Source: an uncultured Acidobacteriia bacterium
Lineage (GTDB): Bacteria; Acidobacteriota; Terriglobia; Bryobacterales; Bryobacteraceae
DNA: 64,000 nucleotides
Assembly (NCBI GenBank): GCA_903881085.1
Contig: CAIRSA010000221.1
Coordinates: 1-64,000 of the forward strand
Reading direction: 5' to 3'
Numbering within the stretch: the first letter of the stretch is position 1; each line of letters opens with the position of its first letter. Positions 1 through 64,000 of this stretch are shown in pieces. Position numbers and translations under genes: made by a program. The notes beneath the pieces were generated by a model, which ran no database searches, was not told the origin of the DNA, and worked only from the letters and a program-made list of their open reading frames with translations.

Positions 1-2
1 AG

Positions 3-434
3 CGGGTGGGATTGGAAGCTCGGATGGCTCTGGTGGGGCGGGCGGTGGATGCGGAGCCGCGGTTTTCTACTGCCGTTTCAGAGGGCGGATTGTTTATCGA
101 TATTGCCCGCGAGTGCCGCTTGTCGTTTGAGTCGGAGGTGGAGATCTTCTTATTGTGTGGGACCGATGCGGCCGAGCGGATTGTGAATTGGAATTACGGG
201 GCGGCGGCGACATTCGCTTCGATGTTGGAGGAGTTTCAAATGTTGGTGGCCGCGCGGGGCGGGGAGTACCTGCCGCCGCCGGAACTGGCGGCGCGGATTC
301 ATGCGTTGAGGATGGATGACGACTGGAGCCATGTTTCGGCTACTGAAGTCCGGCGGAGGATTGCTTCAGGAGTGCATTGGCGCGAGTTAGTACCGGTGGA
401 GGTGCACGACGAAGTTGCGCGGCTCTATGGGTAG
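3..434 (+). CDS. NadD-like nucleotidyltransferase, 5' end cut off by window
   Basis: The reading frame is open to the left edge, so only the C-terminal part is present. Residues visible include a CGTDAAERIVNW segment, which matches the G-x-D-x-x-x-x-x-x-x-W pattern in the middle of nicotinate-nucleotide adenylyltransferases, and a late SATEVRRRIASG segment that corresponds to their ISST-x-(I/V)-R nucleotide-binding motif. It ends with the usual V-x-x-Y/L helix. If it is NadD it would join ATP to nicotinate mononucleotide in NAD synthesis in the cytoplasm. The catalytic HxGH motif lies outside the window, so the substrate is not settled; another cytidylyltransferase-fold enzyme is possible. 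It is convergent with the rpoD operon, with a large palindrome in between. Confidence 0.6.
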   Translation, partial: RVGLEARMALVGRAVDAEPRFSTAVSEGGLFIDIARECRLSFESEVEIFLLCGTDAAERIVNWNYGAAATFASMLEEFQMLVAARGGEYLPPPELAARIHALRMDDDWSHVSATEVRRRIASGVHWRELVPVEVHDEVARLYG

Positions 435-470
435 GTGATTCACCCGATGCCAAATGCTTTCTGGAGTCTT

Positions 471-583
471 GTGGCGCAAGCACTTTTGCTTGCCGCCTCG
501 ACATTCGTGTCGAGGCTTAGCGGGGTGCTGTAAAAACGCGTCCCGATGAGTCGGGACGCGCCAAGCAAGAGTGCTTGCGCCAC
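471..583. repeat. 113-bp nested palindromic element
   Basis: Outer arms 471-492 and 562-583 are inverted repeats of 22 bp with one mismatch (a G-U pair in RNA). Inside are two perfect hairpins: 495-516, a 9-bp stem closed by a TTCG tetraloop, and 537-560, a 10-bp stem with a TGAG loop. The whole folds as a three-way junction on either strand. It sits between the convergent ends of the NadD-like gene and rpoD, so it could end transcription from both sides. There is no strong T-run. I saw no second copy in the window. Confidence 0.8.
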
Positions 584-600
584 ATTTACTTATTCGTTAC

Positions 601-2319
601 TTATTCGTGAACCGAGGTATCCAGGAACTCACGCAAGCGGTGGCTGCGGCTGGGATGCCGTAATTTGCGTAGCGCCTTTGCTTCGATCTGGCGGATGCGT
701 TCGCGCGTAACGGCGAAGTGCTGGCCCACCTCTTCCAGCGTATGTTCGCTACCATCCTGCAACCCAAAACGCATCTTGATGATCTTCTCTTCGCGCGGGC
801 TCAGGCTCTTCAAAACCTCGGCCGTTTGCTCGCGCAGGTTCAGATTAATCACCGCTTCAGACGGCGACGTGACGCGGCGGTCGACGATAAAATCGCCAAG
901 GTGCGATTCTTCTTCCTCACCCACCGGCGTTTCCAGCGAAATCGGTTCCTGCGCAATGCGCATCACTTTGCGCACCTTGCCGACAGGCAGTTCGAGCTTC
1001 TTCGCCAGTTCCTCGGTAGTCGGCTCGCGCCCCAGTTCCTGCTGCAATAGGCGCTGCATGCGGACCAGTTTATTGATGGTCTCAATCATGTGCACCGGAA
1101 TGCGGATGGTACGCGCCTGGTCGGCGATGGCGCGCGTGATCGCCTGGCGTACCCACCACGTGGCGTAGGTCGAAAACTTGTAGCCGCGCAGATAGTCGAA
1201 CTTGTCGACGGCTTTCATCAGGCCGATGTTGCCTTCCTGAATCAGATCCAGGAATTGCAGCCCGCGATTCGTGTACCGTTTGGCGATAGAAACAACCAGG
1301 CGGAGGTTGGCTTCGATCAACTGCTTCTTCGCCACCTCGGCTTCCATCTCGCCTTTGTCGACGATCTGCAATGTGCGGCGAAGATCGGTAGCCGTGGCCC
1401 CACATTCTTCTTCCAGTTGCTGCAGGTGCTGACTAAGTTGACGCAGTTCCTTGCGCAGGTCGCGTGCCGGGTGAGCGTCGGGAGACGTTTCCGCCGCCGG
1501 GCGAACACTGCCATTGCTTGACTGCTCTTCCAGCTTGCGTTGCGTGCGCGCGAGCTCACGTTCAACGGGCTTGAACTCTTCCACCGCGCGGCGCAATCGG
1601 CCTGCCAGGCGGCGGCGAATCATCGGGCTGAACTGCACGGAGCGGATGGTGAGCGAGATCTTCACCAGCAGCCGCGCCATGCTCCAGCGCAGAGCCCGGT
1701 ATTGTTTCGGCTTCATGGCCCGCGAGATGGCCAGCATCTTCTGCCGGTATTGGAGGGCCTTCTTATAATTCTTGTCGATGTCTTCGATGCGCTGCAGTAA
1801 ATCAACGCTCTGCTCTTCCATCATCTCGTCGCTTACCAGCAGATCAGGCAGCAGCACGACTTCGCGGATGGGAGCTTCGCCCGACTTGATGTCTTCGGCC
1901 AGTTGCAGGATTTCGCGAATCACCAGCGGCGAACGGGTCAGCGATTTTTGCGCCGCGCCCAGGCCGCGTTCAATGCGCCGAGCCAGTTCGATTTCACCAT
2001 CGCGGGTGAGCAGCGGGACCGTACCCATCTCGCGCAGGTACATGCGGACGGGGTCGTTGGTTTTGTCGGAAACATCCGTGGGCAGGTCCAGGTCATTAAG
2101 GTCTTCCGGCTCGTCGGACTTCTTTTCCAAGTCGAACTTCGGCTCTTCCAATATCTCCACACCCGCAGTGTCGAGATCGGCCAACAGATCGTCTAGATCC
2201 GGGCCGGTCGCCATATCGTCTGGAAGCAGTTCGTTGACTTCGTCGTACAAGACAAAACCCTTCTCTTTGCCTGCGGTCATCAGGTTCTTCAGACGGCCGA
2301 ACTTTCCTTCATCCGCCAT
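601..2319 (-). CDS. rpoD: Primary RNA polymerase sigma factor RpoD (sigma-70)
   Basis: This is the housekeeping sigma factor that directs RNA polymerase to -10/-35 promoters. The 572-residue product has an acidic N-terminal region, a sigma 1.2 segment ([11 protein letters not shown]), a non-conserved insert, and the hallmark region 2 ([20 protein letters not shown], then [15 protein letters not shown]), region 3, and region 4 ending in [21 protein letters not shown] frame open to 2373 adds 18 residues, but the ATG at 2319 (MADEGKFG) is preferred: AGGAG lies five bases upstream and homologs start similarly. It lies 56 bp downstream of dnaG on the same strand, the conserved dnaG-rpoD pairing of the macromolecular-synthesis operon. 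No rpsU is visible. Confidence 0.96.
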
Positions 2320-2375
2320 TGGAACTCCTAAGCCACTACTCTTAAAGTTTATAACACGAGTGGGGGACGTCACTT

Positions 2376-4130
2376 TTAACGACTCGCCGGTCCTTTTCTA
2401 TTCAGGTTTTCCAATTTCGTGTACTCCTCAGTTAAACGGATGGCATCGTCAATGTTTCCGGCCCTTTCAGCTGCTTTGATGCGGGCTTTCACTTCGCTCA
2501 ACCGGGTTCTCTGGGCGTCCTCTTCCAGGCGCTTCAGGAAATGCTCGGCTTGATCCATCAGCACTGCTTCGTTTCCTATCTCATCGGCAAAAACCAACTC
2601 AGCCATTAGGCCTCTGTCGTTTTCATCCAGTCGGGCCTCCAGATCGTGGAAGTTGAAGTCGGGCTGATTCTCGTGCAGGTGGACCATCGTTTCGAAAATG
2701 GAGTGGGTGGTAAACCCGCCGATGGCGCCCATGGAGGCCAGTCGCGGCAGCATCACCTGACGTACTTCGGTGCTTGCGGCGAGCAGGCGCAGCAGTAGTT
2801 TTTCCGCGTGTGGTACTGTGCGCGATGGTACTTGTAGAACCTGCTCTTTGCGGTCTACGGCGGCGCGCTTGAACTCATCCAGCACCAGGCTGGCTTCGAT
2901 GCCGAGGTAGCCGGCCACATCGCTGGCAACCGTGGCGCGGCGGATCTTCTCCGGGATCTTCTGAATCGAAGGCAGCAGGAATTGGAACGCCTTCACCTTT
3001 CCTTCGCCGGTACGCATGTCGAAGTGGCCGCGCGCGCGGTCGGCAAGCCAGTAGAAATAGTTGCCGGCCTGCTCCAGTTTGTTGCGGTAAACTTCCGCGC
3101 CGAACTTCTTCACGTACTCATCCGGGTCGAGTCCGTCCTCCAGTTCCAGGACGGCTACTTCCACGCCTTCTTCGAGCATGATGAGGATCGATTTTTCGGT
3201 GGCGTTGCGGCCGGCCGGATCGGGATCGAAATTGACGACGATGCGGCTTGCCATGCGGCGCATCATGCGGACCTGTTTTGCGGTGAGGGCTGTTCCGCAA
3301 CTGGCCACCACCTCTTCCACGCCGGCGGCGAAGACGCCGATAACGTCCATGTAGCCTTCCACCAATACCATTCGCTCAAATTTGCGGGCGGCGTTCTTGG
3401 CGCGATTCAAGTTGTACAGCACCGAGCTTTTTTCGTACAGCGGCGTGGCCGGTGAGTTCAGATACTTCGGTTCGTCCCCTTCAGCCAGCGCGCGCCCGCC
3501 GAACGCGATGATCTTGCCGGACTCGTTGTGGATGGGAAACATCAGGCGGCCGCGGAACTTGTCGAACAGGCGGCCATCGCTTTCGCGTTTGCTGATGAGG
3601 CCCGATGTTTCCAGTTGCTCGTTGCTGTAGCCCTGTTGCTGCAGCAGCTTCAGCAGGCCGCTGTTGCGGTCGGAAAGGCCCAGGCCGAACTGCTCCACCA
3701 TCTCCCAGCTCAGGCCGCGTTTGGTGAGATAGGCGCGGGCGTCGGCGCCCATGGTGCTGATCAGATTGTTGCGGAACAACTGCGCCGCCAGGCCGTTCAT
3801 GTCCTCGATGGAGCCGCGCGCTTTCGCGTCGGGATCGACGAACTCGTTCCGTTTGGGCATCTGCATGCCGTTTCGGTCGGCGAGCAGCTTCAGCGCTTCG
3901 AAGAAGCTGATGTGCTCGATTTCCTGAACGAATTTGAACACGTCGCCGCCGATGCCGCAGCCAAAGCACTTGAAATACTGCTGCGCGGCGTGGACGTTGA
4001 ATGAAGGAGTTTTCTCGTTGTGAAACGGGCACAGACCCTTGTAGGACGGGCCCATCTTTTTCAAGCGGACGTATTCGCCGATTACGCGGACGATGTCGGA
4101 TGCTTCTTTGACCTGATCCTTAAAGTCCAT
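2376..4130 (-). CDS. dnaG: DNA primase DnaG
   Basis: Primase makes the RNA primers for the lagging strand. The N-terminal CHC2 zinc finger is clear, with C34 and H37 in CPFH and C55 and C58 in CFGC. The catalytic core contains the TOPRIM segment, seen as [11 protein letters not shown] followed by the acidic metal-binding pair in FDPDPAG. The C-terminal part would bind the DnaB helicase. At 584 residues it is of normal size. It is the first gene of the dnaG-rpoD unit and is divergent from the M14 peptidase, with 53 bp between starts. I see no good Shine-Dalgarno in front of the ATG at 4130. Confidence 0.96.
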
Positions 4131-4145
4131 GGGTGGTGAGCTTTC

Positions 4146-4173
4146 ATTATCGCCCAGTTTGAGATGCTGCTAA
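4146..4173 (-). promoter_or_regulatory. Possible sigma-70 promoter for dnaG-rpoD
   Basis: On the minus strand TTAGCA (4173-4168) and GATAAT (4151-4146) are separated by 16 bp. The -10 lies about 16 bp before the dnaG ATG, giving a short leader. The -35 match is weak, so this is tentative. Confidence 0.3.
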
Positions 4174-4183
4174 TCTATGACAC

Positions 4184-6769
4184 ATGTGCAAGCGAACTGG
4201 TTTGTCATTCTTTCTGTGTGCGGCCCTCACCTGGGGCGCCACGCTCCCAACCCCTGAGACCTTCGCCGGTTTCCGCATGGGGGCCGATAAAAAGCTGCTG
4301 CGGTGGGACCGCATTGTCGAATACATGAAGCAGGCCGCTGCCGCGTCGCCGCGCGTTCGCTTTGAGGAGTTGGGGAAGACCACCAATGGTAACCCGTATA
4401 TTTCGGTGACGATCTCGTCACCTGAGACGTTGAAGGATCTGGCGAAGTACAAAGACGCCCAGCGGCGCTTGTCGTATCCGCGCGGGTTGGATGCCGAGGC
4501 GGCGGAGCGCATCATCGCCCCACAGAAGGCCGTGTTCTTGATCACCTGCAATATCCATGCAACAGAGATTGGATCCACGCAGATGGTGCCGGAACTGGTC
4601 TATCGCCTGGCCACTGAGGACTCGCCGTTTGTGCGCAACATTCTGGACAATGTGATCTTCATTCTGGTTCCGTCGCAGAATCCCGATGGCCAGATTATCG
4701 TCACGGACTGGTACAACAAGAACCTCGGCACGCCGTGGGAGAACTCGCCGCTGCCTGAGCTGTATCACAAGTACACGGGCCACGATAACAATCGCGACGC
4801 TTTTATGAACACGCAGTTGGAAAGCAAGCTGCTCAACAAACTGGTGTATAAGGATTGGTTCCCGGTGGTCACTCTCGATGAGCATCAGATGGGCAACGCC
4901 GGCCCGCGCATTTTTGTGCCGCCGTTCAAGAACCCGATCAATCCGAACATCGATCCGATGATCTGGGAAGAGAACGGCATGCTCGGTTACGCCATGGGCG
5001 CCGCGCTGCATGGCAAAGGCTACACCGGAATTGTGAACGATGCGATGTACACAAGCTGGTGGCAGGGCGGCTTTGTGATGCAGAACTGGTGGCACAACAT
5101 GGTCGGCCTGCTGACGGAGGTAGCGAGCGTGAATGTGGCCACTCCGGTGGAACAGTTGAAGGCCGTTGCCGGGCAGGCCGCCGCGGGGCCCGAGCCGACT
5201 CCGGAACAGGCGCGCGGACGCGATCCACGCAGGCCTGTAGCCGCGCCGCGCGATGTGGAGATGCGGAACACGTATCCGCGGCCGTGGATGGGCGGCGCAT
5301 GGCGACTGCGCGACATTGTCGACTACGAACTGGCCGCCACCTATGGCGTGCTGGATTCGGTGGCGCGCAATCGAGAGATGTTGAACCGCAATTATTACGC
5401 GATGAACAGAAGGCAGATGGAAGCGGGCGAGAAGGATCCGCCTTATGCTTACGTGGTGCCGGCCGCGCAGCGTGATGTTGCGGCGTCCACTCGAATGCTA
5501 CAGATTCTTGATGAAGAGGGCGGGGAAGTGCACCGCGCGGACGAGGCCTTCACGGCAGGCGGCAAATCATATCCGGCCGGATCGCACGTGGTTTTGATGT
5601 CACAGCCGTTCCGCCCGTTTTTGAAAGACCTGCTGGAAAAACAGACGTATCCTGCAACGCGTGTGTCGCCTGGAGGTCCCGTTGAGCGGCCCTATGACGT
5701 TACCGGTTGGACTTTGCCTTTTCAGATGGGTGTGGAAGCCGTGGAAGTGAAGCTGAAGTTCGAAGCAAAGCTGACGCTGGAATCGCCGGTGGCCCTGCCA
5801 TCGGGGGCAGTTAATGTTCCGGCGGGTAACGTGGTGGCGTGGGACATTCCGCGTGATTCGAACAACGCGTTTATCGCCGCGAATCGTCTGTTGAAGGCCG
5901 GCGTGAATGTGCGCTGGAATTCGAATGGCGACTACGTGGCGTTCTCGCGCGAAGACCTTGCTCCGCGCATGAAGCAGTGGTCCAAGGAACTCGGGCTGAA
6001 CATTCGAGCAACGACTGCTCTGCCCGCCGGTGCGCGCACCATGAAGACCGCTCGCACTGCGCTTTACATGCCTTGGTCCACCAACATGGATGAAGGCTGG
6101 ACGCGCTGGCTGCTGGAGCAATACGAGTTTCCCTACACGACCGTCCGCAACAGCGATCTGAAGGCCGGAGCGTTGCGCGACCGCTTCGATGTGATCATTC
6201 TGGCGGACCAGCCGAAGGAATCGATTCTGCGCGGTCTCGCCGGAGAGTGGGTACGAACGGAGCATCGCGGCGGTATCGGCGAGGAAGGCGTCGCAGCGCT
6301 GCGCGAATTCGCCAGGGCAGGCGGCACTCTGATCACGCTGGGGAGTTCGTCGCTGGTGCCGATTGAAGAGTTCCCGCTGCCGTTGAAGAACAGTCTGAAG
6401 GGCTTGAAGCAGGATCAGTTCTTCTGCCCGGGATCGATTCTGAAGATCTTTGTAGATAACACGAACCCCGTGGCGGCCGGCATGCCCGATCAGGCTTCGG
6501 CGGTGTTCTATAACGACGTGGCCTTTGATCTGGCGCCGGGCCTTGGCGATGCCAATGTGAAAGTGATTGCGAGGTATCCTTCGTCGGGTATGTTGCAGAG
6601 CGGTTGGATTGGCGGCGAGGAGTATTTGCAGGATCGTATCGCCGCGGCGGAAGTCACCTTGGGCAAGGGACGTGTGGTGCTGCTTGGTTTCAGTCCGCAA
6701 AATCGGGCTCAGCCGCATGGCACTTTCAAGTTGCTGTTCAACGCGATTCAGTTGGGTGGTGCGGAGTAA
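4184..6769 (+). CDS. Secreted M14-family zinc carboxypeptidase
   Basis: An 861-residue exported peptidase. The first 20 or so residues form a signal peptide (basic MCKR, then a hydrophobic run ending near GAT). The M14 zinc site shows H125 and E128 in NIHATEIG, with the third histidine probably H234 in LDEHQMG. NNRD at 202-205 fits the substrate carboxylate-binding N-R motif. The last 400 residues form a separate domain, possibly of the class-I glutamine amidotransferase-like fold. It would trim peptides outside the cytoplasm. Members of this size are common in Acidobacteriota and Bacteroidetes but their substrates are unknown. It is transcribed alone and is followed by a repeat-filled spacer. 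Confidence 0.85.
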   Translation: MCKRTGLSFFLCAALTWGATLPTPETFAGFRMGADKKLLRWDRIVEYMKQAAAASPRVRFEELGKTTNGNPYISVTISSPETLKDLAKYKDAQRRLSYPRGLDAEAAERIIAPQKAVFLITCNIHATEIGSTQMVPELVYRLATEDSPFVRNILDNVIFILVPSQNPDGQIIVTDWYNKNLGTPWENSPLPELYHKYTGHDNNRDAFMNTQLESKLLNKLVYKDWFPVVTLDEHQMGNAGPRIFVPPFKNPINPNIDPMIWEENGMLGYAMGAALHGKGYTGIVNDAMYTSWWQGGFVMQNWWHNMVGLLTEVASVNVATPVEQLKAVAGQAAAGPEPTPEQARGRDPRRPVAAPRDVEMRNTYPRPWMGGAWRLRDIVDYELAATYGVLDSVARNREMLNRNYYAMNRRQMEAGEKDPPYAYVVPAAQRDVAASTRMLQILDEEGGEVHRADEAFTAGGKSYPAGSHVVLMSQPFRPFLKDLLEKQTYPATRVSPGGPVERPYDVTGWTLPFQMGVEAVEVKLKFEAKLTLESPVALPSGAVNVPAGNVVAWDIPRDSNNAFIAANRLLKAGVNVRWNSNGDYVAFSREDLAPRMKQWSKELGLNIRATTALPAGARTMKTARTALYMPWSTNMDEGWTRWLLEQYEFPYTTVRNSDLKAGALRDRFDVIILADQPKESILRGLAGEWVRTEHRGGIGEEGVAALREFARAGGTLITLGSSSLVPIEEFPLPLKNSLKGLKQDQFFCPGSILKIFVDNTNPVAAGMPDQASAVFYNDVAFDLAPGLGDANVKVIARYPSSGMLQSGWIGGEEYLQDRIAAAEVTLGKGRVVLLGFSPQNRAQPHGTFKLLFNAIQLGGAE

Positions 6770-6776
6770 TTGAGCC

Positions 6777-6857
6777 GAAACCGCCACGGCGTGGCGAGAT
6801 TTGGCTGTAACCCATTGATTCTACGTCCAACAACCGCCACACTGTGGCGGTTGTTGG
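6777..6857. repeat. Palindromic repeat family A, copy 1
   Basis: Two small hairpins built on CCGCCAC/GTGGCGG (near 6781-6796 and 6834-6850) flank a conserved core containing TTGGCTGTA and TGATTCTACG. The outer arms also pair with each other. It matches copy 2 at 42648-42740 along nearly its whole length, in the same orientation. It lies just past the stop of the M14 peptidase in a convergent spacer. Confidence 0.85.
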
Positions 6858-7121
6858 AATTTGTACATTTTGATTGCGACCGGGACTGGATGTGGCAGAA
6901 TGGCATTCTGCTCACCGATTTGCAATCGGCGCGTTGGGCGCTGATCATTTCGCTTTACTAAGGTGCGCGGCTCGGTCAGCAGCAGCCAACCGCTAGCCGA
7001 GCCGCACACGTCAGTAAGCGGTTTGGGCTCATGCTGTTTTCCTTTGAGGTCAGGATGAACTTGGAATCCTCTTCTGCACAGCAGAGGCCAGAGGCGATTG
7101 CCAATCTGTCTACGACGGTCC
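6858..7121. other. Non-coding convergent spacer between M14 peptidase and hflX
   Basis: Apart from repeat copies A1 (just before) and B1 (6951-7057) there is no credible gene. The stretch 6893-6950 holds small palindromes: GCAGAATGGCATTCTGC near 6895-6911, and ACCGATTTGCAATCGGC just after it. These look like further parts of a composite repeat. Confidence 0.6.
6951..7057. repeat. Palindromic repeat family B, copy 1
   Basis: An imperfect long palindrome. TTACTAAGGTGCGCGGCTCGG on the left pairs with CCGAGCCGCACACGTCAGTAA on the right, around a GCAGCAGCCAACC loop. A conserved tail CTTTGAGGTCAGGATG follows. Copy 2 at 43371-43476 is similar over the whole length, including the tail and the CATGCT motif before it. 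Confidence 0.85.
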
Positions 7122-8276
7122 CTATTGCAATGCTTCGACGACGAACTCTTTCAGCTTGCGCTTGATCGATTCGGGAACTTCCGCATCGACCTCGCAGAAC
7201 TCGTTTTCATAACTCTGCGCCAGAACCTTGCCCTTCTGGTGCAGCATATGGAGCGAGGCGCCGTCGGCCGCGGCCAAACGGAAGTGAGCTTGTACGATCG
7301 GGTCCTGAGGCAGGGCCTTATCTATGGCCGCCAGCAGCGCGTCGAAGCCCGCGCCAGTCAAGCCTGAGACGGGAACCACGTCGGGCGGGAACTCACTCTG
7401 CTCCAACTGGTCGAGCTTATTCCACACCATCACTTGACGTGTGGCATCGGCGCCGATCTCTTCTAGGACGGTCCGCACGTGTGCTGTCTGTTGCGCGGCG
7501 TGGGGCGAGGATGCGTCCACGATGTGCAACAACACCGAAGCTTCCACCACTTCTTCCAGTGTGGCGCGAAAGGCGTTTACGAGCGTCGTGGGCAGGCTGC
7601 GGATGAAGCCCACCGTATCGCTGAGCAGCACGCGGCGGTGCGAAGGCAGCGTGACGGCGCGGATGGTTGGGTCGAGTGTAGCGAACATCTTCGCGTCGGC
7701 CAGAACATCTGCGCCCGTGAGGCGGTTGAAGAGGGTGGATTTCCCGGCGTTCGTGTAGCCCACAAGGGCGACGGTGGCGAGTGGAACGGCCTGACGGAGC
7801 CGGCGCTGGACTTTGCGCGAGCCTTTGACGTTTTCGATCTCTTCCTTGACCCGGGCAACTCGCTTGTTGATGCGGCGGCGATCGCTTTCCAGTTGGGTTT
7901 CACCGGGACCGCGGGTACCGATGCCGCCGCCCTGGCGGGTCATGGTGATGCCCCGTCCGGCCAGGCGCGGAAGCATGTACTGCAGCTGTGCCAGTTCCAC
8001 CTGCAACTGGCCTTCACGAGTGCGGGCGCGGCTGGCGAAGATGTCGAGGATCAACTGGGTCCGGTCGACAACCTTCGTTTCGAGGGCGCGCTCCAGGTTG
8101 CGCTGTTGGGTGGGCGAGAGGTCCTGGTCAAAGATGACAACGTCAGGGTTGGCAGCTTTCGTCTGGGCTGAAAGTTCTTCCAGCTTGCCCGCGCCAATCA
8201 GCGTAGCTGCATCCGGCGCGATGCGCGATTGAGAAACTACGTCGAGCACACGCGCTCCTGCACTGTTGGCAAGCAC
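7122..8276 (-). CDS. hflX: Ribosome-associated GTPase HflX
   Basis: HflX binds the ribosome and can split stalled 70S particles. The N-domain is followed by the family glycine-rich segment (GGGIGTRGPGETQLESDRRR near 116-135) and the G domain: G1 GYTNAGKS at 173-180, G3 DTVGF at 220-224 and G4 NKLD at 286-289. The product from the GTG at 8276 is 384 residues but lacks the first conserved strand. That strand is encoded in frame just upstream (see 8277-8411) without any ATG, GTG or TTG. The frame runs straight on from the hfq stop codon. hfq-hflX linkage is known in enterobacteria. The true start is therefore uncertain. Confidence 0.93.
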   Translation of the reverse strand: MLANSAGARVLDVVSQSRIAPDAATLIGAGKLEELSAQTKAANPDVVIFDQDLSPTQQRNLERALETKVVDRTQLILDIFASRARTREGQLQVELAQLQYMLPRLAGRGITMTRQGGGIGTRGPGETQLESDRRRINKRVARVKEEIENVKGSRKVQRRLRQAVPLATVALVGYTNAGKSTLFNRLTGADVLADAKMFATLDPTIRAVTLPSHRRVLLSDTVGFIRSLPTTLVNAFRATLEEVVEASVLLHIVDASSPHAAQQTAHVRTVLEEIGADATRQVMVWNKLDQLEQSEFPPDVVPVSGLTGAGFDALLAAIDKALPQDPIVQAHFRLAAADGASLHMLHQKGKVLAQSYENEFCEVDAEVPESIKRKLKEFVVEALQ

Positions 8277-8411
8277 GCGAAGTTCGGCCAGGGACTCCTC
8301 TGGCGTATAGTCGAAGATACCCGACTCGGTTTGCCGTTTAGCGGCCGTTCGACCGCGGATTTCGACACCTACCAGGATGGCCGACTCAAGTTGTGGTTTC
8401 GAAGCCGTGTA
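8277..8411 (-). other. In-frame HflX N-terminal coding sequence lacking a standard start codon
   Basis: Translation from the hfq stop to the hflX GTG reads YTASKPQLESAILVGVEIRG, then RTAAKRQTESGIFDYTPEES, then LAELR. The AILVGV strand and the ESLAELR-LANSAGA helix match the N-terminus of HflX proteins, so this looks like real coding sequence. The only near-cognate start codons in frame are ATC at 8378, 8360 and 8318 and CTG at 8375 and 8291. None has a convincing ribosome-binding site. Confidence 0.75.
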
Positions 8412-8717
8412 TTACGCCTCCGAACCCTCTGTTGCAGAGGCTGCTGAGGCGCTTGCGCCTGCTACAGCTATTCCTGGCATCCCGTGCGGTCCAGAAGAGC
8501 TCCCGCTATGAGGGCGGGACACGACGACGGTGGAAATCGCGTGTTTGAAAATCAGCTGCTCCTGGTTGTTCGATTCAAGGATGACGGAGTATTTGTCGAA
8601 GCTCTTTATGCGGCCGGAAAGTTTCACTCCGCTCATCAAGTAGATGGTGAGGAAGATCTTATCCTTCCGTGCGTTATTTAGAAAAGCTTCCTGGATGTTT
8701 TGTGCCAGCTTCTCCAT
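8412..8717 (-). CDS. hfq: RNA chaperone Hfq
   Basis: Hfq forms a hexamer that pairs small RNAs with mRNAs. The Sm fold is complete: conserved Q in [10 protein letters not shown], Sm1 with [20 protein letters not shown] and FDKYSVIL, and Sm2 as FKHAIST in place of the usual YKHAIST. After about residue 72 there is a flexible tail rich in Gly, Ser and Ala ([15 protein letters not shown]). The ATG at 8717 is chosen over the TTG at 8732 because AAGGAA lies about seven bases upstream. The product has 101 residues. The stop TAA is in the same frame as the downstream HflX coding sequence. In many bacteria hfq is next to hflX. Confidence 0.95.
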
Positions 8718-8788
8718 CGTTTCTTCCTTCAAGCCCTGTAGGGCGCTATTCTGACACTCTTATTGTTTTCTAATTCCGGTGTCACCAA

Positions 8789-8819
8789 ATTGTATCACCA
8801 AATAGGACGATTGGTGCAA
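8789..8819 (-). promoter_or_regulatory. Tentative hfq promoter
   Basis: On the minus strand TTGCAC (8819-8814) and TACAAT (8794-8789) are 19 bp apart, which is longer than ideal. TTTGGTGA occurs twice here as a direct repeat. The leader to the ATG would be about 65 nt. Confidence 0.3.
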
Positions 8820-8885
8820 CCGTCCCTTGTACTAAAGCGGGGCAGGGGATAGCTAGGGCCTCTAAGGTGTTTACAGTAAGGGATT

Positions 8886-9311
8886 TCACGGAGTGGCGAC
8901 GCGGCGGGCGATTTCGGGTCCGAGGCGCGTGAAATGCTTTATATTCCAGGTATAGATTGTCTCGGCGTTGGCTTTGAGGGCCATTTGGGCGATGAGCGAG
9001 TCGTAGATGCCTCCTCCGATGACGCCAACTGATGCGGTTCGTTCCACGCCCTTGAGATATTCTTCTGCTGTGAGCGTGACCAAGTTGAACCGGGCTCGGA
9101 TGTCCTGAAGATATAGCAATGCCGTTTCGCGTGTCGTGCGGTCTTTCCCGGGCACTCCGGTTAGCGTTGAATATACCTCAGCAATACTGTGGGCCGCGCA
9201 GCTTGCATTGTCCTTACTGCAGCGTTCGAACAAATCGACACTGTTTTTGTGAAACTTGTGGTCCTGGTAAAAGACCGCAACGAACACAGAACTGTCTAGG
9301 AATACGTTCAC
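8886..9311 (-). CDS. vapC: VapC-type PIN-domain ribonuclease toxin
   Basis: A 141-residue PIN domain. The acidic metal-binding residues are in place: D6 in FLDSSVF, E44 in SIAEVYS, and the later aspartates in GGGIYDSLIA and the W-N-x-K-H-F segment near the end. VapC toxins cut specific tRNAs or rRNA when freed from their antitoxin. The start overlaps the antitoxin stop by four bases, so the pair is translationally coupled. The partner is an AbrB-fold protein, the usual VapB type. The RNA target cannot be read from the sequence. Confidence 0.9.
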   Translation of the reverse strand: MNVFLDSSVFVAVFYQDHKFHKNSVDLFERCSKDNASCAAHSIAEVYSTLTGVPGKDRTTRETALLYLQDIRARFNLVTLTAEEYLKGVERTASVGVIGGGIYDSLIAQMALKANAETIYTWNIKHFTRLGPEIARRVATP

Positions 9312-9589
9312 TCGAAATCCCCTGAGAGCAATCTCCGCGAACGATCTTCATTGATATCGCTCTGAACCCTATTGATATCTTCCACCGTGATTTGCTTGCC
9401 CGTTGCACGGTACATCCAAATTCCACGGTGTCGAATCAGGCGCGATGCTGGATTTGAGGGCCTTAATGTTACGCATTCGCCTTCGGATTCCAGTTCGATT
9501 GTGTCACCCGCAGTCAAATTCAGCTCATCGCGAACGGCTTTCGGGATGACGATTCTCCCCGCCTTGTCGATGGTGAGTGTCGCATTCAT
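9308..9589 (-). CDS. vapB: VapB-type AbrB/SpoVT-fold antitoxin
   Basis: A 93-residue protein. The N-terminal swapped-hairpin DNA-binding fold is recognised from TIDKAGRIVIPKAVRDELNL followed by GDTIELE. The C-terminal 45 residues would wrap the PIN toxin. It should neutralise VapC and, with it, repress its own promoter. The ATG at 9589 has no Shine-Dalgarno and lies only seven bases downstream of a strong -10, so the transcript is probably leaderless. Three copies of AATGCCATT cover the promoter. Confidence 0.88.
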   Translation of the reverse strand: MNATLTIDKAGRIVIPKAVRDELNLTAGDTIELESEGECVTLRPSNPASRLIRHRGIWMYRATGKQITVEDINRVQSDINEDRSRRLLSGDFE

Positions 9590-9631
9590 AATGCCATTAT
9601 GTGATGGTAAATGCCATTTGTCAATGCCATT
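9590..9631 (-). promoter_or_regulatory. vapBC promoter with three-repeat operator
   Basis: On the minus strand the -35 TTGACA (9624-9619) and -10 CATAAT (9601-9596) are separated by exactly 17 bp. Transcription should start at or next to the vapB ATG (9589). AATGCCATT is present three times on the plus strand, at 9590-9598, 9610-9618 and 9623-9631. The copies cover the -10/start, the spacer and the edge of the -35, as expected for an autorepressed toxin-antitoxin operon. Confidence 0.7.
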
Positions 9632-9746
9632 TGCCGCCGGGCCAAGGTTTTAGGCCGGAACTTACATCGCGATCTATTTGGCGAGACTCATCCGTTTTGG
9701 CTGTCCGTGGCAGGATATGATCGAACCGTAAGAACGGAGGTCAATA

Positions 9747-10019
9747 GTGGCAAAAGAGCCGTTTGTGGTCATTGCATTGAAGGCGCTGGGGTGGATATTA
9801 ATTGTTGTTGCACTGTTCGGGATTCTCCCGATATCAATGGGCTCGACTTCTGAGGCCGGCATCGGGCTAAGTGTGTCTGTGGGCGCAACCATCTCGGCCC
9901 TTTTTGCCTTTGGCTTCGCGGCTATTATTACGAAGCTCTGCGAGACTGAGATTCACTTACGCCAAATGATCCCAAATCAAGACGCTACTCCTGAACGCTA
10001 TGACACGCTTGCAATATGA
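9747..10019 (+). CDS. Small membrane protein of unknown function
   Basis: A 90-residue protein with two hydrophobic stretches (about residues 8-32 and 40-62), which are predicted membrane helices, and a polar C-terminal tail. The GTG start at 9747 is supported by GGAGG six bases upstream, so I believe it is a real gene. I do not recognise a family. It stands alone between vapBC and the GNAT gene, both on the other strand. Confidence 0.6.
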   Translation: MAKEPFVVIALKALGWILIVVALFGILPISMGSTSEAGIGLSVSVGATISALFAFGFAAIITKLCETEIHLRQMIPNQDATPERYDTLAI

Positions 10020-10039
10020 GAGAGTTGGCCAAGGAGTGA

Positions 10040-10519
10040 TCAGCGCACTGCTCGTTCGATAACCTCTTCCGTCATGCGGTAAATCGTCCACTCATCCATC
10101 GGCACTGCGCCTAGTTTCTTGTAGAAGTCCTGGGCTGGCGTGTTCCAATCGAGCACGCTCCATTCCAGGCGGCCGCAGCCGCGCTCCTTGGCGATGGCCG
10201 CCAAGTGCATCAGCAGTGCTTTGCCGATGCCGTAGCCGCGCAGGGATGGAATGACGAACAGGTCTTCCAGGTAAATGCCGGGCTTGCCGATGAAGGTTGA
10301 GAAGTTGTGGAAGAAGAGCGCGAAGCCGGCCGGGACTCCGTCCAGATGTCCGATCAGGCATTCGGCGTATGGGCGCGGGCCGAAGAGTGCTTTGGTCAGA
10401 TCTTCGGGCGTGGCTTTGGCTTCGTGGGAGAGCTTTTCGTAAACAGCCAACTGGGCGATGAAGTCAATGATGAGTGCTTCGTCGCCCGGTCGGGCAAAGG
10501 TAATATTGATTTCTGGCAC
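10040..10519 (-). CDS. GNAT-family N-acetyltransferase (polyamine/thialysine acetyltransferase-like)
   Basis: A 159-residue GNAT enzyme that would transfer acetyl from acetyl-CoA to an amine. The acetyl-CoA loop is seen as IPSLRGYGIGKALL (R/Q-x-x-G-x-G/A). The FFHNFSTFIGKPGIYLEDLFV region and the C-terminal WNTPAQDFYKKLGA are characteristic of the spermidine/spermine and thialysine acetyltransferase subgroup. The substrate is inferred, not proven. It starts 33 bp after the response regulator stop and may be the last gene of that operon. Confidence 0.85.
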   Translation of the reverse strand: MPEINITFARPGDEALIIDFIAQLAVYEKLSHEAKATPEDLTKALFGPRPYAECLIGHLDGVPAGFALFFHNFSTFIGKPGIYLEDLFVIPSLRGYGIGKALLMHLAAIAKERGCGRLEWSVLDWNTPAQDFYKKLGAVPMDEWTIYRMTEEVIERAVR

Positions 10520-10552
10520 TTAACTATTGTACGAAGTGCCCAGCAGGAATTC

Positions 10553-11263
10553 TTAAGTAATAATGGCTTGCGCCTCTTCGACCGACGCTTCGCGGAAGCA
10601 GTAGCCGAAGCCGCGGACGCTGCGGATATAGGTTGGATTCGCCGGGTCGGATTCCACTTTTTGGCGCAAGCGCAGGATGTAGACGTCTACAGTGCGGTCT
10701 GTGACGGCGCGGTCGTGCCCCCAAACCGAATCGAGCAACTGCTCGCGGTTGAACACAACTCCGGGACGGCTCATCAGGAATTCGAGCAACCGGAATTCCG
10801 TTGCCGTCAGTGTCAATTCCCCACCGTTCAATGTGACGCTGCAACTGGTGCGGTCCAATTCCAGCCCACCGGATTTCATTGTCCGTGGCGGAGCTGCCTG
10901 GGAACGGAACTGAATTTTCACGCGTGCTATGAGCTCACGGACAAAGAACGGTTTCACGATGTAATCGTTGGCGCCCAACTCCAAGCCCACGATGCGGTCT
11001 GTTTCGGAAGCCCGTGCAGTTAGGAAAATCACCGGTAGATGTGCCAGTTCCGGATGGCTGCGGATACTCTTGCAGATATCCAGACCGTCGGAATCCGGCA
11101 ACATGATGTCCAGGATAACGAGATCCGGTTTTTCGCGGCGGCACAGATCGGTGGCGCCTTTGCCGGTTTGCGACCCTGCCACTGCGTACCCTTCTTTTTC
11201 GAGGTTGTACTTTAACAGGGCAAACAAATCAGAGTCATCTTCGATCAAGACGATTTTTTTCAT
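10553..11263 (-). CDS. OmpR/PhoB-family response regulator
   Basis: A 236-residue regulator. The receiver domain has the acidic pair IEDDSD, phospho-acceptor D52 in VILDIMLPDSDG, the T in LTARA and the K in NDYIVKPF. The C-terminal winged helix ends in TVDVYILRLRQKVESDP and IRSVRGFGYCF, typical of the PhoB/OmpR output domain. It lies 44 bp downstream of its kinase. The gap contains two direct TGTAAC repeats about 22 bp apart that could be a binding site. PhoB itself would respond to phosphate; the kinase similarity fits but the signal is not certain. Confidence 0.92.
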   Translation of the reverse strand: MKKIVLIEDDSDLFALLKYNLEKEGYAVAGSQTGKGATDLCRREKPDLVILDIMLPDSDGLDICKSIRSHPELAHLPVIFLTARASETDRIVGLELGANDYIVKPFFVRELIARVKIQFRSQAAPPRTMKSGGLELDRTSCSVTLNGGELTLTATEFRLLEFLMSRPGVVFNREQLLDSVWGHDRAVTDRTVDVYILRLRQKVESDPANPTYIRSVRGFGYCFREASVEEAQAIIT

Positions 11264-11307
11264 TTCGCTCCAGTTACAAGCATAGCCAAATTGTGGTTAC
11301 AGTACCA

Positions 11308-12762
11308 TTACGATACGGTTAAGGAATCGCGAATGTCTGTTTTTCCTTGAAATCCTGCGTCGTCCACGGGGAGCGTGAACGAAAACGATGAGCCCACGCC
11401 CAATTCGCTCGACACTTGCACGTCGCCGCCTTGGGAGAGCGCCAGGTGTTTTACGATTGCCAATCCGAGGCCAGTGCCTCCAAGTTCACGAGATCTCGCC
11501 TTATCAACACGATAGAAACGCTCAAAGAGCCTGGGTAACTCTTCCTTGGGGATGCCGACGCCGGTATCCCGCACGGTAACTAGTATCATCTTCCCGGATC
11601 GTTCGGCAGTGATAGTGATTGTGCCACCTTCCGGCGTATATTTCAAGGCATTATCCATCAGGTTGGTCAGAATCTGGTGCACGGCTTCCGAATCGCAGAA
11701 GACATGCCAGTTTTCCGGGTGAGGCGGAAGGCGAAGTTCGATGCTTTTGCGCTTCGCCATGGGCTGCATGGAATCGACGCTGTCATTCAGCAGGCGGGCC
11801 ACCCGCTGAGAGGCGAACTGGAACTTCTGCTGCTTCAGCTCGACTCTGGAAAGCGTCAACAGATCGGAGATCAGATTGGCCAGCCGCTCGGCATTTTTGC
11901 GGATGATGGTGAGGAACTTTAAGTTCAACTCAGGTTCTTCCATCGCGCCATCGAGCAGCGTCTCCGTGTAGCCCTGGATCGATGCCAGGGGTGTGCGAAG
12001 CTCATGCGAAACGTTGATGACGAAATCCTTGCGCACGCGCTCGAGTTTTTCCAGCTCGTTGTGCTCGCGTTCCAGCGCGTCGACCATTCCTCGTAGTTTT
12101 CCTGCGGTTTCCGTCAATCGTCCGCCCAGTTGTCCCAACTCATCGCTGGCCACCGGCAGATGCTGCGGCGTGAAATTCCCTTGCGCCAGTTGTGCAGCGT
12201 ATTCGATGATGCGCCCTAAGCGGTGAGAGACGCGGCGCGCGATCAGGGCGGCGATCAGAATCGGCAATACAAACGCCAACGCCGTGGATGCGAGCATTCG
12301 CCTGCGGATGGAGTCCACGTTGGCTTTCACTTCCTCCAGCGGCATGGCAAGGCGCAATGCGCCCGATTCCACGGGAATGGCGACGTAAAGAAACTGAATG
12401 TTTCGCGCCTGGCTGAGCCTGACGCTGGAGCCTTCCATTCCGTTGAGCGAGGCTTTTACCTCGGGATACTCGCTATGGTTCTCCATTTGTTTAGCGCTGG
12501 CTTCGGAGTCAGCAACGACGGAGCCGTCGCGGGCGATGAGGGTTACTCTCGCGCCTGCCGCCGCGCCCGCGTCGCGAACGCGGGCCGGATCCAACTTTGC
12601 CAGCGACGAGATCAGCCGGGCCTTTTCGCCGAGCATGCGGGTTTCGGTCTCGTAATAACTGGCCTCAGCTACGCGCGAAGCAAGAAAGTCGACTGCCAGG
12701 AGCGCCAGTACCAAGACGCCCAGCACGGCAGCGCATAATTTGAGAAAGATACGTGACGTCAC
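11308..12762 (-). CDS. PhoR-like membrane sensor histidine kinase
   Basis: A 484-residue kinase. A membrane helix (about 8-28) leads to an extracytoplasmic sensor region, a second helix (about 158-176), a HAMP segment, then the dimerisation domain with phospho-acceptor H253 in NVSHELRTPLAS. The ATPase domain shows NLMDNALKYT (N box), DTGVGIP (G1) and GGTGLGLAIVKH (G2). It is a bacterial HPK1-type kinase. The GTG start at 12762 directly follows the stop of the upstream gene with no gap. It should phosphorylate the regulator encoded just downstream. Confidence 0.92.
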   Translation of the reverse strand: MTSRIFLKLCAAVLGVLVLALLAVDFLASRVAEASYYETETRMLGEKARLISSLAKLDPARVRDAGAAAGARVTLIARDGSVVADSEASAKQMENHSEYPEVKASLNGMEGSSVRLSQARNIQFLYVAIPVESGALRLAMPLEEVKANVDSIRRRMLASTALAFVLPILIAALIARRVSHRLGRIIEYAAQLAQGNFTPQHLPVASDELGQLGGRLTETAGKLRGMVDALEREHNELEKLERVRKDFVINVSHELRTPLASIQGYTETLLDGAMEEPELNLKFLTIIRKNAERLANLISDLLTLSRVELKQQKFQFASQRVARLLNDSVDSMQPMAKRKSIELRLPPHPENWHVFCDSEAVHQILTNLMDNALKYTPEGGTITITAERSGKMILVTVRDTGVGIPKEELPRLFERFYRVDKARSRELGGTGLGLAIVKHLALSQGGDVQVSSELGVGSSFSFTLPVDDAGFQGKTDIRDSLTVS

Positions 12763-13677
12763 TTACTTTTCCAACTCGACAACGGCATACATGGAAAGCG
12801 AGGGGAGGGTGAACTCGGTGGCGCCTGCGGAGACAGAAAGGTCCGCCGCCGGTCCTTCTGACGCAGGCTCCGAGGCCGTAGGCGCAAGATGCACCGTAAC
12901 ATGCTTCCATTCGCCCAGCACCCGCACCTGCACCCCTTCCGATTTGCGGTCCGCGTAATTGAGCAGGTGCAGCCGTGCGCGTTCGCCATTGCCTTCCAGC
13001 CTTATCAGGGTTGTCTCGCTGCCGTAGAGGCGCACCAGGCGCTTGTCGTCACCCAGTTTTTGGCGCGCCATGGCCACGAATTCATTGGGATTCTTGCCTT
13101 CCGGCTTCAGATTCAGATCTAGTTTGGGATCCGCCTTCTTCACCAGCTTGAAAAGAATGTTTTTGCGCGCCATCAGGTTCATCATCTCGCCTGACATGGC
13201 TGTTCCGTCGTCGAGAAACCCGATGTTTACCAGTTCCGGCATGTTGATCTGAAGCAGCGATTTGAGGAACTTCACCATTTCGCCATAGGGCTTGATGTCG
13301 GCCGGATCGATCTTCATCAAAGCTTCGGCGTCAAACATAGCCGCTTCGGCCATACCCAACATTGCCTTGCCCTTTGGTAGATCGTATACGATTACGCGCC
13401 TGCCCAGGCGTTGAAAGCGCCAGCCGTTGGAATCGATCCAGGGCGACCGCGAGGCCGAGGCTTGATTCATCCGGTACTTCACCCCCGGAGGCGGCAATTT
13501 CTCCGGGATGGACGGATCGCCGCCCATTACGCACTTGCCCGCGCGCTGCCATGCGGCCATTTTTTCCGGCCGCACATAGGGGCACTGTATGCCCGCTTTT
13601 TCCAATTCGCCCGCCGTCTCCGGGCCGGGTTCCCAGAAAAGATTAGGGATTCCGAATGCCAGCAGCAGGGCGATCAT
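12763..13677 (-). CDS. Exported protein of unknown function
   Basis: A 304-residue protein starting with a short hydrophobic segment that may be a signal peptide. I do not recognise a catalytic motif. The last 70 residues look like a beta-sandwich (VQVRVLGEWKHVTVHLAP and later LPSLSMYAVVELE), like the accessory domain at the end of many glycoside hydrolases. The start overlaps the DUF362 stop by four bases and the end abuts the kinase GTG, so the four genes are probably read together. Whether it feeds a signal to the kinase is unknown. Confidence 0.6.
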   Translation of the reverse strand: MIALLLAFGIPNLFWEPGPETAGELEKAGIQCPYVRPEKMAAWQRAGKCVMGGDPSIPEKLPPPGVKYRMNQASASRSPWIDSNGWRFQRLGRRVIVYDLPKGKAMLGMAEAAMFDAEALMKIDPADIKPYGEMVKFLKSLLQINMPELVNIGFLDDGTAMSGEMMNLMARKNILFKLVKKADPKLDLNLKPEGKNPNEFVAMARQKLGDDKRLVRLYGSETTLIRLEGNGERARLHLLNYADRKSEGVQVRVLGEWKHVTVHLAPTASEPASEGPAADLSVSAGATEFTLPSLSMYAVVELEK

Positions 13678-14759
13678 GCGACGCTGAACTCCTTCAGCTT
13701 GATTTTCTTTTTGTCGTACTCGCCCAGGCCAAGCTTTGCGGCGTATTCAATATGGCCGGGTTCGCGCACATAGCGGCCCCATTTGCCTGTGGTGCGTTCC
13801 CAGACGGTAGGCGCGCCGTTGCGCTTGCGCTCGTCGTCCACGATGTCCATCATCAGGCGGTCCATGGCCACAGGATCGGTGCCGAACATCATGCGGCCCG
13901 GGTAAAAACAGAATTTCTTTTCCGGGGCGAATGGGCCGCCCTGCCACACGGCTTTCAGTCCGTCCATGATGCTCAGGACTGTCTTGGACCGTAACGGTTC
14001 TACGCTGGCCAGCGTGCCGATGAAGCTTAGCGTGTGGGTCTTGCTGTACTGGTGGGAGCGCGCTACGTTGTGGAAGCTGCCGTAGGCGATATTTTTCAGA
14101 TTTCCGGTGACGCCCGATGCGCCGTGGTCCTTCATATTCGGTACGTTGATGATCTTAGTAAACTTGTCCACCACCATCTTGTTCAGGTTGGAGCGGGTGT
14201 CGTCCTCGCCGAAGAAGTTGACTTCCACGAAGGTTTTCGGGTCGTAGCCGACAATGCCGCTGCGATTGCTTCCCACCACGCCGATGTTCACGCCTTCCGG
14301 AAGATACTGCGGATATTTTACCGTCACCACCTGTTCCAGGAAGCGTTCGTAAAGGTAAATGTTGTTGGCCTTGATGCCGATGGCGATGAGGTTGCGCGCG
14401 ATCTCGGCAACCACCAGCGGGTGGGAGCAGATCTGTGGCGCGCCGGAGCAGTTCAACTTGATGCCCACAACGTCGTCAGCAGTAAAAAAGTGCTTCCACG
14501 CGCCGGCGGCGGATTTTTCGCCGGTCAATTCCGTCATGCCGCGGCTGATCATTTCGGCCACCGCCGAGGTGTCAACCTTTTCGGTTGCGGCGTTGATGAC
14601 CTTCTTCGATTGCAGGGAAATAACCTGTCCGGGGTACAAGCCAGGCATGCCCATCTTGCCGTGAGGCTGGTGGCTGCTGACAATTTTATACTTCGGAAGT
14701 TCGTCTGAGACTGCTGCGGCCGCTACGGCCGGGATTTGTAGAAATGATCGGCGTCGCAT
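13674..14759 (-). CDS. DUF362 family protein with twin-arginine-like signal
   Basis: The product from the ATG at 14759 has 361 residues and begins MRRRSFLQIPAVAAAA, which resembles a Tat signal. The rest has the DUF362 pattern: VVGIKLNCSGAP, VVAEIARNLIAIGI, INVPNMKDHGASGVTG and a late FGTDPVAMDRLMMDIV. DUF362 proteins are often linked to iron-sulfur or radical chemistry but have no settled reaction. A frame open to 14909 is longer, but it would run through the divergent ridA start and lacks a ribosome site. It is the first gene of the operon that carries the two-component system. Confidence 0.8.
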   Translation of the reverse strand: MRRRSFLQIPAVAAAAVSDELPKYKIVSSHQPHGKMGMPGLYPGQVISLQSKKVINAATEKVDTSAVAEMISRGMTELTGEKSAAGAWKHFFTADDVVGIKLNCSGAPQICSHPLVVAEIARNLIAIGIKANNIYLYERFLEQVVTVKYPQYLPEGVNIGVVGSNRSGIVGYDPKTFVEVNFFGEDDTRSNLNKMVVDKFTKIINVPNMKDHGASGVTGNLKNIAYGSFHNVARSHQYSKTHTLSFIGTLASVEPLRSKTVLSIMDGLKAVWQGGPFAPEKKFCFYPGRMMFGTDPVAMDRLMMDIVDDERKRNGAPTVWERTTGKWGRYVREPGHIEYAAKLGLGEYDKKKIKLKEFSVA

Positions 14760-14810
14760 AAAATGGCTGTGATTCGAGATTAGCAAAATTTTCGCCACGG
14801 AGAGAACGAC

Positions 14811-15254
14811 ATGAAAGAGAATCGCAGAAATATTTTGAAGGCCGCTGTGGGTACCGCCGCTGCCGCCGGAGTTGCCCAAGCCCAGACCGGCCCCGTGAAA
14901 AAAGTACACCGCAAGGGCGCCAAGCCCGCGAACACACCGCTGTTCAACTCAGCGGTCTCCTACGGCAATCTGTTGTTCATTGCCGGTATGGGCGCCCATG
15001 TCGAGGGGGACATCAAGTCGCACACCAAGATCGTGCTCGACGGTATTCAGAGTCAGTTGGAGAATGCCGGATCGTCGATGAACAAAGTTCTGAAGTGCAA
15101 TGTGTATTTGAACGATCTGAAGGACTACGCGGGCATGAACGAAGTGTTCAAGGGCCGCTTCGGCGACGAGCCACCAGTCCGCACCACGATTGCCGCCGCG
15201 GGCGGGATTCCCGGGAATTCGCTGGTCGAGATCGACGTAATCGCGTTTATCTAG
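14811..15254 (+). CDS. RidA/YjgF-family protein with export signal
   Basis: RidA proteins hydrolyse reactive enamines and imines from amino-acid metabolism. The family core is clear: FNSAVSYGNLLFIAGM, a central NVYLNDLKDY segment and PPVRTTIAA with the imine-binding arginine. Uniquely for this usually cytoplasmic protein, the first 25 residues (ENRRNILKAAVGTAAAAGVA) read as a twin-arginine signal, suggesting action in the periplasm. GGAGA precedes the ATG by seven bases. It is divergent from DUF362, which has a similar signal, so the two may be co-regulated. Confidence 0.85.
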   Translation: MKENRRNILKAAVGTAAAAGVAQAQTGPVKKVHRKGAKPANTPLFNSAVSYGNLLFIAGMGAHVEGDIKSHTKIVLDGIQSQLENAGSSMNKVLKCNVYLNDLKDYAGMNEVFKGRFGDEPPVRTTIAAAGGIPGNSLVEIDVIAFI

Positions 15255-15354
15255 ATCGGGAGAGGCGAATCGCCGTGGCATGGGCTTTAAAACATGGCAT
15301 TTGCCTGTCTCTCTCATTGGCCAGCGTTGTGAACGGGGATCGACGCTCGTTTTC

Positions 15355-15436
15355 ATCTGTGTCCATCTGTGCTTATCCCTGGTTAATGTTTTTGAGACTA
15401 TTAACCCTAAGCGAGCACGCCCAGATGGACACGGAT
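15355..15436. repeat. Long imperfect palindrome with WCTGTGTCCATCTG-type arms
   Basis: ATCTGTGTCCATCTG at 15355-15369 pairs with CAGATGGACACGGAT at 15422-15436 with one mismatch. An inner pair GGTTAAT (15381-15387) and ATTAACC (15400-15406) closes a 12-base loop. The right arm is also the first codons (MDTD) of the decayed GxxExxY gene. The element lies in the convergent spacer between ridA and the metal-dependent hydrolase gene. Confidence 0.75.
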
Positions 15437-15563
15437 AACGAACTGACAGAAAGGTGATTGGTGCAATTTCGCCGATCTTCAGGTGAAAGGCTCACTTGTT
15501 CTCGAACTGAAATGTGTGGACCGCCTCGCCAACGTCCACATGGCGCAGTATCTCAATTACCTG
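15425..15563 (+). pseudogene. GxxExxY-family protein, decayed remnant
   Basis: The ATG at 15425 starts MDTDNELTER, the usual beginning of GxxExxY proteins. A missing base after GAAAGG breaks the frame; in the shifted frame VIGAI continues. About 50 codons that should follow, including the GxxExxY motif itself, are absent. Reading resumes as NFADLQVKG and then SLVLELKCVDRLANVHMAQY followed by LNYL, the conserved second half of the family. Stops and frame changes follow. The intact protein would be about 125 residues and has no firmly known function. The remnant explains most of the 370-bp spacer 15255-15624; I see nothing else between 15564 and 15624. Confidence 0.7.
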
Positions 15564-15624
15564 ATGTGCCCTTATGCCTGGTCAGGGGCAGGACGAGCGA
15601 TTCGCCCTGCGGGAAACACCAGAA

Positions 15625-16518
15625 TTATTCCAATCCAAGCAGCTTCGCCGGATTTTTTTTCGCCATGCGTTCTATTTCAGTCACACTGAAACCGTTTTCA
15701 CGGAGTAATTCGAATAATTTTGTAAGGCCGTCGCAGTGCAAAGGGTTGCCGGCCTGGCCCAAATCGCTCGACAAAATTACATTTTCGTAGCCTGCGGCGC
15801 GGATCATCCGCGCATACTCAGGGGCTTTGTAGATGGCCGTATTGCCGATGACAGCGTTGGTTACGAACTCCAGAAATGCCCCCATTTTCACGGCTGTTTT
15901 CATGTCATCGGCGCTCATTTGGACCGGATCAATCGACGGATGGGTCACCACGATGTGCTTGATACCGCGCGCTTTGCCCTCGCGGATGAGCAGCAGCGAT
16001 TCAGCTGGAGTGGAGTGCCCTGTGGCCAGAACCAGATCGTTTTTCGCAATCAGGTCGAGCACCTGTTTCACCTCCGGCAGCAACTCTCCGTTCCGTGAAA
16101 CGGAGACGAATGGCCGCCCTTCCTTTGAGAACCGGACCTGATTTTCCGCATCGAAGGTGGGCATCCAAACCACCTTGCCGAACCCGCCCTTTACCTTCGT
16201 CATCCGCTCCACGGCCGCCGGATTGACGCCGCCCACGCTCAAGTTCAACGCAATTCCTCCAAATATCTCAATCCCTATGACTTGTTGCCTTGCCAGCCAC
16301 GCCAATCCAGCCGTCGGTTCATAGTGATTCTTCAGCACCACTGAACGCACACCCCGTTGGGCAGCTGCGCGCGCGGCGCCGAAGGCGTCAATCGACCTGG
16401 GAACGCTATCTGGATCAGAATGAACGTGAATGTCGACCAAACCGCGCAAATCCTGTGCTTGAACCGCGCTATATGCAATAATCCCGATGAGGGCAATAAT
16501 AAATTTCGATTGGACCAT
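15625..16518 (-). CDS. Exported metal-dependent hydrolase (amidohydrolase-like, TIM barrel)
   Basis: The 297-residue product begins with a signal peptide (hydrophobic FIIALIGIIAYSAVQAQ). The mature part starts with a metal-binding HxH pair in VDIHVHSDPD, and later shows further histidines in VLKNHYEP, ATGHSTP and VVTHPSID and an aspartate in LSSDLGQ. This is the metal site of the amidohydrolase/PHP-like group; DUF6282 is the closest family I recall. The substrate is unknown. It is read alone. Confidence 0.7.
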   Translation of the reverse strand: MVQSKFIIALIGIIAYSAVQAQDLRGLVDIHVHSDPDSVPRSIDAFGAARAAAQRGVRSVVLKNHYEPTAGLAWLARQQVIGIEIFGGIALNLSVGGVNPAAVERMTKVKGGFGKVVWMPTFDAENQVRFSKEGRPFVSVSRNGELLPEVKQVLDLIAKNDLVLATGHSTPAESLLLIREGKARGIKHIVVTHPSIDPVQMSADDMKTAVKMGAFLEFVTNAVIGNTAIYKAPEYARMIRAAGYENVILSSDLGQAGNPLHCDGLTKLFELLRENGFSVTEIERMAKKNPAKLLGLE

Positions 16519-16557
16519 GTTGTCCGTTCCCCTTACGCTTGAATTGTGACTACTCTT

Positions 16558-17277
16558 ATGGAACCTACTTTAACTCAGGTCTCGTTGCTGCACCGCGTGA
16601 GTAGTATCGTGGCCAGCGAGAGATCGCTGGACGAGATGTTGGGCGAAATCGTCGGGTTGACATCTCATATTACCGGTTGTGACGCGTGCCTGGTCTACTT
16701 GATAGACGTGAATTCGGGGGAAATGGTGTTACGGGCTTCGCAGGTCCCACACGCCGAAGAATTGGGTAACCTGCGCCTGCAAGTCGGTGAGGGCATCACC
16801 GGATGGGTGGCCGAGCACAAGTCGGTCGTCGCGCTCAGTTCGAAGGCTGGCGCGGATAAACGCTTTAAGAAATTTCCTTCGCTGGTGGAAGACGACTACG
16901 AAGCCTTTCTCTCAGTTCCGCTGATCAGCAGCGGCGACGTGATCGGCGTGATCAACGTTCATCACCGCGAGAAGCATGATCATACGCCCGATGAGGTCGC
17001 GTTGCTCACCTTCATCGGAGAGCAGATGGGCGGAGCGATCACCAAGTCCAGCCTGCTGCAAGAGAATTTGCGTCTGACCGAAGAGACCAAAGAGGTCAAG
17101 CGGCAACTCGAAGAGCGTAAGCTTGTGGAGCGCGCCAAGGGCCTATTGCAGCGCAAGCATAATTTGACCGAAGAAGAAGCCTACCTGCGGCTGCGCAATG
17201 AGAGCCGCCGTCTTCGCCGCCCGATGAAAGATCTGGCCGAAGCGATCATTCTGCTCGAAGAATTGAATAAGCAGTAA
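16558..17277 (+). CDS. GAF-ANTAR domain regulator
   Basis: The product has an N-terminal GAF domain (about residues 10-155), a coiled-coil linker rich in E, K and R, and a C-terminal ANTAR domain (VERAKGLLQRKHNLTEEEAY and following helices). ANTAR domains bind paired hairpins in RNA and prevent termination. The GAF domain would sense a small ligand or redox state. There is no receiver domain. The ATG at 16558 is used; a GTG at 16546 would add four residues and neither has a good ribosome site. Its RNA targets are unknown. The next gene, an esterase, begins about 50 bp downstream. Confidence 0.85.
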   Translation: MEPTLTQVSLLHRVSSIVASERSLDEMLGEIVGLTSHITGCDACLVYLIDVNSGEMVLRASQVPHAEELGNLRLQVGEGITGWVAEHKSVVALSSKAGADKRFKKFPSLVEDDYEAFLSVPLISSGDVIGVINVHHREKHDHTPDEVALLTFIGEQMGGAITKSSLLQENLRLTEETKEVKRQLEERKLVERAKGLLQRKHNLTEEEAYLRLRNESRRLRRPMKDLAEAIILLEELNKQ

Positions 17278-17329
17278 GTACGACTTTGCTTGGGGTCTGG
17301 CCCGCACCGGACCCCAACGAAGAATTAGA

Positions 17330-18289
17330 ATGGGATTATTGCGCCCCTACCATCCTCTGTTCCGTAACCCCCACCTCATCACCATTGCGTCCAATTTCTG
17401 GACGCGCCCTCTGGATGTTGTCCGCTTTCCTGTTGAATCGATCCGCTACCGGACTGACCCACAGACCGAAGTTCTGGTTCATTTGCAGCGTCCGCAAGGC
17501 AAACCCAAAGCCAGTGTGATTCTTGTGCACGGGTTGGAAGGTTCAAGTGAAGGCGGCTACATGCGCAGCATGGCGAATGCGGCGCTTCACGCCGGTTACG
17601 CGGTCTATCGCACCAATGTTCGCGGTTGTGGCGGCACCATCGATTGGTGCCGTACTCTGTACCATGCCGGGCTTACTTCGGATCTTCATTCCCTGCTCGG
17701 CCAGATTGAGGGCCCGAAGATTCTGGTGGGGTATTCGCTCGGCGGCAATCAGGTGCTGAAGCTAGCCGCGGAATTAGGGCAGGGCAGCAATGCGGGTGTG
17801 ATCGGCGTCTGCTCTGTCTCAGCGCCGCTCGATCTGGCCGCCTGTTCGCGCAAGCTTGAAGCGCCTTCGAACTTTCTTTATGAGAGACGATTTGTTTCCA
17901 GCATGAAAGAGAAGATGCGTGAACGGCAGAGGCTGATGCCCGATGTCTTTCGATTCCATGGTGTGGTGGATCAGATTCGCACGGTATGGGAATTGGACGA
18001 CAAGATCACTTCGCAGTTCTTCGGTTTCGGCTCGGCGGAGAATTACTATCGAACGCAATCGTCGATCGGCTGGCTGGATCGGATCGCTGTGCCCACGCTG
18101 CTGATTGCGGCGAAGGACGACCCGCTGGTGCCGTTCGAAATTTACCTCGATGCCCGCGTTTTGGCCAATCCGCAGGTGCGGCTGATTGCGCCCGATCATG
18201 GCGGGCATGTCAGTTTTCTTGCCAGCCGCCGTCCGAGGTTTTGGCTGGATGATACGGTGGTGGAGTGGATGGATTCCTTGCGGGGCTAA
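17330..18289 (+). CDS. YheT-like alpha/beta hydrolase
   Basis: A 319-residue hydrolase of the YheT/EstB group (abhydrolase 4). The start LLRPYHPLFRNPHLITI is characteristic, with the oxyanion segment ILVHGLEGSSEGGYMRSMA, the nucleophile elbow GYSLGGN, an acid in KDDPLVPF and a histidine in PDHGGHVSFL. It is probably a carboxylesterase or lipase in the cytoplasm. Its stop shares four bases (CTAA) with the stop of the outer-membrane gene on the other strand. Confidence 0.9.
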   Translation: MGLLRPYHPLFRNPHLITIASNFWTRPLDVVRFPVESIRYRTDPQTEVLVHLQRPQGKPKASVILVHGLEGSSEGGYMRSMANAALHAGYAVYRTNVRGCGGTIDWCRTLYHAGLTSDLHSLLGQIEGPKILVGYSLGGNQVLKLAAELGQGSNAGVIGVCSVSAPLDLAACSRKLEAPSNFLYERRFVSSMKEKMRERQRLMPDVFRFHGVVDQIRTVWELDDKITSQFFGFGSAENYYRTQSSIGWLDRIAVPTLLIAAKDDPLVPFEIYLDARVLANPQVRLIAPDHGGHVSFLASRRPRFWLDDTVVEWMDSLRG

Positions 18290-19080
18290 TTGCTCAACTT
18301 GCCAAAGTGAACCGTCAGGGCGATCACCGCCTGATGGTCCACCGCACCCGAACCCAAGCCGTAGTGCTGCCCGGAAAAATCCAGGGCGATGCGGTCAGTG
18401 ATTTGATATTCAATTCCTTCGAAGATGGCGATCTGCCGCTGCAGCCCAGTCGATTTTTCCACTTGTAAATTTGTATGTGGGGTGAAGTGTCCAAGTGCGC
18501 CATCGGGGGTCAGGCGTCTGCCAAAGCCCAAACTCCAGTCGACTGTACCAGAGGGATTTGTAGATGAAGAGTGGGTTGCTGCGGTCCAGCCGAGCGTTGT
18601 GCCAAGGCTGTTGCGTCCCCAATCCCATCGGGCAATCGCGGTAGCGCCCAACCGTGCACCTGATTCATCGCGCAGGAAGAACTGCGCTGTGGGCGCGATG
18701 GCAAAATCGAATATCTTTCCGTCGTGCAGCACGCTGGTGGCGTTGAACGTAATGCGGTCGCTGAATTGGTTTATGCGCTGATCGAATTGCAGCACGCTGG
18801 AAAGGGAATCGAAGCCTACGCTGAACTCAGTACGTCCCCAGAGTATGTTTGTCCCCTCAGGCGTGAACTTGATCAGCGATGGCATCACATAACTATCGTT
18901 GGAAGAGATGACGTTGTCCCATTCCACTTCTACCGAGCCCGGCTCCGTAATAAGGGTATTTACGTGCACTCGCCGCTGCAGTGAGATCGGCTGCCGCCCG
19001 CCATCGCTTTTGAAGAAGATGCGGGCCTCCATGGAATAAGTGCAAAGGAGCAAGAGAAGTGTCGCCCGGAATGAGAACAT
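18286..19080 (-). CDS. Putative outer-membrane beta-barrel protein
   Basis: From the ATG at 19080 the product has 264 residues and begins with a signal peptide (MFSFRATLLLLLCTYSMEA). The rest alternates polar and hydrophobic residues in many short strands, for example NILWGRTEFSVGFDS and HTNLQVEKSTGL, and ends in a strand with a hydrophobic pattern. This resembles the transporter-like proteins of the MetA/phenol-degradation type. A frame open to 19206 is longer but has no ribosome site. Cargo unknown. Confidence 0.6.
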   Translation of the reverse strand: MFSFRATLLLLLCTYSMEARIFFKSDGGRQPISLQRRVHVNTLITEPGSVEVEWDNVISSNDSYVMPSLIKFTPEGTNILWGRTEFSVGFDSLSSVLQFDQRINQFSDRITFNATSVLHDGKIFDFAIAPTAQFFLRDESGARLGATAIARWDWGRNSLGTTLGWTAATHSSSTNPSGTVDWSLGFGRRLTPDGALGHFTPHTNLQVEKSTGLQRQIAIFEGIEYQITDRIALDFSGQHYGLGSGAVDHQAVIALTVHFGKLSN

Positions 19081-19287
19081 TCTCTCCACGATACAATAGT
19101 CAGGCCTCCGGAATGCGAAACTACGAACATTTTTGTGCAAGAGCTGCAAGAGTTTGAAAAAATGAGACCTCGCCGGCCGCCGGCCGCGGTTTTGGCAGGA
19201 TGACACGGTGTTTGATAGACGGATTCGTTGAGAGCTTGATAATCTGCACTATTTCCGATGTTAGGATAAAGACTGAAAGAGGGAAGA

Positions 19288-19533
19288 ATGGCTGACAGTT
19301 TGGAGCTATTGCGCGAAACGGTGAGTTCGCTGACTGAATCGGAAGCCAGTTGCACGCTGCAGTACATCAGAAAGTTGCGCCAAGAAAGTGTGCGTGAAGA
19401 ACTGAAGCAACTCTTCCATGACGCCCTCTTTGTCCAAATCCCCGAAAATCCATGTGAACCCTTACCGAAAATCGAGCCTATCCACGGTAAGGGTGAGCCA
19501 GCTTCAGCACTACTCATTCAGGACCGCAGGTGA
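19288..19533 (+). CDS. Probable antitoxin partner of PIN toxin
   Basis: An 81-residue hydrophilic protein, mostly helical at the start (ADSLELLRETVSSLTESEAS). It resembles no AbrB, RHH or Phd antitoxin that I can recognise. The antitoxin role is inferred from position: it overlaps the next gene, a PIN-domain ribonuclease, by four bases, and it has a size typical of antitoxins. GAGGGAAGA lies close before the ATG. Confidence 0.6.
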   Translation: MADSLELLRETVSSLTESEASCTLQYIRKLRQESVREELKQLFHDALFVQIPENPCEPLPKIEPIHGKGEPASALLIQDRR

Positions 19534-19988
19534 CAATCCTTTACCTGGATGCTTCTGCCTGGGTCAAGCGCTATTACCGTGAGGTTGGTAGTGAACGGAT
19601 TCATCAGATGCTTTCCGCTGGCAATCTGCTGGCCTGCTCCGTACTGGGGTTCATCGAGGTGATTGCCACCTTGGCAAGAAAGCACAAGGCGAAAGAAATT
19701 TCCTCTGTGGAATTCGAAGAAAAGCTCAGGCAATTGAAAGAAGACTGGAGTAGTTTCCTGAAGTTGGAGCTTACCATGAATGGACTCGATGAGGCTGAAG
19801 CGGCGGCCATTCAGACGTCGCTTAGAGGCGCTGATGCGATCCACTTCGCCGCACTTCAGTTCCTGCGGGCGAGAGCGCTAGGCAGTAACCTTAATGTTGT
19901 GTTCGTTGCCTCTGACCGCGAGCTGATTGCCGTGGCGCGAGCGGCTGGATGCACCGTGGTCGACCCAACGGAACAAGCCGTAAACTAA
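19530..19988 (+). CDS. PIN-domain ribonuclease toxin (VapC-like)
   Basis: A 152-residue PIN domain with D7 in LYLDASAWVKRYY, E43 in VLGFIEVIATLA, the ADAIHFAAL segment carrying the third acidic residue and ASDRELIAVARAAG with the fourth. These form the metal site of a ribonuclease. The GTG start overlaps the upstream small gene (GTGA). It belongs to a different PIN subgroup from the toxin at 8886-9311. Confidence 0.82.
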   Translation: MTILYLDASAWVKRYYREVGSERIHQMLSAGNLLACSVLGFIEVIATLARKHKAKEISSVEFEEKLRQLKEDWSSFLKLELTMNGLDEAEAAAIQTSLRGADAIHFAALQFLRARALGSNLNVVFVASDRELIAVARAAGCTVVDPTEQAVN

Positions 19989-20033
19989 ACATTCCCAGCA
20001 CGCCCCCAAGCTACAATGGAAGTATCGGCAACC

Positions 20034-21515
20034 ATGCGAAACTACTTACTTTGCGCGCTGTGCTTTCCGGTTCTGCTGTGTGCGCAGGATCTGAAAGAGT
20101 TTGAAAAGAACGTAACTGAATTCGATCTGCCCAACGGAATGCACTTCATTGTGCTGGAGCGTCATCAGGCTCCGGTGGTGTCGTTCTATGCCCATGTGAA
20201 CTCGGGTTCGACGGACGACCCGGGCGGCAAGAGCGGATTGGCCCACATGTTCGAACATATGATCGGCAAGGGCACCGCCGCCATCGGCAGTAAGGACTGG
20301 AACTTCGAAAAGAAAGAGCTCGAAGCGGTTGAGGAGGCCTACGATCGGCTCGAGGCCGAGCGCGGCAAAGGTCCGCGCGCCGACGCTTCGAAGGTGGAAC
20401 GACTGCAGGGACTCTTGAAGTCTCAAATCGACAAGGCCAACCGCTATGTCGAACCCAACGCCTACATCCGCACCATCGAAGAAAACGGCGCGGTCGGCTT
20501 CAACGCTTCAACCTCGCAGGACTTCACGAACTACTTCTACAGCTTGCCTTCGAATCGCGCAGAGCTTTGGTTCCTGCTGCAATCGTCGTGGTTCAAGCGC
20601 CCGATTTTCCGCGAGTTCTACAAGGAGCGCGACGTGGTGCGTGACGAGCGCCGCATGCGCGTCGAATCCAGTCCGCAAGGCAAGGTGCAGGAGATGTTGC
20701 TGGCCACCGCCTTCGCGGCGCATCCTTACCGCAATCTGGTCGGCTGGGCGAGCGACATCGAAAACCTGCGCGCGACGGACGCCGAAGCATTTTTCAAGAT
20801 GCATTACGTGCCGGGAAACATCACCGTGTCGATGGCCGGCGACATCACTGCCGCCGACGCGAAGAAATTCGCTCAGAAATATTTCGCGCCCATTCCGGCC
20901 GGTCCTCCGCCGCGGCGCCTCAACATCGTCGAACCCAAGCAGGAAGGCGAAAAGCGCGTGAGCGTCGTTTCGTCGGCGCAGCCGTTTCTGCTGATCGGCT
21001 ACAAGCGTCCCAGCGATCTGGACAAGGATGACCCGGCTTTCGATGTGCTTAGCAGCATCCTTTCCAGCGGCCGCACTAGCATTATTTATAAGGAATTGGT
21101 GCGGGACAAGAAACTGGCGCTTGGTGCGGCCACGGTGGCCACTCTGCCGGCTGGGCGGCATCCGCACTTATTCGCATTCATCAGCGTGCCTTCGGCTGGA
21201 CACACCATTGAGGAGAGCGAAAAGGCGTGGTACGAAATCATTGACCGGCTAAAGAAAGAACCAGTCGACAAGGCGACGCTTGAGCGCACGAAAGTGAAAC
21301 TCAGGGCTGGGCTCATCCGCCAACTCGACAGCAACTCCGGGCTTGCCTCTGAACTGGCGCAATACTACGCCACTTATGGAAACTGGCGAAAGATGTTCAC
21401 CGGCCTTGAAGAAATTGAAAAAGTAACGGCCGAGGATGTGCAGCGCCTCGCAAACCAATACTTCGATGCGAGCAATCGCACGGTTGCTTTCACAGTGAAG
21501 GGGGATACAAAATAA
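20034..21515 (+). CDS. Secreted M16-family zinc peptidase (catalytic subunit)
   Basis: A pitrilysin-type peptidase. The start at 20034 gives a signal peptide (MRNYLLCALCFPVLLCAQ) and a product of 493 residues; an ATG at 20016 adds six residues. The inverted zinc motif HxxEH is present as HMFEH (H71, E74, H75), followed by an unusual charged helical insertion before the second half of the zinc domain. The C-terminal half has the R/Y substrate-binding helices of M16. The stop overlaps the next start by one base (TAATG). The neighbour lacks the zinc motif, so the two probably form a catalytic/non-catalytic heterodimer outside the cytoplasm. Confidence 0.9.
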   Translation: MRNYLLCALCFPVLLCAQDLKEFEKNVTEFDLPNGMHFIVLERHQAPVVSFYAHVNSGSTDDPGGKSGLAHMFEHMIGKGTAAIGSKDWNFEKKELEAVEEAYDRLEAERGKGPRADASKVERLQGLLKSQIDKANRYVEPNAYIRTIEENGAVGFNASTSQDFTNYFYSLPSNRAELWFLLQSSWFKRPIFREFYKERDVVRDERRMRVESSPQGKVQEMLLATAFAAHPYRNLVGWASDIENLRATDAEAFFKMHYVPGNITVSMAGDITAADAKKFAQKYFAPIPAGPPPRRLNIVEPKQEGEKRVSVVSSAQPFLLIGYKRPSDLDKDDPAFDVLSSILSSGRTSIIYKELVRDKKLALGAATVATLPAGRHPHLFAFISVPSAGHTIEESEKAWYEIIDRLKKEPVDKATLERTKVKLRAGLIRQLDSNSGLASELAQYYATYGNWRKMFTGLEEIEKVTAEDVQRLANQYFDASNRTVAFTVKGDTK

Positions 21516-23590
21516 TGAGGACCCTTGTTTCTCTCTTCTTTGTGCTCGCGCTGCAGGCACAGGAGATTAATCTCCAGTACCCACCGTTAAAGCAGGTGAA
21601 GCTGCCGGATGTTCAGACCTCCACCTTGCCCAATGGCATGAAGGTCTATCTGCTCGAAAATCACGCCCTGCCGCTGGTGAGTGGCTTCGCACTGGTGCGG
21701 GCTGGCAATCTATTCGACCCGGCGGACAAAGTAGGCCTGGCTGGAATGACCGGTTCCGTGATGCGTAGCGGTGGCACGGCTTCGAAGACCGGCGATCAGA
21801 TCGATGAACAGCTCGAAAACATCGCCGCCTCGGTGGAAAGCGGCATCGGCGAATTGAGCGGTACCGTGTCGTTTAATACGCTGAAAGCCAATATTGCTGA
21901 AGTGATGGCCGTATTTAAGGACGTTCTGACGGCTCCACAGTTCAGGCAGGATAAGCTCGACCTCGCCAAGAGCCAGACGTCAAGCAGCATCGCACGCCGC
22001 AACGACAACGCCGGCGGTATTGCCAGCCGGGAGTTTTCCAGTATCTTGTACGGCCGCACCAATCCCTATGGCTGGAGCATGGAGTATGACCACGTCAACC
22101 GCATCCAGCGCGCAGACCTGGTGGCATTTCACAAGCGGTACTTCTTTCCCGCCAACATCGTGCTGGCTGTACAAGGCGATTTCAATGCCGCGGAGATGAA
22201 AGCGGCAATTGAGAAACTGTTCGCCGATTGGACAGTGAAGCAGGAGCCTGTGCCCGCGTTTCCAAAGGTCAGCAACAAAGCCAAGCCGGGCGTCTACCTT
22301 GCGGAAAAGTCCGATGTGGCTCAGACGTTCTTTGAGATCGGACATCTTGGTGGCGTGCTGAACGACAAGGATTATCCTGCGCTCGAAGTAATGGGCGACA
22401 TTCTCGGCGGCGGATTTGCGAGCCGCCTGTTCCGCAAGATTCGTACGGAAAAAGGCTATGCCTACAGCATCAGCGCCGATTGGGGGGCAGACTACGATCA
22501 CCCTGGACTGTTCATCATCTCTGGTTCCACCAACTCCTCGACGACTACTGATTCCATCCAACTGGCGCTCGAAGAGGTGGCCAAGATTCGCGCCGGCGAA
22601 GTAACTGACCAGGAGTTGAAAACGGCGCGCGACAAAGTTCTGAACAGCTTTGTGTTCAACTTTGACCGCCCCACCAAGACGCTAACGCGCCTGGTAAACT
22701 ATGGCTATTTCGGTTACTCGCCGGAGTTCATTTTCAACTACCAGAAGGCCGTGGCGGCAGTGACCAAAGCTGACATTCTGCGCGTTGCGAAACAGTATCT
22801 GAAGCCGGAGGAGATGGTCATCGTCGCCGTCGGCAAATCGGCTGATTTCGGCAAGCCACTGGCTGATTTGAAACTGCCGGTTGAGAAGATCGATCTGACC
22901 ATCACGCAAGCGAAGCAGGAAGCTGCCAAGTCCGATGTAGCCTCCCTGGCAAAGGGCGTTGAACTCTTGAAGAAGGCGCAGGTGGCGATGGGTGGGGCGG
23001 AAAAACTCGCCGCGGTGAAGGACTATGTCCAGAGCGCCGATACCGAAATGCAGGCCGGTCCACAAGGCATGATGAAGGTGAAGCAGAAGAACACCTGGCT
23101 CGCCCCATCTGGCTTCCGCCAGGATCAAGAGCTGCCGTTCGGCAAGATCATCGCGGCCTACGACGGCAAAGCCGGCTTCCTTGTGACTCCCCAGGGCACC
23201 ATGGCAATGCCGCCTCCCGTGGTCACGCAGGTGGAAGGCGAAGTCTTCCGTAACTTGTTCGCGTTGATGCTGAGCGATCGCGATGCAACGCGCAAGGTCA
23301 ACAATACTGCTCCAGGAATGATTGAGATCAGCGGCGGTGAAAAGCATGTCGCCAAAGTAGAATTCGACGCAGCTACAGGGCTGATGAAGAAACTCATGTA
23401 CGTGGAGCAGCAGATGGGCGGCGCTCCGCAGAACGTGGAAGAGTCCTTCTCCGATTGGCGCGAAGTGGGTGGACTCAAGATCCCGTTCGCGATTTCCATT
23501 ACGCAGGGCGGAAACAAACTCGCCGATGTGAAGGTGCAGGACTTTAAGATTAATTCCGGAGTGACGGCTGAGGAGCTGATGAAACGGTAA
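21515..23590 (+). CDS. M16-family non-catalytic subunit fused to LolA-like domain
   Basis: The 691-residue product has a signal peptide, then an M16 fold (about 25-460). At the position of HxxEH it reads GLAGMTGSVMRSGG, so zinc ligands are missing. The C-terminal 225 residues form a separate domain starting ELLKKAQVAMGGAEKLAAVK, with a series of beta strands like the outer-membrane lipoprotein-sorting (LolA/LppX) fold. The next gene encodes the same kind of domain alone. A fused lipid- or lipoprotein-binding domain may deliver substrates to the catalytic partner encoded one base upstream. Confidence 0.85.
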   Translation: MRTLVSLFFVLALQAQEINLQYPPLKQVKLPDVQTSTLPNGMKVYLLENHALPLVSGFALVRAGNLFDPADKVGLAGMTGSVMRSGGTASKTGDQIDEQLENIAASVESGIGELSGTVSFNTLKANIAEVMAVFKDVLTAPQFRQDKLDLAKSQTSSSIARRNDNAGGIASREFSSILYGRTNPYGWSMEYDHVNRIQRADLVAFHKRYFFPANIVLAVQGDFNAAEMKAAIEKLFADWTVKQEPVPAFPKVSNKAKPGVYLAEKSDVAQTFFEIGHLGGVLNDKDYPALEVMGDILGGGFASRLFRKIRTEKGYAYSISADWGADYDHPGLFIISGSTNSSTTTDSIQLALEEVAKIRAGEVTDQELKTARDKVLNSFVFNFDRPTKTLTRLVNYGYFGYSPEFIFNYQKAVAAVTKADILRVAKQYLKPEEMVIVAVGKSADFGKPLADLKLPVEKIDLTITQAKQEAAKSDVASLAKGVELLKKAQVAMGGAEKLAAVKDYVQSADTEMQAGPQGMMKVKQKNTWLAPSGFRQDQELPFGKIIAAYDGKAGFLVTPQGTMAMPPPVVTQVEGEVFRNLFALMLSDRDATRKVNNTAPGMIEISGGEKHVAKVEFDAATGLMKKLMYVEQQMGGAPQNVEESFSDWREVGGLKIPFAISITQGGNKLADVKVQDFKINSGVTAEELMKR

Positions 23591-24378
23591 TGCGGCGCTG
23601 GGTTCTTGTACTCCTGTTGGCACTTCCACTTTGCGCGCAAACGAAGCTGGAGCGCGGTAAGAAGATCGTCGATGAAGCGCTCGATGCATTGGGCGGACCG
23701 CGCTTCCTGGCCATGCGGAATCGGGAAGAGGAAGGTCGTGTCTACTCGTTCTATCGCGAGAGGCTGCAAGGCCTCTCCATTGCCCGCATCTATTCGCACT
23801 ATGTGATGAAGCCTGATGGCGCGCCGCCGGAATTCGTCGGCATGTACGAGCGGCAGTCCTTTGGGAAGAGTAAAGAGGACACTGCGGTTTTGTTCAATGA
23901 GACCGGCGGCTATCAGGTGTCGTATCGCGGTGCATCTCCGTTCGAGGCGGCGCGCCTGGAACGCTATCGGGAAACCACAATGCGCAATGTGTTCTACATC
24001 CTGCGCCAGCGCCTCGGCGAGAAGGGGCTGATCTTCGAATTCCAATCGACAGAGGTGTTCCAGAATCTGCCGGTGGATATCGTGAACATTACCGATAGTG
24101 AGAATCGCACGACCACCGTGTATTTCCACCGCAGCACGAAATTGCCTGTGCGCCAGATCTTCTACCATCGCAACGCGGTTACAAAAGAGAAGGACGAGGA
24201 GGTCACCATTTTTGCCAAATATCGCGATGTGGGAGGCGGCGTAAAGTGGCCTTTCAATATCATGCGCGAACGCAACGGCGAAAAGATCTTCGAGATTTTT
24301 TCTGAATCCGTGAAGATCAATCTGGCATTGAAAAACGAACTTTTCAAGTTGCCCTCGAATATCAAGATGTTGAAGTAG
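23590..24378 (+). CDS. Exported LolA/LppX-like protein
   Basis: A 262-residue exported protein with a clear signal peptide (RRWVLVLLLALPLCAQ). The body (GKKIVDEALDALGGPRFLAM and then many strands) is similar in layout to the C-terminal domain of the preceding M16 protein and to outer-membrane lipoprotein-sorting proteins, which form a half-barrel that holds acyl chains. It overlaps the preceding stop by one base, so the three genes are one operon. No enzymatic motif is seen. Confidence 0.65.
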   Translation: MRRWVLVLLLALPLCAQTKLERGKKIVDEALDALGGPRFLAMRNREEEGRVYSFYRERLQGLSIARIYSHYVMKPDGAPPEFVGMYERQSFGKSKEDTAVLFNETGGYQVSYRGASPFEAARLERYRETTMRNVFYILRQRLGEKGLIFEFQSTEVFQNLPVDIVNITDSENRTTTVYFHRSTKLPVRQIFYHRNAVTKEKDEEVTIFAKYRDVGGGVKWPFNIMRERNGEKIFEIFSESVKINLALKNELFKLPSNIKMLK

Positions 24379-24403
24379 CCACGCATTCTGATATATTCGC
24401 TAC

Positions 24404-25597
24404 ATGTTACGCCGCCAGTTTCTTGCGATTCCCGCGTTCGCCTTAGGTGTGGCGCGCGCCAAGCCGCTCAACCTGAAAATTTCTGGACTCAAGACGTTCG
24501 TCGTCAACGTAGGTAGCGTCAATTGGGTGTTCGTCAAGGTCTACACCAATCAGGGCCTCACCGGGTTGGGTGAAGGCTCCATTACCAGCAAAGAGGCCAC
24601 GCTGTCGCAGGCGATCATGGAGCACGAACGGTTTCTCGAAGGCAAGGATCCGACGGATATCGAAGCGCTGTGGCAGGGCATGTACCGCTATCCGCGTTGG
24701 CGCGGCGGACCGATTCTGAATTCGGCGATCAGTGCGGTTGAGATCGCATTATGGGACATTCTGGGCAAGGCGCTCGATCAACCGATCTACAAATTGCTGG
24801 GCGGCGCGACGCGCAGACGCATTCGCATGTACAAAGACGTTGGCTCCACGGTGGAGGCGTTTCAGCAGGCGAAAGCGGAAGGCTACACCGCCGCGAAGTC
24901 CGGCTTCATCGCCATCGACAAGGGCATTGTGGTTCCCTCGTATGCCACGCGCGAAGCGGCCAAGCGCGTCGCCGCAGTGCGCGCGGCCGTTGGCGATGAC
25001 TTCGATATCGCCATCGATGCGCACGGCCAACTCACCACCGTGATGGCCATCGATTTCTGCACGCGGGTGGAGGAGTTGCGGCCGTTGTTTGTCGAGGAGC
25101 CGACCCAGTTGGAAGACCTCGGCGAGTTGGCGCATCTTCGTTCGAAGACGAAAGTTCCGTTGGCCACCGGCGAACGTTCGTTCACCAAGTATGGCTTCAA
25201 TGAGTTCTGCAATCGCCATCTGGTCGATTACATTCAGCCCGATGTCTGCCATGCGGGCGGCATTCTTGAGCTCAAGAAGATCGGGGTTCTGGCCGAGACC
25301 AATCGAGTCGAGATGGCCCCGCACAATCCGCAGAGCGAAGTGAGCACGTTGGCGTCTTTACATGTCGATGCCACCACACCTTCAGCGACAATTCAGGAAT
25401 ACTCGCCCAACAAAGCACCTTGGATCCTGGACCTGTTCAACGGTGGCGCGGTGAAGGTGAAGAATGGCTTCGCCGAACTGCCCGATCGACCCGGCCTAGG
25501 CGTCGACCTGAATGAAAAGGTGGCTGCCGAGCATCCCTATAAACCCATCAACCGGCCCAATAATGTCTTTCTCGATGGAGCCGTAGCCGATCACTAG
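24404..25597 (+). CDS. Enolase-superfamily (mandelate racemase/muconate lactonizing) dehydratase
   Basis: A 397-residue enzyme similar to galactonate dehydratase (DgoD group). After a possible Tat-like signal (MLRRQFLAIPAFALGVARA) the capping domain is followed by the barrel with metal ligands in IDAHGQ, FVEEPTQ and TGERSF. A catalytic histidine lies in MAPHNPQSE. It would remove water from a sugar acid after metal-assisted proton abstraction. The substrate is not certain. The stop shares CTAG with the stop of the glucosidase on the other strand. Confidence 0.85.
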   Translation: MLRRQFLAIPAFALGVARAKPLNLKISGLKTFVVNVGSVNWVFVKVYTNQGLTGLGEGSITSKEATLSQAIMEHERFLEGKDPTDIEALWQGMYRYPRWRGGPILNSAISAVEIALWDILGKALDQPIYKLLGGATRRRIRMYKDVGSTVEAFQQAKAEGYTAAKSGFIAIDKGIVVPSYATREAAKRVAAVRAAVGDDFDIAIDAHGQLTTVMAIDFCTRVEELRPLFVEEPTQLEDLGELAHLRSKTKVPLATGERSFTKYGFNEFCNRHLVDYIQPDVCHAGGILELKKIGVLAETNRVEMAPHNPQSEVSTLASLHVDATTPSATIQEYSPNKAPWILDLFNGGAVKVKNGFAELPDRPGLGVDLNEKVAAEHPYKPINRPNNVFLDGAVADH

Positions 25598-27471
25598 CCG
25601 AGCCCGGTTTCGATCGCCGCACGCAGCAGTTCAGCAACACTCCAAGCCTGCGCCACGCAGCCTCGCGGAGTGTGCGGAGGGTCACCATCGGCGATCTCCG
25701 CAATCTGGCCGGGACAGGCCTGCCCGGCCACTTCCGCGCACTGGCGAATCCACTTGCGGCATTGCTCTTGTGCCTCCGCCGAACCGCTGTGTACCTTCCA
25801 ATACGCGCTGACAAAGGGGCCCAGCAGCCATGGCCACACAGTGCCCTGATGATAAGCCGAATCACGGCTACGGCCATCGCCTTCGTAGCGCGGACGGTAC
25901 TGTGAGTCGCGCGGCGACAAGCTGCGCAATCCGGCCGGAGTCAGCAGTTCACGCTGTACGGTCTCAACAATCAGCTTGGCTTGTCGCGGTGACACCATCG
26001 AGTGCGGAAGGCTGACGGCGAAAATCTGATTCGGGCGAATCGCTGCATCTCGGATTGCATTGTCGACAACATCGAACAGACATTGATCCGCTTCGTTCCA
26101 GAATTGTGTTAGGAACGATGCGCGCGCGCGTTCGGCCATGGAAGCACATTGTGCGCTGCCCTCCCCATCTAGCGCTGCCATGATGCACAACGCGTTGTAC
26201 CACAGGGCCTGAATCTCAACCGGCTTTCCCTGGCGCGGCGTCACAACCCAATCGCCAACCTTTGCGTCCATCCAGGTTAGCTGCACGCCGGGCTCGCCGG
26301 AATGAAGGAGGCCGTCTGCATCCATGCGGATGCCGTAGCGCGTGCCTCGAACGTGCCAATCGATGATATCCCGCATCGTTGCGTACAGATGTTCGCGAAC
26401 CCACTGCGGATCGTTCAGCCCGTGAATCGCTTGGAAGAACCACAGCGTTGCGTCGACGGTATTGAACTCCGGTTTGTCTCCCGCATCGGGAAAGCGGTTG
26501 GGCAACATGCCCTGATCCACGCTGGCGGCAAACTCCAATAAGATAGCGCGCGCGTCGTCGAGACGGCCGGTGGCTAGCGTTAGGCCGGGCAGCGAAATCA
26601 TGGTGTCGCGGCCCCAGTCGGTGAACCAGTGATAACCGGCGATGATCGTCTTGCCTTCGCCGCGCCGCACCAGAAATTGATCCGCTGCGGTTGTCAATGA
26701 ACGCACCAGCGGATCGCGCGCCTCAGTCAACGTGCGCCGCCGCTCTATCTCTGCGAGCCGCATTTCCGAGGCTTCCGTGACATTGTGCTGCTCAGTGGAC
26801 GCGATGATGGCCGCCTTCCCACCACGGAACCTCAGAACAAACGGCTGGAAGAGATCCTCATGAAAATCCAAGCCGCGCTCCTGTTCGTGCCTGTACTCGA
26901 AGTTGCGATACCAGGCTCCAGTTGCCTCGGCCTCTTCTGCGTCGTGCGCTAAGTGCAGGGCGGGCAATCCCCAGTAAAGTGAGACGGTCGCGGAGCCAGG
27001 TTCCATTGCAACCTCGCGATGAATCGCATTGTTCTCATGCGTCAGGCAGTGATAGTCGCGGAAGGCGATGAGCGGCCGCACTTCCAGTTCGCAGGCTGCG
27101 TCACTCACGGAGTATTCAATGACAACGGTGTTTTCTCCGTGCACAAGAAGCACGCACTTTTCGACGCGCACTCCGCCGGCCTCGAAGACAAAAACAGGAA
27201 ACGGGTCTCTGCGGAATTCCACCAGGTGGTCGAACCCTTGCGGATGTACCGCGCCGGGATACTGATTAGCCGAAAGCGCATAGCGAACGCCGCCTACTAC
27301 CAGCGTCTCTTCCAGTTTCGACAACAGTACGGTGCGGCCTGCTGGCGGATGAAGTGCAGCCACCAACAGTCCGTGATAGCGGCGCGTATTGATGCCGCTG
27401 ACTGTCGACGACGCATACCCGCCAAGGCCGTTGGTTTCCAGCCACTCCTGCTGCAACTGCGATTCATTCAT
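25594..27471 (-). CDS. Amylo-alpha-1,6-glucosidase-type glycogen debranching enzyme
   Basis: A 625-residue protein with the N-terminal domain of bacterial glycogen debranching enzymes (WLETNGLGGYASSTVSGINT, then RRYHGLLVAAL) and the C-terminal (alpha/alpha)6 barrel (GYHWFTDWGRDTMISLPGL, RFPDAGD, DATLWFF). It would cleave alpha-1,6 branches in glycogen or related glucans. There is no signal peptide, so it is cytoplasmic. No glycogen synthase or phosphorylase is near it in the window. Confidence 0.9.
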   Translation of the reverse strand: MNESQLQQEWLETNGLGGYASSTVSGINTRRYHGLLVAALHPPAGRTVLLSKLEETLVVGGVRYALSANQYPGAVHPQGFDHLVEFRRDPFPVFVFEAGGVRVEKCVLLVHGENTVVIEYSVSDAACELEVRPLIAFRDYHCLTHENNAIHREVAMEPGSATVSLYWGLPALHLAHDAEEAEATGAWYRNFEYRHEQERGLDFHEDLFQPFVLRFRGGKAAIIASTEQHNVTEASEMRLAEIERRRTLTEARDPLVRSLTTAADQFLVRRGEGKTIIAGYHWFTDWGRDTMISLPGLTLATGRLDDARAILLEFAASVDQGMLPNRFPDAGDKPEFNTVDATLWFFQAIHGLNDPQWVREHLYATMRDIIDWHVRGTRYGIRMDADGLLHSGEPGVQLTWMDAKVGDWVVTPRQGKPVEIQALWYNALCIMAALDGEGSAQCASMAERARASFLTQFWNEADQCLFDVVDNAIRDAAIRPNQIFAVSLPHSMVSPRQAKLIVETVQRELLTPAGLRSLSPRDSQYRPRYEGDGRSRDSAYHQGTVWPWLLGPFVSAYWKVHSGSAEAQEQCRKWIRQCAEVAGQACPGQIAEIADGDPPHTPRGCVAQAWSVAELLRAAIETGLG

Positions 27472-27501
27472 GACGTTCTCATCTAACCACAGCTGCCAGC
27501 G

Positions 27502-27933
27502 CTATTTGTGCAACCCCGGCCAGTTCCTATTTGCTTCTGCTATGCGCTGCCCCACATCCTTCTCCCATTTGTGTTGAATGTCTTTGCTGTAGTTCAGATA
27601 CAGTTTGCCCTCGATGATCTTCCATACTTCGGGGTCGATGGAAGCCGTGGAGCCCTTGCTCACAGCCCAGGCGCAATAACCGCCATACTGGGGCGCGAAT
27701 TTTTCCGGCGCGGAGACAAACTGATTGCGGTCTTCATTGTTGACGAAGAGCCACTTTGCACCCATCCATTCGAACGCCAGTTCGGCCTTGCCCTTCACTG
27801 GCATGCTTTGTTTGAAGTACGCCACGGGGTCATAACCTTTAATCGCGATGCCCGATCTGTCGTGGTTCACTGGCTCAACCGGCGAGGCCGCAAACGAGGC
27901 GGCGGCAAGTGTGAATAGCAGGAATTGTTTCAT
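27502..27933 (-). CDS. Exported YHS-domain protein
   Basis: The 143-residue product from the ATG at 27933 starts with a signal peptide (KQFLLFTLAAASFAAS). The YHS domain is seen in GYDPVAYFKQSMPVKGKAEL through PQYGGYCAWAVSKG. YHS domains occur in metal-linked proteins and may bind copper or other metals, but this one has only one cysteine in the core. An upstream start at 28005 is possible but would run into the divergent SDR promoter. It is divergent from the SDR at 28018. Confidence 0.8.
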   Translation of the reverse strand: MKQFLLFTLAAASFAASPVEPVNHDRSGIAIKGYDPVAYFKQSMPVKGKAELAFEWMGAKWLFVNNEDRNQFVSAPEKFAPQYGGYCAWAVSKGSTASIDPEVWKIIEGKLYLNYSKDIQHKWEKDVGQRIAEANRNWPGLHK

Positions 27934-28017
27934 GGCCGTTACATCCGGCGCAACCCTGGAAATATTCCTGAAGATTGGTGGAATATTCAGGTGCCATCGC
28001 GTCATAGAATTGGAGAC

Positions 28018-28818
28018 ATGCTTAGACTACAAGGCAAAAACGTACTCATCACCGGCGCATCTTCGGGAATCGGACAGGCAATCGCCATCCGCTTTGCGAA
28101 AGAGGGCGCCAACGTCGCTATCAACTATCGAAGCGGAGCTCAACAGGCAGAAGAGACTCTTGAGCTAGCCAAGGCCGCCCGCGGCGGCGCGGAGGGCAAG
28201 CAGTTCACTATTCACGCCGACGTCGCTGATGAGGCGCAGGTTAAAGAGATGTTCGCCAAGACCCTTGAAAATTTCGGCTCGCTCGACGTGCTGATCAACA
28301 ACGCCGGGATTCTAAAGCAAAGTGCCAGTCATGAAGTCGACATCGCGGATTTTGACCGCGTGCTTGCCGTCAACCTGCGTGGTCCATTCCTGTGTTCGCG
28401 CGAGGCGATCCGTCACTTTCTCACGCGCGGCGGCGGCGCGATCGTCAATAATTCCAGCGTCCACGAAATTATACCCAAGCCGAAGTACGCCGGCTACTCT
28501 GTCAGCAAAGGCGGCATGGAGAACCTGACGCGTTCGCTGGCGCTTGAGTATGCAGACCGCGGCATCCGCGTGAATGCCGTGGGCCCGGGTGCGATTGAAA
28601 CCCCGATGAACAAGGCTTGGATCGACAATCCAAAGGCCCGTGGCGAAGTGGAGAGCCACATCCCCATGGGGCGTGCGGGCAAGTCCGATGAGATCGCGGC
28701 GGTATTCGCATTCCTCGCGTCGGACGAAGCTTCGTACATTACGGGGCAGACATTGTTTGCCTGTGGCGGCTTAACGCTGTTCCCGGAATTTCGTGTTGAC
28801 TGGTCTACGGGAGAATAA
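28018..28818 (+). CDS. Short-chain dehydrogenase/reductase (glucose 1-dehydrogenase-like)
   Basis: A classical SDR of 266 residues. The cofactor motif is TGASSGIG, with the NNAG motif in LINNAGI and the catalytic YSVSK; the serine is in NNSSVHE. GAG lies just before the ATG at 28018 (LRLQGKNV). It would oxidise or reduce a hydroxyl group with NAD(P). The substrate is unknown, and the glucose 1-dehydrogenase similarity is by pattern only. It is followed after nine bases by a second SDR. Confidence 0.9.
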   Translation: MLRLQGKNVLITGASSGIGQAIAIRFAKEGANVAINYRSGAQQAEETLELAKAARGGAEGKQFTIHADVADEAQVKEMFAKTLENFGSLDVLINNAGILKQSASHEVDIADFDRVLAVNLRGPFLCSREAIRHFLTRGGGAIVNNSSVHEIIPKPKYAGYSVSKGGMENLTRSLALEYADRGIRVNAVGPGAIETPMNKAWIDNPKARGEVESHIPMGRAGKSDEIAAVFAFLASDEASYITGQTLFACGGLTLFPEFRVDWSTGE

Positions 28819-28827
28819 GGAGTCAGT

Positions 28828-29511
28828 ATGCAATTGAATGGAAAGATCGCGCTCATTACCGGCGCAAACGGTGGTCTTGGCAATGCCGTGACCACCGCGT
28901 TTCTGGACGCTGGGGCGCGGGTCATCGGCGTTTCGCGCTCGATCAAAGATTCTGACTTCGCGCACCCTGCCTTCTCTGCCATCGCGGCCGAGATCGCAGA
29001 TAGTGCTGGCGCGCGTGACTTGTCCGCCCGCGCGGGCCGCGTCGACATCTTCGTTCACCTGGTTGGAGGTTTCACCGGCGGCAAGCCGGTTCATGAGACT
29101 AACGATACGGACCTGGAACGTATGCTCGATCTGAACTTGCGCACGGCGTTCTATCTGCTGAAAGCGTTTCTGCCAGGCATGCGCGAACAGGGCTCGGGAC
29201 GCGTGCTAGCCATCGCCAGCCGCGCCGCGATTGAGCCGGCGGCGATGGCGGGTGCGTATTCAGCATCGAAGGCGGCGCTGGTGTCGTTGGTCCAAACCGT
29301 GGCACGCGAAAATAAGGATCACGGCATCACTGCGAATGTGCTGTTGCCCGGCTCGATGGACACGCCTGCGAATCGCGCGGGCAATCCTGGCGGTGATTTT
29401 TCAAAGTTCGTCTCACCGCAGCAGGTGGCGGCAATGCTGGTGCATCTCGCCTCGGATTCGGCTTCAAATATTAATGGCGCGGCCATTCCGATTTACGGAG
29501 GCGACTTGTAG
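28828..29511 (+). CDS. Short-chain dehydrogenase/reductase
   Basis: A 227-residue SDR with TGANGGLG at the cofactor site, a HLVGGF segment in place of NNAG, and the catalytic YSASK with its serine in IASRAA. AGGAG precedes the ATG by seven bases. It is somewhat shorter than usual. It is just upstream of the membrane redox genes beginning at 29516, so it may be read with them. Substrate unknown. Confidence 0.88.
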   Translation: MQLNGKIALITGANGGLGNAVTTAFLDAGARVIGVSRSIKDSDFAHPAFSAIAAEIADSAGARDLSARAGRVDIFVHLVGGFTGGKPVHETNDTDLERMLDLNLRTAFYLLKAFLPGMREQGSGRVLAIASRAAIEPAAMAGAYSASKAALVSLVQTVARENKDHGITANVLLPGSMDTPANRAGNPGGDFSKFVSPQQVAAMLVHLASDSASNINGAAIPIYGGDL

Positions 29512-29515
29512 GCAT

Positions 29516-29695
29516 ATGGCTGAATGGATCGCGTTTTTGTTGATGGTTTATGGCGGTGCAGGCCTTCTGTTTGGCCTGCTGTTTGTGAGCCGGGCGATTC
29601 ATAGTGGCACTTTGGGATTTCGCATCATCATCCTTCCAGCCGCAGCCGCGTTATGGCCGCTGCTGGCCATGCGATGGGCGGCGGGACGTTTATGA
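29516..29695 (+). CDS. Membrane microprotein, first of redox operon
   Basis: A 59-residue protein that I think is real because it is tightly coupled: it starts five bases after the SDR stop and its TGA overlaps the next ATG. It has two predicted membrane helices (about 4-24 and 33-52) and ends in basic residues. I do not recognise a family. It could be a small subunit of the membrane complex encoded downstream. Confidence 0.65.
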   Translation: MAEWIAFLLMVYGGAGLLFGLLFVSRAIHSGTLGFRIIILPAAAALWPLLAMRWAAGRL

Positions 29696-29835
29696 TTCAA
29701 CCACTGCGGCGCTGGCATTTTCAAATTTGGGTGGCGCTCGCCATTGCTCTGCCGCTGATTGTGGCTGTGGCACTCTGGTTCCGACGCGATACGGTTCTGC
29801 CTAATCCCGGCCTGCATTGGGAGACCGTGCGATGA
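29692..29835 (+). CDS. Single-span membrane microprotein of redox operon
   Basis: A 47-residue protein with one strong membrane helix (WVALAIALPLIVAVALWF) and a polar tail. The start overlaps the preceding stop by four bases and the stop overlaps the ferric reductase start in the same way, which is good evidence that it is translated. No family is recognised. Confidence 0.65.
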   Translation: MIQPLRRWHFQIWVALAIALPLIVAVALWFRRDTVLPNPGLHWETVR

Positions 29836-30803
29836 GCCTCGGATACAAAGCCATTAGTTGGACTCGCGAGAAAAAGAATTACGACATCACGTTGGCCTCG
29901 GGCGTGGTTGCCTATCTTGCGGTGTTCTCTGGCCTGGGCGCCGTGGTGCATCCCGATGCCACCGCGGAAACCCTGTTAATCCGCGGCTTCGGAACACTGG
30001 CTCTGTTTTTGTTGCACGTGATTCTGTGCATTGGTCCGCTATGCCGCTTGGACGCGCGATTCCTGCCGCTGCTCTTTAACCGGCGGCATCTGGGCGTCAC
30101 CATGTTTCTATGCGCGCTGGTGCACGGAGTGTTTTCTCTCATTCAATTTCATGCTTTGGGCGATGTGCCGGCATTGGTCAGTCTTTTCCAGTTGCACTCG
30201 TTTCAATTGCTGGGCTTTCTGGCGTTAATGATCCTGTTCCTGATGGCCGCCACCAGCCATGATTACTGGTTGGCCACACTCACTCCGCGGGCATGGAAGA
30301 GTTTGCACATGATGGTCTACGTCGCTTATGTGCTGCTGATTGGGCACGTCTCGTTTGGCGCGCTGCAATCGGAAACCAGTCCATGGCTTGCGGCGATATT
30401 GTGTGCCGGAGTTGTGGTGGTGACCGGTCTGCATATTTCTGCTGCGAAGCGGGAAGCGGACAAAGACGCAGTGCCCGCGCAGGTCGATGCCGATGGCTTC
30501 CACCTGGCTTGCGACTTGTCGGCCATCCCGGAAAACCAAGCTTACGTCGTCTCCGCCGGTGGCGAGCGCATCGCATTGTTCCGCCATAATGGAAGCGTTT
30601 CGGCTATCTCCAACGTTTGCGCGCATCAGAACGGGCCACTGGGCGAAGGCCGCATCATTGACGGTTGCGTTACCTGTCCGTGGCACGGCTATCAGTATCT
30701 GCCGGAGACAGGACGAGCGCCTGCTCCGTTCACCGAACGGGTGGACATCTACCCGGTGAAAGTGGTGGCGGGGAAAGTGATGGTGCATCCCAAATGCAAA
30801 TGA
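29832..30803 (+). CDS. Ferric-reductase-like membrane domain fused to Rieske [2Fe-2S] domain
   Basis: A 323-residue fusion. The first 220 residues contain about six membrane helices with paired histidines (LLHVILC, ALVHGVFS, QLHSFQLL, SLHMMVY, IGHVSFG) that would hold b-type haem, as in ferric reductases and MsrQ. The last 100 residues are a Rieske domain with the cluster ligands in NVCAHQN and VTCPWHGYQ. Electrons could pass between haem and the [2Fe-2S] cluster across or along the membrane. The start overlaps the microprotein stop and the end overlaps the next gene, both by ATGA. The partner and electron donor are not known. Confidence 0.85.
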   Translation: MSLGYKAISWTREKKNYDITLASGVVAYLAVFSGLGAVVHPDATAETLLIRGFGTLALFLLHVILCIGPLCRLDARFLPLLFNRRHLGVTMFLCALVHGVFSLIQFHALGDVPALVSLFQLHSFQLLGFLALMILFLMAATSHDYWLATLTPRAWKSLHMMVYVAYVLLIGHVSFGALQSETSPWLAAILCAGVVVVTGLHISAAKREADKDAVPAQVDADGFHLACDLSAIPENQAYVVSAGGERIALFRHNGSVSAISNVCAHQNGPLGEGRIIDGCVTCPWHGYQYLPETGRAPAPFTERVDIYPVKVVAGKVMVHPKCK

Positions 30804-31417
30804 AACGTATCGTCGCGCTTCTATTCGTTATTGGCATGGGCGTTGCCGCGGCTCTCATGACCGCTCAACATCCATTTGCGAAAGTGCTGTTCGAGTTTGA
30901 ACAATACCGCGATTACGAAGGCGTTCTTGCGGACTGGCCGCAGCCAACTCTGATTACCAAGGACGACCGGTACCTGTTGGTTAGTCCCGGCAAGCATGGC
31001 TTTGCATCGGCTTACGCGGGGCGCATCGTCAGATTGAAAGGCTCCTTGATCCGGCGCGGCTCGGACTCGATGTTGGAGGTGGTCCCCGAATCGGTGCAAC
31101 CCCAAGGCGAGGCAACCGCGCCGCCCAAACCAATGGCACTGGGCAGCTTCACGCTGCAAGGCGAAATTGTCGATAGCAAGTGCTTCCTTGGCGTCATGAA
31201 TCCGGGCAGCGGGACGGTTCACCATGACTGCGCGGTGCGCTGCATCAGCGGCGGCATTCCTGCGGCTTTCCTGGTGAGGGATGCCGCGGGTGTTTCGCGC
31301 GTTTTGCTACTTGACGGCATGAGCAAAGAGGCGATCCTCGCTCATGTTGCAGCGCCAATCACGCTTCATGGCCAAGTGCGCCAGGTTGGCAAAACGCTGA
31401 TTTTAACCGTGGAATAA
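30800..31417 (+). CDS. Membrane-anchored Cys/His-rich protein of redox operon
   Basis: A 205-residue protein. The ATG at 30800 overlaps the ferric-reductase stop (ATGA); a second ATG is six bases earlier. The N-terminus is a signal or anchor helix (MKRIVALLFVIGMGVAAAL). Near the middle a GEIVDSKCF segment is followed by VHHDCAVRCISGGIP, giving a C...HH-x-C-x3-C cluster that could bind metal or a redox cofactor. I recall homologs next to Rieske genes in Acidobacteriota but no named function. It may be the periplasmic partner of the reductase. Confidence 0.7.
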   Translation: MKRIVALLFVIGMGVAAALMTAQHPFAKVLFEFEQYRDYEGVLADWPQPTLITKDDRYLLVSPGKHGFASAYAGRIVRLKGSLIRRGSDSMLEVVPESVQPQGEATAPPKPMALGSFTLQGEIVDSKCFLGVMNPGSGTVHHDCAVRCISGGIPAAFLVRDAAGVSRVLLLDGMSKEAILAHVAAPITLHGQVRQVGKTLILTVE

Positions 31418-31448
31418 ACGGTGTCTGCGCCTGGATACAGTGGGCGTG

Positions 31449-31862
31449 ATGAACACCTCAAAATCTTTCAGAATCGCAAGCTGGGTGCTGCGCTTAGCCG
31501 TAGCCGTTATCCTGCTTCAGACGCTCTTCTTCAAGTTCACGGCCGCCAAAGAATCGGTCTACATCTTTTCCACGCTTGGTCTGGAGCCGTGGGGCCGGAT
31601 CGGCTCGGGCGTGGCTGAATTGATTGCCTCCGTTTTGATCCTGATGCCATCCACCATTGCTGTTGGCGCGCTGTTGTCGTTGGGTGTCATCAGCGGTGCA
31701 ATCGTTAGCCATCTGACGAAACTGGGAATCGCACTACCCGCTGTCGGCGACAACGGAGAACTGTTTGCGCTTGCGGTGGCCGTCTTTATTGGCTCGGCTG
31801 TGCTGTTGGCGATGCATCGGGCGCAGTTGTTCTTGCTGGTGAAGCGGTTCGCAAACGCGTGA
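31449..31862 (+). CDS. DoxX-family membrane protein
   Basis: A 137-residue protein with four predicted membrane helices. The RLAVAVILLQTLFFKF start and the SGVAELIASVLILMP motif are typical of the DoxX/DoxD family, which is found in quinone- and thiol-linked membrane systems. The ATG at 31449 follows the preceding stop by about 30 bases, so it is likely part of the same transcript. Its exact role is unknown. Confidence 0.8.
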   Translation: MNTSKSFRIASWVLRLAVAVILLQTLFFKFTAAKESVYIFSTLGLEPWGRIGSGVAELIASVLILMPSTIAVGALLSLGVISGAIVSHLTKLGIALPAVGDNGELFALAVAVFIGSAVLLAMHRAQLFLLVKRFANA

Positions 31863-31988
31863 TCTGGAGGCGTTCGCACGCCGCCGCTTCAACGTGCCCG
31901 CCCAATGTTTTTACGCTGCCTTAACAAAACCGGGCCTACTTTTTACCGTCGCTTTCCGATTCCTGTGGTCTCATTGGTAGAGGCCATC

Positions 31989-33902
31989 ATGAAACCATCT
32001 GCACAGCTACTCCTCGCGACAATCACGATCGCTTCTGCCCTGGCTCAGCCGCCTGGCGGACCTGGCGGCGGTCAAAGCGGAGACGGCATCTGGCGCCGCA
32101 ACGCCTACTACGGGGAACTACTCACGTTCGATGCCTGCGTCGGCCACCAACCCGGTAATGGATCGTACCACTATCACGCTTCGCCGCAATGTCTGCGCGC
32201 ACAACTCAACGACAACTTGCAGATTGTTCGCACATCGCGAAATGGCTCTAATTATGCGGAGCTGGCCTCGGGGTGGCATCATTCACCGATTTTGGGCTGG
32301 GCTCCGGATGGGTATCCGATCTATGGCCCCTACGGCTATTCCAGCGCCACGGATCCGAAGAGCCCCATCAAGCGCATAAAATCAGGTTTCCGATTACGTC
32401 CCATCACGCGTCGCACTTCTTTGCCTGACTGGTCGCTGCCGAATCATAGCGCTGTCTCGCAAACGCTGACATCATCGCAGTACGGCCCCGACGTTAGCGC
32501 GAACTTTCCGCTGGGCCGCTACGTGGAGGATTACGAGTGGGCGTCCGGAGTGGGCGACCTGGATCAATACAACGGTCGCCTCACGGTCACTCCCGAATTT
32601 CCCGGAGGCACTTATGCCTACTACGTGACAGTCGACGACTCGGGTACGCCTGCGTTCCCGTTCGTGATTGCAGGCCAATATTACGGCACCGTCGGCAGCG
32701 CATTCAATGCCACGGTTCCATCCACCGCGGTGGACTACTTCAATTCCGGAACGGTCACCGCAGCGCCTGCCAAGCCCGCGCTGAACTCCTGGTCGACCAC
32801 GTATTCCACGCAGTTTGCGAAGGTGGTTTCTGCGTTTGATCCATCGGCGGGACCATCTACCACTTGGCCGGGGACCAACAACATCGGTGTCCGCACATCG
32901 GGTTCAGTTACAACGCCTGCACTGGCTGAAGCGCAGCGCATCCGCTACACCGACTCTACCGTTTACTTCACATCGAACGGCATCGCTGGACACACCATGG
33001 GGCCATGGTTCAGCGCCGATATGACCGCCGGCATTTTCGTGAACTTCCCCAGCAGCATATCGACTACCTTCCAGGTTTCGTTGACTCCCGCAGTTGCCAC
33101 CACACGCACCTCAACCGGCATGGGATCGCAGGGCATGTGGGTCAACGGAGTGGTGCTGTTCAACTTTCTTGACGGGGCAACCTACACCAATAGCACCGGC
33201 GCTGACTCGCAGGCCGGCAACACGCCCGCACTGGATGCTGCCGTCACCTCGGCCGCATCATTGGAGCAAGGGCCGCAAGCCCCCGGCTCTATCGCCTCTG
33301 CCTTCCCGCTGTTCTTTTCTGTACTTGCCACCTCCACCGCGAGTGCAACGTCGGCCGATTGGCCGCTCACTCTGGGCGGCGCGTCCATTAGCGTGACCGA
33401 TTCGGCCGGAACGAGTTCACCAGCAAAGATTGCTTATGCTTCGCCAACGCAGATCAACTTCCTGATGCCAACCGGCTTGGCCAGCGGCGCGGGAACGGTC
33501 ACCATCACCGCGGGCACCAACGCCATCACATCGAAGATCAACATCCAACCTGTTTACCCGAATCTCTTCATGGCCAATGCTAGCGCGCTTGCCGCAGGCA
33601 CTGTTGCCCGGTTGCATAATGGCGTGGCCACGAACGAAGCACTCAGCGGCCCGGTCGCCCTCAACGGCGATCAGGTCTATCTGGTTCTTTATGGCTCCGG
33701 GCTTGGCTTTGCAACCTCCGCCACAGCAACCATCGGAGGAGTGGATGCCACGGTTTATTACGCCGGGCCACAGGGCACGTACTCGGGACTCGATCAGTAC
33801 AACATCCTCATCCCTGCGTCGCTGGCGGGGAAGGGGAAGGTGGATGTGATTGTAAAGGCCGGCGGCAAATCGTCGAACCCGGTCAACGTCGTAATTCAGT
33901 AA
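31989..33902 (+). CDS. Secreted YHYH-domain protein with TIGR03437-type C-terminal domain
   Basis: A 637-residue exported protein; the signal peptide covers about residues 1-20. The YHYH motif is intact (Y60-H61-Y62-H63 in NGSYHYHASPQC), preceded by FDACVGHQPG, and is followed by HSPILGWAPDGYPIYGPYGY. The last 230 residues contain the Ig-like domain seen in many Solibacter secreted proteins, ending in GPQGTYSGLDQYN and KVDVIVKAGGKSSNPVNV. The YHYH domain has no proven activity; its histidines suggest metal binding. The gene is the first of three paralogs in a row. Confidence 0.85.
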   Translation: MKPSAQLLLATITIASALAQPPGGPGGGQSGDGIWRRNAYYGELLTFDACVGHQPGNGSYHYHASPQCLRAQLNDNLQIVRTSRNGSNYAELASGWHHSPILGWAPDGYPIYGPYGYSSATDPKSPIKRIKSGFRLRPITRRTSLPDWSLPNHSAVSQTLTSSQYGPDVSANFPLGRYVEDYEWASGVGDLDQYNGRLTVTPEFPGGTYAYYVTVDDSGTPAFPFVIAGQYYGTVGSAFNATVPSTAVDYFNSGTVTAAPAKPALNSWSTTYSTQFAKVVSAFDPSAGPSTTWPGTNNIGVRTSGSVTTPALAEAQRIRYTDSTVYFTSNGIAGHTMGPWFSADMTAGIFVNFPSSISTTFQVSLTPAVATTRTSTGMGSQGMWVNGVVLFNFLDGATYTNSTGADSQAGNTPALDAAVTSAASLEQGPQAPGSIASAFPLFFSVLATSTASATSADWPLTLGGASISVTDSAGTSSPAKIAYASPTQINFLMPTGLASGAGTVTITAGTNAITSKINIQPVYPNLFMANASALAAGTVARLHNGVATNEALSGPVALNGDQVYLVLYGSGLGFATSATATIGGVDATVYYAGPQGTYSGLDQYNILIPASLAGKGKVDVIVKAGGKSSNPVNVVIQ

Positions 33903-33919
33903 TATCGAAGGATTCAACT

Positions 33920-35893
33920 ATGACGCCTCTTCGCAAACTTTCTGTTTTTTTGTTCTTTGCTGCGGCAGCAATCGCCCAGCCACCGGGTCCGCCGCCTGGC
34001 GGTCCACCCGGCGGGCCCGGACAAAGCGGGGACGGCATCTGGCTGCGCAATGCCTACTATGGCGAAAAGGAAACCTTCGACGCCTGCCTCGGGCACCAGC
34101 CAGGCGCGGGGGAATACCACCATCACGTGCAGCCCATCTGCCTGCGTGCGCAATTGAACGATAATCTGGAACTCGTGGCGACGGGCCGCACAGGCAGCAT
34201 GTATCGCGAGAAGGCCTCGGGGTGGACACATTCGCCGATCCTTGGTTGGGCACTCGACGGCTACCCCATCTACGGCCCCTATGGGTACACCGATCCGAAG
34301 AGCGCCTCGAGTCCCGTCAAACGCATGAAGTCGAGCTTCCGGCTGCGTTCGATCACCACTCGCGATTCGCTGTCCGCATGGGCGTTGCCTTATCACAACG
34401 GAATATCGCAAACACTGACTGCGAAACAGGCCGGTCCTCCCGTCAGCGAGCGGTTTCCGCTGGGCCGATACGCCGAGGATAACGACTACATCGCGGGTTC
34501 CGGAGACCTTGACCAATACAACGGGCGCTTCACCATAACGCCGGATTTCCCGGCAGGCACATACGCCTATTTCCTCACGTTGAATGACGATGGTACGCCG
34601 GCCTTCCCCTTCATTTTGGGCCTGCAGTATTACGGCAATGCCAGCGGCGGGCAGGCGCGCACCATTCCAACCGATGCGCAGGATTACTTCAATGGCGGCA
34701 CGTTCACTGCTGCGTCACCCACTACGGATCCGCAACTGAAATCCATGCTCACAAAGAATTCGCAGACGTATGCACGGGCCGTTGTGGCATGGGATCCGTC
34801 TGCCGGACCGCAGACCATCTGGCCGGGTCCGCTGGCGCCGGCGAACTCCCGCACGTCGGGCGGCGTGACTACGCCGGCATTCGCAGACGTGCAGCGCATC
34901 CGCACCAATGCCAGCACACTTTATGTGAACTCAAACAATTTGCCCAGCTACGTGATTGGGCCGTGGTTTGCGTCAATGAACGGAGGCGTTTTCATGAACT
35001 TCGCTGCTGCGCAAAACGCCCAGATGCAATTGCCGCGCGCGCCGCAGCCCGCGACGGCAACCCATAACAATACGGGGCTCGGGGCGATTGGCATCTGGGT
35101 CAACGGGGTTGCGGTGTTCAATGCGATGGACGGCGCCAGCTACAGCAACGCGGCAGGCGACGATGCCGGCGGCGGAATCGTGACCCAGACGGCCTTCCAC
35201 GTTTCCTCGGCTTCGCTGGAAGGAGGACCCCTGACTCCCGGGGCGCTGGTCAGCGCCTTCGCAAATTTCGACGCCAAGCTGGCTACTTCCACCGATCAGG
35301 CCAGCACTCCGAATTGGCCGCTTACGCTGGGCGGCGCGACCGTTACGATCCGCGACGCGGCTGGTGTGTCCACGCAAGCGGCTATCTCCTATGCTTCGCC
35401 GAAGCAGATCAACTATCGCATTCCAGACTCCGTAGCTCCGGGCGTTGCAACGGTGAATATCACTGCCGGAGGTGTGACGGTTCCTGGCGGCATCAACATC
35501 ATGGCCGCATATCCGGGCATCTTCAAAGCAAGTATCGATAACATCGCTGCTGCGCAGGTCGCGCGCGTTCAGGCCGGTAAGGCTGTCTACGCGCCGGTTG
35601 TTGCCGCAACGCCGGCTGGAGCGATTGTTGCTGCGCCTTTCGCAATCGGACCAGCCGCCGAACAGGCCACGCTCATCCTCTACGGGACTGGGCTCAACAA
35701 TGCCAAGGACGTCACCGTTACAATTGGTGGAATGCCGGCGCAGCTAACCTACGCCGGACCGCAAGGCACGTACTCCGGACTCGATCAGATCAACGTTTTA
35801 CTCCCTCAATCATTGGCCGGCAAAGGTAAAGTCGACATCATTGTCACCGCCGGCGGTAAACCATCGAATCCGGTGAACGTAACCATTCAGTGA
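33920..35893 (+). CDS. Secreted YHYH-domain protein, second paralog
   Basis: A 657-residue paralog of the preceding gene with the same layout: signal peptide, a Pro/Gly-rich segment (PPGPPPGGPPGGPGQSG), YHYH domain, and a C-terminal TIGR03437-like domain. Here the motif reads YHHH (GEYHHHVQPIC), so one aromatic residue is replaced by histidine. The HSPILGWALDGYPIYGPYGY segment is nearly the same. It starts 17 bases after its neighbour, which implies tandem duplication and co-transcription. Confidence 0.85.
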   Translation: MTPLRKLSVFLFFAAAAIAQPPGPPPGGPPGGPGQSGDGIWLRNAYYGEKETFDACLGHQPGAGEYHHHVQPICLRAQLNDNLELVATGRTGSMYREKASGWTHSPILGWALDGYPIYGPYGYTDPKSASSPVKRMKSSFRLRSITTRDSLSAWALPYHNGISQTLTAKQAGPPVSERFPLGRYAEDNDYIAGSGDLDQYNGRFTITPDFPAGTYAYFLTLNDDGTPAFPFILGLQYYGNASGGQARTIPTDAQDYFNGGTFTAASPTTDPQLKSMLTKNSQTYARAVVAWDPSAGPQTIWPGPLAPANSRTSGGVTTPAFADVQRIRTNASTLYVNSNNLPSYVIGPWFASMNGGVFMNFAAAQNAQMQLPRAPQPATATHNNTGLGAIGIWVNGVAVFNAMDGASYSNAAGDDAGGGIVTQTAFHVSSASLEGGPLTPGALVSAFANFDAKLATSTDQASTPNWPLTLGGATVTIRDAAGVSTQAAISYASPKQINYRIPDSVAPGVATVNITAGGVTVPGGINIMAAYPGIFKASIDNIAAAQVARVQAGKAVYAPVVAATPAGAIVAAPFAIGPAAEQATLILYGTGLNNAKDVTVTIGGMPAQLTYAGPQGTYSGLDQINVLLPQSLAGKGKVDIIVTAGGKPSNPVNVTIQ

Positions 35894-35899
35894 TGTGAA

Positions 35900-37900
35900 A
35901 TGATAGTATTGATGACCGTTGGCCGCGTATTCCCCGTTTTTCTATGCGTTTCCGCAGTGCTGCAAGCGCAGCCCGTGAAGTCGGTGTGGATCCAGGGCAA
36001 CCCTCCCCCTGGATCTACGGCCGCCGCCGCGAAAGTTCGTCCCGATGTGCACTCGCTCCAGTTCACCGATTCCGAAGTAATCGTACGTTCTGCGGGTCTT
36101 TCGCTCGCCTATCTGGGGCCACTCGAAGGCCCGCCGGTTCCCCGCAACGAACCGCGGGAGTTCGTGTTCCGCTTTCCCCTCTATCCGCGGCAGGAGACGG
36201 GCAACCACGCCCACGTCGGCTCGGAATATGTGGGCGCCTTTGTTAACGGAGTGCCCATCTACAACCAGTTTGAGGCCGCATCATATATGGGCCAGAACAT
36301 CTGGCACTACGATCTGATTGCACGCGGCGACGATGGGACCCGTACAGTGGCAGGCCGCCCGCGCAAGGATCTGACCCACGCTCAGCGTACCGGGCTTCTC
36401 GAAAGCCTGATCCCTGGCAATGGCCAGCACTCGCCGATCATTGGCTATGCGTTCGACGGTTTTCCGATCTACGGCCCGTGGGGCGGCACACCTCCTGAAA
36501 CGTTGCACCGCATGCGCTCCAGCTACCGGCTGCGCCAGATCAGGACGCGCGAGAAGCTTGCTAATGGAATTCTACTGACGCCCAGCCAGACGGGTCCGCC
36601 TGTCGGTCGCGAATATCCGCTCGGCACATTCGTGGAAGACTATGAATACGTCGAAGGTTCCGGCGACCTGGATCAATACAATGGCCGCGTCGTCAAGACG
36701 CCGAACTATCCGGAAGGCATCTACGCCTACTTCCTCAGCACTGCCGAAGACGGCCGGCTGACGTTTCCCTACTTGTTGGCGCGCGAATATTACGGCAGTT
36801 TTTACTACGCCGTTCCCTTTACCAATGCCAGCCAGACGCGTGGCGAAGAAGCGCAGATCCACTTTCGCGCAGCTTCGACACTGACCGCCGGGCAACCGGT
36901 GCTGCTGCAGTTTCTGATCAATGACAGATTGCGGCGGCCGGTCCGTTATCTGGAACATGTTCACGAACGCCCAATTCATTTGATGGCGATCTCCCAGGAT
37001 TTGCAGGATTTCGCGCATATCCATCCGGAAGTTAGCGAACTGGGCGTATGGCAGATTTCGCACGTGTTTCCGCACGGCGGAAGATACAACCTCTATGCCG
37101 ATTTTTCCGCACCGGGCGAACTGCCGCGAGTGGAGACGTTTGAGATTACGGTGCAAGGGCAACCGCGCGTGAAGTCCGTCTTGGGGCCCACTCCGCTAAC
37201 GGCGAAAACATCTGGCGGGATTCCAATCACAATGGAAGCTTCGGCACCTATGCGCGCTTTTACGGAGTTCGAACTACGCTTTCAATTAGGAGACGGCAAG
37301 ACTCCCATCGCCGGGCTCGAGCCTTATCTTGGAGCATGGGCGCACGCCGCCATTGTGGGCGAAAAGCTCTCCAGCTTTGCGCACCTACATCCCTTTGAAG
37401 AGGGCGGCAGCACCGTGAAATTGAGCGAGGCCCATGTGCACACCCCGGAATCGCTTGGTCCAGCGCCAAAGCAAGTAAGGATCCTCACCAGTTTCATGCA
37501 GGGCGGATTGTACAAGCTGTGGCTGCAATTTCAGGTTGCGGGCAAGGTTGAGACCGTGCCGTTTGTCTTGAAAATTGCTCCGCCTGAGCCTGTGGAGCCG
37601 AAACCGCTGAAGGTTCCCAAAGACGCCATCTTTGTGTACGTTGGGGCAAAAGGTTTTGACCCGCCGCGCGTCTTCATTCCGCAAGACAAGGCCACCACGT
37701 TTATCTTCCTGCGCAGCGCCGAGCCCAATTGCGCCAATAAAATCGTATTCCCGGACCTTGGCATTACGCGCGACATTCCGTTCGCCGGCAACACCATTAT
37801 TGAGCTTCCCCCGCAAGGCGCGGGCGAATTGCGTTTCACCTGCGGCATGGGGATGTACCGTGGCAGCATCGTTGTCGTCAGGCCTCCTGAGCCCGAATAA
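35900..37900 (+). CDS. Secreted YHYH protein with two His-rich repeats and a cupredoxin domain
   Basis: A 666-residue exported protein. Residues 1-23 form a signal peptide. The N-terminal half is a diverged YHYH domain: NIWHYD replaces YHYH but HSPIIGYAFDGFPIYGPWGG at 177-196 is kept. Two related segments follow, marked by FAHIHP at 371-376 and FAHLHP at 493-498, each followed by a G-G-x-Y-x-L strand. The C-terminal 90 residues are a cupredoxin with C611 in PNCANKIVFP and FTCGMGMYRG (C648, M650, M652), the copper-site pattern of PF13473. It likely carries copper. Its end overlaps the ATP-grasp gene by 23 bases. TIGR03437 is absent. Confidence 0.85.
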   Translation: MIVLMTVGRVFPVFLCVSAVLQAQPVKSVWIQGNPPPGSTAAAAKVRPDVHSLQFTDSEVIVRSAGLSLAYLGPLEGPPVPRNEPREFVFRFPLYPRQETGNHAHVGSEYVGAFVNGVPIYNQFEAASYMGQNIWHYDLIARGDDGTRTVAGRPRKDLTHAQRTGLLESLIPGNGQHSPIIGYAFDGFPIYGPWGGTPPETLHRMRSSYRLRQIRTREKLANGILLTPSQTGPPVGREYPLGTFVEDYEYVEGSGDLDQYNGRVVKTPNYPEGIYAYFLSTAEDGRLTFPYLLAREYYGSFYYAVPFTNASQTRGEEAQIHFRAASTLTAGQPVLLQFLINDRLRRPVRYLEHVHERPIHLMAISQDLQDFAHIHPEVSELGVWQISHVFPHGGRYNLYADFSAPGELPRVETFEITVQGQPRVKSVLGPTPLTAKTSGGIPITMEASAPMRAFTEFELRFQLGDGKTPIAGLEPYLGAWAHAAIVGEKLSSFAHLHPFEEGGSTVKLSEAHVHTPESLGPAPKQVRILTSFMQGGLYKLWLQFQVAGKVETVPFVLKIAPPEPVEPKPLKVPKDAIFVYVGAKGFDPPRVFIPQDKATTFIFLRSAEPNCANKIVFPDLGITRDIPFAGNTIIELPPQGAGELRFTCGMGMYRGSIVVVRPPEPE

Positions 37901-38876
37901 CTTCGCCGCTACGAAGACTCTGCCACACTTCGGCCGCAGGCGGCACTACGGCGCCCCGCAACCGGTTCTGCGCGCCGATCTCAAAGGCCAATCGCCACTG
38001 CTGGGCCAGCACGCGATAGGCCTCACGGAGGCTGACTGCCGGGTCGTAGATGTGTGTGGCTTCAGCCGAGACTCCGTTCAATTCCAGCACGGTGAACTCG
38101 GCGATCCGTTCTTCCGATGGCGCGCGCACATCGTACCGGCCGAAATAGAATCCCGGGTGTGACTTGCTCAACTGATCGATGCGATCTTCCAGCTCGGGCG
38201 TGTGGCAGGTCATGCCATCGAGGAAAATGGAACCTCGGGAATGAGAGCCGATCTCGACCAATTGCACGCGCTCGCCTGCACGCGGAGTATCGTTCAACGG
38301 GCGCTTGCTCTGGCGCATGTAGACGGAGGCCAGGCACATCGCCCGTGGATCGCTTAAAATCAACTCCGCCAGTGTCCTGGTACCATCGCCAATGACTTCG
38401 GGGAATCTCTTATCCGTAATCGACAGGATGCGCCCCTTGGCTTCGTCGGGCATGCGGCAGTAGAAGATTCCGAACTCCACTCCGGCCACGTAGCGCTGCA
38501 CAATCGATTTGCCCGCTGTCTGGGCGAAATAGTTGTGTACGTCATCCTCATTCCTGATGACGGCCACGCCCTTGCCACGCTCTCCCACATCGGGTTTCAG
38601 GACAGCAGGAAAACTTTCGATCCACAGCAGCGCCTGTGCGGCGTTCTCAACCAGGGCGAAAGGCGCCACGGCCGCCGGATCCAATTGCCTCAAAATTTCC
38701 GACTTCGATTCGCCGACGAAACCGCCTCCGTCCATGCCCGGATTGGCCGCAAGAAACACGGTGGCTGAACGATGCTTCAGCGCCAGATAAATCAGGTAGG
38801 GTACCAGCGGCAGGTATACCGCCCAGATGGGCCAGAACTCCCATCGCAACCGGCCTCCGCGAAACGATCGTTTCAT
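37878..38876 (-). CDS. Membrane-anchored ATP-grasp-like protein
   Basis: A 332-residue protein. An N-terminal membrane segment (WPIWAVYLPLVPYLIYLAL) is followed by an ATP-grasp fold: PAVLKPDVGERGKGVAVI is the ATP-binding strand-loop, with VQRYVAGVEFGIFYCR and EFTVLELNGVSAEATH, which carries the metal-binding E and N. ATP-grasp enzymes join a carboxylate to an amine or thiol. A membrane anchor is unusual. Substrate unknown. It overlaps the upstream NRDE gene by four bases, so they are probably one operon. Confidence 0.75.
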   Translation of the reverse strand: MKRSFRGGRLRWEFWPIWAVYLPLVPYLIYLALKHRSATVFLAANPGMDGGGFVGESKSEILRQLDPAAVAPFALVENAAQALLWIESFPAVLKPDVGERGKGVAVIRNEDDVHNYFAQTAGKSIVQRYVAGVEFGIFYCRMPDEAKGRILSITDKRFPEVIGDGTRTLAELILSDPRAMCLASVYMRQSKRPLNDTPRAGERVQLVEIGSHSRGSIFLDGMTCHTPELEDRIDQLSKSHPGFYFGRYDVRAPSEERIAEFTVLELNGVSAEATHIYDPAVSLREAYRVLAQQWRLAFEIGAQNRLRGAVVPPAAEVWQSLRSGEVIRAQEA

Positions 38877-39577
38877 TGTTGCCGCTCCATTCGTTTGATC
38901 TCGCTTTCGAGCCCTCTACACGGAGCTCCCGGCGAATAGTGGAACTCTACTTCGCGTGGCGTGACGCGAATTCTGCTGAAGCTCACTGTTTCCGCATCGA
39001 GCCGGTGCATGCATGGGGAATAGGCGCTGGGCCCATCGGCATGGCTTGCATGAAACGAGCTCATTGCCGCGGCATCGATCACGCCCGGCATCTTCGCGAA
39101 CTCCGCTGTTCTTCGTTCCCGCACCGATTCCGGGGCAAATGACGAGGAGATCAAAGGAAGCATCTCATCGCCGGCCAGGTTGGTGCGTAGCTCTTCGCGG
39201 TTCCACTGTGCCACCATCGCCGGCGACCCGGGCATCAATGCAGCCATTGTGAACGGTGCATAGGCGGCCAATCCTGCGGCTGCGACGCGTGGCCTCACCT
39301 CTTCCATCGAACGCGCCGCAATCAACGACAATACCAGCAATCCGCGGCTGGTGAACGGACCCGCGCTGGGCTTTCCGTTCAACAGGCATATGCTCAAACC
39401 ATGCTCATTGACTGCAATCCACGATCCGCCGAAGTTGCCGTCAATTGGCGCGATGCAGCGCACTCCTTCTCGCGTCTCGACATGCGGCCCGGAGCTCTGC
39501 GCCCTGCTCCGCTTCTCATCGCGATTGCAAAATAGCTGGTAGCCACCATCCTCATGGAGCCAACTGACGGTACACAT
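38873..39577 (-). CDS. NRDE (TANGO2-like) protein
   Basis: The product from the ATG at 39577 has 234 residues and begins MCTVSWLHEDGGYQLFCNRDE, which contains the NRDE motif and an N-terminal cysteine after Met that is expected for the Ntn-hydrolase fold of this family. GSWIAVNEHGLSICLLN is also characteristic. Eukaryotic TANGO2 has been linked to haem and acyl-CoA handling; bacterial members are uncharacterised. It overlaps DinB by one base and the ATP-grasp gene by four bases. Confidence 0.8.
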   Translation of the reverse strand: MCTVSWLHEDGGYQLFCNRDEKRSRAQSSGPHVETREGVRCIAPIDGNFGGSWIAVNEHGLSICLLNGKPSAGPFTSRGLLVLSLIAARSMEEVRPRVAAAGLAAYAPFTMAALMPGSPAMVAQWNREELRTNLAGDEMLPLISSSFAPESVRERRTAEFAKMPGVIDAAAMSSFHASHADGPSAYSPCMHRLDAETVSFSRIRVTPREVEFHYSPGAPCRGLESEIKRMERQQ

Positions 39578-40110
39578 CAGGCCGCCTCCGCACTCGCCTG
39601 CGAGGCACGATGACGCAGCGTCGATGGCGCCACTCCGAAGTCCGCTTCCACCTCGCATCCGCGCTGGCGCAGCATCATTGCGATCAAAGCGAAATGATGC
39701 ACCGTGTGGCTGCTCAGCACCATCAATTCGCGGCCGATCGACGACGCCAGGAAGTCGTGGTCGACATGGAGGCCTTCCGCATCTTCCATCCGCACCCAAA
39801 CGATGGCATCGCCACGCAGCGCCGGCAAGGAATCCATCGCCGCCATCAGAGCCTGAATCTTTGTCGAGGCGGCTTGCGCGCAACGAGCAATCGACTCGTC
39901 CCGCTTTCTTGCGTCATAATCAATATGAGACGACTCCACCCCGTTGAGGAAACACTCGTAGAAATCCAGGATGTGCCGCACCTGTCCGCCGCACGCCTCA
40001 TAGGACTCTTGGGAAAGGGAGGAGATCAGCCGCAGTCCCTGAGCCAGCCAGTTGCGGTTCATCTCAAGTAGCGCGTTTTGTCGCGGGGCGAAATTGGTTT
40101 GAGTTGCCAT
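39577..40110 (-). CDS. DinB-family protein
   Basis: A 177-residue four-helix-bundle protein. The histidines in GGQVRHILDFYECF, LHVDHDF and SSHTVHHFALIAMMLRQRG fit the metal site of DinB/YfiT proteins, several of which are thiol-dependent transferases or hydrolases. It is the first gene of the DinB-NRDE-ATP-grasp set and overlaps the next start by one base. No substrate can be named. Confidence 0.8.
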   Translation of the reverse strand: MATQTNFAPRQNALLEMNRNWLAQGLRLISSLSQESYEACGGQVRHILDFYECFLNGVESSHIDYDARKRDESIARCAQAASTKIQALMAAMDSLPALRGDAIVWVRMEDAEGLHVDHDFLASSIGRELMVLSSHTVHHFALIAMMLRQRGCEVEADFGVAPSTLRHRASQASAEAA

Positions 40111-40196
40111 ATCGGTTCCGAAATTCTAGATCCACATCGACATTCTGTTTATTCCAGGGAATGTTTTATCGAGTTGAAGTCATTCAGTAGCAGCAA

Positions 40197-41009
40197 ATGA
40201 GTCAGCGTTCCAATTCTACGACTTTACACTGGCCCGAATACCTGATGGAGGCATTTGGCCTTGGCATTTTCATGTTGTCTGCCTGCGTATTCGACGCATT
40301 GTTGGAACACCCCAGTTCGCCCCTTCACCTAATGCTGGACGACGCCTTTTTGCGCCGCGCGCTGATGGGCGTGGTGATGGGGCTTACGGCGATCGCCATT
40401 TTCTACTCGCCGTGGGGCAAACGTTCCGGTGCGCACATCAATCCAGCAGTTACACTGGCCTTTTATACGTTAGGAAAGATCCGCTCGGTGGATGCCACCG
40501 GGTACGTCATCGCTCAGTTTGCCGGGAGCGCGGCGGGCGTCGGTGTCGCGGCTCTGCTGATCGGACCTCCTCTCGCGCACTCGTCGGTAAATTTTGTTGT
40601 CACCGTTCCAATGCCTGGCGGCGAGCTGACGGCCTTCCTGGCGGAAGCGCTCATCTCATTCTTAATGGTGACCACGGTTTTGCTGGTCTCAAATACGAAA
40701 GAGATATCGCACTATACGCCGCTGTTTGCCGGTTCACTGGTGGCTCTGTTCATCACCTTTGAAGCGCCGCTTTCGGGCATGAGCATGAACCCGGCGCGCA
40801 CTTTTGCCTCGGCAGTCTTCGCCAATGATTGGCGTGGCGGCTGGATCTACTTTACTGCACCATTTCTGGGGATGACCGCGGCGGCTCAACTTTATCGCTT
40901 CCACAGCGGACTTCACCGCGTCTTTTGCGCTAAACTACATCCGCACCATCATCATTCCGCGGTCTGCATCTTCCACTGTAATTACGGAGAACTTCATGGA
41001 AACCAGTAA
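40197..41009 (+). CDS. Aquaporin/MIP-family channel
   Basis: A 270-residue channel with the two pore motifs of the family, GAHINPAVTLAF and SGMSMNPARTFASAVF. About six membrane helices are present. It conducts water or small neutral solutes. The C-terminal 35 residues are rich in histidine (PHHHHS). The 3' end overlaps the next gene by 14 bases in another frame, so the C-terminus may vary among strains. Confidence 0.92.
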   Translation: MSQRSNSTTLHWPEYLMEAFGLGIFMLSACVFDALLEHPSSPLHLMLDDAFLRRALMGVVMGLTAIAIFYSPWGKRSGAHINPAVTLAFYTLGKIRSVDATGYVIAQFAGSAAGVGVAALLIGPPLAHSSVNFVVTVPMPGGELTAFLAEALISFLMVTTVLLVSNTKEISHYTPLFAGSLVALFITFEAPLSGMSMNPARTFASAVFANDWRGGWIYFTAPFLGMTAAAQLYRFHSGLHRVFCAKLHPHHHHSAVCIFHCNYGELHGNQ

Positions 41010-42567
41010 TCATTTCGACGTCATCATTATCGGCAGTGGAGCGGGCGGCGGTACGCTCTTCCACAAACTGGCGCCTACTGGCAAGCGCATACTGCTACTG
41101 GAGCGCGGCGGCTACGTGCCGCGCGAAAAAGACAACTGGAATCCACGAGTGGTGAACCTGGAAGGGCACTACCAGACCAAAGAAATCTGGCATGATCGCG
41201 GCGGCAAGGAACTCCATCCGCACACCAATTACTACGTCGGAGGCAATACGAAATTCTATGGCGCAGCGCTGTTCCGGTTGCGTCGCGAAGACTTCGGCGA
41301 AATCCGCCATCACGGTGGTCTGTCGCCTGCCTGGCCCATCGAATACGACGAACTGGAACCCTACTACACGCAGGCTGAAAACCACTATCAGGTGCACGGC
41401 AATCGCGGCGAAGACCCCACTGAGCCGGAAGCCAGCGCGCCCTATCCGCATCCGGCGATCAGCCATGAACCGCGCATCGCGCAACTGGCCGAAGACTTCA
41501 CGCGCCTCGGCCTGAAGCCCTTCCACACCCCGCTTGGCGTGATGCTTGATGAGGCCAATCCGCCGCAGAGTAAGTGCATCCGCTGTGCCACGTGCGACGG
41601 CTTTCCGTGTATGGTGCACGCAAAGTCGGATGCGCAGGTTCTTTCGGTCGACCCGGCGCTGGCGTTCCCGAACGTTACTCTGCTCACCGGGGCTTACGTG
41701 GAAAGGCTTGAGACGAACTCCTACGGTCACGAGATCAGCAAGGTGATTGTGATGCGCGAGGGCCAGCGTGAAGAGTATTCCGCCGCGATCGTCGTTGTGT
41801 CTTGTGGCGCGATCAACTCCGCGGCGTTGTTGCTGCGCTCAGCTAATGATAAGCATCCCACTGGGCTCGCGAATGGATCCGACGCGGTTGGCCGACACTA
41901 CATGGGACATGTGAATTCCGTGTTGATGGCCATTTCAAAGTGCCCCAATCCTACCATTTTCCAAAAGACCCTTTCCGTAAATGATTTCTACCTAGGCGCG
42001 CCTGACTGGGATTTCCCCATGGGCCACATCTCGTTTGTCGGTAAGCTCGATGGCGAAACGCTGAAAGGCGGCGCGCCTCCCCTGACCCCTGGCTTCACGC
42101 TCGATATGATGGCCGCCCATTCGCTCGACTTCTGGCTGACTTCAGAGGATCTGCCCGACCCTGATAACCGCGTGACGCTCGACTCCAATGGAAAAATCGT
42201 TCTCAGCTATATGCCCAACAACGAGGAGCCGCACAAGCGCCTCACCGAGAAGTTGAAGGGACTGCTGCAACAGCAGACCGCCTGCGGCATCCACGGCCAT
42301 GAATGCCATCAGGGCCTGTTTTCTCGCAGCCTGTTCGTCGGCCAGCGCATTCCGCTTGCCGGCGTGGCGCATCAGAACGGAACCGTGCGTTTCGGCAATG
42401 ATCCGAAGACATCGGCGCTGGACAAGAACTGCAAAGCGCACGAACTCGATAACCTGTATGTGGTGGATGGGAGCATCTTCCCATCGAGCGCGGCCGTGAA
42501 TCCCGCGCTCACGATTATGGCCAATGCCCTGCGGGTGGGTGATATTTTGATCGAGCGGCTGCAGTGA
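40996..42567 (+). CDS. GMC-family flavoprotein oxidoreductase
   Basis: A 523-residue flavoenzyme. It starts with the FAD-binding VIIIGSGAGGGTLFHKL, contains YVGGNTKFYGAALFR, and ends with the GMC signature VVDGSIFPSSAAVNPALT. A cysteine-rich stretch, CIRCATCDGFPC, occurs near residue 195. It would oxidise an alcohol or sugar. The start is well supported by GGAGA six bases upstream. It is probably read with aquaporin, perhaps with glycerol or a polyol as a common substrate, but that is only inference. Confidence 0.9.
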   Translation: METSNHFDVIIIGSGAGGGTLFHKLAPTGKRILLLERGGYVPREKDNWNPRVVNLEGHYQTKEIWHDRGGKELHPHTNYYVGGNTKFYGAALFRLRREDFGEIRHHGGLSPAWPIEYDELEPYYTQAENHYQVHGNRGEDPTEPEASAPYPHPAISHEPRIAQLAEDFTRLGLKPFHTPLGVMLDEANPPQSKCIRCATCDGFPCMVHAKSDAQVLSVDPALAFPNVTLLTGAYVERLETNSYGHEISKVIVMREGQREEYSAAIVVVSCGAINSAALLLRSANDKHPTGLANGSDAVGRHYMGHVNSVLMAISKCPNPTIFQKTLSVNDFYLGAPDWDFPMGHISFVGKLDGETLKGGAPPLTPGFTLDMMAAHSLDFWLTSEDLPDPDNRVTLDSNGKIVLSYMPNNEEPHKRLTEKLKGLLQQQTACGIHGHECHQGLFSRSLFVGQRIPLAGVAHQNGTVRFGNDPKTSALDKNCKAHELDNLYVVDGSIFPSSAAVNPALTIMANALRVGDILIERLQ

Positions 42568-42647
42568 ACGGCTTCATTCGGAAGGACTCAACACCTTTCC
42601 TCAACGCGAAAATTTCGATCAGGCGTGCCGGGTGCTCGGTGGAAAAC

Positions 42648-42740
42648 AAAACCAAAACCGCCACAGCGTGGCGAGTTTTGGCTGTATCCTACTGATTCTA
42701 CGTTCGAGAGCCGCCACGCTGTGGCGGTTTTGGTTTTTTT
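42648..42740. repeat. Palindromic repeat family A, copy 2
   Basis: AAAACCAAAACCGCCAC at the left pairs with GTGGCGGTTTTGGTTTT at the right. Inside are CCGCCACAGCGTGGCG and GCCGCCACGCTGTGGCGG hairpins with the same GCTGTA and GATTCTACG core as copy 1 (6777-6857). The second hairpin runs into seven T residues, so it could also terminate the GMC transcript. It is 80 bp past the GMC stop. Confidence 0.85.
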
Positions 42741-42843
42741 CGGAGCGGTTGTGAGTGCCGGACTCCCGCGCGCCGGGCTCCGTCCAATCTAAGGCTTCCA
42801 CCCGACATACTTCCCGCCAGAGGCCTGTTATAGTCAGGGTAGT

Positions 42844-43296
42844 ATGCGAATTCTGCTCGCACTTTTCGCCGTGGTGGCTATGGCCGCCGATTCCAAACCG
42901 AACTTCTCCGGCGCCTGGACGCTCATGGTAGCCAAGAGCGACTTCGGCAGTGCGCCGGCGCCGCAGTCGATGACAACTCAGATCGATCATCGCGAGCCGG
43001 AAATCAAAGTCCACTCCACGATCACCAGTGCGCAGGGCGGATACAGCTCTGATTATAAATATGTTACCGACGGCCGGGAAAACTCCAACAACGTTCGCGG
43101 CAGCGACATCAAGAGCCGAGTAACCTGGGAAGGCGCGACTCTCAAAGTTGCTGCCCACGCCGTGGCCGGCGGTTCGCAGGTGGAATTCACCGATCATTGG
43201 AATCTCTCCCCCGATCGCAAGACGCTTACCATGACTCGCGCTATCAACGGTCCACAAGGCCGCGTTGAGCAACGATATATCTACGAAAAGCAGTAA
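42844..43296 (+). CDS. Small exported protein of unknown function
   Basis: A 150-residue protein with a short signal peptide (RILLALFAVVAMAA). The body is predicted to be a beta barrel of the lipocalin-like kind often found in Acidobacteriota (FSGAWTLMVAKSDFG start, DHWNLSPDRKTLTMTR near the end). No catalytic motif. It lies between repeat copies A2 and B2. Confidence 0.65.
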   Translation: MRILLALFAVVAMAADSKPNFSGAWTLMVAKSDFGSAPAPQSMTTQIDHREPEIKVHSTITSAQGGYSSDYKYVTDGRENSNNVRGSDIKSRVTWEGATLKVAAHAVAGGSQVEFTDHWNLSPDRKTLTMTRAINGPQGRVEQRYIYEKQ

Positions 43297-43370
43297 CTTC
43301 GCAGGCTCAGACATTCTGACCTCGACGGGGAATTGGGCCGGGAAATGGAAATTCAATTAATCCCGAAGAA

Positions 43371-43476
43371 CCGCTTACTAACGAGCGCGGCTCGGTTAGC
43401 AGCAGGCAACCATTAACCGAGCCGTGCACGCTAGTAAGCGGTTTTGGATCATGCTATTTTTCTTCGAGGTCAGGAT
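43371..43476. repeat. Palindromic repeat family B, copy 2
   Basis: CCGCTTACTAACGAGCGCGG and GGCTCGGTTA on the left pair with TAACCGAGCC and CTAGTAAGCGG on the right. The tail TTCTTCGAGGTCAGGATG matches that of copy 1 (6951-7057). It fills most of the spacer 43297-43576 before the Tad genes. Confidence 0.85.
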
Positions 43477-43576
43477 GTCTGAGGCTAAGGTTCAACTTAA
43501 GTTCGAGTAAGGTCTATCCCTGATTCTAGCCGGAAGCAGTCCATGTTTTACTATACTTGCGCTCTTCTTGTGTCTT

Positions 43577-44938
43577 ATGAAACGAAACATTGTACCGCTC
43601 CTGGGAATCGCCTTCGTTGTGGCTATCGCCGCAACCGGTATCTTTTACGGCCTGTTTGTCGGCAAGATTAAGGATGCCGCGGCCAACGTCCCCAAGACCA
43701 CCGTCGTGGTGGCGGCCCATGCCATTCAAAGTGGCGCTGTGCTGAAGGCCACTGACGTGAAGCTCACGCCTTGGGCTGGCACCGAGCCGATCAAAGGCGG
43801 CTTTACTACTGTCGATGAAGTTGTCGGCAAGACTGTGTTTGCGCAGGTGGATGAGAGCGAGCCGGTTACGCAGGCCCGGCTGGCGTCGAAGGCCTCTTCT
43901 GGCGGAGTGAACATCGCCCAGGGCATGCGTGCGATTTCGGTGACCATTTCGGAATCGAGCGGCGTGATGTCGATGATTCGTTCCGGCCATCGTGTGGATT
44001 TGCAGGCCGTCATCGTAGCAGGCAGCGGTGATGCAAGAATCAAAACCATTCTGCAGGACATTGAAGTGCTGGCGGTGAATCCTCCGGAACCGGTAGTTGG
44101 CCGCGGTCCCGGGGGACCGGTCGTTACCCTGTTAGTTCATCCGCAAGAGGCAGACCAACTTGCCCTGGCCGATTCCGGCGCGCGACTGCGCCTGTTGCTT
44201 CGCAATCCTACCGATCGTGAAAAGAATCCCCGTCCAGGCCTCATGATGGCTAATGTATTCCACGATTCCAGCGGTTACCGTCCGCCAATGCAACTGACGG
44301 CTGCCCGCACGGCTCCTGCGCCGGCGCTGTCTCAGCCAGCCCCGGCCTATTCCGCGACATCCCAGAAGTTGAATCTGGTTGTTCGGATCGCGGCGGCAGC
44401 CCCGCGTGCCATGGATGAACTCTCCGCGAAATTCTCTTTTCCTCGCAAGCCGGAGTGGCTGCAGGTTTCAGCACTGGCCAGCACAGCCCTCGCCGATCAA
44501 TACATCAGCAGGCTGGAAGAACAGCATTTCATCGAAGTATTCTCCACCACCCGCCTCACCACCGGAAATAACCGCGAAGTGAGCATGCAGGCCGGTTCGA
44601 ACTGGAACACTGCATCGGGAGGGGCGTACGGAATCCGCATTCAATTCCTGCCGACGTGGAACCAGTCCGGCGCCCTGCGTATGCGCGTCCAGCCCGAGAT
44701 CACTTCGCCCGGATCCACTGCCTCCTCCAGCCGCAAGATGGAATCGGAAGTGGAAGTTTCCGAAGGCCAGAGTTTTGTGGTCACTGGTCTCAGCAACCCG
44801 GCCGATTCCCCTTCGCTCGCCGAGCGCCTTTTTGCCGGCCGTGTTAAAGAGCCTTCCAATCGCGAACTGTTCGTCGTCGTGACTCCGCAGGTGCTGCGTC
44901 CCACGCAGACTGCCGATCGTCGCGGTGCCTCTGAATAG
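43577..44938 (+). CDS. CpaB-like pilus assembly protein fused to secretin-like domain
   Basis: The product from the ATG at 43577 has 453 residues. Residues 1-215 match CpaB/RcpC: a membrane anchor, a SAF-like segment (TTVVVAAHAIQSGAVLKATD) and the RcpC domain (GMRAISVTISESSGVMSMI, GHRVDLQAV). After a Pro/Ala-rich linker (about 235-262), residues 265-440 resemble the secretin core of CpaC/GspD: TTRLTTGNNREVSMQAGS, LRMRVQPEITSPG, EVEVSEGQSFVVTGL and ELFVVVTPQVL. In Tad systems CpaB and CpaC are separate. It precedes tadB by nine bases. Whether the domain forms a channel is unknown. Confidence 0.78.
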   Translation: MKRNIVPLLGIAFVVAIAATGIFYGLFVGKIKDAAANVPKTTVVVAAHAIQSGAVLKATDVKLTPWAGTEPIKGGFTTVDEVVGKTVFAQVDESEPVTQARLASKASSGGVNIAQGMRAISVTISESSGVMSMIRSGHRVDLQAVIVAGSGDARIKTILQDIEVLAVNPPEPVVGRGPGGPVVTLLVHPQEADQLALADSGARLRLLLRNPTDREKNPRPGLMMANVFHDSSGYRPPMQLTAARTAPAPALSQPAPAYSATSQKLNLVVRIAAAAPRAMDELSAKFSFPRKPEWLQVSALASTALADQYISRLEEQHFIEVFSTTRLTTGNNREVSMQAGSNWNTASGGAYGIRIQFLPTWNQSGALRMRVQPEITSPGSTASSSRKMESEVEVSEGQSFVVTGLSNPADSPSLAERLFAGRVKEPSNRELFVVVTPQVLRPTQTADRRGASE

Positions 44939-44947
44939 GTCTGACTC

Positions 44948-45910
44948 ATGGTAGCCATTGCCATCGCACTCGTCTTTCTTGCTACATTCACCGCGGCTGC
45001 CATCGCCGTAGCGATAGCGTCCATGGTGATGGGACGCCGCCAACCCGCGTCGGCTACCGATGGCTTGGCTGGAGGCCTGGATGATGACCCGGCGCCGCTT
45101 CTCATACGCGAAGAATCGCTGAGTACCATCTCGCTGTGGCACGAATTTCTGAAGCGTGTAGACTTCATCGAAATCTTGAAAACGCGGATTGCCGAAGCGG
45201 GCCTGCGCTGGAGCATCGGCCGGACAACGGCCGCCATGCTGCTGGGCGGAGCACTCGGCGCAGCCGTTGGTTTCGATGTGTCATGGATGCCTCCAGTGGC
45301 GCCGGTTGTTCTGGCTGTTGTTGGGGCGCTACCGCCTTACCTCTTCATCCTCAGCCGCCGCAAAGCACGTTTTCGCAAGTTTGAAGCTCAATTCCCGGAT
45401 GCGCTTGACTCTTTGGCTCGTGCCATGCGCGCAGGCCATCCCTTCGCAGGTGGAATGGAACTGTTGGCCAGCGAGTGCCCAGCGCCCCTGGGCCTTGAGA
45501 TCCGCAGAGCGTGCGATGAATGGCGGTTGGGCCTTTCCTGGAATCAGGCTCTTGACAACCTGGCGCGTCGAGTCCCGATTCTGGAACTGCGCCTGTTTAC
45601 CGCAGCCGTGATTCTGCAGACCCGCAGCGGCGGCAGGCTGAGTGAGGTGCTGGAAAAACTCGCTGAGACGATCCGCGATTCCGCATCATTGCGCGGCGAT
45701 GTGAATGCGATCTCTGCCAATGGCCGCATGACAGGCACGGTGCTGACCATTCTTCCCATCGGCATCGCCTCCATCATGTTTGTGACAAGCCCCGAGTACA
45801 TCAGCACCCTGCTTGTTTACCCACAGGGAAAGTATTTGTTGATGGGGTCGGCCGTGTGCCTTGTGGCAGGGCATTTCGTCATTCGGAAAATCGTCAATAT
45901 TAAAACTTAA
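44948..45910 (+). CDS. tadB: Tad pilus inner-membrane protein TadB
   Basis: A 320-residue membrane protein with the type II secretion F domain: FPDALDSLARAMRAGHPF, ELRLFTAAVILQTRSGGRLSEVLEKL and GDVNAISANGRMTGTVL. Membrane helices are at the N-terminus, in the middle and at the end. It forms the platform of Flp/Tad pili and gets energy from TadA, which is not in the window. TadC follows after 17 bases. Confidence 0.88.
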   Translation: MVAIAIALVFLATFTAAAIAVAIASMVMGRRQPASATDGLAGGLDDDPAPLLIREESLSTISLWHEFLKRVDFIEILKTRIAEAGLRWSIGRTTAAMLLGGALGAAVGFDVSWMPPVAPVVLAVVGALPPYLFILSRRKARFRKFEAQFPDALDSLARAMRAGHPFAGGMELLASECPAPLGLEIRRACDEWRLGLSWNQALDNLARRVPILELRLFTAAVILQTRSGGRLSEVLEKLAETIRDSASLRGDVNAISANGRMTGTVLTILPIGIASIMFVTSPEYISTLLVYPQGKYLLMGSAVCLVAGHFVIRKIVNIKT

Positions 45911-45924
45911 CATTAAAACTTAAC
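45899..45924 (+). repeat. 13-bp tandem duplication at the tadB end
   Basis: ATTAAAACTTAAC occurs twice in direct tandem. The first copy spans the last codons and stop of tadB and the second lies in the short gap before tadC. This is a recent small duplication and it does not change either protein. Confidence 0.9.
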
Positions 45925-45927
45925 GAC

Positions 45928-46812
45928 ATGAATGAACTGTGGATTCTCGGCTGCTTTTTTGTCTGCGTGATGGGCATTGTCTCATTTGCAGGCTATTGGT
46001 TCATGACGTCCGGCAGCGTGCAACCTGAGAGTGTGCCGGATGCCACCAGCGTCCTGCTTGACGCCATGGTAAAAGTCGGTGGCGGCGTCGAGGTGAATGA
46101 TACCAAGGGCATCAAAAAGAAGTTGGCCTTCGCCGGCTATCGCAAAGCATCGGCGGTGCCGGTTTTCAATGCGATTAAATACGGTGCAATGGCGGTGGCG
46201 GGCCTGGCGTTCGGCGTCGCCGCGGGCGTGAAGAACGACAGCCCATCCAGCGCGCTCATTCCTGCTATCTGTGGAGCGGGCCTTGGTTTTATTGGCGTCA
46301 ACCGCATGCTTGACACCCGCGTGAAGTCGCGTTCTGAGAAACTGCGCTACGGTCTTCCGCCGGCGCTCGATATGATCGTGCTCAGCTTGGAGGCCGGGCA
46401 GTCGCTCGATTCGGCCATTATTGAAACCAGCCGGGAAATGCGTGAAGCCTACCCTGAACTAAGCTACGAACTCAACCTGGCTCAATTGGAGTTGCTGGCC
46501 AGCAAGAGCCGTCTGGAAACGTTCCGCAACCTCGCTGAACGCAACGCCGAGCCGGAAATGAAGCGCCTCTCGCAGGTGCTGATTGACAGTGACCGCTTCG
46601 GCACTTCGCTTGCTCCGGCGCTCCGCTCCCATACGAAATATCTGCGGCTGCGGCTACGGCAAACCGCCCGTGAAGCCGCCCGCAAAGTCGGCGTGAAGCT
46701 TGTGTTTCCAGTCTTCTTCCTGATCTTCCCTTCGGTGCTGCTGGTTACACTCGGTCCGGCTGTATTGATGATCTACTACCAATTGACGCCGATGTTGACC
46801 GGCAACCCGTAG
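45928..46812 (+). CDS. tadC: Tad pilus inner-membrane protein TadC
   Basis: A 294-residue membrane protein with the type II secretion F domain: LPPALDMIVLSLEAGQSLDSAI, LSQVLIDSDRFGTSLAPAL and RQTAREAARKVGVKLVFPVFF. It is the usual partner of TadB. The three genes 43577-46812 look like part of a Tad cluster, but no TadA ATPase, prepilin or peptidase is here. The downstream gene is on the other strand, so the rest would be elsewhere. Confidence 0.88.
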   Translation: MNELWILGCFFVCVMGIVSFAGYWFMTSGSVQPESVPDATSVLLDAMVKVGGGVEVNDTKGIKKKLAFAGYRKASAVPVFNAIKYGAMAVAGLAFGVAAGVKNDSPSSALIPAICGAGLGFIGVNRMLDTRVKSRSEKLRYGLPPALDMIVLSLEAGQSLDSAIIETSREMREAYPELSYELNLAQLELLASKSRLETFRNLAERNAEPEMKRLSQVLIDSDRFGTSLAPALRSHTKYLRLRLRQTAREAARKVGVKLVFPVFFLIFPSVLLVTLGPAVLMIYYQLTPMLTGNP

Positions 46813-46814
46813 CC

Positions 46815-47999
46815 TTAGCCGTTCAGGCGAGAGACGATCTCATCGGCGATCGCCAGCGATGCCGTCGCCGCCGGGCTCGGCGCGTTGATCAAATGCAGCG
46901 CCCGCCTGCCGTTCACGAACTCAAAATCCTGTACCAGCGTTCCATCGGTAGCTAGGGCCTGGGCGCGCACGCCGGCGCCGCCCGTGGTCAGATCGTCCGG
47001 TTGAATCTCAGGCACCAGCTTCTGGAGCCAGGCGCAGAACAATTCCCGGCTGAACGACCGCCGCAACTCGTCCCAACACATCCGCTTGTGCCGCGCCAAA
47101 AACTTCCACAGGCCGGAATAGGTCAGCGAATCCATCAAGTCGGCGACGTTCAAGTCTGTCTTGCGATAGCCCTCCCGCGCGAACGCCAGCACCGCATTTG
47201 GGCCTGCCTCAATGCCGCCATGAATCAATCGTGTGAAGTGCACTCCAAGAAACGGAAACTTCGGATCGGGCACCGGATAGATCAAGTTGCGGACCAAACC
47301 CTGCCGCTCCTTGCGGATCTTATAATATTCGCCGCGAAACGGCACAATGCGCGTATCGCGGCGCTCGCCCGCCATCTCACTCACGCGGTCACAGTGCAGC
47401 CCGGCACAGTTCACAATGAAGTCCGCTTCGAAGGCCCCCGCCGGAGTCTCCGCCACCCAGCCCGCAGGCTGCGGAATCAGTCGCTCCACGCGCGCATCGG
47501 TCGCCACGCGGCCACCGCGCGATTGAATCTTGTCAACCAACGCCGCGCAAACTTTCTTGTAATCGATGATGCCTTCCTGTGGCACTCGCAATGCCTGCAC
47601 GCCGCCCACGTGTGGTTCGATCTCCAGCATTTCATGGCGCTTTAGCATCTGCAATCCAGCCAGCCCGTTCTGCTGTCCTCGCGTGTGCAGATCGTTGAGG
47701 CGCGGCACCTCATCGGCATTCGCCGCTACCACCAGCTTTCCGCAGATTTCATGGGGCACGCCGGTTTCATCGGCGAACCGCACCATCTCGCGAATGCCCT
47801 TCACCGCCAGCAGCGCCTTGTTCGATCCCGGTTTGTAGTAAAGCCCGGCGTGCAGTACGCCGCTGTTGTTTCCGGTCTGATGCTGCCCAACCGCAGCCTC
47901 TTTTTCAAGGACGGTGATGTCGGCCTCCGGCCGCGCCAGACCCAGCCGGTAGGCCGTGGCCAGCCCAACAATTCCGCCGCCAATAATAGTGAATCGCAT
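46815..47999 (-). CDS. lhgO: L-2-hydroxyglutarate oxidase
   Basis: A 394-residue FAD enzyme of the DAO fold. The start FTIIGGGIVGLATAYRL is the dinucleotide-binding motif, followed by HQTGNNSGVLHAGLYYKPGS, which is diagnostic of LhgO/YgaF. It oxidises L-2-hydroxyglutarate to 2-oxoglutarate and passes electrons to the membrane quinone pool. Late in the protein GGAGVRAQALATDG is also typical. It is divergent from the CoA-transferase operon. Confidence 0.93.
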   Translation of the reverse strand: MRFTIIGGGIVGLATAYRLGLARPEADITVLEKEAAVGQHQTGNNSGVLHAGLYYKPGSNKALLAVKGIREMVRFADETGVPHEICGKLVVAANADEVPRLNDLHTRGQQNGLAGLQMLKRHEMLEIEPHVGGVQALRVPQEGIIDYKKVCAALVDKIQSRGGRVATDARVERLIPQPAGWVAETPAGAFEADFIVNCAGLHCDRVSEMAGERRDTRIVPFRGEYYKIRKERQGLVRNLIYPVPDPKFPFLGVHFTRLIHGGIEAGPNAVLAFAREGYRKTDLNVADLMDSLTYSGLWKFLARHKRMCWDELRRSFSRELFCAWLQKLVPEIQPDDLTTGGAGVRAQALATDGTLVQDFEFVNGRRALHLINAPSPAATASLAIADEIVSRLNG

Positions 48000-48060
48000 G
48001 GAAATTTAATGATACCTTGCTTGCATTCGAACTCCCGATTATGACAACCTGAATTCCCAG

Positions 48061-49266
48061 ATGGAATCACAGCCGGGAATCCTGTCGGGCCTCCGCGTCG
48101 TCGAGGCGGCCACCTACATCGCCGCACCAGCAGCCGCCACCATGCTTGCCGATTTTGGCGCGGAGGTCATCAAGGTGGAACGTCCGCCGCATGGCGACCC
48201 CTTTCGATATCTCTACCAGAATCCGCCCATGCCGCCGTCGGAGATTAACTACTCGTTCCTGCTCGATGGCCGCAACAAGCAGAGCATCGCACTGAATATC
48301 GCACACGCCAAGGGCAGGGAAGCGATGCTGAAGTTGATCGCGTCGGCTGACATCTTTGTGACCAACTACCAACCGGATGTTGCCGAAAAACTAGGGCTCC
48401 GTTACGAGGATCTCGCCCCGCATCATCCGCGGCTCATCTACGCCCACCTCACCGGCTACGGCGAAACCGGTCCCGACGTCGACCGCCCCGGCTACGACAT
48501 GACTGCCTACTGGGCACGCAGCGGCCTGATGGAATCGTTGCACGACGCCGATGGAGTCCCCAGCATCTCCGTCTGCGGCATGGGCGACCACCCCAGTTCC
48601 ATGTCTGTTTTCGCCGGAATCATGCTGGCGTTGTATGACCGCCAGCGCACCGGGCTTGGCACGAAGGTCTCCTCGTCGCTGCTTGCCAATGGCGTCTGGT
48701 CGAATTCCAGTCTTGTTCAAGCGGCCCTTTGCGGAGCGCCTCCACACCAGCACAGCCGCCGCGCAGCCGCTCGCAATGTCATGATCAACCACTACACCAC
48801 GCGCGATGGCAAGCGTTTCCTGCTGTGCGCGATCCAGCCCGTCTACGACTGGCCGCGCTTCTGCAAGGCCATTGAACGCGAAGATCTGATCGATGACGCG
48901 CGCTTCAACACCATCGCCGCGCGCACGGAGAACTGCGCTGAACTGGTCGCTATCGCTGACGCTATATTCGCCACACGCGATATGGCCGATTGGCGTCAGA
49001 TCCTGGATGCAAACCCTGTCGCATGGGGACCGGTCAACCGCACCATCGATGCCCCCGACGATCCGCAGATGGCGGCCGCCGGGCTGTTCCGCGAAATGCA
49101 GCACCCTGTCTACGGACCCATGCGCATCGTCAATCCGCCTGTAAATCTGGCCTCTGCGACGAAGGTAGAACCGCTCCCGTCGCCTGAAGTGGGGCAGCAC
49201 ACCACCGCCATCCTGCGCTCCCTCGGGTATGATGAAGATGCAATCGAGGAACTATCGCGACTATGA
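48061..49266 (+). CDS. CaiB/BaiF family III CoA-transferase
   Basis: A 401-residue enzyme that moves CoA between carboxylic acids. The opening [31 protein letters not shown] and [10 protein letters not shown] are family hallmarks, with the catalytic aspartate expected in the [12 protein letters not shown] segment (D after GY). The acid is not known. The stop overlaps the next ATG by four bases; the neighbour is a hydroxyacyl-CoA dehydrogenase, so a fatty or branched acid route is likely. Confidence 0.9.
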
Positions 49267-50015
49267 ATATTCAAGGCAAGACCGCTATTGTCACTGGAGG
49301 CGCATCGGGCCTCGGCGCGGCCTGCGCGCGCATGATCCATGCCGCCGGCGGACGCGCAGTCATTGTTGACCTGAATGCGGAAGCGGGCGCTGCGCTTGCC
49401 ACGGAACTGGGCGCTGTGTTCGTGCGCGCCGATATCGGGAACTCCGCTGAATTCGCGGTCGCCATCGACGCTGCGGCCGGTCCCATTCACATCGCCATCA
49501 ACTGCGCCGGCGTGGCGCTTGCCGGTCGTGTTCTTGGCAAGGAAGGCCCAGCTTCACTCGAATCGTTCGCGCGCGTCATCAACATCAATCTGATTGGCAC
49601 ATACAATGCCATCCGCCTCGCTGCGGCGAAGATGAATCAGAACGAGCCAGGCACGGACGGCGAGCGTGGCGTCATCGTCTGCACCGCCTCCATCGCGGCG
49701 TTCGATGGACAGATCGGCCAAAGCGCTTACGCGGCGTCGAAAGCTGGCATCGCCGGCATGACATTACCGCTGGCGCGCGATCTTGCTCGCCACGGAATAC
49801 GAGTCGTCACGATCGCTCCGGGCATCTTCGATACCCCTCTGCTTGCATCTCTTCCGGAACCCGCGCGCATAGCCCTCGGGCAATCCGTGCCATTCCCCGC
49901 AAGGCTCGGCCAGCCCGCCGAGTTTGCCGCGCTCGCCCGCCACATTGTTGAAAACTCCATGCTGAACGCCGAAGTCATCCGCCTCGACGGTGCGCTCCGC
50001 ATGGCTCCCAAATAA
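49263..50015 (+). CDS. SDR, type II 3-hydroxyacyl-CoA dehydrogenase-like
   Basis: A 250-residue SDR with the TGGASGLG cofactor motif, NCAGVA, catalytic Y and K in SAYAASKAG and the serine in TASIAAFDG. The [13 protein letters not shown] and [18 protein letters not shown] segments with [20 protein letters not shown] resemble HSD17B10 (HSD10), which oxidises 2-methyl-3-hydroxyacyl-CoA. It overlaps the CoA-transferase by four bases and the following small gene by one base. Confidence 0.9.
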
Positions 50016-50365
50016 TGGACACGTTGCGCACAGTCCGTCTGCTGGTCGCCGTGCCGCTACTTGCCGCGCAAGTCGTGCTGATCGGCTATGCCCGATTCGT
50101 CCCCGCGCGCTACTTCTGCTGGGCGCCGTTCGACATGCAGACCGACTACGTGCTCGATGTTTCCATCGCCGGACGCAAGCTCTCCGCCAATGAAATCCGC
50201 CAGCGATACCGCCGCCCGCAGCGCGGCACCGATAATCGCAGCGTCCAAAACCTGATCGATATCATCCAAGGGTATGAGGAGCGATATGGCCAGGCCGACC
50301 ATGCTCAGGTCGTTATGAAGTATCGCATCAACGGCAAAGAGGAGCAGCTATGGCGGCTTCCCTGA
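50015..50365 (+). CDS. Small membrane-associated protein of unknown function
   Basis: A 116-residue protein with one hydrophobic segment near the start (LLVAVPLLAAQVVLIGYA) and a soluble remainder. I do not recognise a family. It overlaps the SDR stop by one base (TAATG) and the HTTM-DCC gene by 16 bases, so it is translated with both. It may be a partner of the membrane protein encoded next. Confidence 0.6.
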   Translation: MDTLRTVRLLVAVPLLAAQVVLIGYARFVPARYFCWAPFDMQTDYVLDVSIAGRKLSANEIRQRYRRPQRGTDNRSVQNLIDIIQGYEERYGQADHAQVVMKYRINGKEEQLWRLP

Positions 50366-51513
50366 ACCCGCTGCGCTGCGGTGGAACTTCGATGCCCGTG
50401 CCTTTGCTTTTAATGGCGAAGCTAGTGGCTTTGTGCCTGCTGCTTACCAATCATGTGCGGCTGCTGACTGATCCATTCCTTCCGTTTCTATCGGTTTTTG
50501 AAGGCATACCGTACTTTCAAATATCGTTGAAGACTGTCTTTGTGCTCAGCGCCGTGCTCTTGCTGTTCAATCGTTGGGTGCGCGTAACCTCCTTCCTGCT
50601 TGGCCTGACAATCTTACTCGGCGTACTAAGTTCCCGTGCCTACTACGGCAACAACAAGACCTTCACCGGACTGCTGCTCGTCTTCGCGTCCGTTAGCGAT
50701 TCAGGCCCGCGTGCATGGCCCATTCACATACAAATGATGGTGGTCTACTTCGGCGCCGGACTCAACAAGTTACTTGATGCCGATTGGCAGAGCGGCCAGT
50801 TTTTCGAACACTGGGCCTCGGCCAAACTGAAAAATCCTGTATACATGGCCCTCTCGCCGCTGCTGCCACCCCTGGTTGCAGGCAAGGTCATGTGTTGGTT
50901 TACCATCGTCGCGGAATTGGCCATGCCAGCCATGTTTGCGCTTCGCCCGCTGGTGTTATTTGGCATGTGGCTCAATATCCTGTTCCAATCCGGACTCATG
51001 ATCTTCACCGGCACCACATTCACCATGTTTTTCTACGCTATGACCGCCGCCATGCTGGCCTTTGTCCCATGGCCGCAATCGAAAGTAGTGGTGATCTGGG
51101 ATGGTGACTGCGGCTTCTGCGCTGCCAGCAAAGCGTGGGTCGAACGCTTTGATCTCGAGCGCCTGCTGGAATGGCATCCGCTGCAATCGGGCATCGGAGA
51201 GAAGTTTGGCATCTCCATGGATGCCCTCATCGCGCGGCTGCACCTGGTCGCAGAAGGACGCGTTTATGCAGGTTTCCGCGCATTCCGCTACATGGCCTTC
51301 ACCAATCCGCTAACCTGGCTGCTGATCGCCACGCTCATCTCGGCAGTCCCCGAAAACTGGTCCAACTGGCGTCGCGCCGTTGTCATTGCGGCGCTGACAT
51401 TCTTCTCGCCCCTCTTTGCCCCGATCGGCGAAAGGCTCTACAATCAAGTCGCCAGGAACCGTCATCGGCTGATGCCCAACAGCACCTGCAAGATTGAGCC
51501 GCAGCAACGGTAA
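50350..51513 (+). CDS. HTTM-like membrane protein fused to DCC thiol-oxidoreductase domain
   Basis: A 387-residue fusion. The first 230 residues have about six membrane helices like the HTTM domain of vitamin-K-dependent carboxylase-like proteins. Residues about 238-330 are a DCC (DUF393/YuxK) domain that starts VVIWDGDCGFCAASKAWV with the D-x-C-x-x-C motif. A last helix follows. AGAGGAG lies five bases before the ATG at 50350. The role may be thiol/disulfide chemistry at the membrane. The N-terminal assignment is by helix pattern and is less sure. Confidence 0.7.
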   Translation: MAASLNPLRCGGTSMPVPLLLMAKLVALCLLLTNHVRLLTDPFLPFLSVFEGIPYFQISLKTVFVLSAVLLLFNRWVRVTSFLLGLTILLGVLSSRAYYGNNKTFTGLLLVFASVSDSGPRAWPIHIQMMVVYFGAGLNKLLDADWQSGQFFEHWASAKLKNPVYMALSPLLPPLVAGKVMCWFTIVAELAMPAMFALRPLVLFGMWLNILFQSGLMIFTGTTFTMFFYAMTAAMLAFVPWPQSKVVVIWDGDCGFCAASKAWVERFDLERLLEWHPLQSGIGEKFGISMDALIARLHLVAEGRVYAGFRAFRYMAFTNPLTWLLIATLISAVPENWSNWRRAVVIAALTFFSPLFAPIGERLYNQVARNRHRLMPNSTCKIEPQQR

Positions 51514-51538
51514 AATAGAAGCCAGGAGACAATTCCCA

Positions 51539-52945
51539 TTGCCAAAACTGTGCAGGAAGCTGCTATGCTGCCTTGCGGCTCTGTTGCCTCTGGCCTTCGC
51601 CCAATCATTCGACGCAACGTTTGAGCAGATCAAGAAAACGGCAACGAAAGACCAACTCTATTCACTAATGTGGGACCTGCCCAAAGGTGGCGACCTGCAT
51701 AATCACTTTGGTCTCTCCAACTGGGCCGAACAGTGGGAGTCGGTTGCGCTCGACCCCAAGCGCAATCACGGCAATGAGTTCTTCACGCGCGTCAAGTTGA
51801 ATAACTGTCCCGACAGCACCGAACCCTTGCTGCGCTTCTATCATCTCCAGCGCTCCACTTACAATAAACTTTCTGAATGCCGTAAAGCTGAGTATCTTTC
51901 GCTCGCCGCGCTTTCGCCGCAACTGCGCGTCGAATGGCTGTCATCGCTCAAACTCGATAAGCCAGGCGAAGGCCGCAATGAATTCTTTGAAGTTTATGTG
52001 CGGGCCGCCGGCGAGTTACTGAAAGATCCATGGATCGCCGCGGAAGTAATGGTTGAAAACATGAAGCGGTACTCTGCACAGGGGCTACGCTATCTGGAAA
52101 CGCAGATGAGCGTTGTGCCCTATCAGGACCACGATGGTAACCCCATGCCGCCCGAAGCATCTGTCCAGATATTCCGCGATGCGCTCAATCGCCCCGATGC
52201 GAAGGCAACCGGCATGACCGTGCGATTCATTCTGACCATCATTCGTTTTGCCCCAAATGCCGAGGAGAATCTGGAACGTGCGTTCCAATTTGTCGATACG
52301 CATCGCGACATGTGGGTCGGCATTAACATGGCAGGCCGCGAAGATAACGACAAAGGGTATGCTTTGCGTTTCCTCGAAACCTACCGCAAAATGCGCCGGA
52401 CCTACAGCGGAGTTCATCTTTCGATTCACGCCGGTGAGAAAGACTCACCAGGCCACGAAGTCCGCAACACTCTACTGTTGGGCGCCACCAGAATTGGCCA
52501 CGGCGTGAACCTGATTACCGATCCGGACACCATGCTGCTGATGCGCAATCAGCGTGCGCTGGTGGAAATCAATCTCATCAGCAACCGGCTGTTGGAATAT
52601 ACTCCCGACATTACGAAGCATCCGTTCCCGGAATATCTGCGCACCGGCATCCCCGTGTGTCTCAACACCGATGACCCTGGCGCCTGGGACTCGCACATGT
52701 CGGATGAGTATTTCGTCGCCGTGACGAACTTCAATCTCACCTGGGGCGAAATCGTTCAAATGGGCCGCGACAGCCTGCGCTACTCCTTTGTTGAAGAGCC
52801 CATCAAGCAACGGCTTCTGAAGGAATACAGCGCCGCCGTCGCCCGCTTCGAGGCCAAGTACGGAGATGGCAACTGGCAGGACAAGCTGAAAACGGTGAAG
52901 CCGGTTCGCTCCGGCTACGCCCAGCGCAACTTCGGCCTCCAATAG
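51539..52945 (+). CDS. Secreted adenosine deaminase
   Basis: A 468-residue deaminase of the ADGF/CECR1-like type. The TTG at 51539 is preferred: AGGAGA lies nine bases upstream and it gives a clean signal peptide (KLLCCLAALLPLAFAQ). An upstream TTG at 51494 is possible. Zinc and catalytic residues are clear: HNH in GGDLHNHFGL, SIHAGEKDS, RIGHGVN and NTDDPG. It would turn adenosine into inosine outside the cytoplasm. It is convergent with the uricase gene, with no base between the two stop codons, and belongs to the purine set by function. Confidence 0.88.
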   Translation: MPKLCRKLLCCLAALLPLAFAQSFDATFEQIKKTATKDQLYSLMWDLPKGGDLHNHFGLSNWAEQWESVALDPKRNHGNEFFTRVKLNNCPDSTEPLLRFYHLQRSTYNKLSECRKAEYLSLAALSPQLRVEWLSSLKLDKPGEGRNEFFEVYVRAAGELLKDPWIAAEVMVENMKRYSAQGLRYLETQMSVVPYQDHDGNPMPPEASVQIFRDALNRPDAKATGMTVRFILTIIRFAPNAEENLERAFQFVDTHRDMWVGINMAGREDNDKGYALRFLETYRKMRRTYSGVHLSIHAGEKDSPGHEVRNTLLLGATRIGHGVNLITDPDTMLLMRNQRALVEINLISNRLLEYTPDITKHPFPEYLRTGIPVCLNTDDPGAWDSHMSDEYFVAVTNFNLTWGEIVQMGRDSLRYSFVEEPIKQRLLKEYSAAVARFEAKYGDGNWQDKLKTVKPVRSGYAQRNFGLQ

Positions 52946-53767
52946 CTAACGTGTAATGCAGGCTTCAATCAGGCCATGCGGTTCATCGGTGGGCATGAAA
53001 ATCTCATTCTTGTTCTCAAGCCCAAGCACTTCCAGATTCACCGGCAGATAGTGTTTGTTCGGCAGCGTAATGCGGATCTCGCCGATCTGCGGATGCGCCT
53101 GCAGCACCGCATCGCCCATCGCATAAATGGTCTGCTGCACGGCCAGGCTATCATGTGCCGTGAAGACATCGATCATGATTTTGCGGCAACTCGCCATGGT
53201 TGCTTCAAAATCCAGATCAGTGGAATCGTAATTCCAGACGGCGCGAACAGACGTTCCAAGAATGCGGTCGCTGGTCTCTTTCAACGTGGTGTACTTGTCT
53301 TTCAGATACCCGGCAAAAGAGGATTTCGTGGTTTTCAAAACAACCAGATTATCGATGCCCGCCTGCACAGCAACGCCATCGCGTGTCATCTGAACGAATG
53401 CCAGACGCCGCGATTGCCCTTGCTCAAACGTGAACGGATCCAACCGGTCCCAGCGATGCTCCACAATGTCCATATCCACGCCAGTCACGTGCGCATGCGT
53501 GTCGAGAAAATGCTGGCCCAGCTTGATGGCGTAGCGCTCAGCAGGCGCCAGGCTCGTCTGCGCCGCGATCGCATAGACGGTGTTCTTCATGGTGTCTGTC
53601 GGTACAACCATGCTGTTGTCGCCTGTCAGGTAGCAGTTCTCAAACGGCCCTGCCAGCCTCACCGCAACGGTGAATTCGCGAAACTCGTGGCGATCTTCGT
53701 GCCGCTCAATCTTAGCCACGCGAACGCGCGCCTTGCCATACTCAATGCTCTTCAGTTTGCTGGTCAC
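52946..53767 (-). CDS. Urate oxidase (uricase)
   Basis: A 273-residue cofactor-free oxidase that turns urate into 5-hydroxyisourate with hydrogen peroxide. The YGKARVRVAKI start, DNSMVVPTDTMKNTVYA (with the catalytic T), TTKSSFAGYLKDKYTTLKE and LPNKHYLPVNLE are diagnostic. Length is normal. It is the last gene of the divergent-left operon and starts five bases after uraH. Peroxide production in the cytoplasm would need catalase, which is not in the window. Confidence 0.95.
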   Translation of the reverse strand: MTSKLKSIEYGKARVRVAKIERHEDRHEFREFTVAVRLAGPFENCYLTGDNSMVVPTDTMKNTVYAIAAQTSLAPAERYAIKLGQHFLDTHAHVTGVDMDIVEHRWDRLDPFTFEQGQSRRLAFVQMTRDGVAVQAGIDNLVVLKTTKSSFAGYLKDKYTTLKETSDRILGTSVRAVWNYDSTDLDFEATMASCRKIMIDVFTAHDSLAVQQTIYAMGDAVLQAHPQIGEIRITLPNKHYLPVNLEVLGLENKNEIFMPTDEPHGLIEACITR

Positions 53768-53772
53768 AAACG

Positions 53773-54099
53773 TTAGCTCCCTCGATAAGTGGAATATCCA
53801 AATGGACTCAAAAGCAATGGCACATGATAATGCTGCGCACCTTCACCGACGGTGAATACGATGACGACCTCAGGAAAGAAACCATCCTGATAAGCGCCGG
53901 TGTCGAAGCGCAACCGGTACACGCCTCCTGCGACGGACTGGCCTTCGCTGACGAAGCGTGCGATGCGCCCGTCTTTGTTCGTCACGCCATCGCCCATCAA
54001 CCGCCATTCCGCGGCCTCTTGCTGTTCCAGCGTCACTCGCACGCCTGCCGCCGGAGCGCCCCGCGCCGTGTCCAAAATATGTGTGCTGATTGAACTCAT
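53773..54099 (-). CDS. uraH: 5-hydroxyisourate hydrolase (transthyretin-like)
   Basis: A 108-residue enzyme for the second step of urate breakdown, hydrolysing HIU to OHCU. The STHILDTARGAPAAGVRV start and the C-terminal HYHVPLLLSPFGYSTYRGS are the family signature (catalytic H and R, and Y-R-G-S at the end). It overlaps the allantoinase fusion gene by four bases and precedes uricase by five. Confidence 0.96.
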   Translation of the reverse strand: MSSISTHILDTARGAPAAGVRVTLEQQEAAEWRLMGDGVTNKDGRIARFVSEGQSVAGGVYRLRFDTGAYQDGFFPEVVIVFTVGEGAQHYHVPLLLSPFGYSTYRGS

Positions 54100-55892
54100 A
54101 CGCCCAACAGTTTCCTCAATCGCAAAGCCGTGATCTTGCGCTGTTCCGCCCCGGCCGTGGCAATTTCCGTCTCGCGCGAATTCTCAAGCCGCGCCTGCAA
54201 TTGCTCCAACATTTCCGCCGCGCTCTTGCCCGTTGCGCAGATGATGAAGATGAAGCCGAAGCGCTCGAAATAGGCAGTGTTCTTCTCTGCCAGTTCCTCG
54301 CGAATCGCATCCGCTGCGTTGGCCACGCTGCTCTGTTCCTGCTTCGACCATGCAGACCCGCTGCGTGCGCCGATGCGTGGATGCGCGGCAAATGCTTCCC
54401 GCCAATCGTCCTCGGCCAACTCGTCGGCGAAGTGCTCGGCGGCAGCCAATAACTCACGCAGATTTGCGAATGGCCGCGCTTCCTCCATGCGCGAAGCCCA
54501 ACGCGTGCTGCCGCAACACTTCAGAAAATTCGCCGAGCGATTCAGCTCATACAGGCCATTGCGAACTATCTTGCCCTGCCGCTTGTCCGTCAGTTTCCCA
54601 TCGAGAAACACGGTCTTCCCGCGCAGAACTGTGCGCACCACAACGCCCTGTAAATCCCGCTCACGATACGGTGTCAGCGGATGTCTATGCTCAACGGGTC
54701 GCGACCAATCCACCTTCGCATCCGGATCGAAGAAAATCAGATCGGCATCGGCGCCCACCGCAATCGTGCCCTTACGCCCGGCTAGTCCAGCCAATCGCGC
54801 AGGCGCTGTAGAAAGCCATTCAGAGACCTGCGCCAATCCAATTCCGCGCCGCTTCGCCTCTGTCCAAATCGCAGCCAGTCCGAACTGCAGCGATGCGATG
54901 CCGCCCCACGCGCGAAAGAAGTCGCCAGCCTCGGTGCCTTTCATCGCCGGAGGACACGGTGAATGATCGGTCGCGATCAAATCCAGATCGCCATCGGCCA
55001 ACGCCTTCCACAGCAACTCGCGATTCGCATTCTCGCGAATCGGTGGAGCGCACTTGAACTCCGTCGAGCCTTCCGCAATTTCCTCCGCATCGAAGCACAA
55101 GTAGTGCGGGCACGTTTCTACCGTGATAGGCACTCCGCTTTCGCGCGCGCTGCGCAGCAGAGGCACGCCACTAGAAGCAGCCAGATGCACGATGTGCGTG
55201 CGCGCCTCAAATTCTCGGCTCAGCCGGATCATCAGCTCAATCGCTTCCAACTCCGCTGCCGGCGGGCGCGATGCAAGATACGTCGCATAGCTGCGTGGCG
55301 AGCCCTCGGGCTTGGCCGCCTCAATCGGCCCCGGCACTTCGGCATGGGCCAGGAGCACAGCGCTATTCTTTGCCAACGCTGGAAATGCAAGGCGCAAATC
55401 GGCCTCGTCCACCGATGGAAATTCATCGACTCCGGAGTGCACCAGAAAACACTTGAACCCCAACACACCTTCGTTGAGCAGCCGCTCAATCTGATCGGCG
55501 TTGCCCGGAACCACGCCGCCCCACAACCCCACATCCACTCGCAATGCGCCTTCAGCCGCCGCGAGCTTTGCCTGCAAGCCTTCCGTTGTGGTCGTTGCCG
55601 GAACGCTGTTCAAGGGCATATCGACAACCGTAGTCACTCCGCCAACAGCCGCCGCGTTGGTGCCCGTTGCAAAGCCTTCCCAGTCGCTACGGCCAGGGTC
55701 ATTCAAATGAACATGCGTATCCACAATGCCGGGCATCACTACGCAGGAGCCCGCATCGATCACAGTGCAGTCCGCAACCGCATCGTAGGCCTCAATCGCA
55801 ACGATTACACCGTTGGCGATGTGGATCGAGGCAGGCCCGATCTTGCCGCCATGCAACACGGCCTGTCCGCGCACTACCAGATCGCACCTCAT
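54096..55892 (-). CDS. Allantoinase-OHCU decarboxylase fusion
   Basis: A 598-residue two-domain protein. Residues 1-445 are allantoinase (AllB): metal ligands H60 and H62 in DTHVHLND, carboxylated K147 in LGFKCFL, H183 in LLAHAEV, H236 in IVHLAAS and D309 in ATDHSPCP. Residues 449-598 are OHCU decarboxylase (UraD): LNRSANFLKCCGSTRW, H504 in HPRIG and FGFIFIICATGKSAAEML. OHCU decarboxylase makes S-allantoin and allantoinase opens it, so the fusion joins two successive steps. The order is reversed relative to the pathway. It overlaps genes on both sides by ATGA. Confidence 0.93.
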   Translation of the reverse strand: MRCDLVVRGQAVLHGGKIGPASIHIANGVIVAIEAYDAVADCTVIDAGSCVVMPGIVDTHVHLNDPGRSDWEGFATGTNAAAVGGVTTVVDMPLNSVPATTTTEGLQAKLAAAEGALRVDVGLWGGVVPGNADQIERLLNEGVLGFKCFLVHSGVDEFPSVDEADLRLAFPALAKNSAVLLAHAEVPGPIEAAKPEGSPRSYATYLASRPPAAELEAIELMIRLSREFEARTHIVHLAASSGVPLLRSARESGVPITVETCPHYLCFDAEEIAEGSTEFKCAPPIRENANRELLWKALADGDLDLIATDHSPCPPAMKGTEAGDFFRAWGGIASLQFGLAAIWTEAKRRGIGLAQVSEWLSTAPARLAGLAGRKGTIAVGADADLIFFDPDAKVDWSRPVEHRHPLTPYRERDLQGVVVRTVLRGKTVFLDGKLTDKRQGKIVRNGLYELNRSANFLKCCGSTRWASRMEEARPFANLRELLAAAEHFADELAEDDWREAFAAHPRIGARSGSAWSKQEQSSVANAADAIREELAEKNTAYFERFGFIFIICATGKSAAEMLEQLQARLENSRETEIATAGAEQRKITALRLRKLLGV

Positions 55893-56746
55893 AACGATTC
55901 CAGAAACTCAGACAACAGATTCACTGCAACGCGCCTGCGGTACACCCTGGTCGAGCGGATATCGTCGATCGGCGAAATCTCATCCACCAACTGGCGGCAT
56001 GCATCTTCAATCAAGCTCTTCGAAAGGCGCTGGCCAACCAAAACAGACGCTGTCTTCACGCACCGCAACGGCAATGGCGCAACGCTTCCCAATGCCAGGC
56101 GCGCACGCTGCACCGTCGCCCCTTCAACCAGCACCGCGGCTGCAAAACAGACCTTGGAAATTGCCTGCGCCTTGCGCGTGCCGACTTTGCGATACGTCTC
56201 ATACGAGCTTTCCGACCGCCGCGGCAAGCGGATGCGCGATATCAGTTCGTCAGGCTTGCGAAGCGTTTGTTTGTAGCCGGTGTGAAAACTTGCATAAGGC
56301 ACCCAGCGCGAGCCATTCGCCGAGGTTAGCTCAATCTCCGCGTCATAAACCAGCAACGCCGGAGGCGTGTCAGCAGCAGGCGAACCATTGGCAATGTTGC
56401 CTCCCAACGTCCCGCGATTCTGCGTAGCCACTCCGCCAGTCTGTCGCGCAGCCTCTTGCAACAGCGGAAATTCGCGGCCGATGGCCGCCGAACGCAGCAC
56501 ATCCGTGTAAGTTGTCAGCGCGCCTATCGTGAGCCTGTGTTCATGCTGCCTGATGCCCGTCAGCTCTGGAACCCCGAGCAAACTAACAAATTTCTTGTGC
56601 TCCAGCTTGCCCGATTCCATCAACACCATCAGATCCGTGCCGCCTGCGAAGGGCTGCCACTGGCCCGGTTCGCTAGCCATCAGATGCAGCACGCCCTGCA
56701 AACTGCCCGGCGCGGCCATATGATATTCCGGTACGAAGCCCCTCAT
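55889..56746 (-). CDS. Xanthine dehydrogenase FAD-binding subunit
   Basis: A 285-residue subunit in the XDHB/CoxM family. FAD contacts are visible in PFAGGTDLMV and TQNRGTLGGNIANGSPAADT. It passes electrons from the iron-sulfur subunit to NAD. The ATG at 56746 overlaps the iron-sulfur gene stop by four bases; a longer frame to 56803 runs inside that gene and is not used. The subunit is cut off separately, so this is a three-gene XDH of the bacterial type. Confidence 0.93.
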   Translation of the reverse strand: MRGFVPEYHMAAPGSLQGVLHLMASEPGQWQPFAGGTDLMVLMESGKLEHKKFVSLLGVPELTGIRQHEHRLTIGALTTYTDVLRSAAIGREFPLLQEAARQTGGVATQNRGTLGGNIANGSPAADTPPALLVYDAEIELTSANGSRWVPYASFHTGYKQTLRKPDELISRIRLPRRSESSYETYRKVGTRKAQAISKVCFAAAVLVEGATVQRARLALGSVAPLPLRCVKTASVLVGQRLSKSLIEDACRQLVDEISPIDDIRSTRVYRRRVAVNLLSEFLESL

Positions 56747-57201
56747 GCTTCTCTCACCTTCGACACGGCATCCACAATGCGCATATAGCCGGTGCAGCGG
56801 CATAAGTTTCCAGCGAGCCCTTCGCGGATCTGCTCCTCGGACGGATCCGGATTATTTGACAGTAGATACGTCGCAGCCATCACCATGCCTGGTGTGCAGA
56901 TGCCGCACTGCGCGCCGCCGTTTTCGAGGAACGCCTTTTGCACTGGGTGCAATTCGTCCTTGTCGGCCAGGCCTTCAATGGTGATGATCTCTGAGCCGCT
57001 CGCCTGCAAAACCGGCACCAGGCAGCTGTTCACCAACTCGCCATTCAGCAGCACGGAGCAAGCGCCGCACTCGCCCTCGCCGCAACCTTCTTTCACTCCA
57101 GTAAGCCGCAGATCCTCTCGCAGCACGTCGAGCAATCGCGCCAAGGGATATGCCGAAACACTAACCTGCGCACCATTGACGTCAAAACGAATGTCAACCA
57201 T
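56743..57201 (-). CDS. Xanthine dehydrogenase [2Fe-2S] subunit
   Basis: A 152-residue subunit. The plant-type ferredoxin cluster has CGEGECGACSVLLNGELVNSC, and the second cluster has GAQCGICTPG and GNLCRCTGY. It carries electrons from the molybdenum site to FAD. It overlaps the molybdenum subunit gene by eight bases and the FAD gene by four, so stoichiometric production is expected. Confidence 0.95.
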   Translation of the reverse strand: MVDIRFDVNGAQVSVSAYPLARLLDVLREDLRLTGVKEGCGEGECGACSVLLNGELVNSCLVPVLQASGSEIITIEGLADKDELHPVQKAFLENGGAQCGICTPGMVMAATYLLSNNPDPSEEQIREGLAGNLCRCTGYMRIVDAVSKVREA

Positions 57202-59380
57202 GCACCACCTCCATCAGATCTTCCGGCAGCAATGGAATACGATTTACCGCCAACCCGATCGCATCCTCCACTGCATTCAAGATCGCCGGAGCGGGGCCAT
57301 CCATCGGTAGTTCGCCGATCCCCTTCGCACCCGAAGGCCCATGTGCGTAAGGGTTCTCCGCGAAGAACACGCGTATTGGTGGAAGATCAACCGATGTCGG
57401 CATGATGTAGTTGGTCATCTGCCCGTTGGCCATGCGCCCGTCTTTCCACACCACTTTCTCTGACAACGCGTAACCGATCGCCTGCGCCACGCCGCCCTCA
57501 ATCTGCCCCGTTGCAAACAGCGGATGAATCACGCGGCCCACTTCCTGCAAAGCCACAAAATCATCCACGCGCGTTTCATAGGTCGTCAGGTCGACAGTCA
57601 CTTCGGCCACGTAAACCGCATACGCGAATGTACCGTACGCATCGCCCTGATACTTCTCGTCGTCCCAATAAACATTGGGCGGCTCCACATACTGCTTGTA
57701 ACATCGCAGCTCTTCATGCGTCTGCAAATAGCTGTGGCACGAGGCTGTAAATTCCCCAGGCCCCACCATTTCCCGCAAGCCGCGTGCGGCTGTCTCCACC
57801 AGCTTCCCGACAATCATGCACGTGCGCGAGGCCACCGTTGGTCCGCTGTTCGGCACCAGCGCCGTATCGGGCTGCGCCACGGTGACCTTCTCATAATCGA
57901 TTCCCAATGCGTCGGCCGCAATCTGCGCCAGAATCGTATTCGTACCCTGGCCGATCTCAGAGCTCGCTACCAGCACCTTCACGTTGCCCAGCGCGTCAGC
58001 TTCTATCCCAACCGCCGATCGCAAGTATCGTTCGCCCGACCCCGTAAACCCTGCCCCGTGGAAAAACGTCGCAAAGCCGATGCCCTTGCGCAGCCTGCTC
58101 TCTGGATGCTGCAATGCGAACCTGCGCTTCTTCTCGTGATAGTCCGAACGCTCTAGCGCTTCGCTCAACAATTCATCCATCATCGAATCTTCTTCCATGA
58201 ACTGGCCTGTTGCAGTGGTCTCGCCAACACGCAGGAAGTTGCGCCGCCGGAACTCCTCCGCCGTCAGGCCCACGGCCGCGGCCACCTTGTTCATATGCCG
58301 CTCCAGCGCGAAGATGCTCTGCGGCGCGCCGAAGCCGCGAAACGCTCCATGCGGCGGCGTATTGGTAGCCATCGCCTTCGCCGTCACTCGCACATGATCG
58401 CATCGATACGGCCCCGCCGAATGAATTGCACCTCGCGAAAGCACCACGGCGCTGAGCGTGGCATACGCACCGCCATCAATGGTGAACTCAATGTCCATCG
58501 CCAACAGTTTGCCATCGCGGCTCACCGCCGTGCGATGCCGCGTGCGCGAAGGGTGGCGCTTGGTAGTCGCCGCCATGTCCTCCGCGCGATCATAGATCAT
58601 CTTCACGTGCTTGCCTGATTTCCATGCCAGCAACGCCGCATGCGCGGCCAGAATCGAGGGATACTCTTCCTTGCCACCGAAGCCACCGCCGGTAGCCATC
58701 TGAATCACGCGGATCTTCTCAGGCTCCACAGCGAACACCGGCGTCAAAGCCTTCTGCACGTAGTACGGGCACTGCAAAGAACCCCAAAGCGTGACGCTGC
58801 CCGCTTCCGCGAAAGCGATCATGCCGTTTGGTTCAATGTAGAGCTGCTCCTGCGCGCCGGTTTCGTACTCGCCTTCGACAATGATTTCCGCCGAATCGAA
58901 AACCGGCTCCACATCGCCCTTCTTCATCAGGTACGATTTCAGCAGGTTATCCGTGCCCCAGATCACCTGCTTGCACTTGAGCGAATCGTCCAGCGTGAAA
59001 ACCGGAGGCAGCGGCTCCGCCAGAATCCGTACGTGCCGGCGCGCTCGCTCCGCCTGATATTTGTCGCGATGGGCGATCAGGACGACAGGCTCTTCGGAAT
59101 GCCGGATCTCGCCATCGGCCAGACACGGCTGATCGTCGACGATCAATGCCACCAGATTGCGCCCGGGAATGTCCTTCGCGGTAACGATGGTGAACTCGCT
59201 CCAGTCGATGGCCGGGTCGAATTCAATGCCAGTGATGCGGCCGCGCGGAATCGAACTGCGCACCGTGACGCCGTGCAGCATGCCGGGGAACGTTATGTCA
59301 TCGACATACTGCTCCTTGCCAGTCAGCTTGCTGACGCCCTCTTTACGCAAAACCGAAGTGCCGACTACGCCTTTACTCAA
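57194..59380 (-). CDS. Xanthine dehydrogenase molybdopterin-binding subunit
   Basis: A 728-residue catalytic subunit that hydroxylates hypoxanthine and xanthine to urate. The molybdopterin-contact motifs are GGGFGGKEEYP, AFRGFGAPQ and SSEIGQGTNT. The catalytic glutamate is in SGAKGIGELPMDGPAPA. It begins with a TTG (59380) preceded by AGGAAGG about nine bases upstream. It is the first gene of a six-gene operon that goes on through iron-sulfur and FAD subunits, the allantoinase fusion, uraH and uricase. The substrate is inferred from these neighbours. No maturation (XdhC) gene is in the window. Confidence 0.93.
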   Translation of the reverse strand: MSKGVVGTSVLRKEGVSKLTGKEQYVDDITFPGMLHGVTVRSSIPRGRITGIEFDPAIDWSEFTIVTAKDIPGRNLVALIVDDQPCLADGEIRHSEEPVVLIAHRDKYQAERARRHVRILAEPLPPVFTLDDSLKCKQVIWGTDNLLKSYLMKKGDVEPVFDSAEIIVEGEYETGAQEQLYIEPNGMIAFAEAGSVTLWGSLQCPYYVQKALTPVFAVEPEKIRVIQMATGGGFGGKEEYPSILAAHAALLAWKSGKHVKMIYDRAEDMAATTKRHPSRTRHRTAVSRDGKLLAMDIEFTIDGGAYATLSAVVLSRGAIHSAGPYRCDHVRVTAKAMATNTPPHGAFRGFGAPQSIFALERHMNKVAAAVGLTAEEFRRRNFLRVGETTATGQFMEEDSMMDELLSEALERSDYHEKKRRFALQHPESRLRKGIGFATFFHGAGFTGSGERYLRSAVGIEADALGNVKVLVASSEIGQGTNTILAQIAADALGIDYEKVTVAQPDTALVPNSGPTVASRTCMIVGKLVETAARGLREMVGPGEFTASCHSYLQTHEELRCYKQYVEPPNVYWDDEKYQGDAYGTFAYAVYVAEVTVDLTTYETRVDDFVALQEVGRVIHPLFATGQIEGGVAQAIGYALSEKVVWKDGRMANGQMTNYIMPTSVDLPPIRVFFAENPYAHGPSGAKGIGELPMDGPAPAILNAVEDAIGLAVNRIPLLPEDLMEVVHG

Positions 59381-59502
59381 ATCGCACCGCCTTCCTATTT
59401 ATTGGAAACAGATAGCCCTCCTTGCGGAACGAGGATTCCCGACGGGGGATCATTGGGCGGTAGCAACATGGCTCTCTACACCTTGAAAAAGTGAGTATAA
59501 CA

Positions 59503-59531
59503 TTGAACCTCCGTCGCTGGTCTGTTATGGT
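59503..59531 (+). promoter_or_regulatory. Promoter of allantoate operon
   Basis: TTGAAC at 59503-59508 and TATGGT at 59526-59531 are separated by 17 bp. Transcription would start near 59538, only about five bases before the TTG at 59543, so the mRNA would be almost leaderless. It lies in the 162-bp spacer between the two divergent purine operons, where a common regulator would be expected. Confidence 0.5.
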
Positions 59532-59542
59532 GAGAACTAACT

Positions 59543-60799
59543 TTGTCGGACGTTAACTGGACGATCACTCCCGGCCTTGACCTGGCAACCCGCGCCGCCC
59601 AAGCGGTGGATCGTTGCTGCGCACTCGGACGCTTCACGGAAACCCCGGGCACAATCACCAGAACGTTTCTTTCACAGCCCATGCACGATGTCCACCGCGT
59701 GTTGCGCGAATGGATGACCGCCTTGGGCATGGACTCTTTCGTCGACTCCATCGGCAACCTGCGCGGCGTTTTGCGCGCCGCCAATCCGCAGCGCCTGGTC
59801 ATCGCCTCTCATCTCGACACCGTTCCCAACGCCGGCGCTTACGACGGAATTCTTGGCGTTGTCCTCGCGCTGGCACTGATCGAGGCGAGCCTCGAATCCG
59901 CCCCGCCGCCGTTTGGGATCGAAGTCATCGGCTTCTCTGAAGAGGAGGGCGTCCGCTTTGGCCTGCCATTCCTCGGCAGCACCGCCTTCACCGGAGGATT
60001 TCCGCCGGAACTGTTGGATCATCCGGGCAAGGACGGTACCACCATCGGTCAGGCCATACGCGACTTCGGCCTCGACCCATCCAAGCTTTCGAATGCCGTC
60101 TTCCATCCCGAAACCCGCGCCTATCTGGAATTCCACATCGAGCAAGGACCCGTACTCGAAAAGCTTGACCTGCCGCTAGCCGCAGTGGAAGGCATCGCAG
60201 GCCAGAGCCGCTTTCATATTCAAATCACGGGTCAGGCCAACCACGCCGGCACCACGCCCATGGACCTGCGTAAAGACGCACTGGCCGCCGCCGCGCACTG
60301 GATCTGCGCCGTTGAGCATTACGCCCGTTCCACCACCGGGCTTGTCGCAACCGTTGGCCGGCTGCAGGTAAAGCCTGGAGCCGGCAACGTGGTCCCAGGC
60401 GAAGTGGAAGCCAGCCTGGACGTCCGCCATCTCAATGATTCCATCCGCAACGAAGCCGTTCACGCCCTGCTCGACTCGGCACAACAAATCGCTGCTGCAC
60501 GCGGCTTGACCTTCGATGCCCAGCCACTGCTCGATCAACCCGCGGTGCTTTGCGCACCCGATCTCACTTCTTCCTTGCGCCGCAGCTTGAGAGCAGCAGG
60601 CTACAACGATCACGTGATGAGCAGCGGCGCCGGGCACGACGCAATGATCGTGGCTCCGCACATTCCAACCACCATGCTCTTTCTGCGCAGCCCCGGCGGC
60701 ATCAGCCACCACCCTAGCGAAAGCGTTCTGGTTTCGGACGTCGCCGCCGCGCTCGAAACCGGGCTCTGCTTCCTCAACGACCTGGAAAAGGATTTCTAA
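59543..60799 (+). CDS. allC: Allantoate amidohydrolase
   Basis: A 418-residue M20-family enzyme. Metal ligands are in ASHLDTVPNAGAYDG, FSEEEGVRFG and FHIEQGP; the dimer domain shows ITGQANHAGTTPM and the last ligand is in SGAGHDAM. It hydrolyses allantoate to ureidoglycine with release of ammonia and CO2. It starts with TTG at 59543; no Shine-Dalgarno is obvious, which fits the short leader. It is divergent from the xanthine dehydrogenase operon and precedes allE by two bases, which supports the allantoate assignment. Confidence 0.9.
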   Translation: MSDVNWTITPGLDLATRAAQAVDRCCALGRFTETPGTITRTFLSQPMHDVHRVLREWMTALGMDSFVDSIGNLRGVLRAANPQRLVIASHLDTVPNAGAYDGILGVVLALALIEASLESAPPPFGIEVIGFSEEEGVRFGLPFLGSTAFTGGFPPELLDHPGKDGTTIGQAIRDFGLDPSKLSNAVFHPETRAYLEFHIEQGPVLEKLDLPLAAVEGIAGQSRFHIQITGQANHAGTTPMDLRKDALAAAAHWICAVEHYARSTTGLVATVGRLQVKPGAGNVVPGEVEASLDVRHLNDSIRNEAVHALLDSAQQIAAARGLTFDAQPLLDQPAVLCAPDLTSSLRRSLRAAGYNDHVMSSGAGHDAMIVAPHIPTTMLFLRSPGGISHHPSESVLVSDVAAALETGLCFLNDLEKDF

Positions 60800-60801
60800 C
60801 T

Positions 60802-61536
60802 ATGCATCACTTGGGATTCACACGAACCATAGCAAGGTCGAACTATACGCTGCACACCCCCGATAGTTTCGTGCCCGCACCTCTGCCCGGCATGGCGAGG
60901 GCGACCGCGATCGTCCACGCCGCGCCCGCGCTTGGCGCCAAGTTTACGATGTACACCGCCGAACTGGAAGCCACCGGGCAGCTTGGCCCCTCCACCATGC
61001 AGCGCTTCGTCTACGTGCTGGAGGGCGAACTCACGCTCGATGCCAAGGGCAAGCAGCGGCGCATCACTCCGAACGGCTTCGCCTATATTCCAGCCGGCCT
61101 GCCGCACCGCATTCAGGCGAGCTCGAAATCGCGCGCCGCCGTTATCGAAAAGCCCTACCAGTCGCGCGATGGCCTCGGCAGCCCGGGGCTCGTGCTGGGC
61201 CGCGAAAAATCCGCGCGCCCGCAGCCGCTGTTGGGCGACGCTGATGTGCAGGTCCGCTCGCTCATCCCCGCCGACCCGGCCTTCGACCTTGCCGTCAACA
61301 CCATGACCTACGCCCCCGGCGCAACCCTGCCCATGGTGGAATCGCACGTCATGGAACACGGGCTGCTCATGCTCGATGGAGCCGGCATCTACCGCCTTGG
61401 CGACGACTGGCATCCGGTCTCTGCCGGCGACTTCATCTGGATGGGCCCCTACTGCCCGCAATGGTTCGGCGCACTCGGCAAGACCCCCGCTCGCTATCTC
61501 ATCTACAAGGATTGGAACCGTCACCCCCAGGCCTGA
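60802..61536 (+). CDS. allE: (S)-ureidoglycine aminohydrolase
   Basis: A 244-residue bicupin. The LGFTRTIARSNYTLHTPDSFV start and the second cupin with VESHVMEHGLLMLDGAGIYRL, where the metal-binding E and H lie, identify the family. The end WFGALGKTPARYLIYKDWNRH is also typical. It turns S-ureidoglycine into S-ureidoglycolate and ammonia in the step right after AllC. It lies between allC (two bases before) and the amidohydrolase (five bases after). Confidence 0.94.
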   Translation: MHHLGFTRTIARSNYTLHTPDSFVPAPLPGMARATAIVHAAPALGAKFTMYTAELEATGQLGPSTMQRFVYVLEGELTLDAKGKQRRITPNGFAYIPAGLPHRIQASSKSRAAVIEKPYQSRDGLGSPGLVLGREKSARPQPLLGDADVQVRSLIPADPAFDLAVNTMTYAPGATLPMVESHVMEHGLLMLDGAGIYRLGDDWHPVSAGDFIWMGPYCPQWFGALGKTPARYLIYKDWNRHPQA

Positions 61537-61541
61537 TCACT

Positions 61542-62771
61542 ATGAGCACCTCCCAACTTACTCTCGAACTGGAACGCCTGGCGAAGTTCTCAGACACGCC
61601 AGCGCCATCGGTCACACGCGTGGTCTACTCGCCCACCGACATGCAGGCCCGCGAATACTTCAAAGGCCTGTGCCTCGCCGCCGGCCTTGAAATCCGTGAG
61701 GATGCCGCAGGCAACACCTTCGCCCGCTGGCCCGGCACTGAGCCTGATCTGCCCGCCGTCGCCACCGGTTCCCACATCGACGCGATTCCTCACGCCGGAG
61801 CCTACGATGGCACCGTCGGAGTGTTCGGCGGACTCGAAGCCATCCGCCTGCTGCAGCGTCAGGGCATGCGTTGCAAGCGGGCTATCGAGCTGATCCTGTT
61901 TACATCTGAAGAGCCCACTCGCTTCGGCATCGGCTGCCTGGGTAGCCGGTTGCTGGCTGGAGTGTTGGATGCTTCCGCGGGCGCGAAACTCCGCGGCAAG
62001 GATGGACTCACGCTCGATGAAGCCCGCCAGGCCGCAGGCTTCACCGGTACGCTCGAATCCGTCCGCCTCAACCCCGGCGTCTACTCCGCCTTCGTCGAAC
62101 TCCACATCGAACAAGGCCCGCTGCTCGAACAGGAAGATCTGCCACTCGGCGTCGTCACTGCTATCGCCGCTCCCGCCTCGTTGCGCGTGCAGGTCGATGG
62201 CGAAGGTGGCCATGCCGGCGCGTTCCTCATGCCGCACCGCCACGATGCGTTTCTCGCCGCCGCCGAACTTGCCCTCGCCGTCGAATCCAGCGTGAAAGCC
62301 ACCGGCGTTATCGACACGGTTGGCACTACCGGCGTCTGCGACGTCTTCCCTGGCGCTGTCAACAGCGTGCCCAGCCGCACTCGACTGGAAATCGATATCC
62401 GCGACATCGATGGCGCCCGCCGCGATCAAGTCATCGAAAACGTACGGGCCGCAAGCGTGGAAATCGCCGCCCGCCGCGGCGTGCGCTTCACCATCGAAAC
62501 CGTGAATGCCGATGCGCCCGCCACCTGCGCGCCTGAAATCGTCGAGGCGCTGAGCAATGCCTGCGAGCAGGCCGCACTGCCCTATCGCAAGATGGTCAGC
62601 CGCGCTTATCACGACTCGCTGTTCATGGCGCAACTGGCCCCGGTCGCCATGCTGTTCATCCGCTGCAAGGGTGGATACAGCCATCGCCCCGATGAGTATT
62701 CGTCGCCAGTCGACATTGCGGCAGGCTCAAAGGTGCTGGCCGCCACGCTGGCCGACCTCGCCTTGCGCTAA
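61542..62771 (+). CDS. Ureidoglycolate amidohydrolase (M20 family)
   Basis: A 409-residue M20 enzyme paralogous to AllC. HIDAIPHAGAYDGTVGV and ILFTSEEPTRFGIGCLGSRL are close to plant ureidoglycolate amidohydrolase (UAH), and HIEQGPLLEQEDLPLG and SRAYHDSLFMA give further ligands. It splits ureidoglycolate into glyoxylate, CO2 and two ammonia. The ATG at 61542 is used rather than an upstream in-frame GTG that would lie inside allE. With this gene the pathway reaches glyoxylate without urea being formed. Confidence 0.88.
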   Translation: MSTSQLTLELERLAKFSDTPAPSVTRVVYSPTDMQAREYFKGLCLAAGLEIREDAAGNTFARWPGTEPDLPAVATGSHIDAIPHAGAYDGTVGVFGGLEAIRLLQRQGMRCKRAIELILFTSEEPTRFGIGCLGSRLLAGVLDASAGAKLRGKDGLTLDEARQAAGFTGTLESVRLNPGVYSAFVELHIEQGPLLEQEDLPLGVVTAIAAPASLRVQVDGEGGHAGAFLMPHRHDAFLAAAELALAVESSVKATGVIDTVGTTGVCDVFPGAVNSVPSRTRLEIDIRDIDGARRDQVIENVRAASVEIAARRGVRFTIETVNADAPATCAPEIVEALSNACEQAALPYRKMVSRAYHDSLFMAQLAPVAMLFIRCKGGYSHRPDEYSSPVDIAAGSKVLAATLADLALR

Positions 62772-62836
62772 ACTCGTAAAAGTGCAGTCCACCGGCCTCG
62801 TTCGCCTTCTAACATTTCAAAATGGGGAATAACGAA

Positions 62837-63304
62837 ATGCAATCTCAGGCAATGCGGCATGCAATCGACCTGGCCGTTAAGAATGTCGCTTCCGGCAACG
62901 GCGGCCCCTTCGGTGCAGTTATCGTTCGCGACGGCAAGATACTTGCCGAAGGCGTGAACCTGGTTACTTCCACCTGCGACCCAACCGCACACGCCGAAGT
63001 CGTGGCGATCCGCCGCGCCTGCCAGTTAGTGGGTGCCTTCGAATTAAAGGACTGCGAGATCTACTCCAGTTGCGAGCCCTGCCCCATGTGCCTTGGCGCG
63101 CTGTACTGGGCGCGCATCGGCCATATCTACTTCGCCGCCACTCGCGAGGACGCAGCGAAATCCGGCTTCGATGATTCATTCATCTATGATGAGATTCCGC
63201 TCGCGATAGCCGAGCGCAAAATCCCCACCGAATGCTTCCTGCAAGAGGAAGGGCTTGCCGCTTTCCGCGCCTGGAACGAATCGGTCGCAAAGGTCCATTA
63301 CTAG
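62837..63304 (+). CDS. guaD: Guanine deaminase (cytidine-deaminase fold)
   Basis: A 155-residue zinc deaminase. The zinc site is in TAHAEVVAIRRA (H and catalytic E) and CEPCPMCLGALYW (two Cys). GGPFGAVIVRDGKI, CDPTAH and SGFDDSFIYDEI match Bacillus subtilis GuaD. It makes xanthine from guanine and so feeds xanthine dehydrogenase. An ATG at 62822 would add five residues; the one at 62837 fits the length of GuaD and has GGGGAA upstream. It follows the amidohydrolase by 65 bases and may be in the same operon. Confidence 0.88.
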   Translation: MQSQAMRHAIDLAVKNVASGNGGPFGAVIVRDGKILAEGVNLVTSTCDPTAHAEVVAIRRACQLVGAFELKDCEIYSSCEPCPMCLGALYWARIGHIYFAATREDAAKSGFDDSFIYDEIPLAIAERKIPTECFLQEEGLAAFRAWNESVAKVHY

Positions 63305-63337
63305 GCTCGCATAGCTGTTAATTAAACTGTCATCGCG

Positions 63338-63365
63338 TTGCAACCACCCCAAACTGTGCTATCCT
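63338..63365 (+). promoter_or_regulatory. rpsO promoter with extended -10
   Basis: TTGCAA at 63338-63343 and TATCCT at 63360-63365 are separated by 16 bp. TG lies one base before the -10 (TGCTATCCT), which is an extended -10. The leader to the rpsO ATG is about 45 nt and contains AAGGAG at 63396-63401, spaced 14 bases from the start, longer than usual. Confidence 0.5.
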
Positions 63366-63415
63366 AGTCAGGTAAAGAATCGATTAAGGTTAGACAAGGA
63401 GTATTCATTTTCGCA

Positions 63416-63685
63416 ATGGCACTGCTGGCAGATCAGAAGACAGAGTTGATTTCGAAGTATCGCATTAACAAGCAGGATGTTGGTTCGCCAGAGGTGCAGG
63501 TTGCAATTCTGAGTCAACGTATTCTCCAGCTCAACGATCACTTCAAGGCAAATAAGAAGGATCACAGCTCGCGCCGCGGGTTGTTGTGCATGGTTGCGCG
63601 CCGACGCCGTCTCCTCAAGTATTTGAAGAGCCGTAGTGCGGAACGCTATACAACGTTGATCGCCAGTCTTGGCATCCGCCGCTAA
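63416..63685 (+). CDS. rpsO: 30S ribosomal protein S15
   Basis: An 89-residue protein that binds the 16S rRNA central domain. The ALLADQKTELISKYRINKQD start, VGSPEVQVAILSQRI, HSSRRGLLCMVARRRRLLKYL and the LIASLGIRR end are diagnostic. It is followed 143 bp later by pnp, the arrangement known from many bacteria. The ATG lies 14 bases from the nearest AAGGAG. Confidence 0.96.
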   Translation: MALLADQKTELISKYRINKQDVGSPEVQVAILSQRILQLNDHFKANKKDHSSRRGLLCMVARRRRLLKYLKSRSAERYTTLIASLGIRR

Positions 63686-63738
63686 TTGCGGAAGTGAACT
63701 CGAAGGCGCGGGCTCCGCGGTTCAGCATGTCGCTGTAC

Positions 63739-63778
63739 CGTAGGTCCGGCAACACCACCCCGGTGGGTGGTCCCTACG
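63739..63778 (+). promoter_or_regulatory. Hairpin between rpsO and pnp
   Basis: ACCACCC at 63754-63760 pairs with GGGTGGT at 63765-63771 around a CGGT loop. An outer pair CGTAGG (63739-63744) and CCTACG (63773-63778) extends the stem with an asymmetric bulge. In E. coli the same spacer holds a terminator and an RNase III site through which PNPase regulates itself; here no T-run follows, so processing seems more likely than termination. The role is inferred from position. Confidence 0.5.
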
Positions 63779-63828
63779 CTTGACACTCCAGTCCCCTTGA
63801 TCCGAATGGATAAGGTTCAAGGACTTAG

Positions 63829-64000
63829 ATGACACACACAGTTGAAATAGACCTGCACGGTCTAAAGATTTCCCTCGAAACGGGTAAAATCGCAAAACAG
63901 GCAAACGGATCCGTAGTCGTACGCTGCGGAGAATCCGTTATTCTTGTGAGCGCCTGCTCGAATATCAACCCCAAAGCCGGGGTAGACTTTTTTCCGCTCA
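63829..64000 (+). CDS. pnp: Polyribonucleotide nucleotidyltransferase (PNPase), 3' end cut off by window
   Basis: The first 57 codons of PNPase are present. [19 protein letters not shown], then [20 protein letters not shown], and SACSN match the N-terminal RNase PH domain, which has the typical G-x-I-A-x-Q-A-x-G-x-V start. PNPase degrades RNA 3' to 5' using phosphate and is part of the degradosome. Its position after rpsO supports the call. The gene runs out of the window. Confidence 0.95.

Follow-up and report, generated by a model that had tools for sequence, protein, structure and literature searches.

Four genes that follow one another on the + strand of the window (the whole stretch of 64,000 nucleotides analysed here, from an uncultured Acidobacteriia bacterium) raise the question of whether two membrane microproteins, a ferric-reductase-type (FRD) protein fused to a Rieske domain and an anchored Cys/His protein belong to a single electron-transfer system. 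The four, named o1 to o4, form one contiguous row, and together with the genes on either side they are laid out as follows:

28018..28818, + strand: SDR1, second short-chain dehydrogenase (Pfam; start estimated)
28828..29511, + strand: SDR2, short-chain dehydrogenase, probable fifth operon gene (Pfam adh_short, 7.7e-37)
29516..29695, + strand: o1, 59-aa membrane microprotein with two hydrophobic helices (family profile)
29692..29835, + strand: o2, 47-aa single-span microprotein (motif MIxPLRxxHR)
29832..30803, + strand: o3, 323 aa, six-span ferric-reductase-type domain plus C-terminal Rieske [2Fe-2S] domain (Pfam PF01794 and PF00355)
30800..31417, + strand: o4, 205 aa, N-terminally anchored, with two OB-like barrels (alignment and AlphaFold2 model)
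31440..31862, + strand: DoxX-like membrane protein downstream of o4 (below the Pfam gathering score)

A row of four overlapping genes

Each of the three o1-o4 junctions is an exact ATGA overlap (at 29692, 29832 and 30800), and the four reading frames described in the initial annotation proved correct in all their coordinates. The overlaps had been taken there as evidence of fixed subunit ratios; they indicate instead that o1-o4 are co-transcribed and, probably, translationally coupled. At homologous loci the -4 overlap joins o1 to o2 in 21 of 35 cases, o2 to o3 in 25 of 36 and o3 to o4 in 21 of 44. SDR1 lies 9 bp upstream of SDR2, which ends at 29511, 4 bp 5' of o1, and the DoxX-like gene starts about 22 bp past the end of o4. 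An SDR ends 2-32 bp before o1 at loci of Bryobacteraceae, Bacteroidota and Rhizobium, and it belongs to the operon in these three lineages. The initial annotation had overlooked this SDR. No Pfam or NCBIfam family matches o1, o2 or o4 over its cut-off. Set beside its homologues, the window operon appears to be a streamlined variant, with a short o1 loop and without the o2 domain, the o3 C-terminal tail and the o4 N-terminal tail.

Distribution and linkage of the set

A scan with o4 as the query over one genome per species gave 36 loci, assigned by record title to Acidobacteriota, Myxococcota, Planctomycetota, Bacteroidota (including Rhodothermota), Gemmatimonadota, Calditrichota, KSB1, Verrucomicrobiota and Gammaproteobacteria. 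About nine phyla and the Rhizobium plasmids share the order o1-o2-o3-o4, and iterated profile searches recovered o1 and o2 where expected in almost every complete locus. Among 247 Acidobacteriota genomes, strong cases of o3 occur in 25, of o4 in 24 and of o1 in 23, always adjacent, with an extra weak and partial o1 match in G172 that is probably due to chance; among 61 close relatives, strong o3 and strong o4 matches fall in the identical 8. Three apparent gaps in the linkage (G302, G228 and G247) were ruled out as exceptions, the sequence in all of them beginning or ending inside o3 at a contig end, and L041, whose contig is rearranged or mis-joined, retains o4 but no more of o3 than its Rieske end. 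The initial annotation had left it to related genomes to show whether the four genes keep a constant order or are scattered or missing; they keep it in the Acidobacteriota, in the other phyla and on the plasmids alike.

Further signs of association were found in the sequences themselves. L048 and L050 encode o1 and o2 as one fused protein and L034 has a read-through fusion, and pairwise distances correlate between o3 and o4 (r = 0.82) and between o1 and either o3 or o4 (r = 0.73-0.74), all of these values being without a background control. On the Rhizobium plasmids, SDR-o1-o2-o3-o4 and a further 70-aa membrane protein are each annotated separately, NCBI (PGAP) having independently called both microproteins. 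That the microproteins are chance or mis-called ORFs is excluded by their conservation in about nine phyla and by these independent calls; positionally conserved relatives in almost all homologous loci and the recurrent -4 overlap lead to the same conclusion. The 70-aa protein (o5) overlaps the end of o4 (L197:8859-9071, L198:8865-9074, L199:8859-9071) and is followed by a UPF0093-family gene in L199. Cultured hosts of the system are Rhizobium leguminosarum bv. trifolii WSM1689, Acanthopleuribacter pedis and Sulfidibacter corallicola; in WSM1689 the genes o1 to o4 carry the locus tags RLEG3_RS31985, RS35040, RS31990 and RS31995.

An FRD-Rieske fusion with invariant ligands

o3 matches Ferric_reduct (PF01794) over residues 53-170 (2.3e-12; 47.5 bits against a cut-off of 28) and Rieske (PF00355) over residues 225-307 (7.7e-16). 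In a 34-row alignment H86, H98, H143, H159 and H172 are invariant, as are the Rieske ligands C263, H265, C282 and H285 (C-x-H ... C-x2-H), in agreement with the fusion and the ligands that the initial annotation had read from the window. H107, ligand-like in a first alignment, is missing from the Rhizobium copy and is therefore not essential.

The outer haem ligands of NOX2 are H115 and H222 (PMC3591440). By spacing, H98 and H172 of o3 align with H115 and H222, and H159 aligns with H209. In YedZ and STEAP an Arg replaces the first canonical haem His (PMC3591440); R84 of o3 sits, again by spacing, at this position, and the invariant H86, two residues past R84, may act as a substitute inner haem ligand. 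On sequence grounds o3 is a member of the FRD superfamily and a putative haem b protein.

Positive charge is unevenly spread: mean K+R counts are 4.1 in loop 2-3, 3.6 in the N-terminus, 2.9 behind TM6 and 1.6 in loop 4-5, the remaining loops having close to 0-1. Given this concentration, the N-terminus and the Rieske domain are predicted to be cytoplasmic. The window o3 has no twin-Arg motif ahead of TM6.

The microproteins and the anchored Cys/His protein

The o1 family has the motif Y-x3-G-x2-F ... GFRLLI-x-PG-x2-ALWPLLL, with Y12, G16, F19, F23, P41, W47 and P48 invariant; between the helices lies a conserved loop, shorter by 7 residues in the window copy, and a PG-x2-ALWP motif is conserved as well. 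In many other phyla o2 carries an extra beta domain of about 110 residues that the window o2 lacks, and the model of this long form shows a TM helix and a beta sandwich (pLDDT 87).

The Cys/His cluster that the initial annotation had noticed in the 205-residue protein is near-invariant across the family. In the window it reads C128...H141-x2-C144-x3-C148 (general form C-x12-H-x2-C-x3-C), it is kept in 69 of 70 o4 copies, and it is part of a longer signature, GE[IV]-x3-KC-x4-M-x-P ... H-x2-C-x3-C-x2-GG. An AlphaFold2 model built from 36 sequences (pLDDT 91.6) shows two all-beta domains behind a membrane helix, with the motif in the second of these domains, on two inserted helices. Many weak fold matches are OB folds, and neither profile nor fold searches found PDB relatives at E <= 0.001. 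DUF5818 (PF19135) matches 5 of 36 family members weakly (best 1.9e-4), and the window o4 is not among them. A cytoplasmic N-tail motif, F-[YF]-[IVL]-G-[YW], is found in 40 of 44 o4 loci and is lost in the window copy and in three other Acidobacteriota copies. From the modelled fold and the motif, o4 probably represents a new class of predicted periplasmic metal- or thiol-binding protein (double OB, Cys3-His).

L085 (G007) keeps all four genes, and its o4 is without any Cys or His of the motif. Its o3, in which the Rieske ligands are kept, has Gln in place of H159 and is the only complete o3 in the set with this His replaced. The locus appears to be a natural degenerate or re-purposed variant of the operon, and this paired loss, a single case, is what one electron flow through both the haem path and the o4 site would predict.

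A wider family of short secreted proteins has an o4-like C-H-C-C motif (for example L105:4742-5116 and L104:4614-5237, and others in L139 and L145), and some are encoded in heavy-metal RND efflux operons or near respiratory complexes and a dihaem peroxidase.

Neighbouring genes

Neighbour statistics were drawn from at most 36 loci. Close homologues of SDR1 are also found upstream in L018, L019 and L020. The operon-linked SDR may be the connection of the system to NAD(P)H, although SDRs transfer hydride; a strictly linked cytoplasmic electron donor was not found at the o1-o4 loci. Of 36 loci, 8 have a DoxX-like homologue no more than about 6 kb away, which makes it a frequent, not a constant, neighbour. 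Several genes of the window (27502-28005 and 37878-40110) reappear close to the operon, at up to about 6 kb, in other phyla: YHS in 9 of 36 loci, ATP-grasp in 13 (fused to a VTT domain in the Verrucomicrobia locus L029), TANGO2/NRDE in 6 and DinB in 11, which suggests a larger conserved neighbourhood.

Other associations are more local. Two Bacteroidota loci (L051 and L052) share further flanking genes with the window (25594-27471 and 40197-42567): those for a glycogen-debranching-type enzyme, an aquaporin and a GMC oxidoreductase. A different glucosidase lies nearby in Rhizobium (L197). Three large tandem proteins occupy 31905-37900 of the window. The first matches YHYH (PF14240), and by eye the other two resemble each other; at other loci the operon has none of the three within 6 kb. 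Directly downstream of the operon in several phyla (L026, L039, L047, L048 and L050) are GNAT (PF13444) and PlsC-type acyltransferase genes that resemble those of ornithine-lipid synthesis.

Comparison with known systems

FRD proteins (NOX, STEAP, MsrQ) are a major electron export route, and to our knowledge very few bacterial members have been characterised. MsrQ (YedZ) and o3 are alike in their six-span FRD, in the His residues of TM3 and TM5 and, by spacing, in the Arg replacing the first NOX haem His; in both, the presumed path of electrons leads from the cytoplasm to a periplasmic partner. In contrast to MsrPQ, o3 has a fused Rieske domain, and two microproteins and a double-OB partner stand in place of the molybdopterin protein MsrP. 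Against the NCBIfam MsrQ equivalog o3 scores 48.2 bits, the cut-off being 130, and no MsrP gene lies beside it: the four Oxidored_molyb genes of the genome are on other contigs, and none is among the recurrent neighbours that were clustered. Membership of MsrPQ was rejected on this score and on the missing MsrP partner. The source genome also encodes a separate short FRD protein.

STEAP and bacterial ferric reductases share the FRD membrane core with o3 and, in characterised members, export electrons across the membrane to metal. Their electrons enter via NADPH/FAD or F420-type domains, whereas in o3 entry would be via the Rieske domain, and a dedicated periplasmic protein partner is added. 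o3 is not a NOX, having no C-terminal FAD/NADPH dehydrogenase domain and matching only Ferric_reduct and Rieske-type domains; nor does it belong to bc1/b6f, there being no match to a cytochrome b family and the Rieske domain being predicted cytoplasmic rather than extracytoplasmic. The closest relatives of this domain are AndAb, HcaC and BphF, the Rieske ferredoxins of ring-hydroxylating dioxygenases, which are soluble, while that of o3 is fused to a putative membrane haem protein.

The FRD plus Rieske architecture was catalogued from Pfam annotations as model M4 (PMC3591440), and the fusion alone is therefore not new. M4 is drawn with an FMN element, and the available part of that paper does not describe gene partners, microproteins or o4. 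Our search of the literature on the four-gene combination returned nothing on the operon, and the conserved set and o4 appear to be new as far as the searched literature goes.

Proposed electron flow and alternative explanations

We lean, with a confidence somewhat better than even, to the reading that o1-o4 form one outward membrane electron-transfer module resembling MsrQ, STEAP and NOX. Electrons would pass from a soluble cytoplasmic reductase or ferredoxin to the Rieske [2Fe-2S] cluster of o3, from there to an inner b-type haem held by H86/H159 (TM3/TM5, cytoplasmic side) and on to an outer haem held by H98/H172 (TM3/TM5, outer side). The periplasmic Cys3-His motif of o4, as a metal or thiol redox site, would accept them and o4 would deliver them to an envelope substrate or metal, with o1 and o2 as small structural subunits holding o3 and o4 together; the role could lie in envelope redox maintenance or in metal reduction. 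Electron transfer is proposed because the haem-type His, the Rieske ligands and the o4 Cys/His residues are conserved, and a single module because of the strict adjacency, the o1-o2 fusions, the paired loss in L085 and the correlated o3/o4 distances. The initial annotation had proposed one undescribed electron-transfer complex: linkage, conserved ligands and the lack of literature on the operon speak for it, while the physical complex is something that we still infer.

Two FRD functions from the literature, metal reduction and MsrP reduction, suit o1-o4 equally well. A tentative alternative, which we consider possible though distinctly less probable, is an outward metalloreductase or copper-handling system in which the Cys3-His motif of o4 would be a copper (or iron) site held in the reduced state by the haem chain. 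STEAP and FRE do reduce ferric and cupric ions (PMC3591440), and YHS and DUF1223 genes are recurrent neighbours of the operon. The long-form o2 domain is weakly like the copper proteins PmoD and CrdA, but only at E of about 0.01-0.02 and about 13% identity, and the window o2 is without it. Short C-H-C-C proteins (CPMHP/CPICGM proteins) adjoin heavy-metal efflux genes at 4 of the 21 loci sampled, compared with 1 of 16 control stretches, a suggestive difference that is not significant, and the o1-o4 operon itself has no linked copper transporter.

Electrons might also flow inward, from a periplasmic reductant through o4 and haem to the cytoplasmic Rieske domain and a cytoplasmic oxygenase or other acceptor, as Rieske ferredoxins of the AndAb, HcaC and BphF type normally feed oxygenases. 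We hold this to be improbable: characterised FRD proteins export electrons (PMC3591440 and PMC5676040), and the genes linked to the operon include no terminal oxygenase component. Just as doubtful is a merely co-regulated set, with o1 and o2 as assembly or stability factors, o3 a lone ferric-reductase-like protein and o4 a separate envelope protein. The strongly variable length of o2 and the persistence of the operon in L085 after loss of the o4 site would fit such a set, but the strict linkage across phyla, the o1-o2 fusions, the correlated divergence and the coincidence of that loss with the replacement of H159 argue against it.

Significance

Present annotation calls one of the four products a 'Rieske domain protein' and the other three hypothetical. 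As the system is present in cultured hosts, its function is open to direct testing there. We judge the odds slightly in favour of a widespread and unnamed electron-export system, in at least nine bacterial phyla, in which two obligate microproteins and a periplasmic redox protein of a new class (double OB, Cys3-His) would accompany a Rieske-fed FRD haem protein. What the locus offers is an operon, complete and strictly conserved, that adds to the FRD family a new electron-entry domain, two microproteins and a putative periplasmic acceptor.
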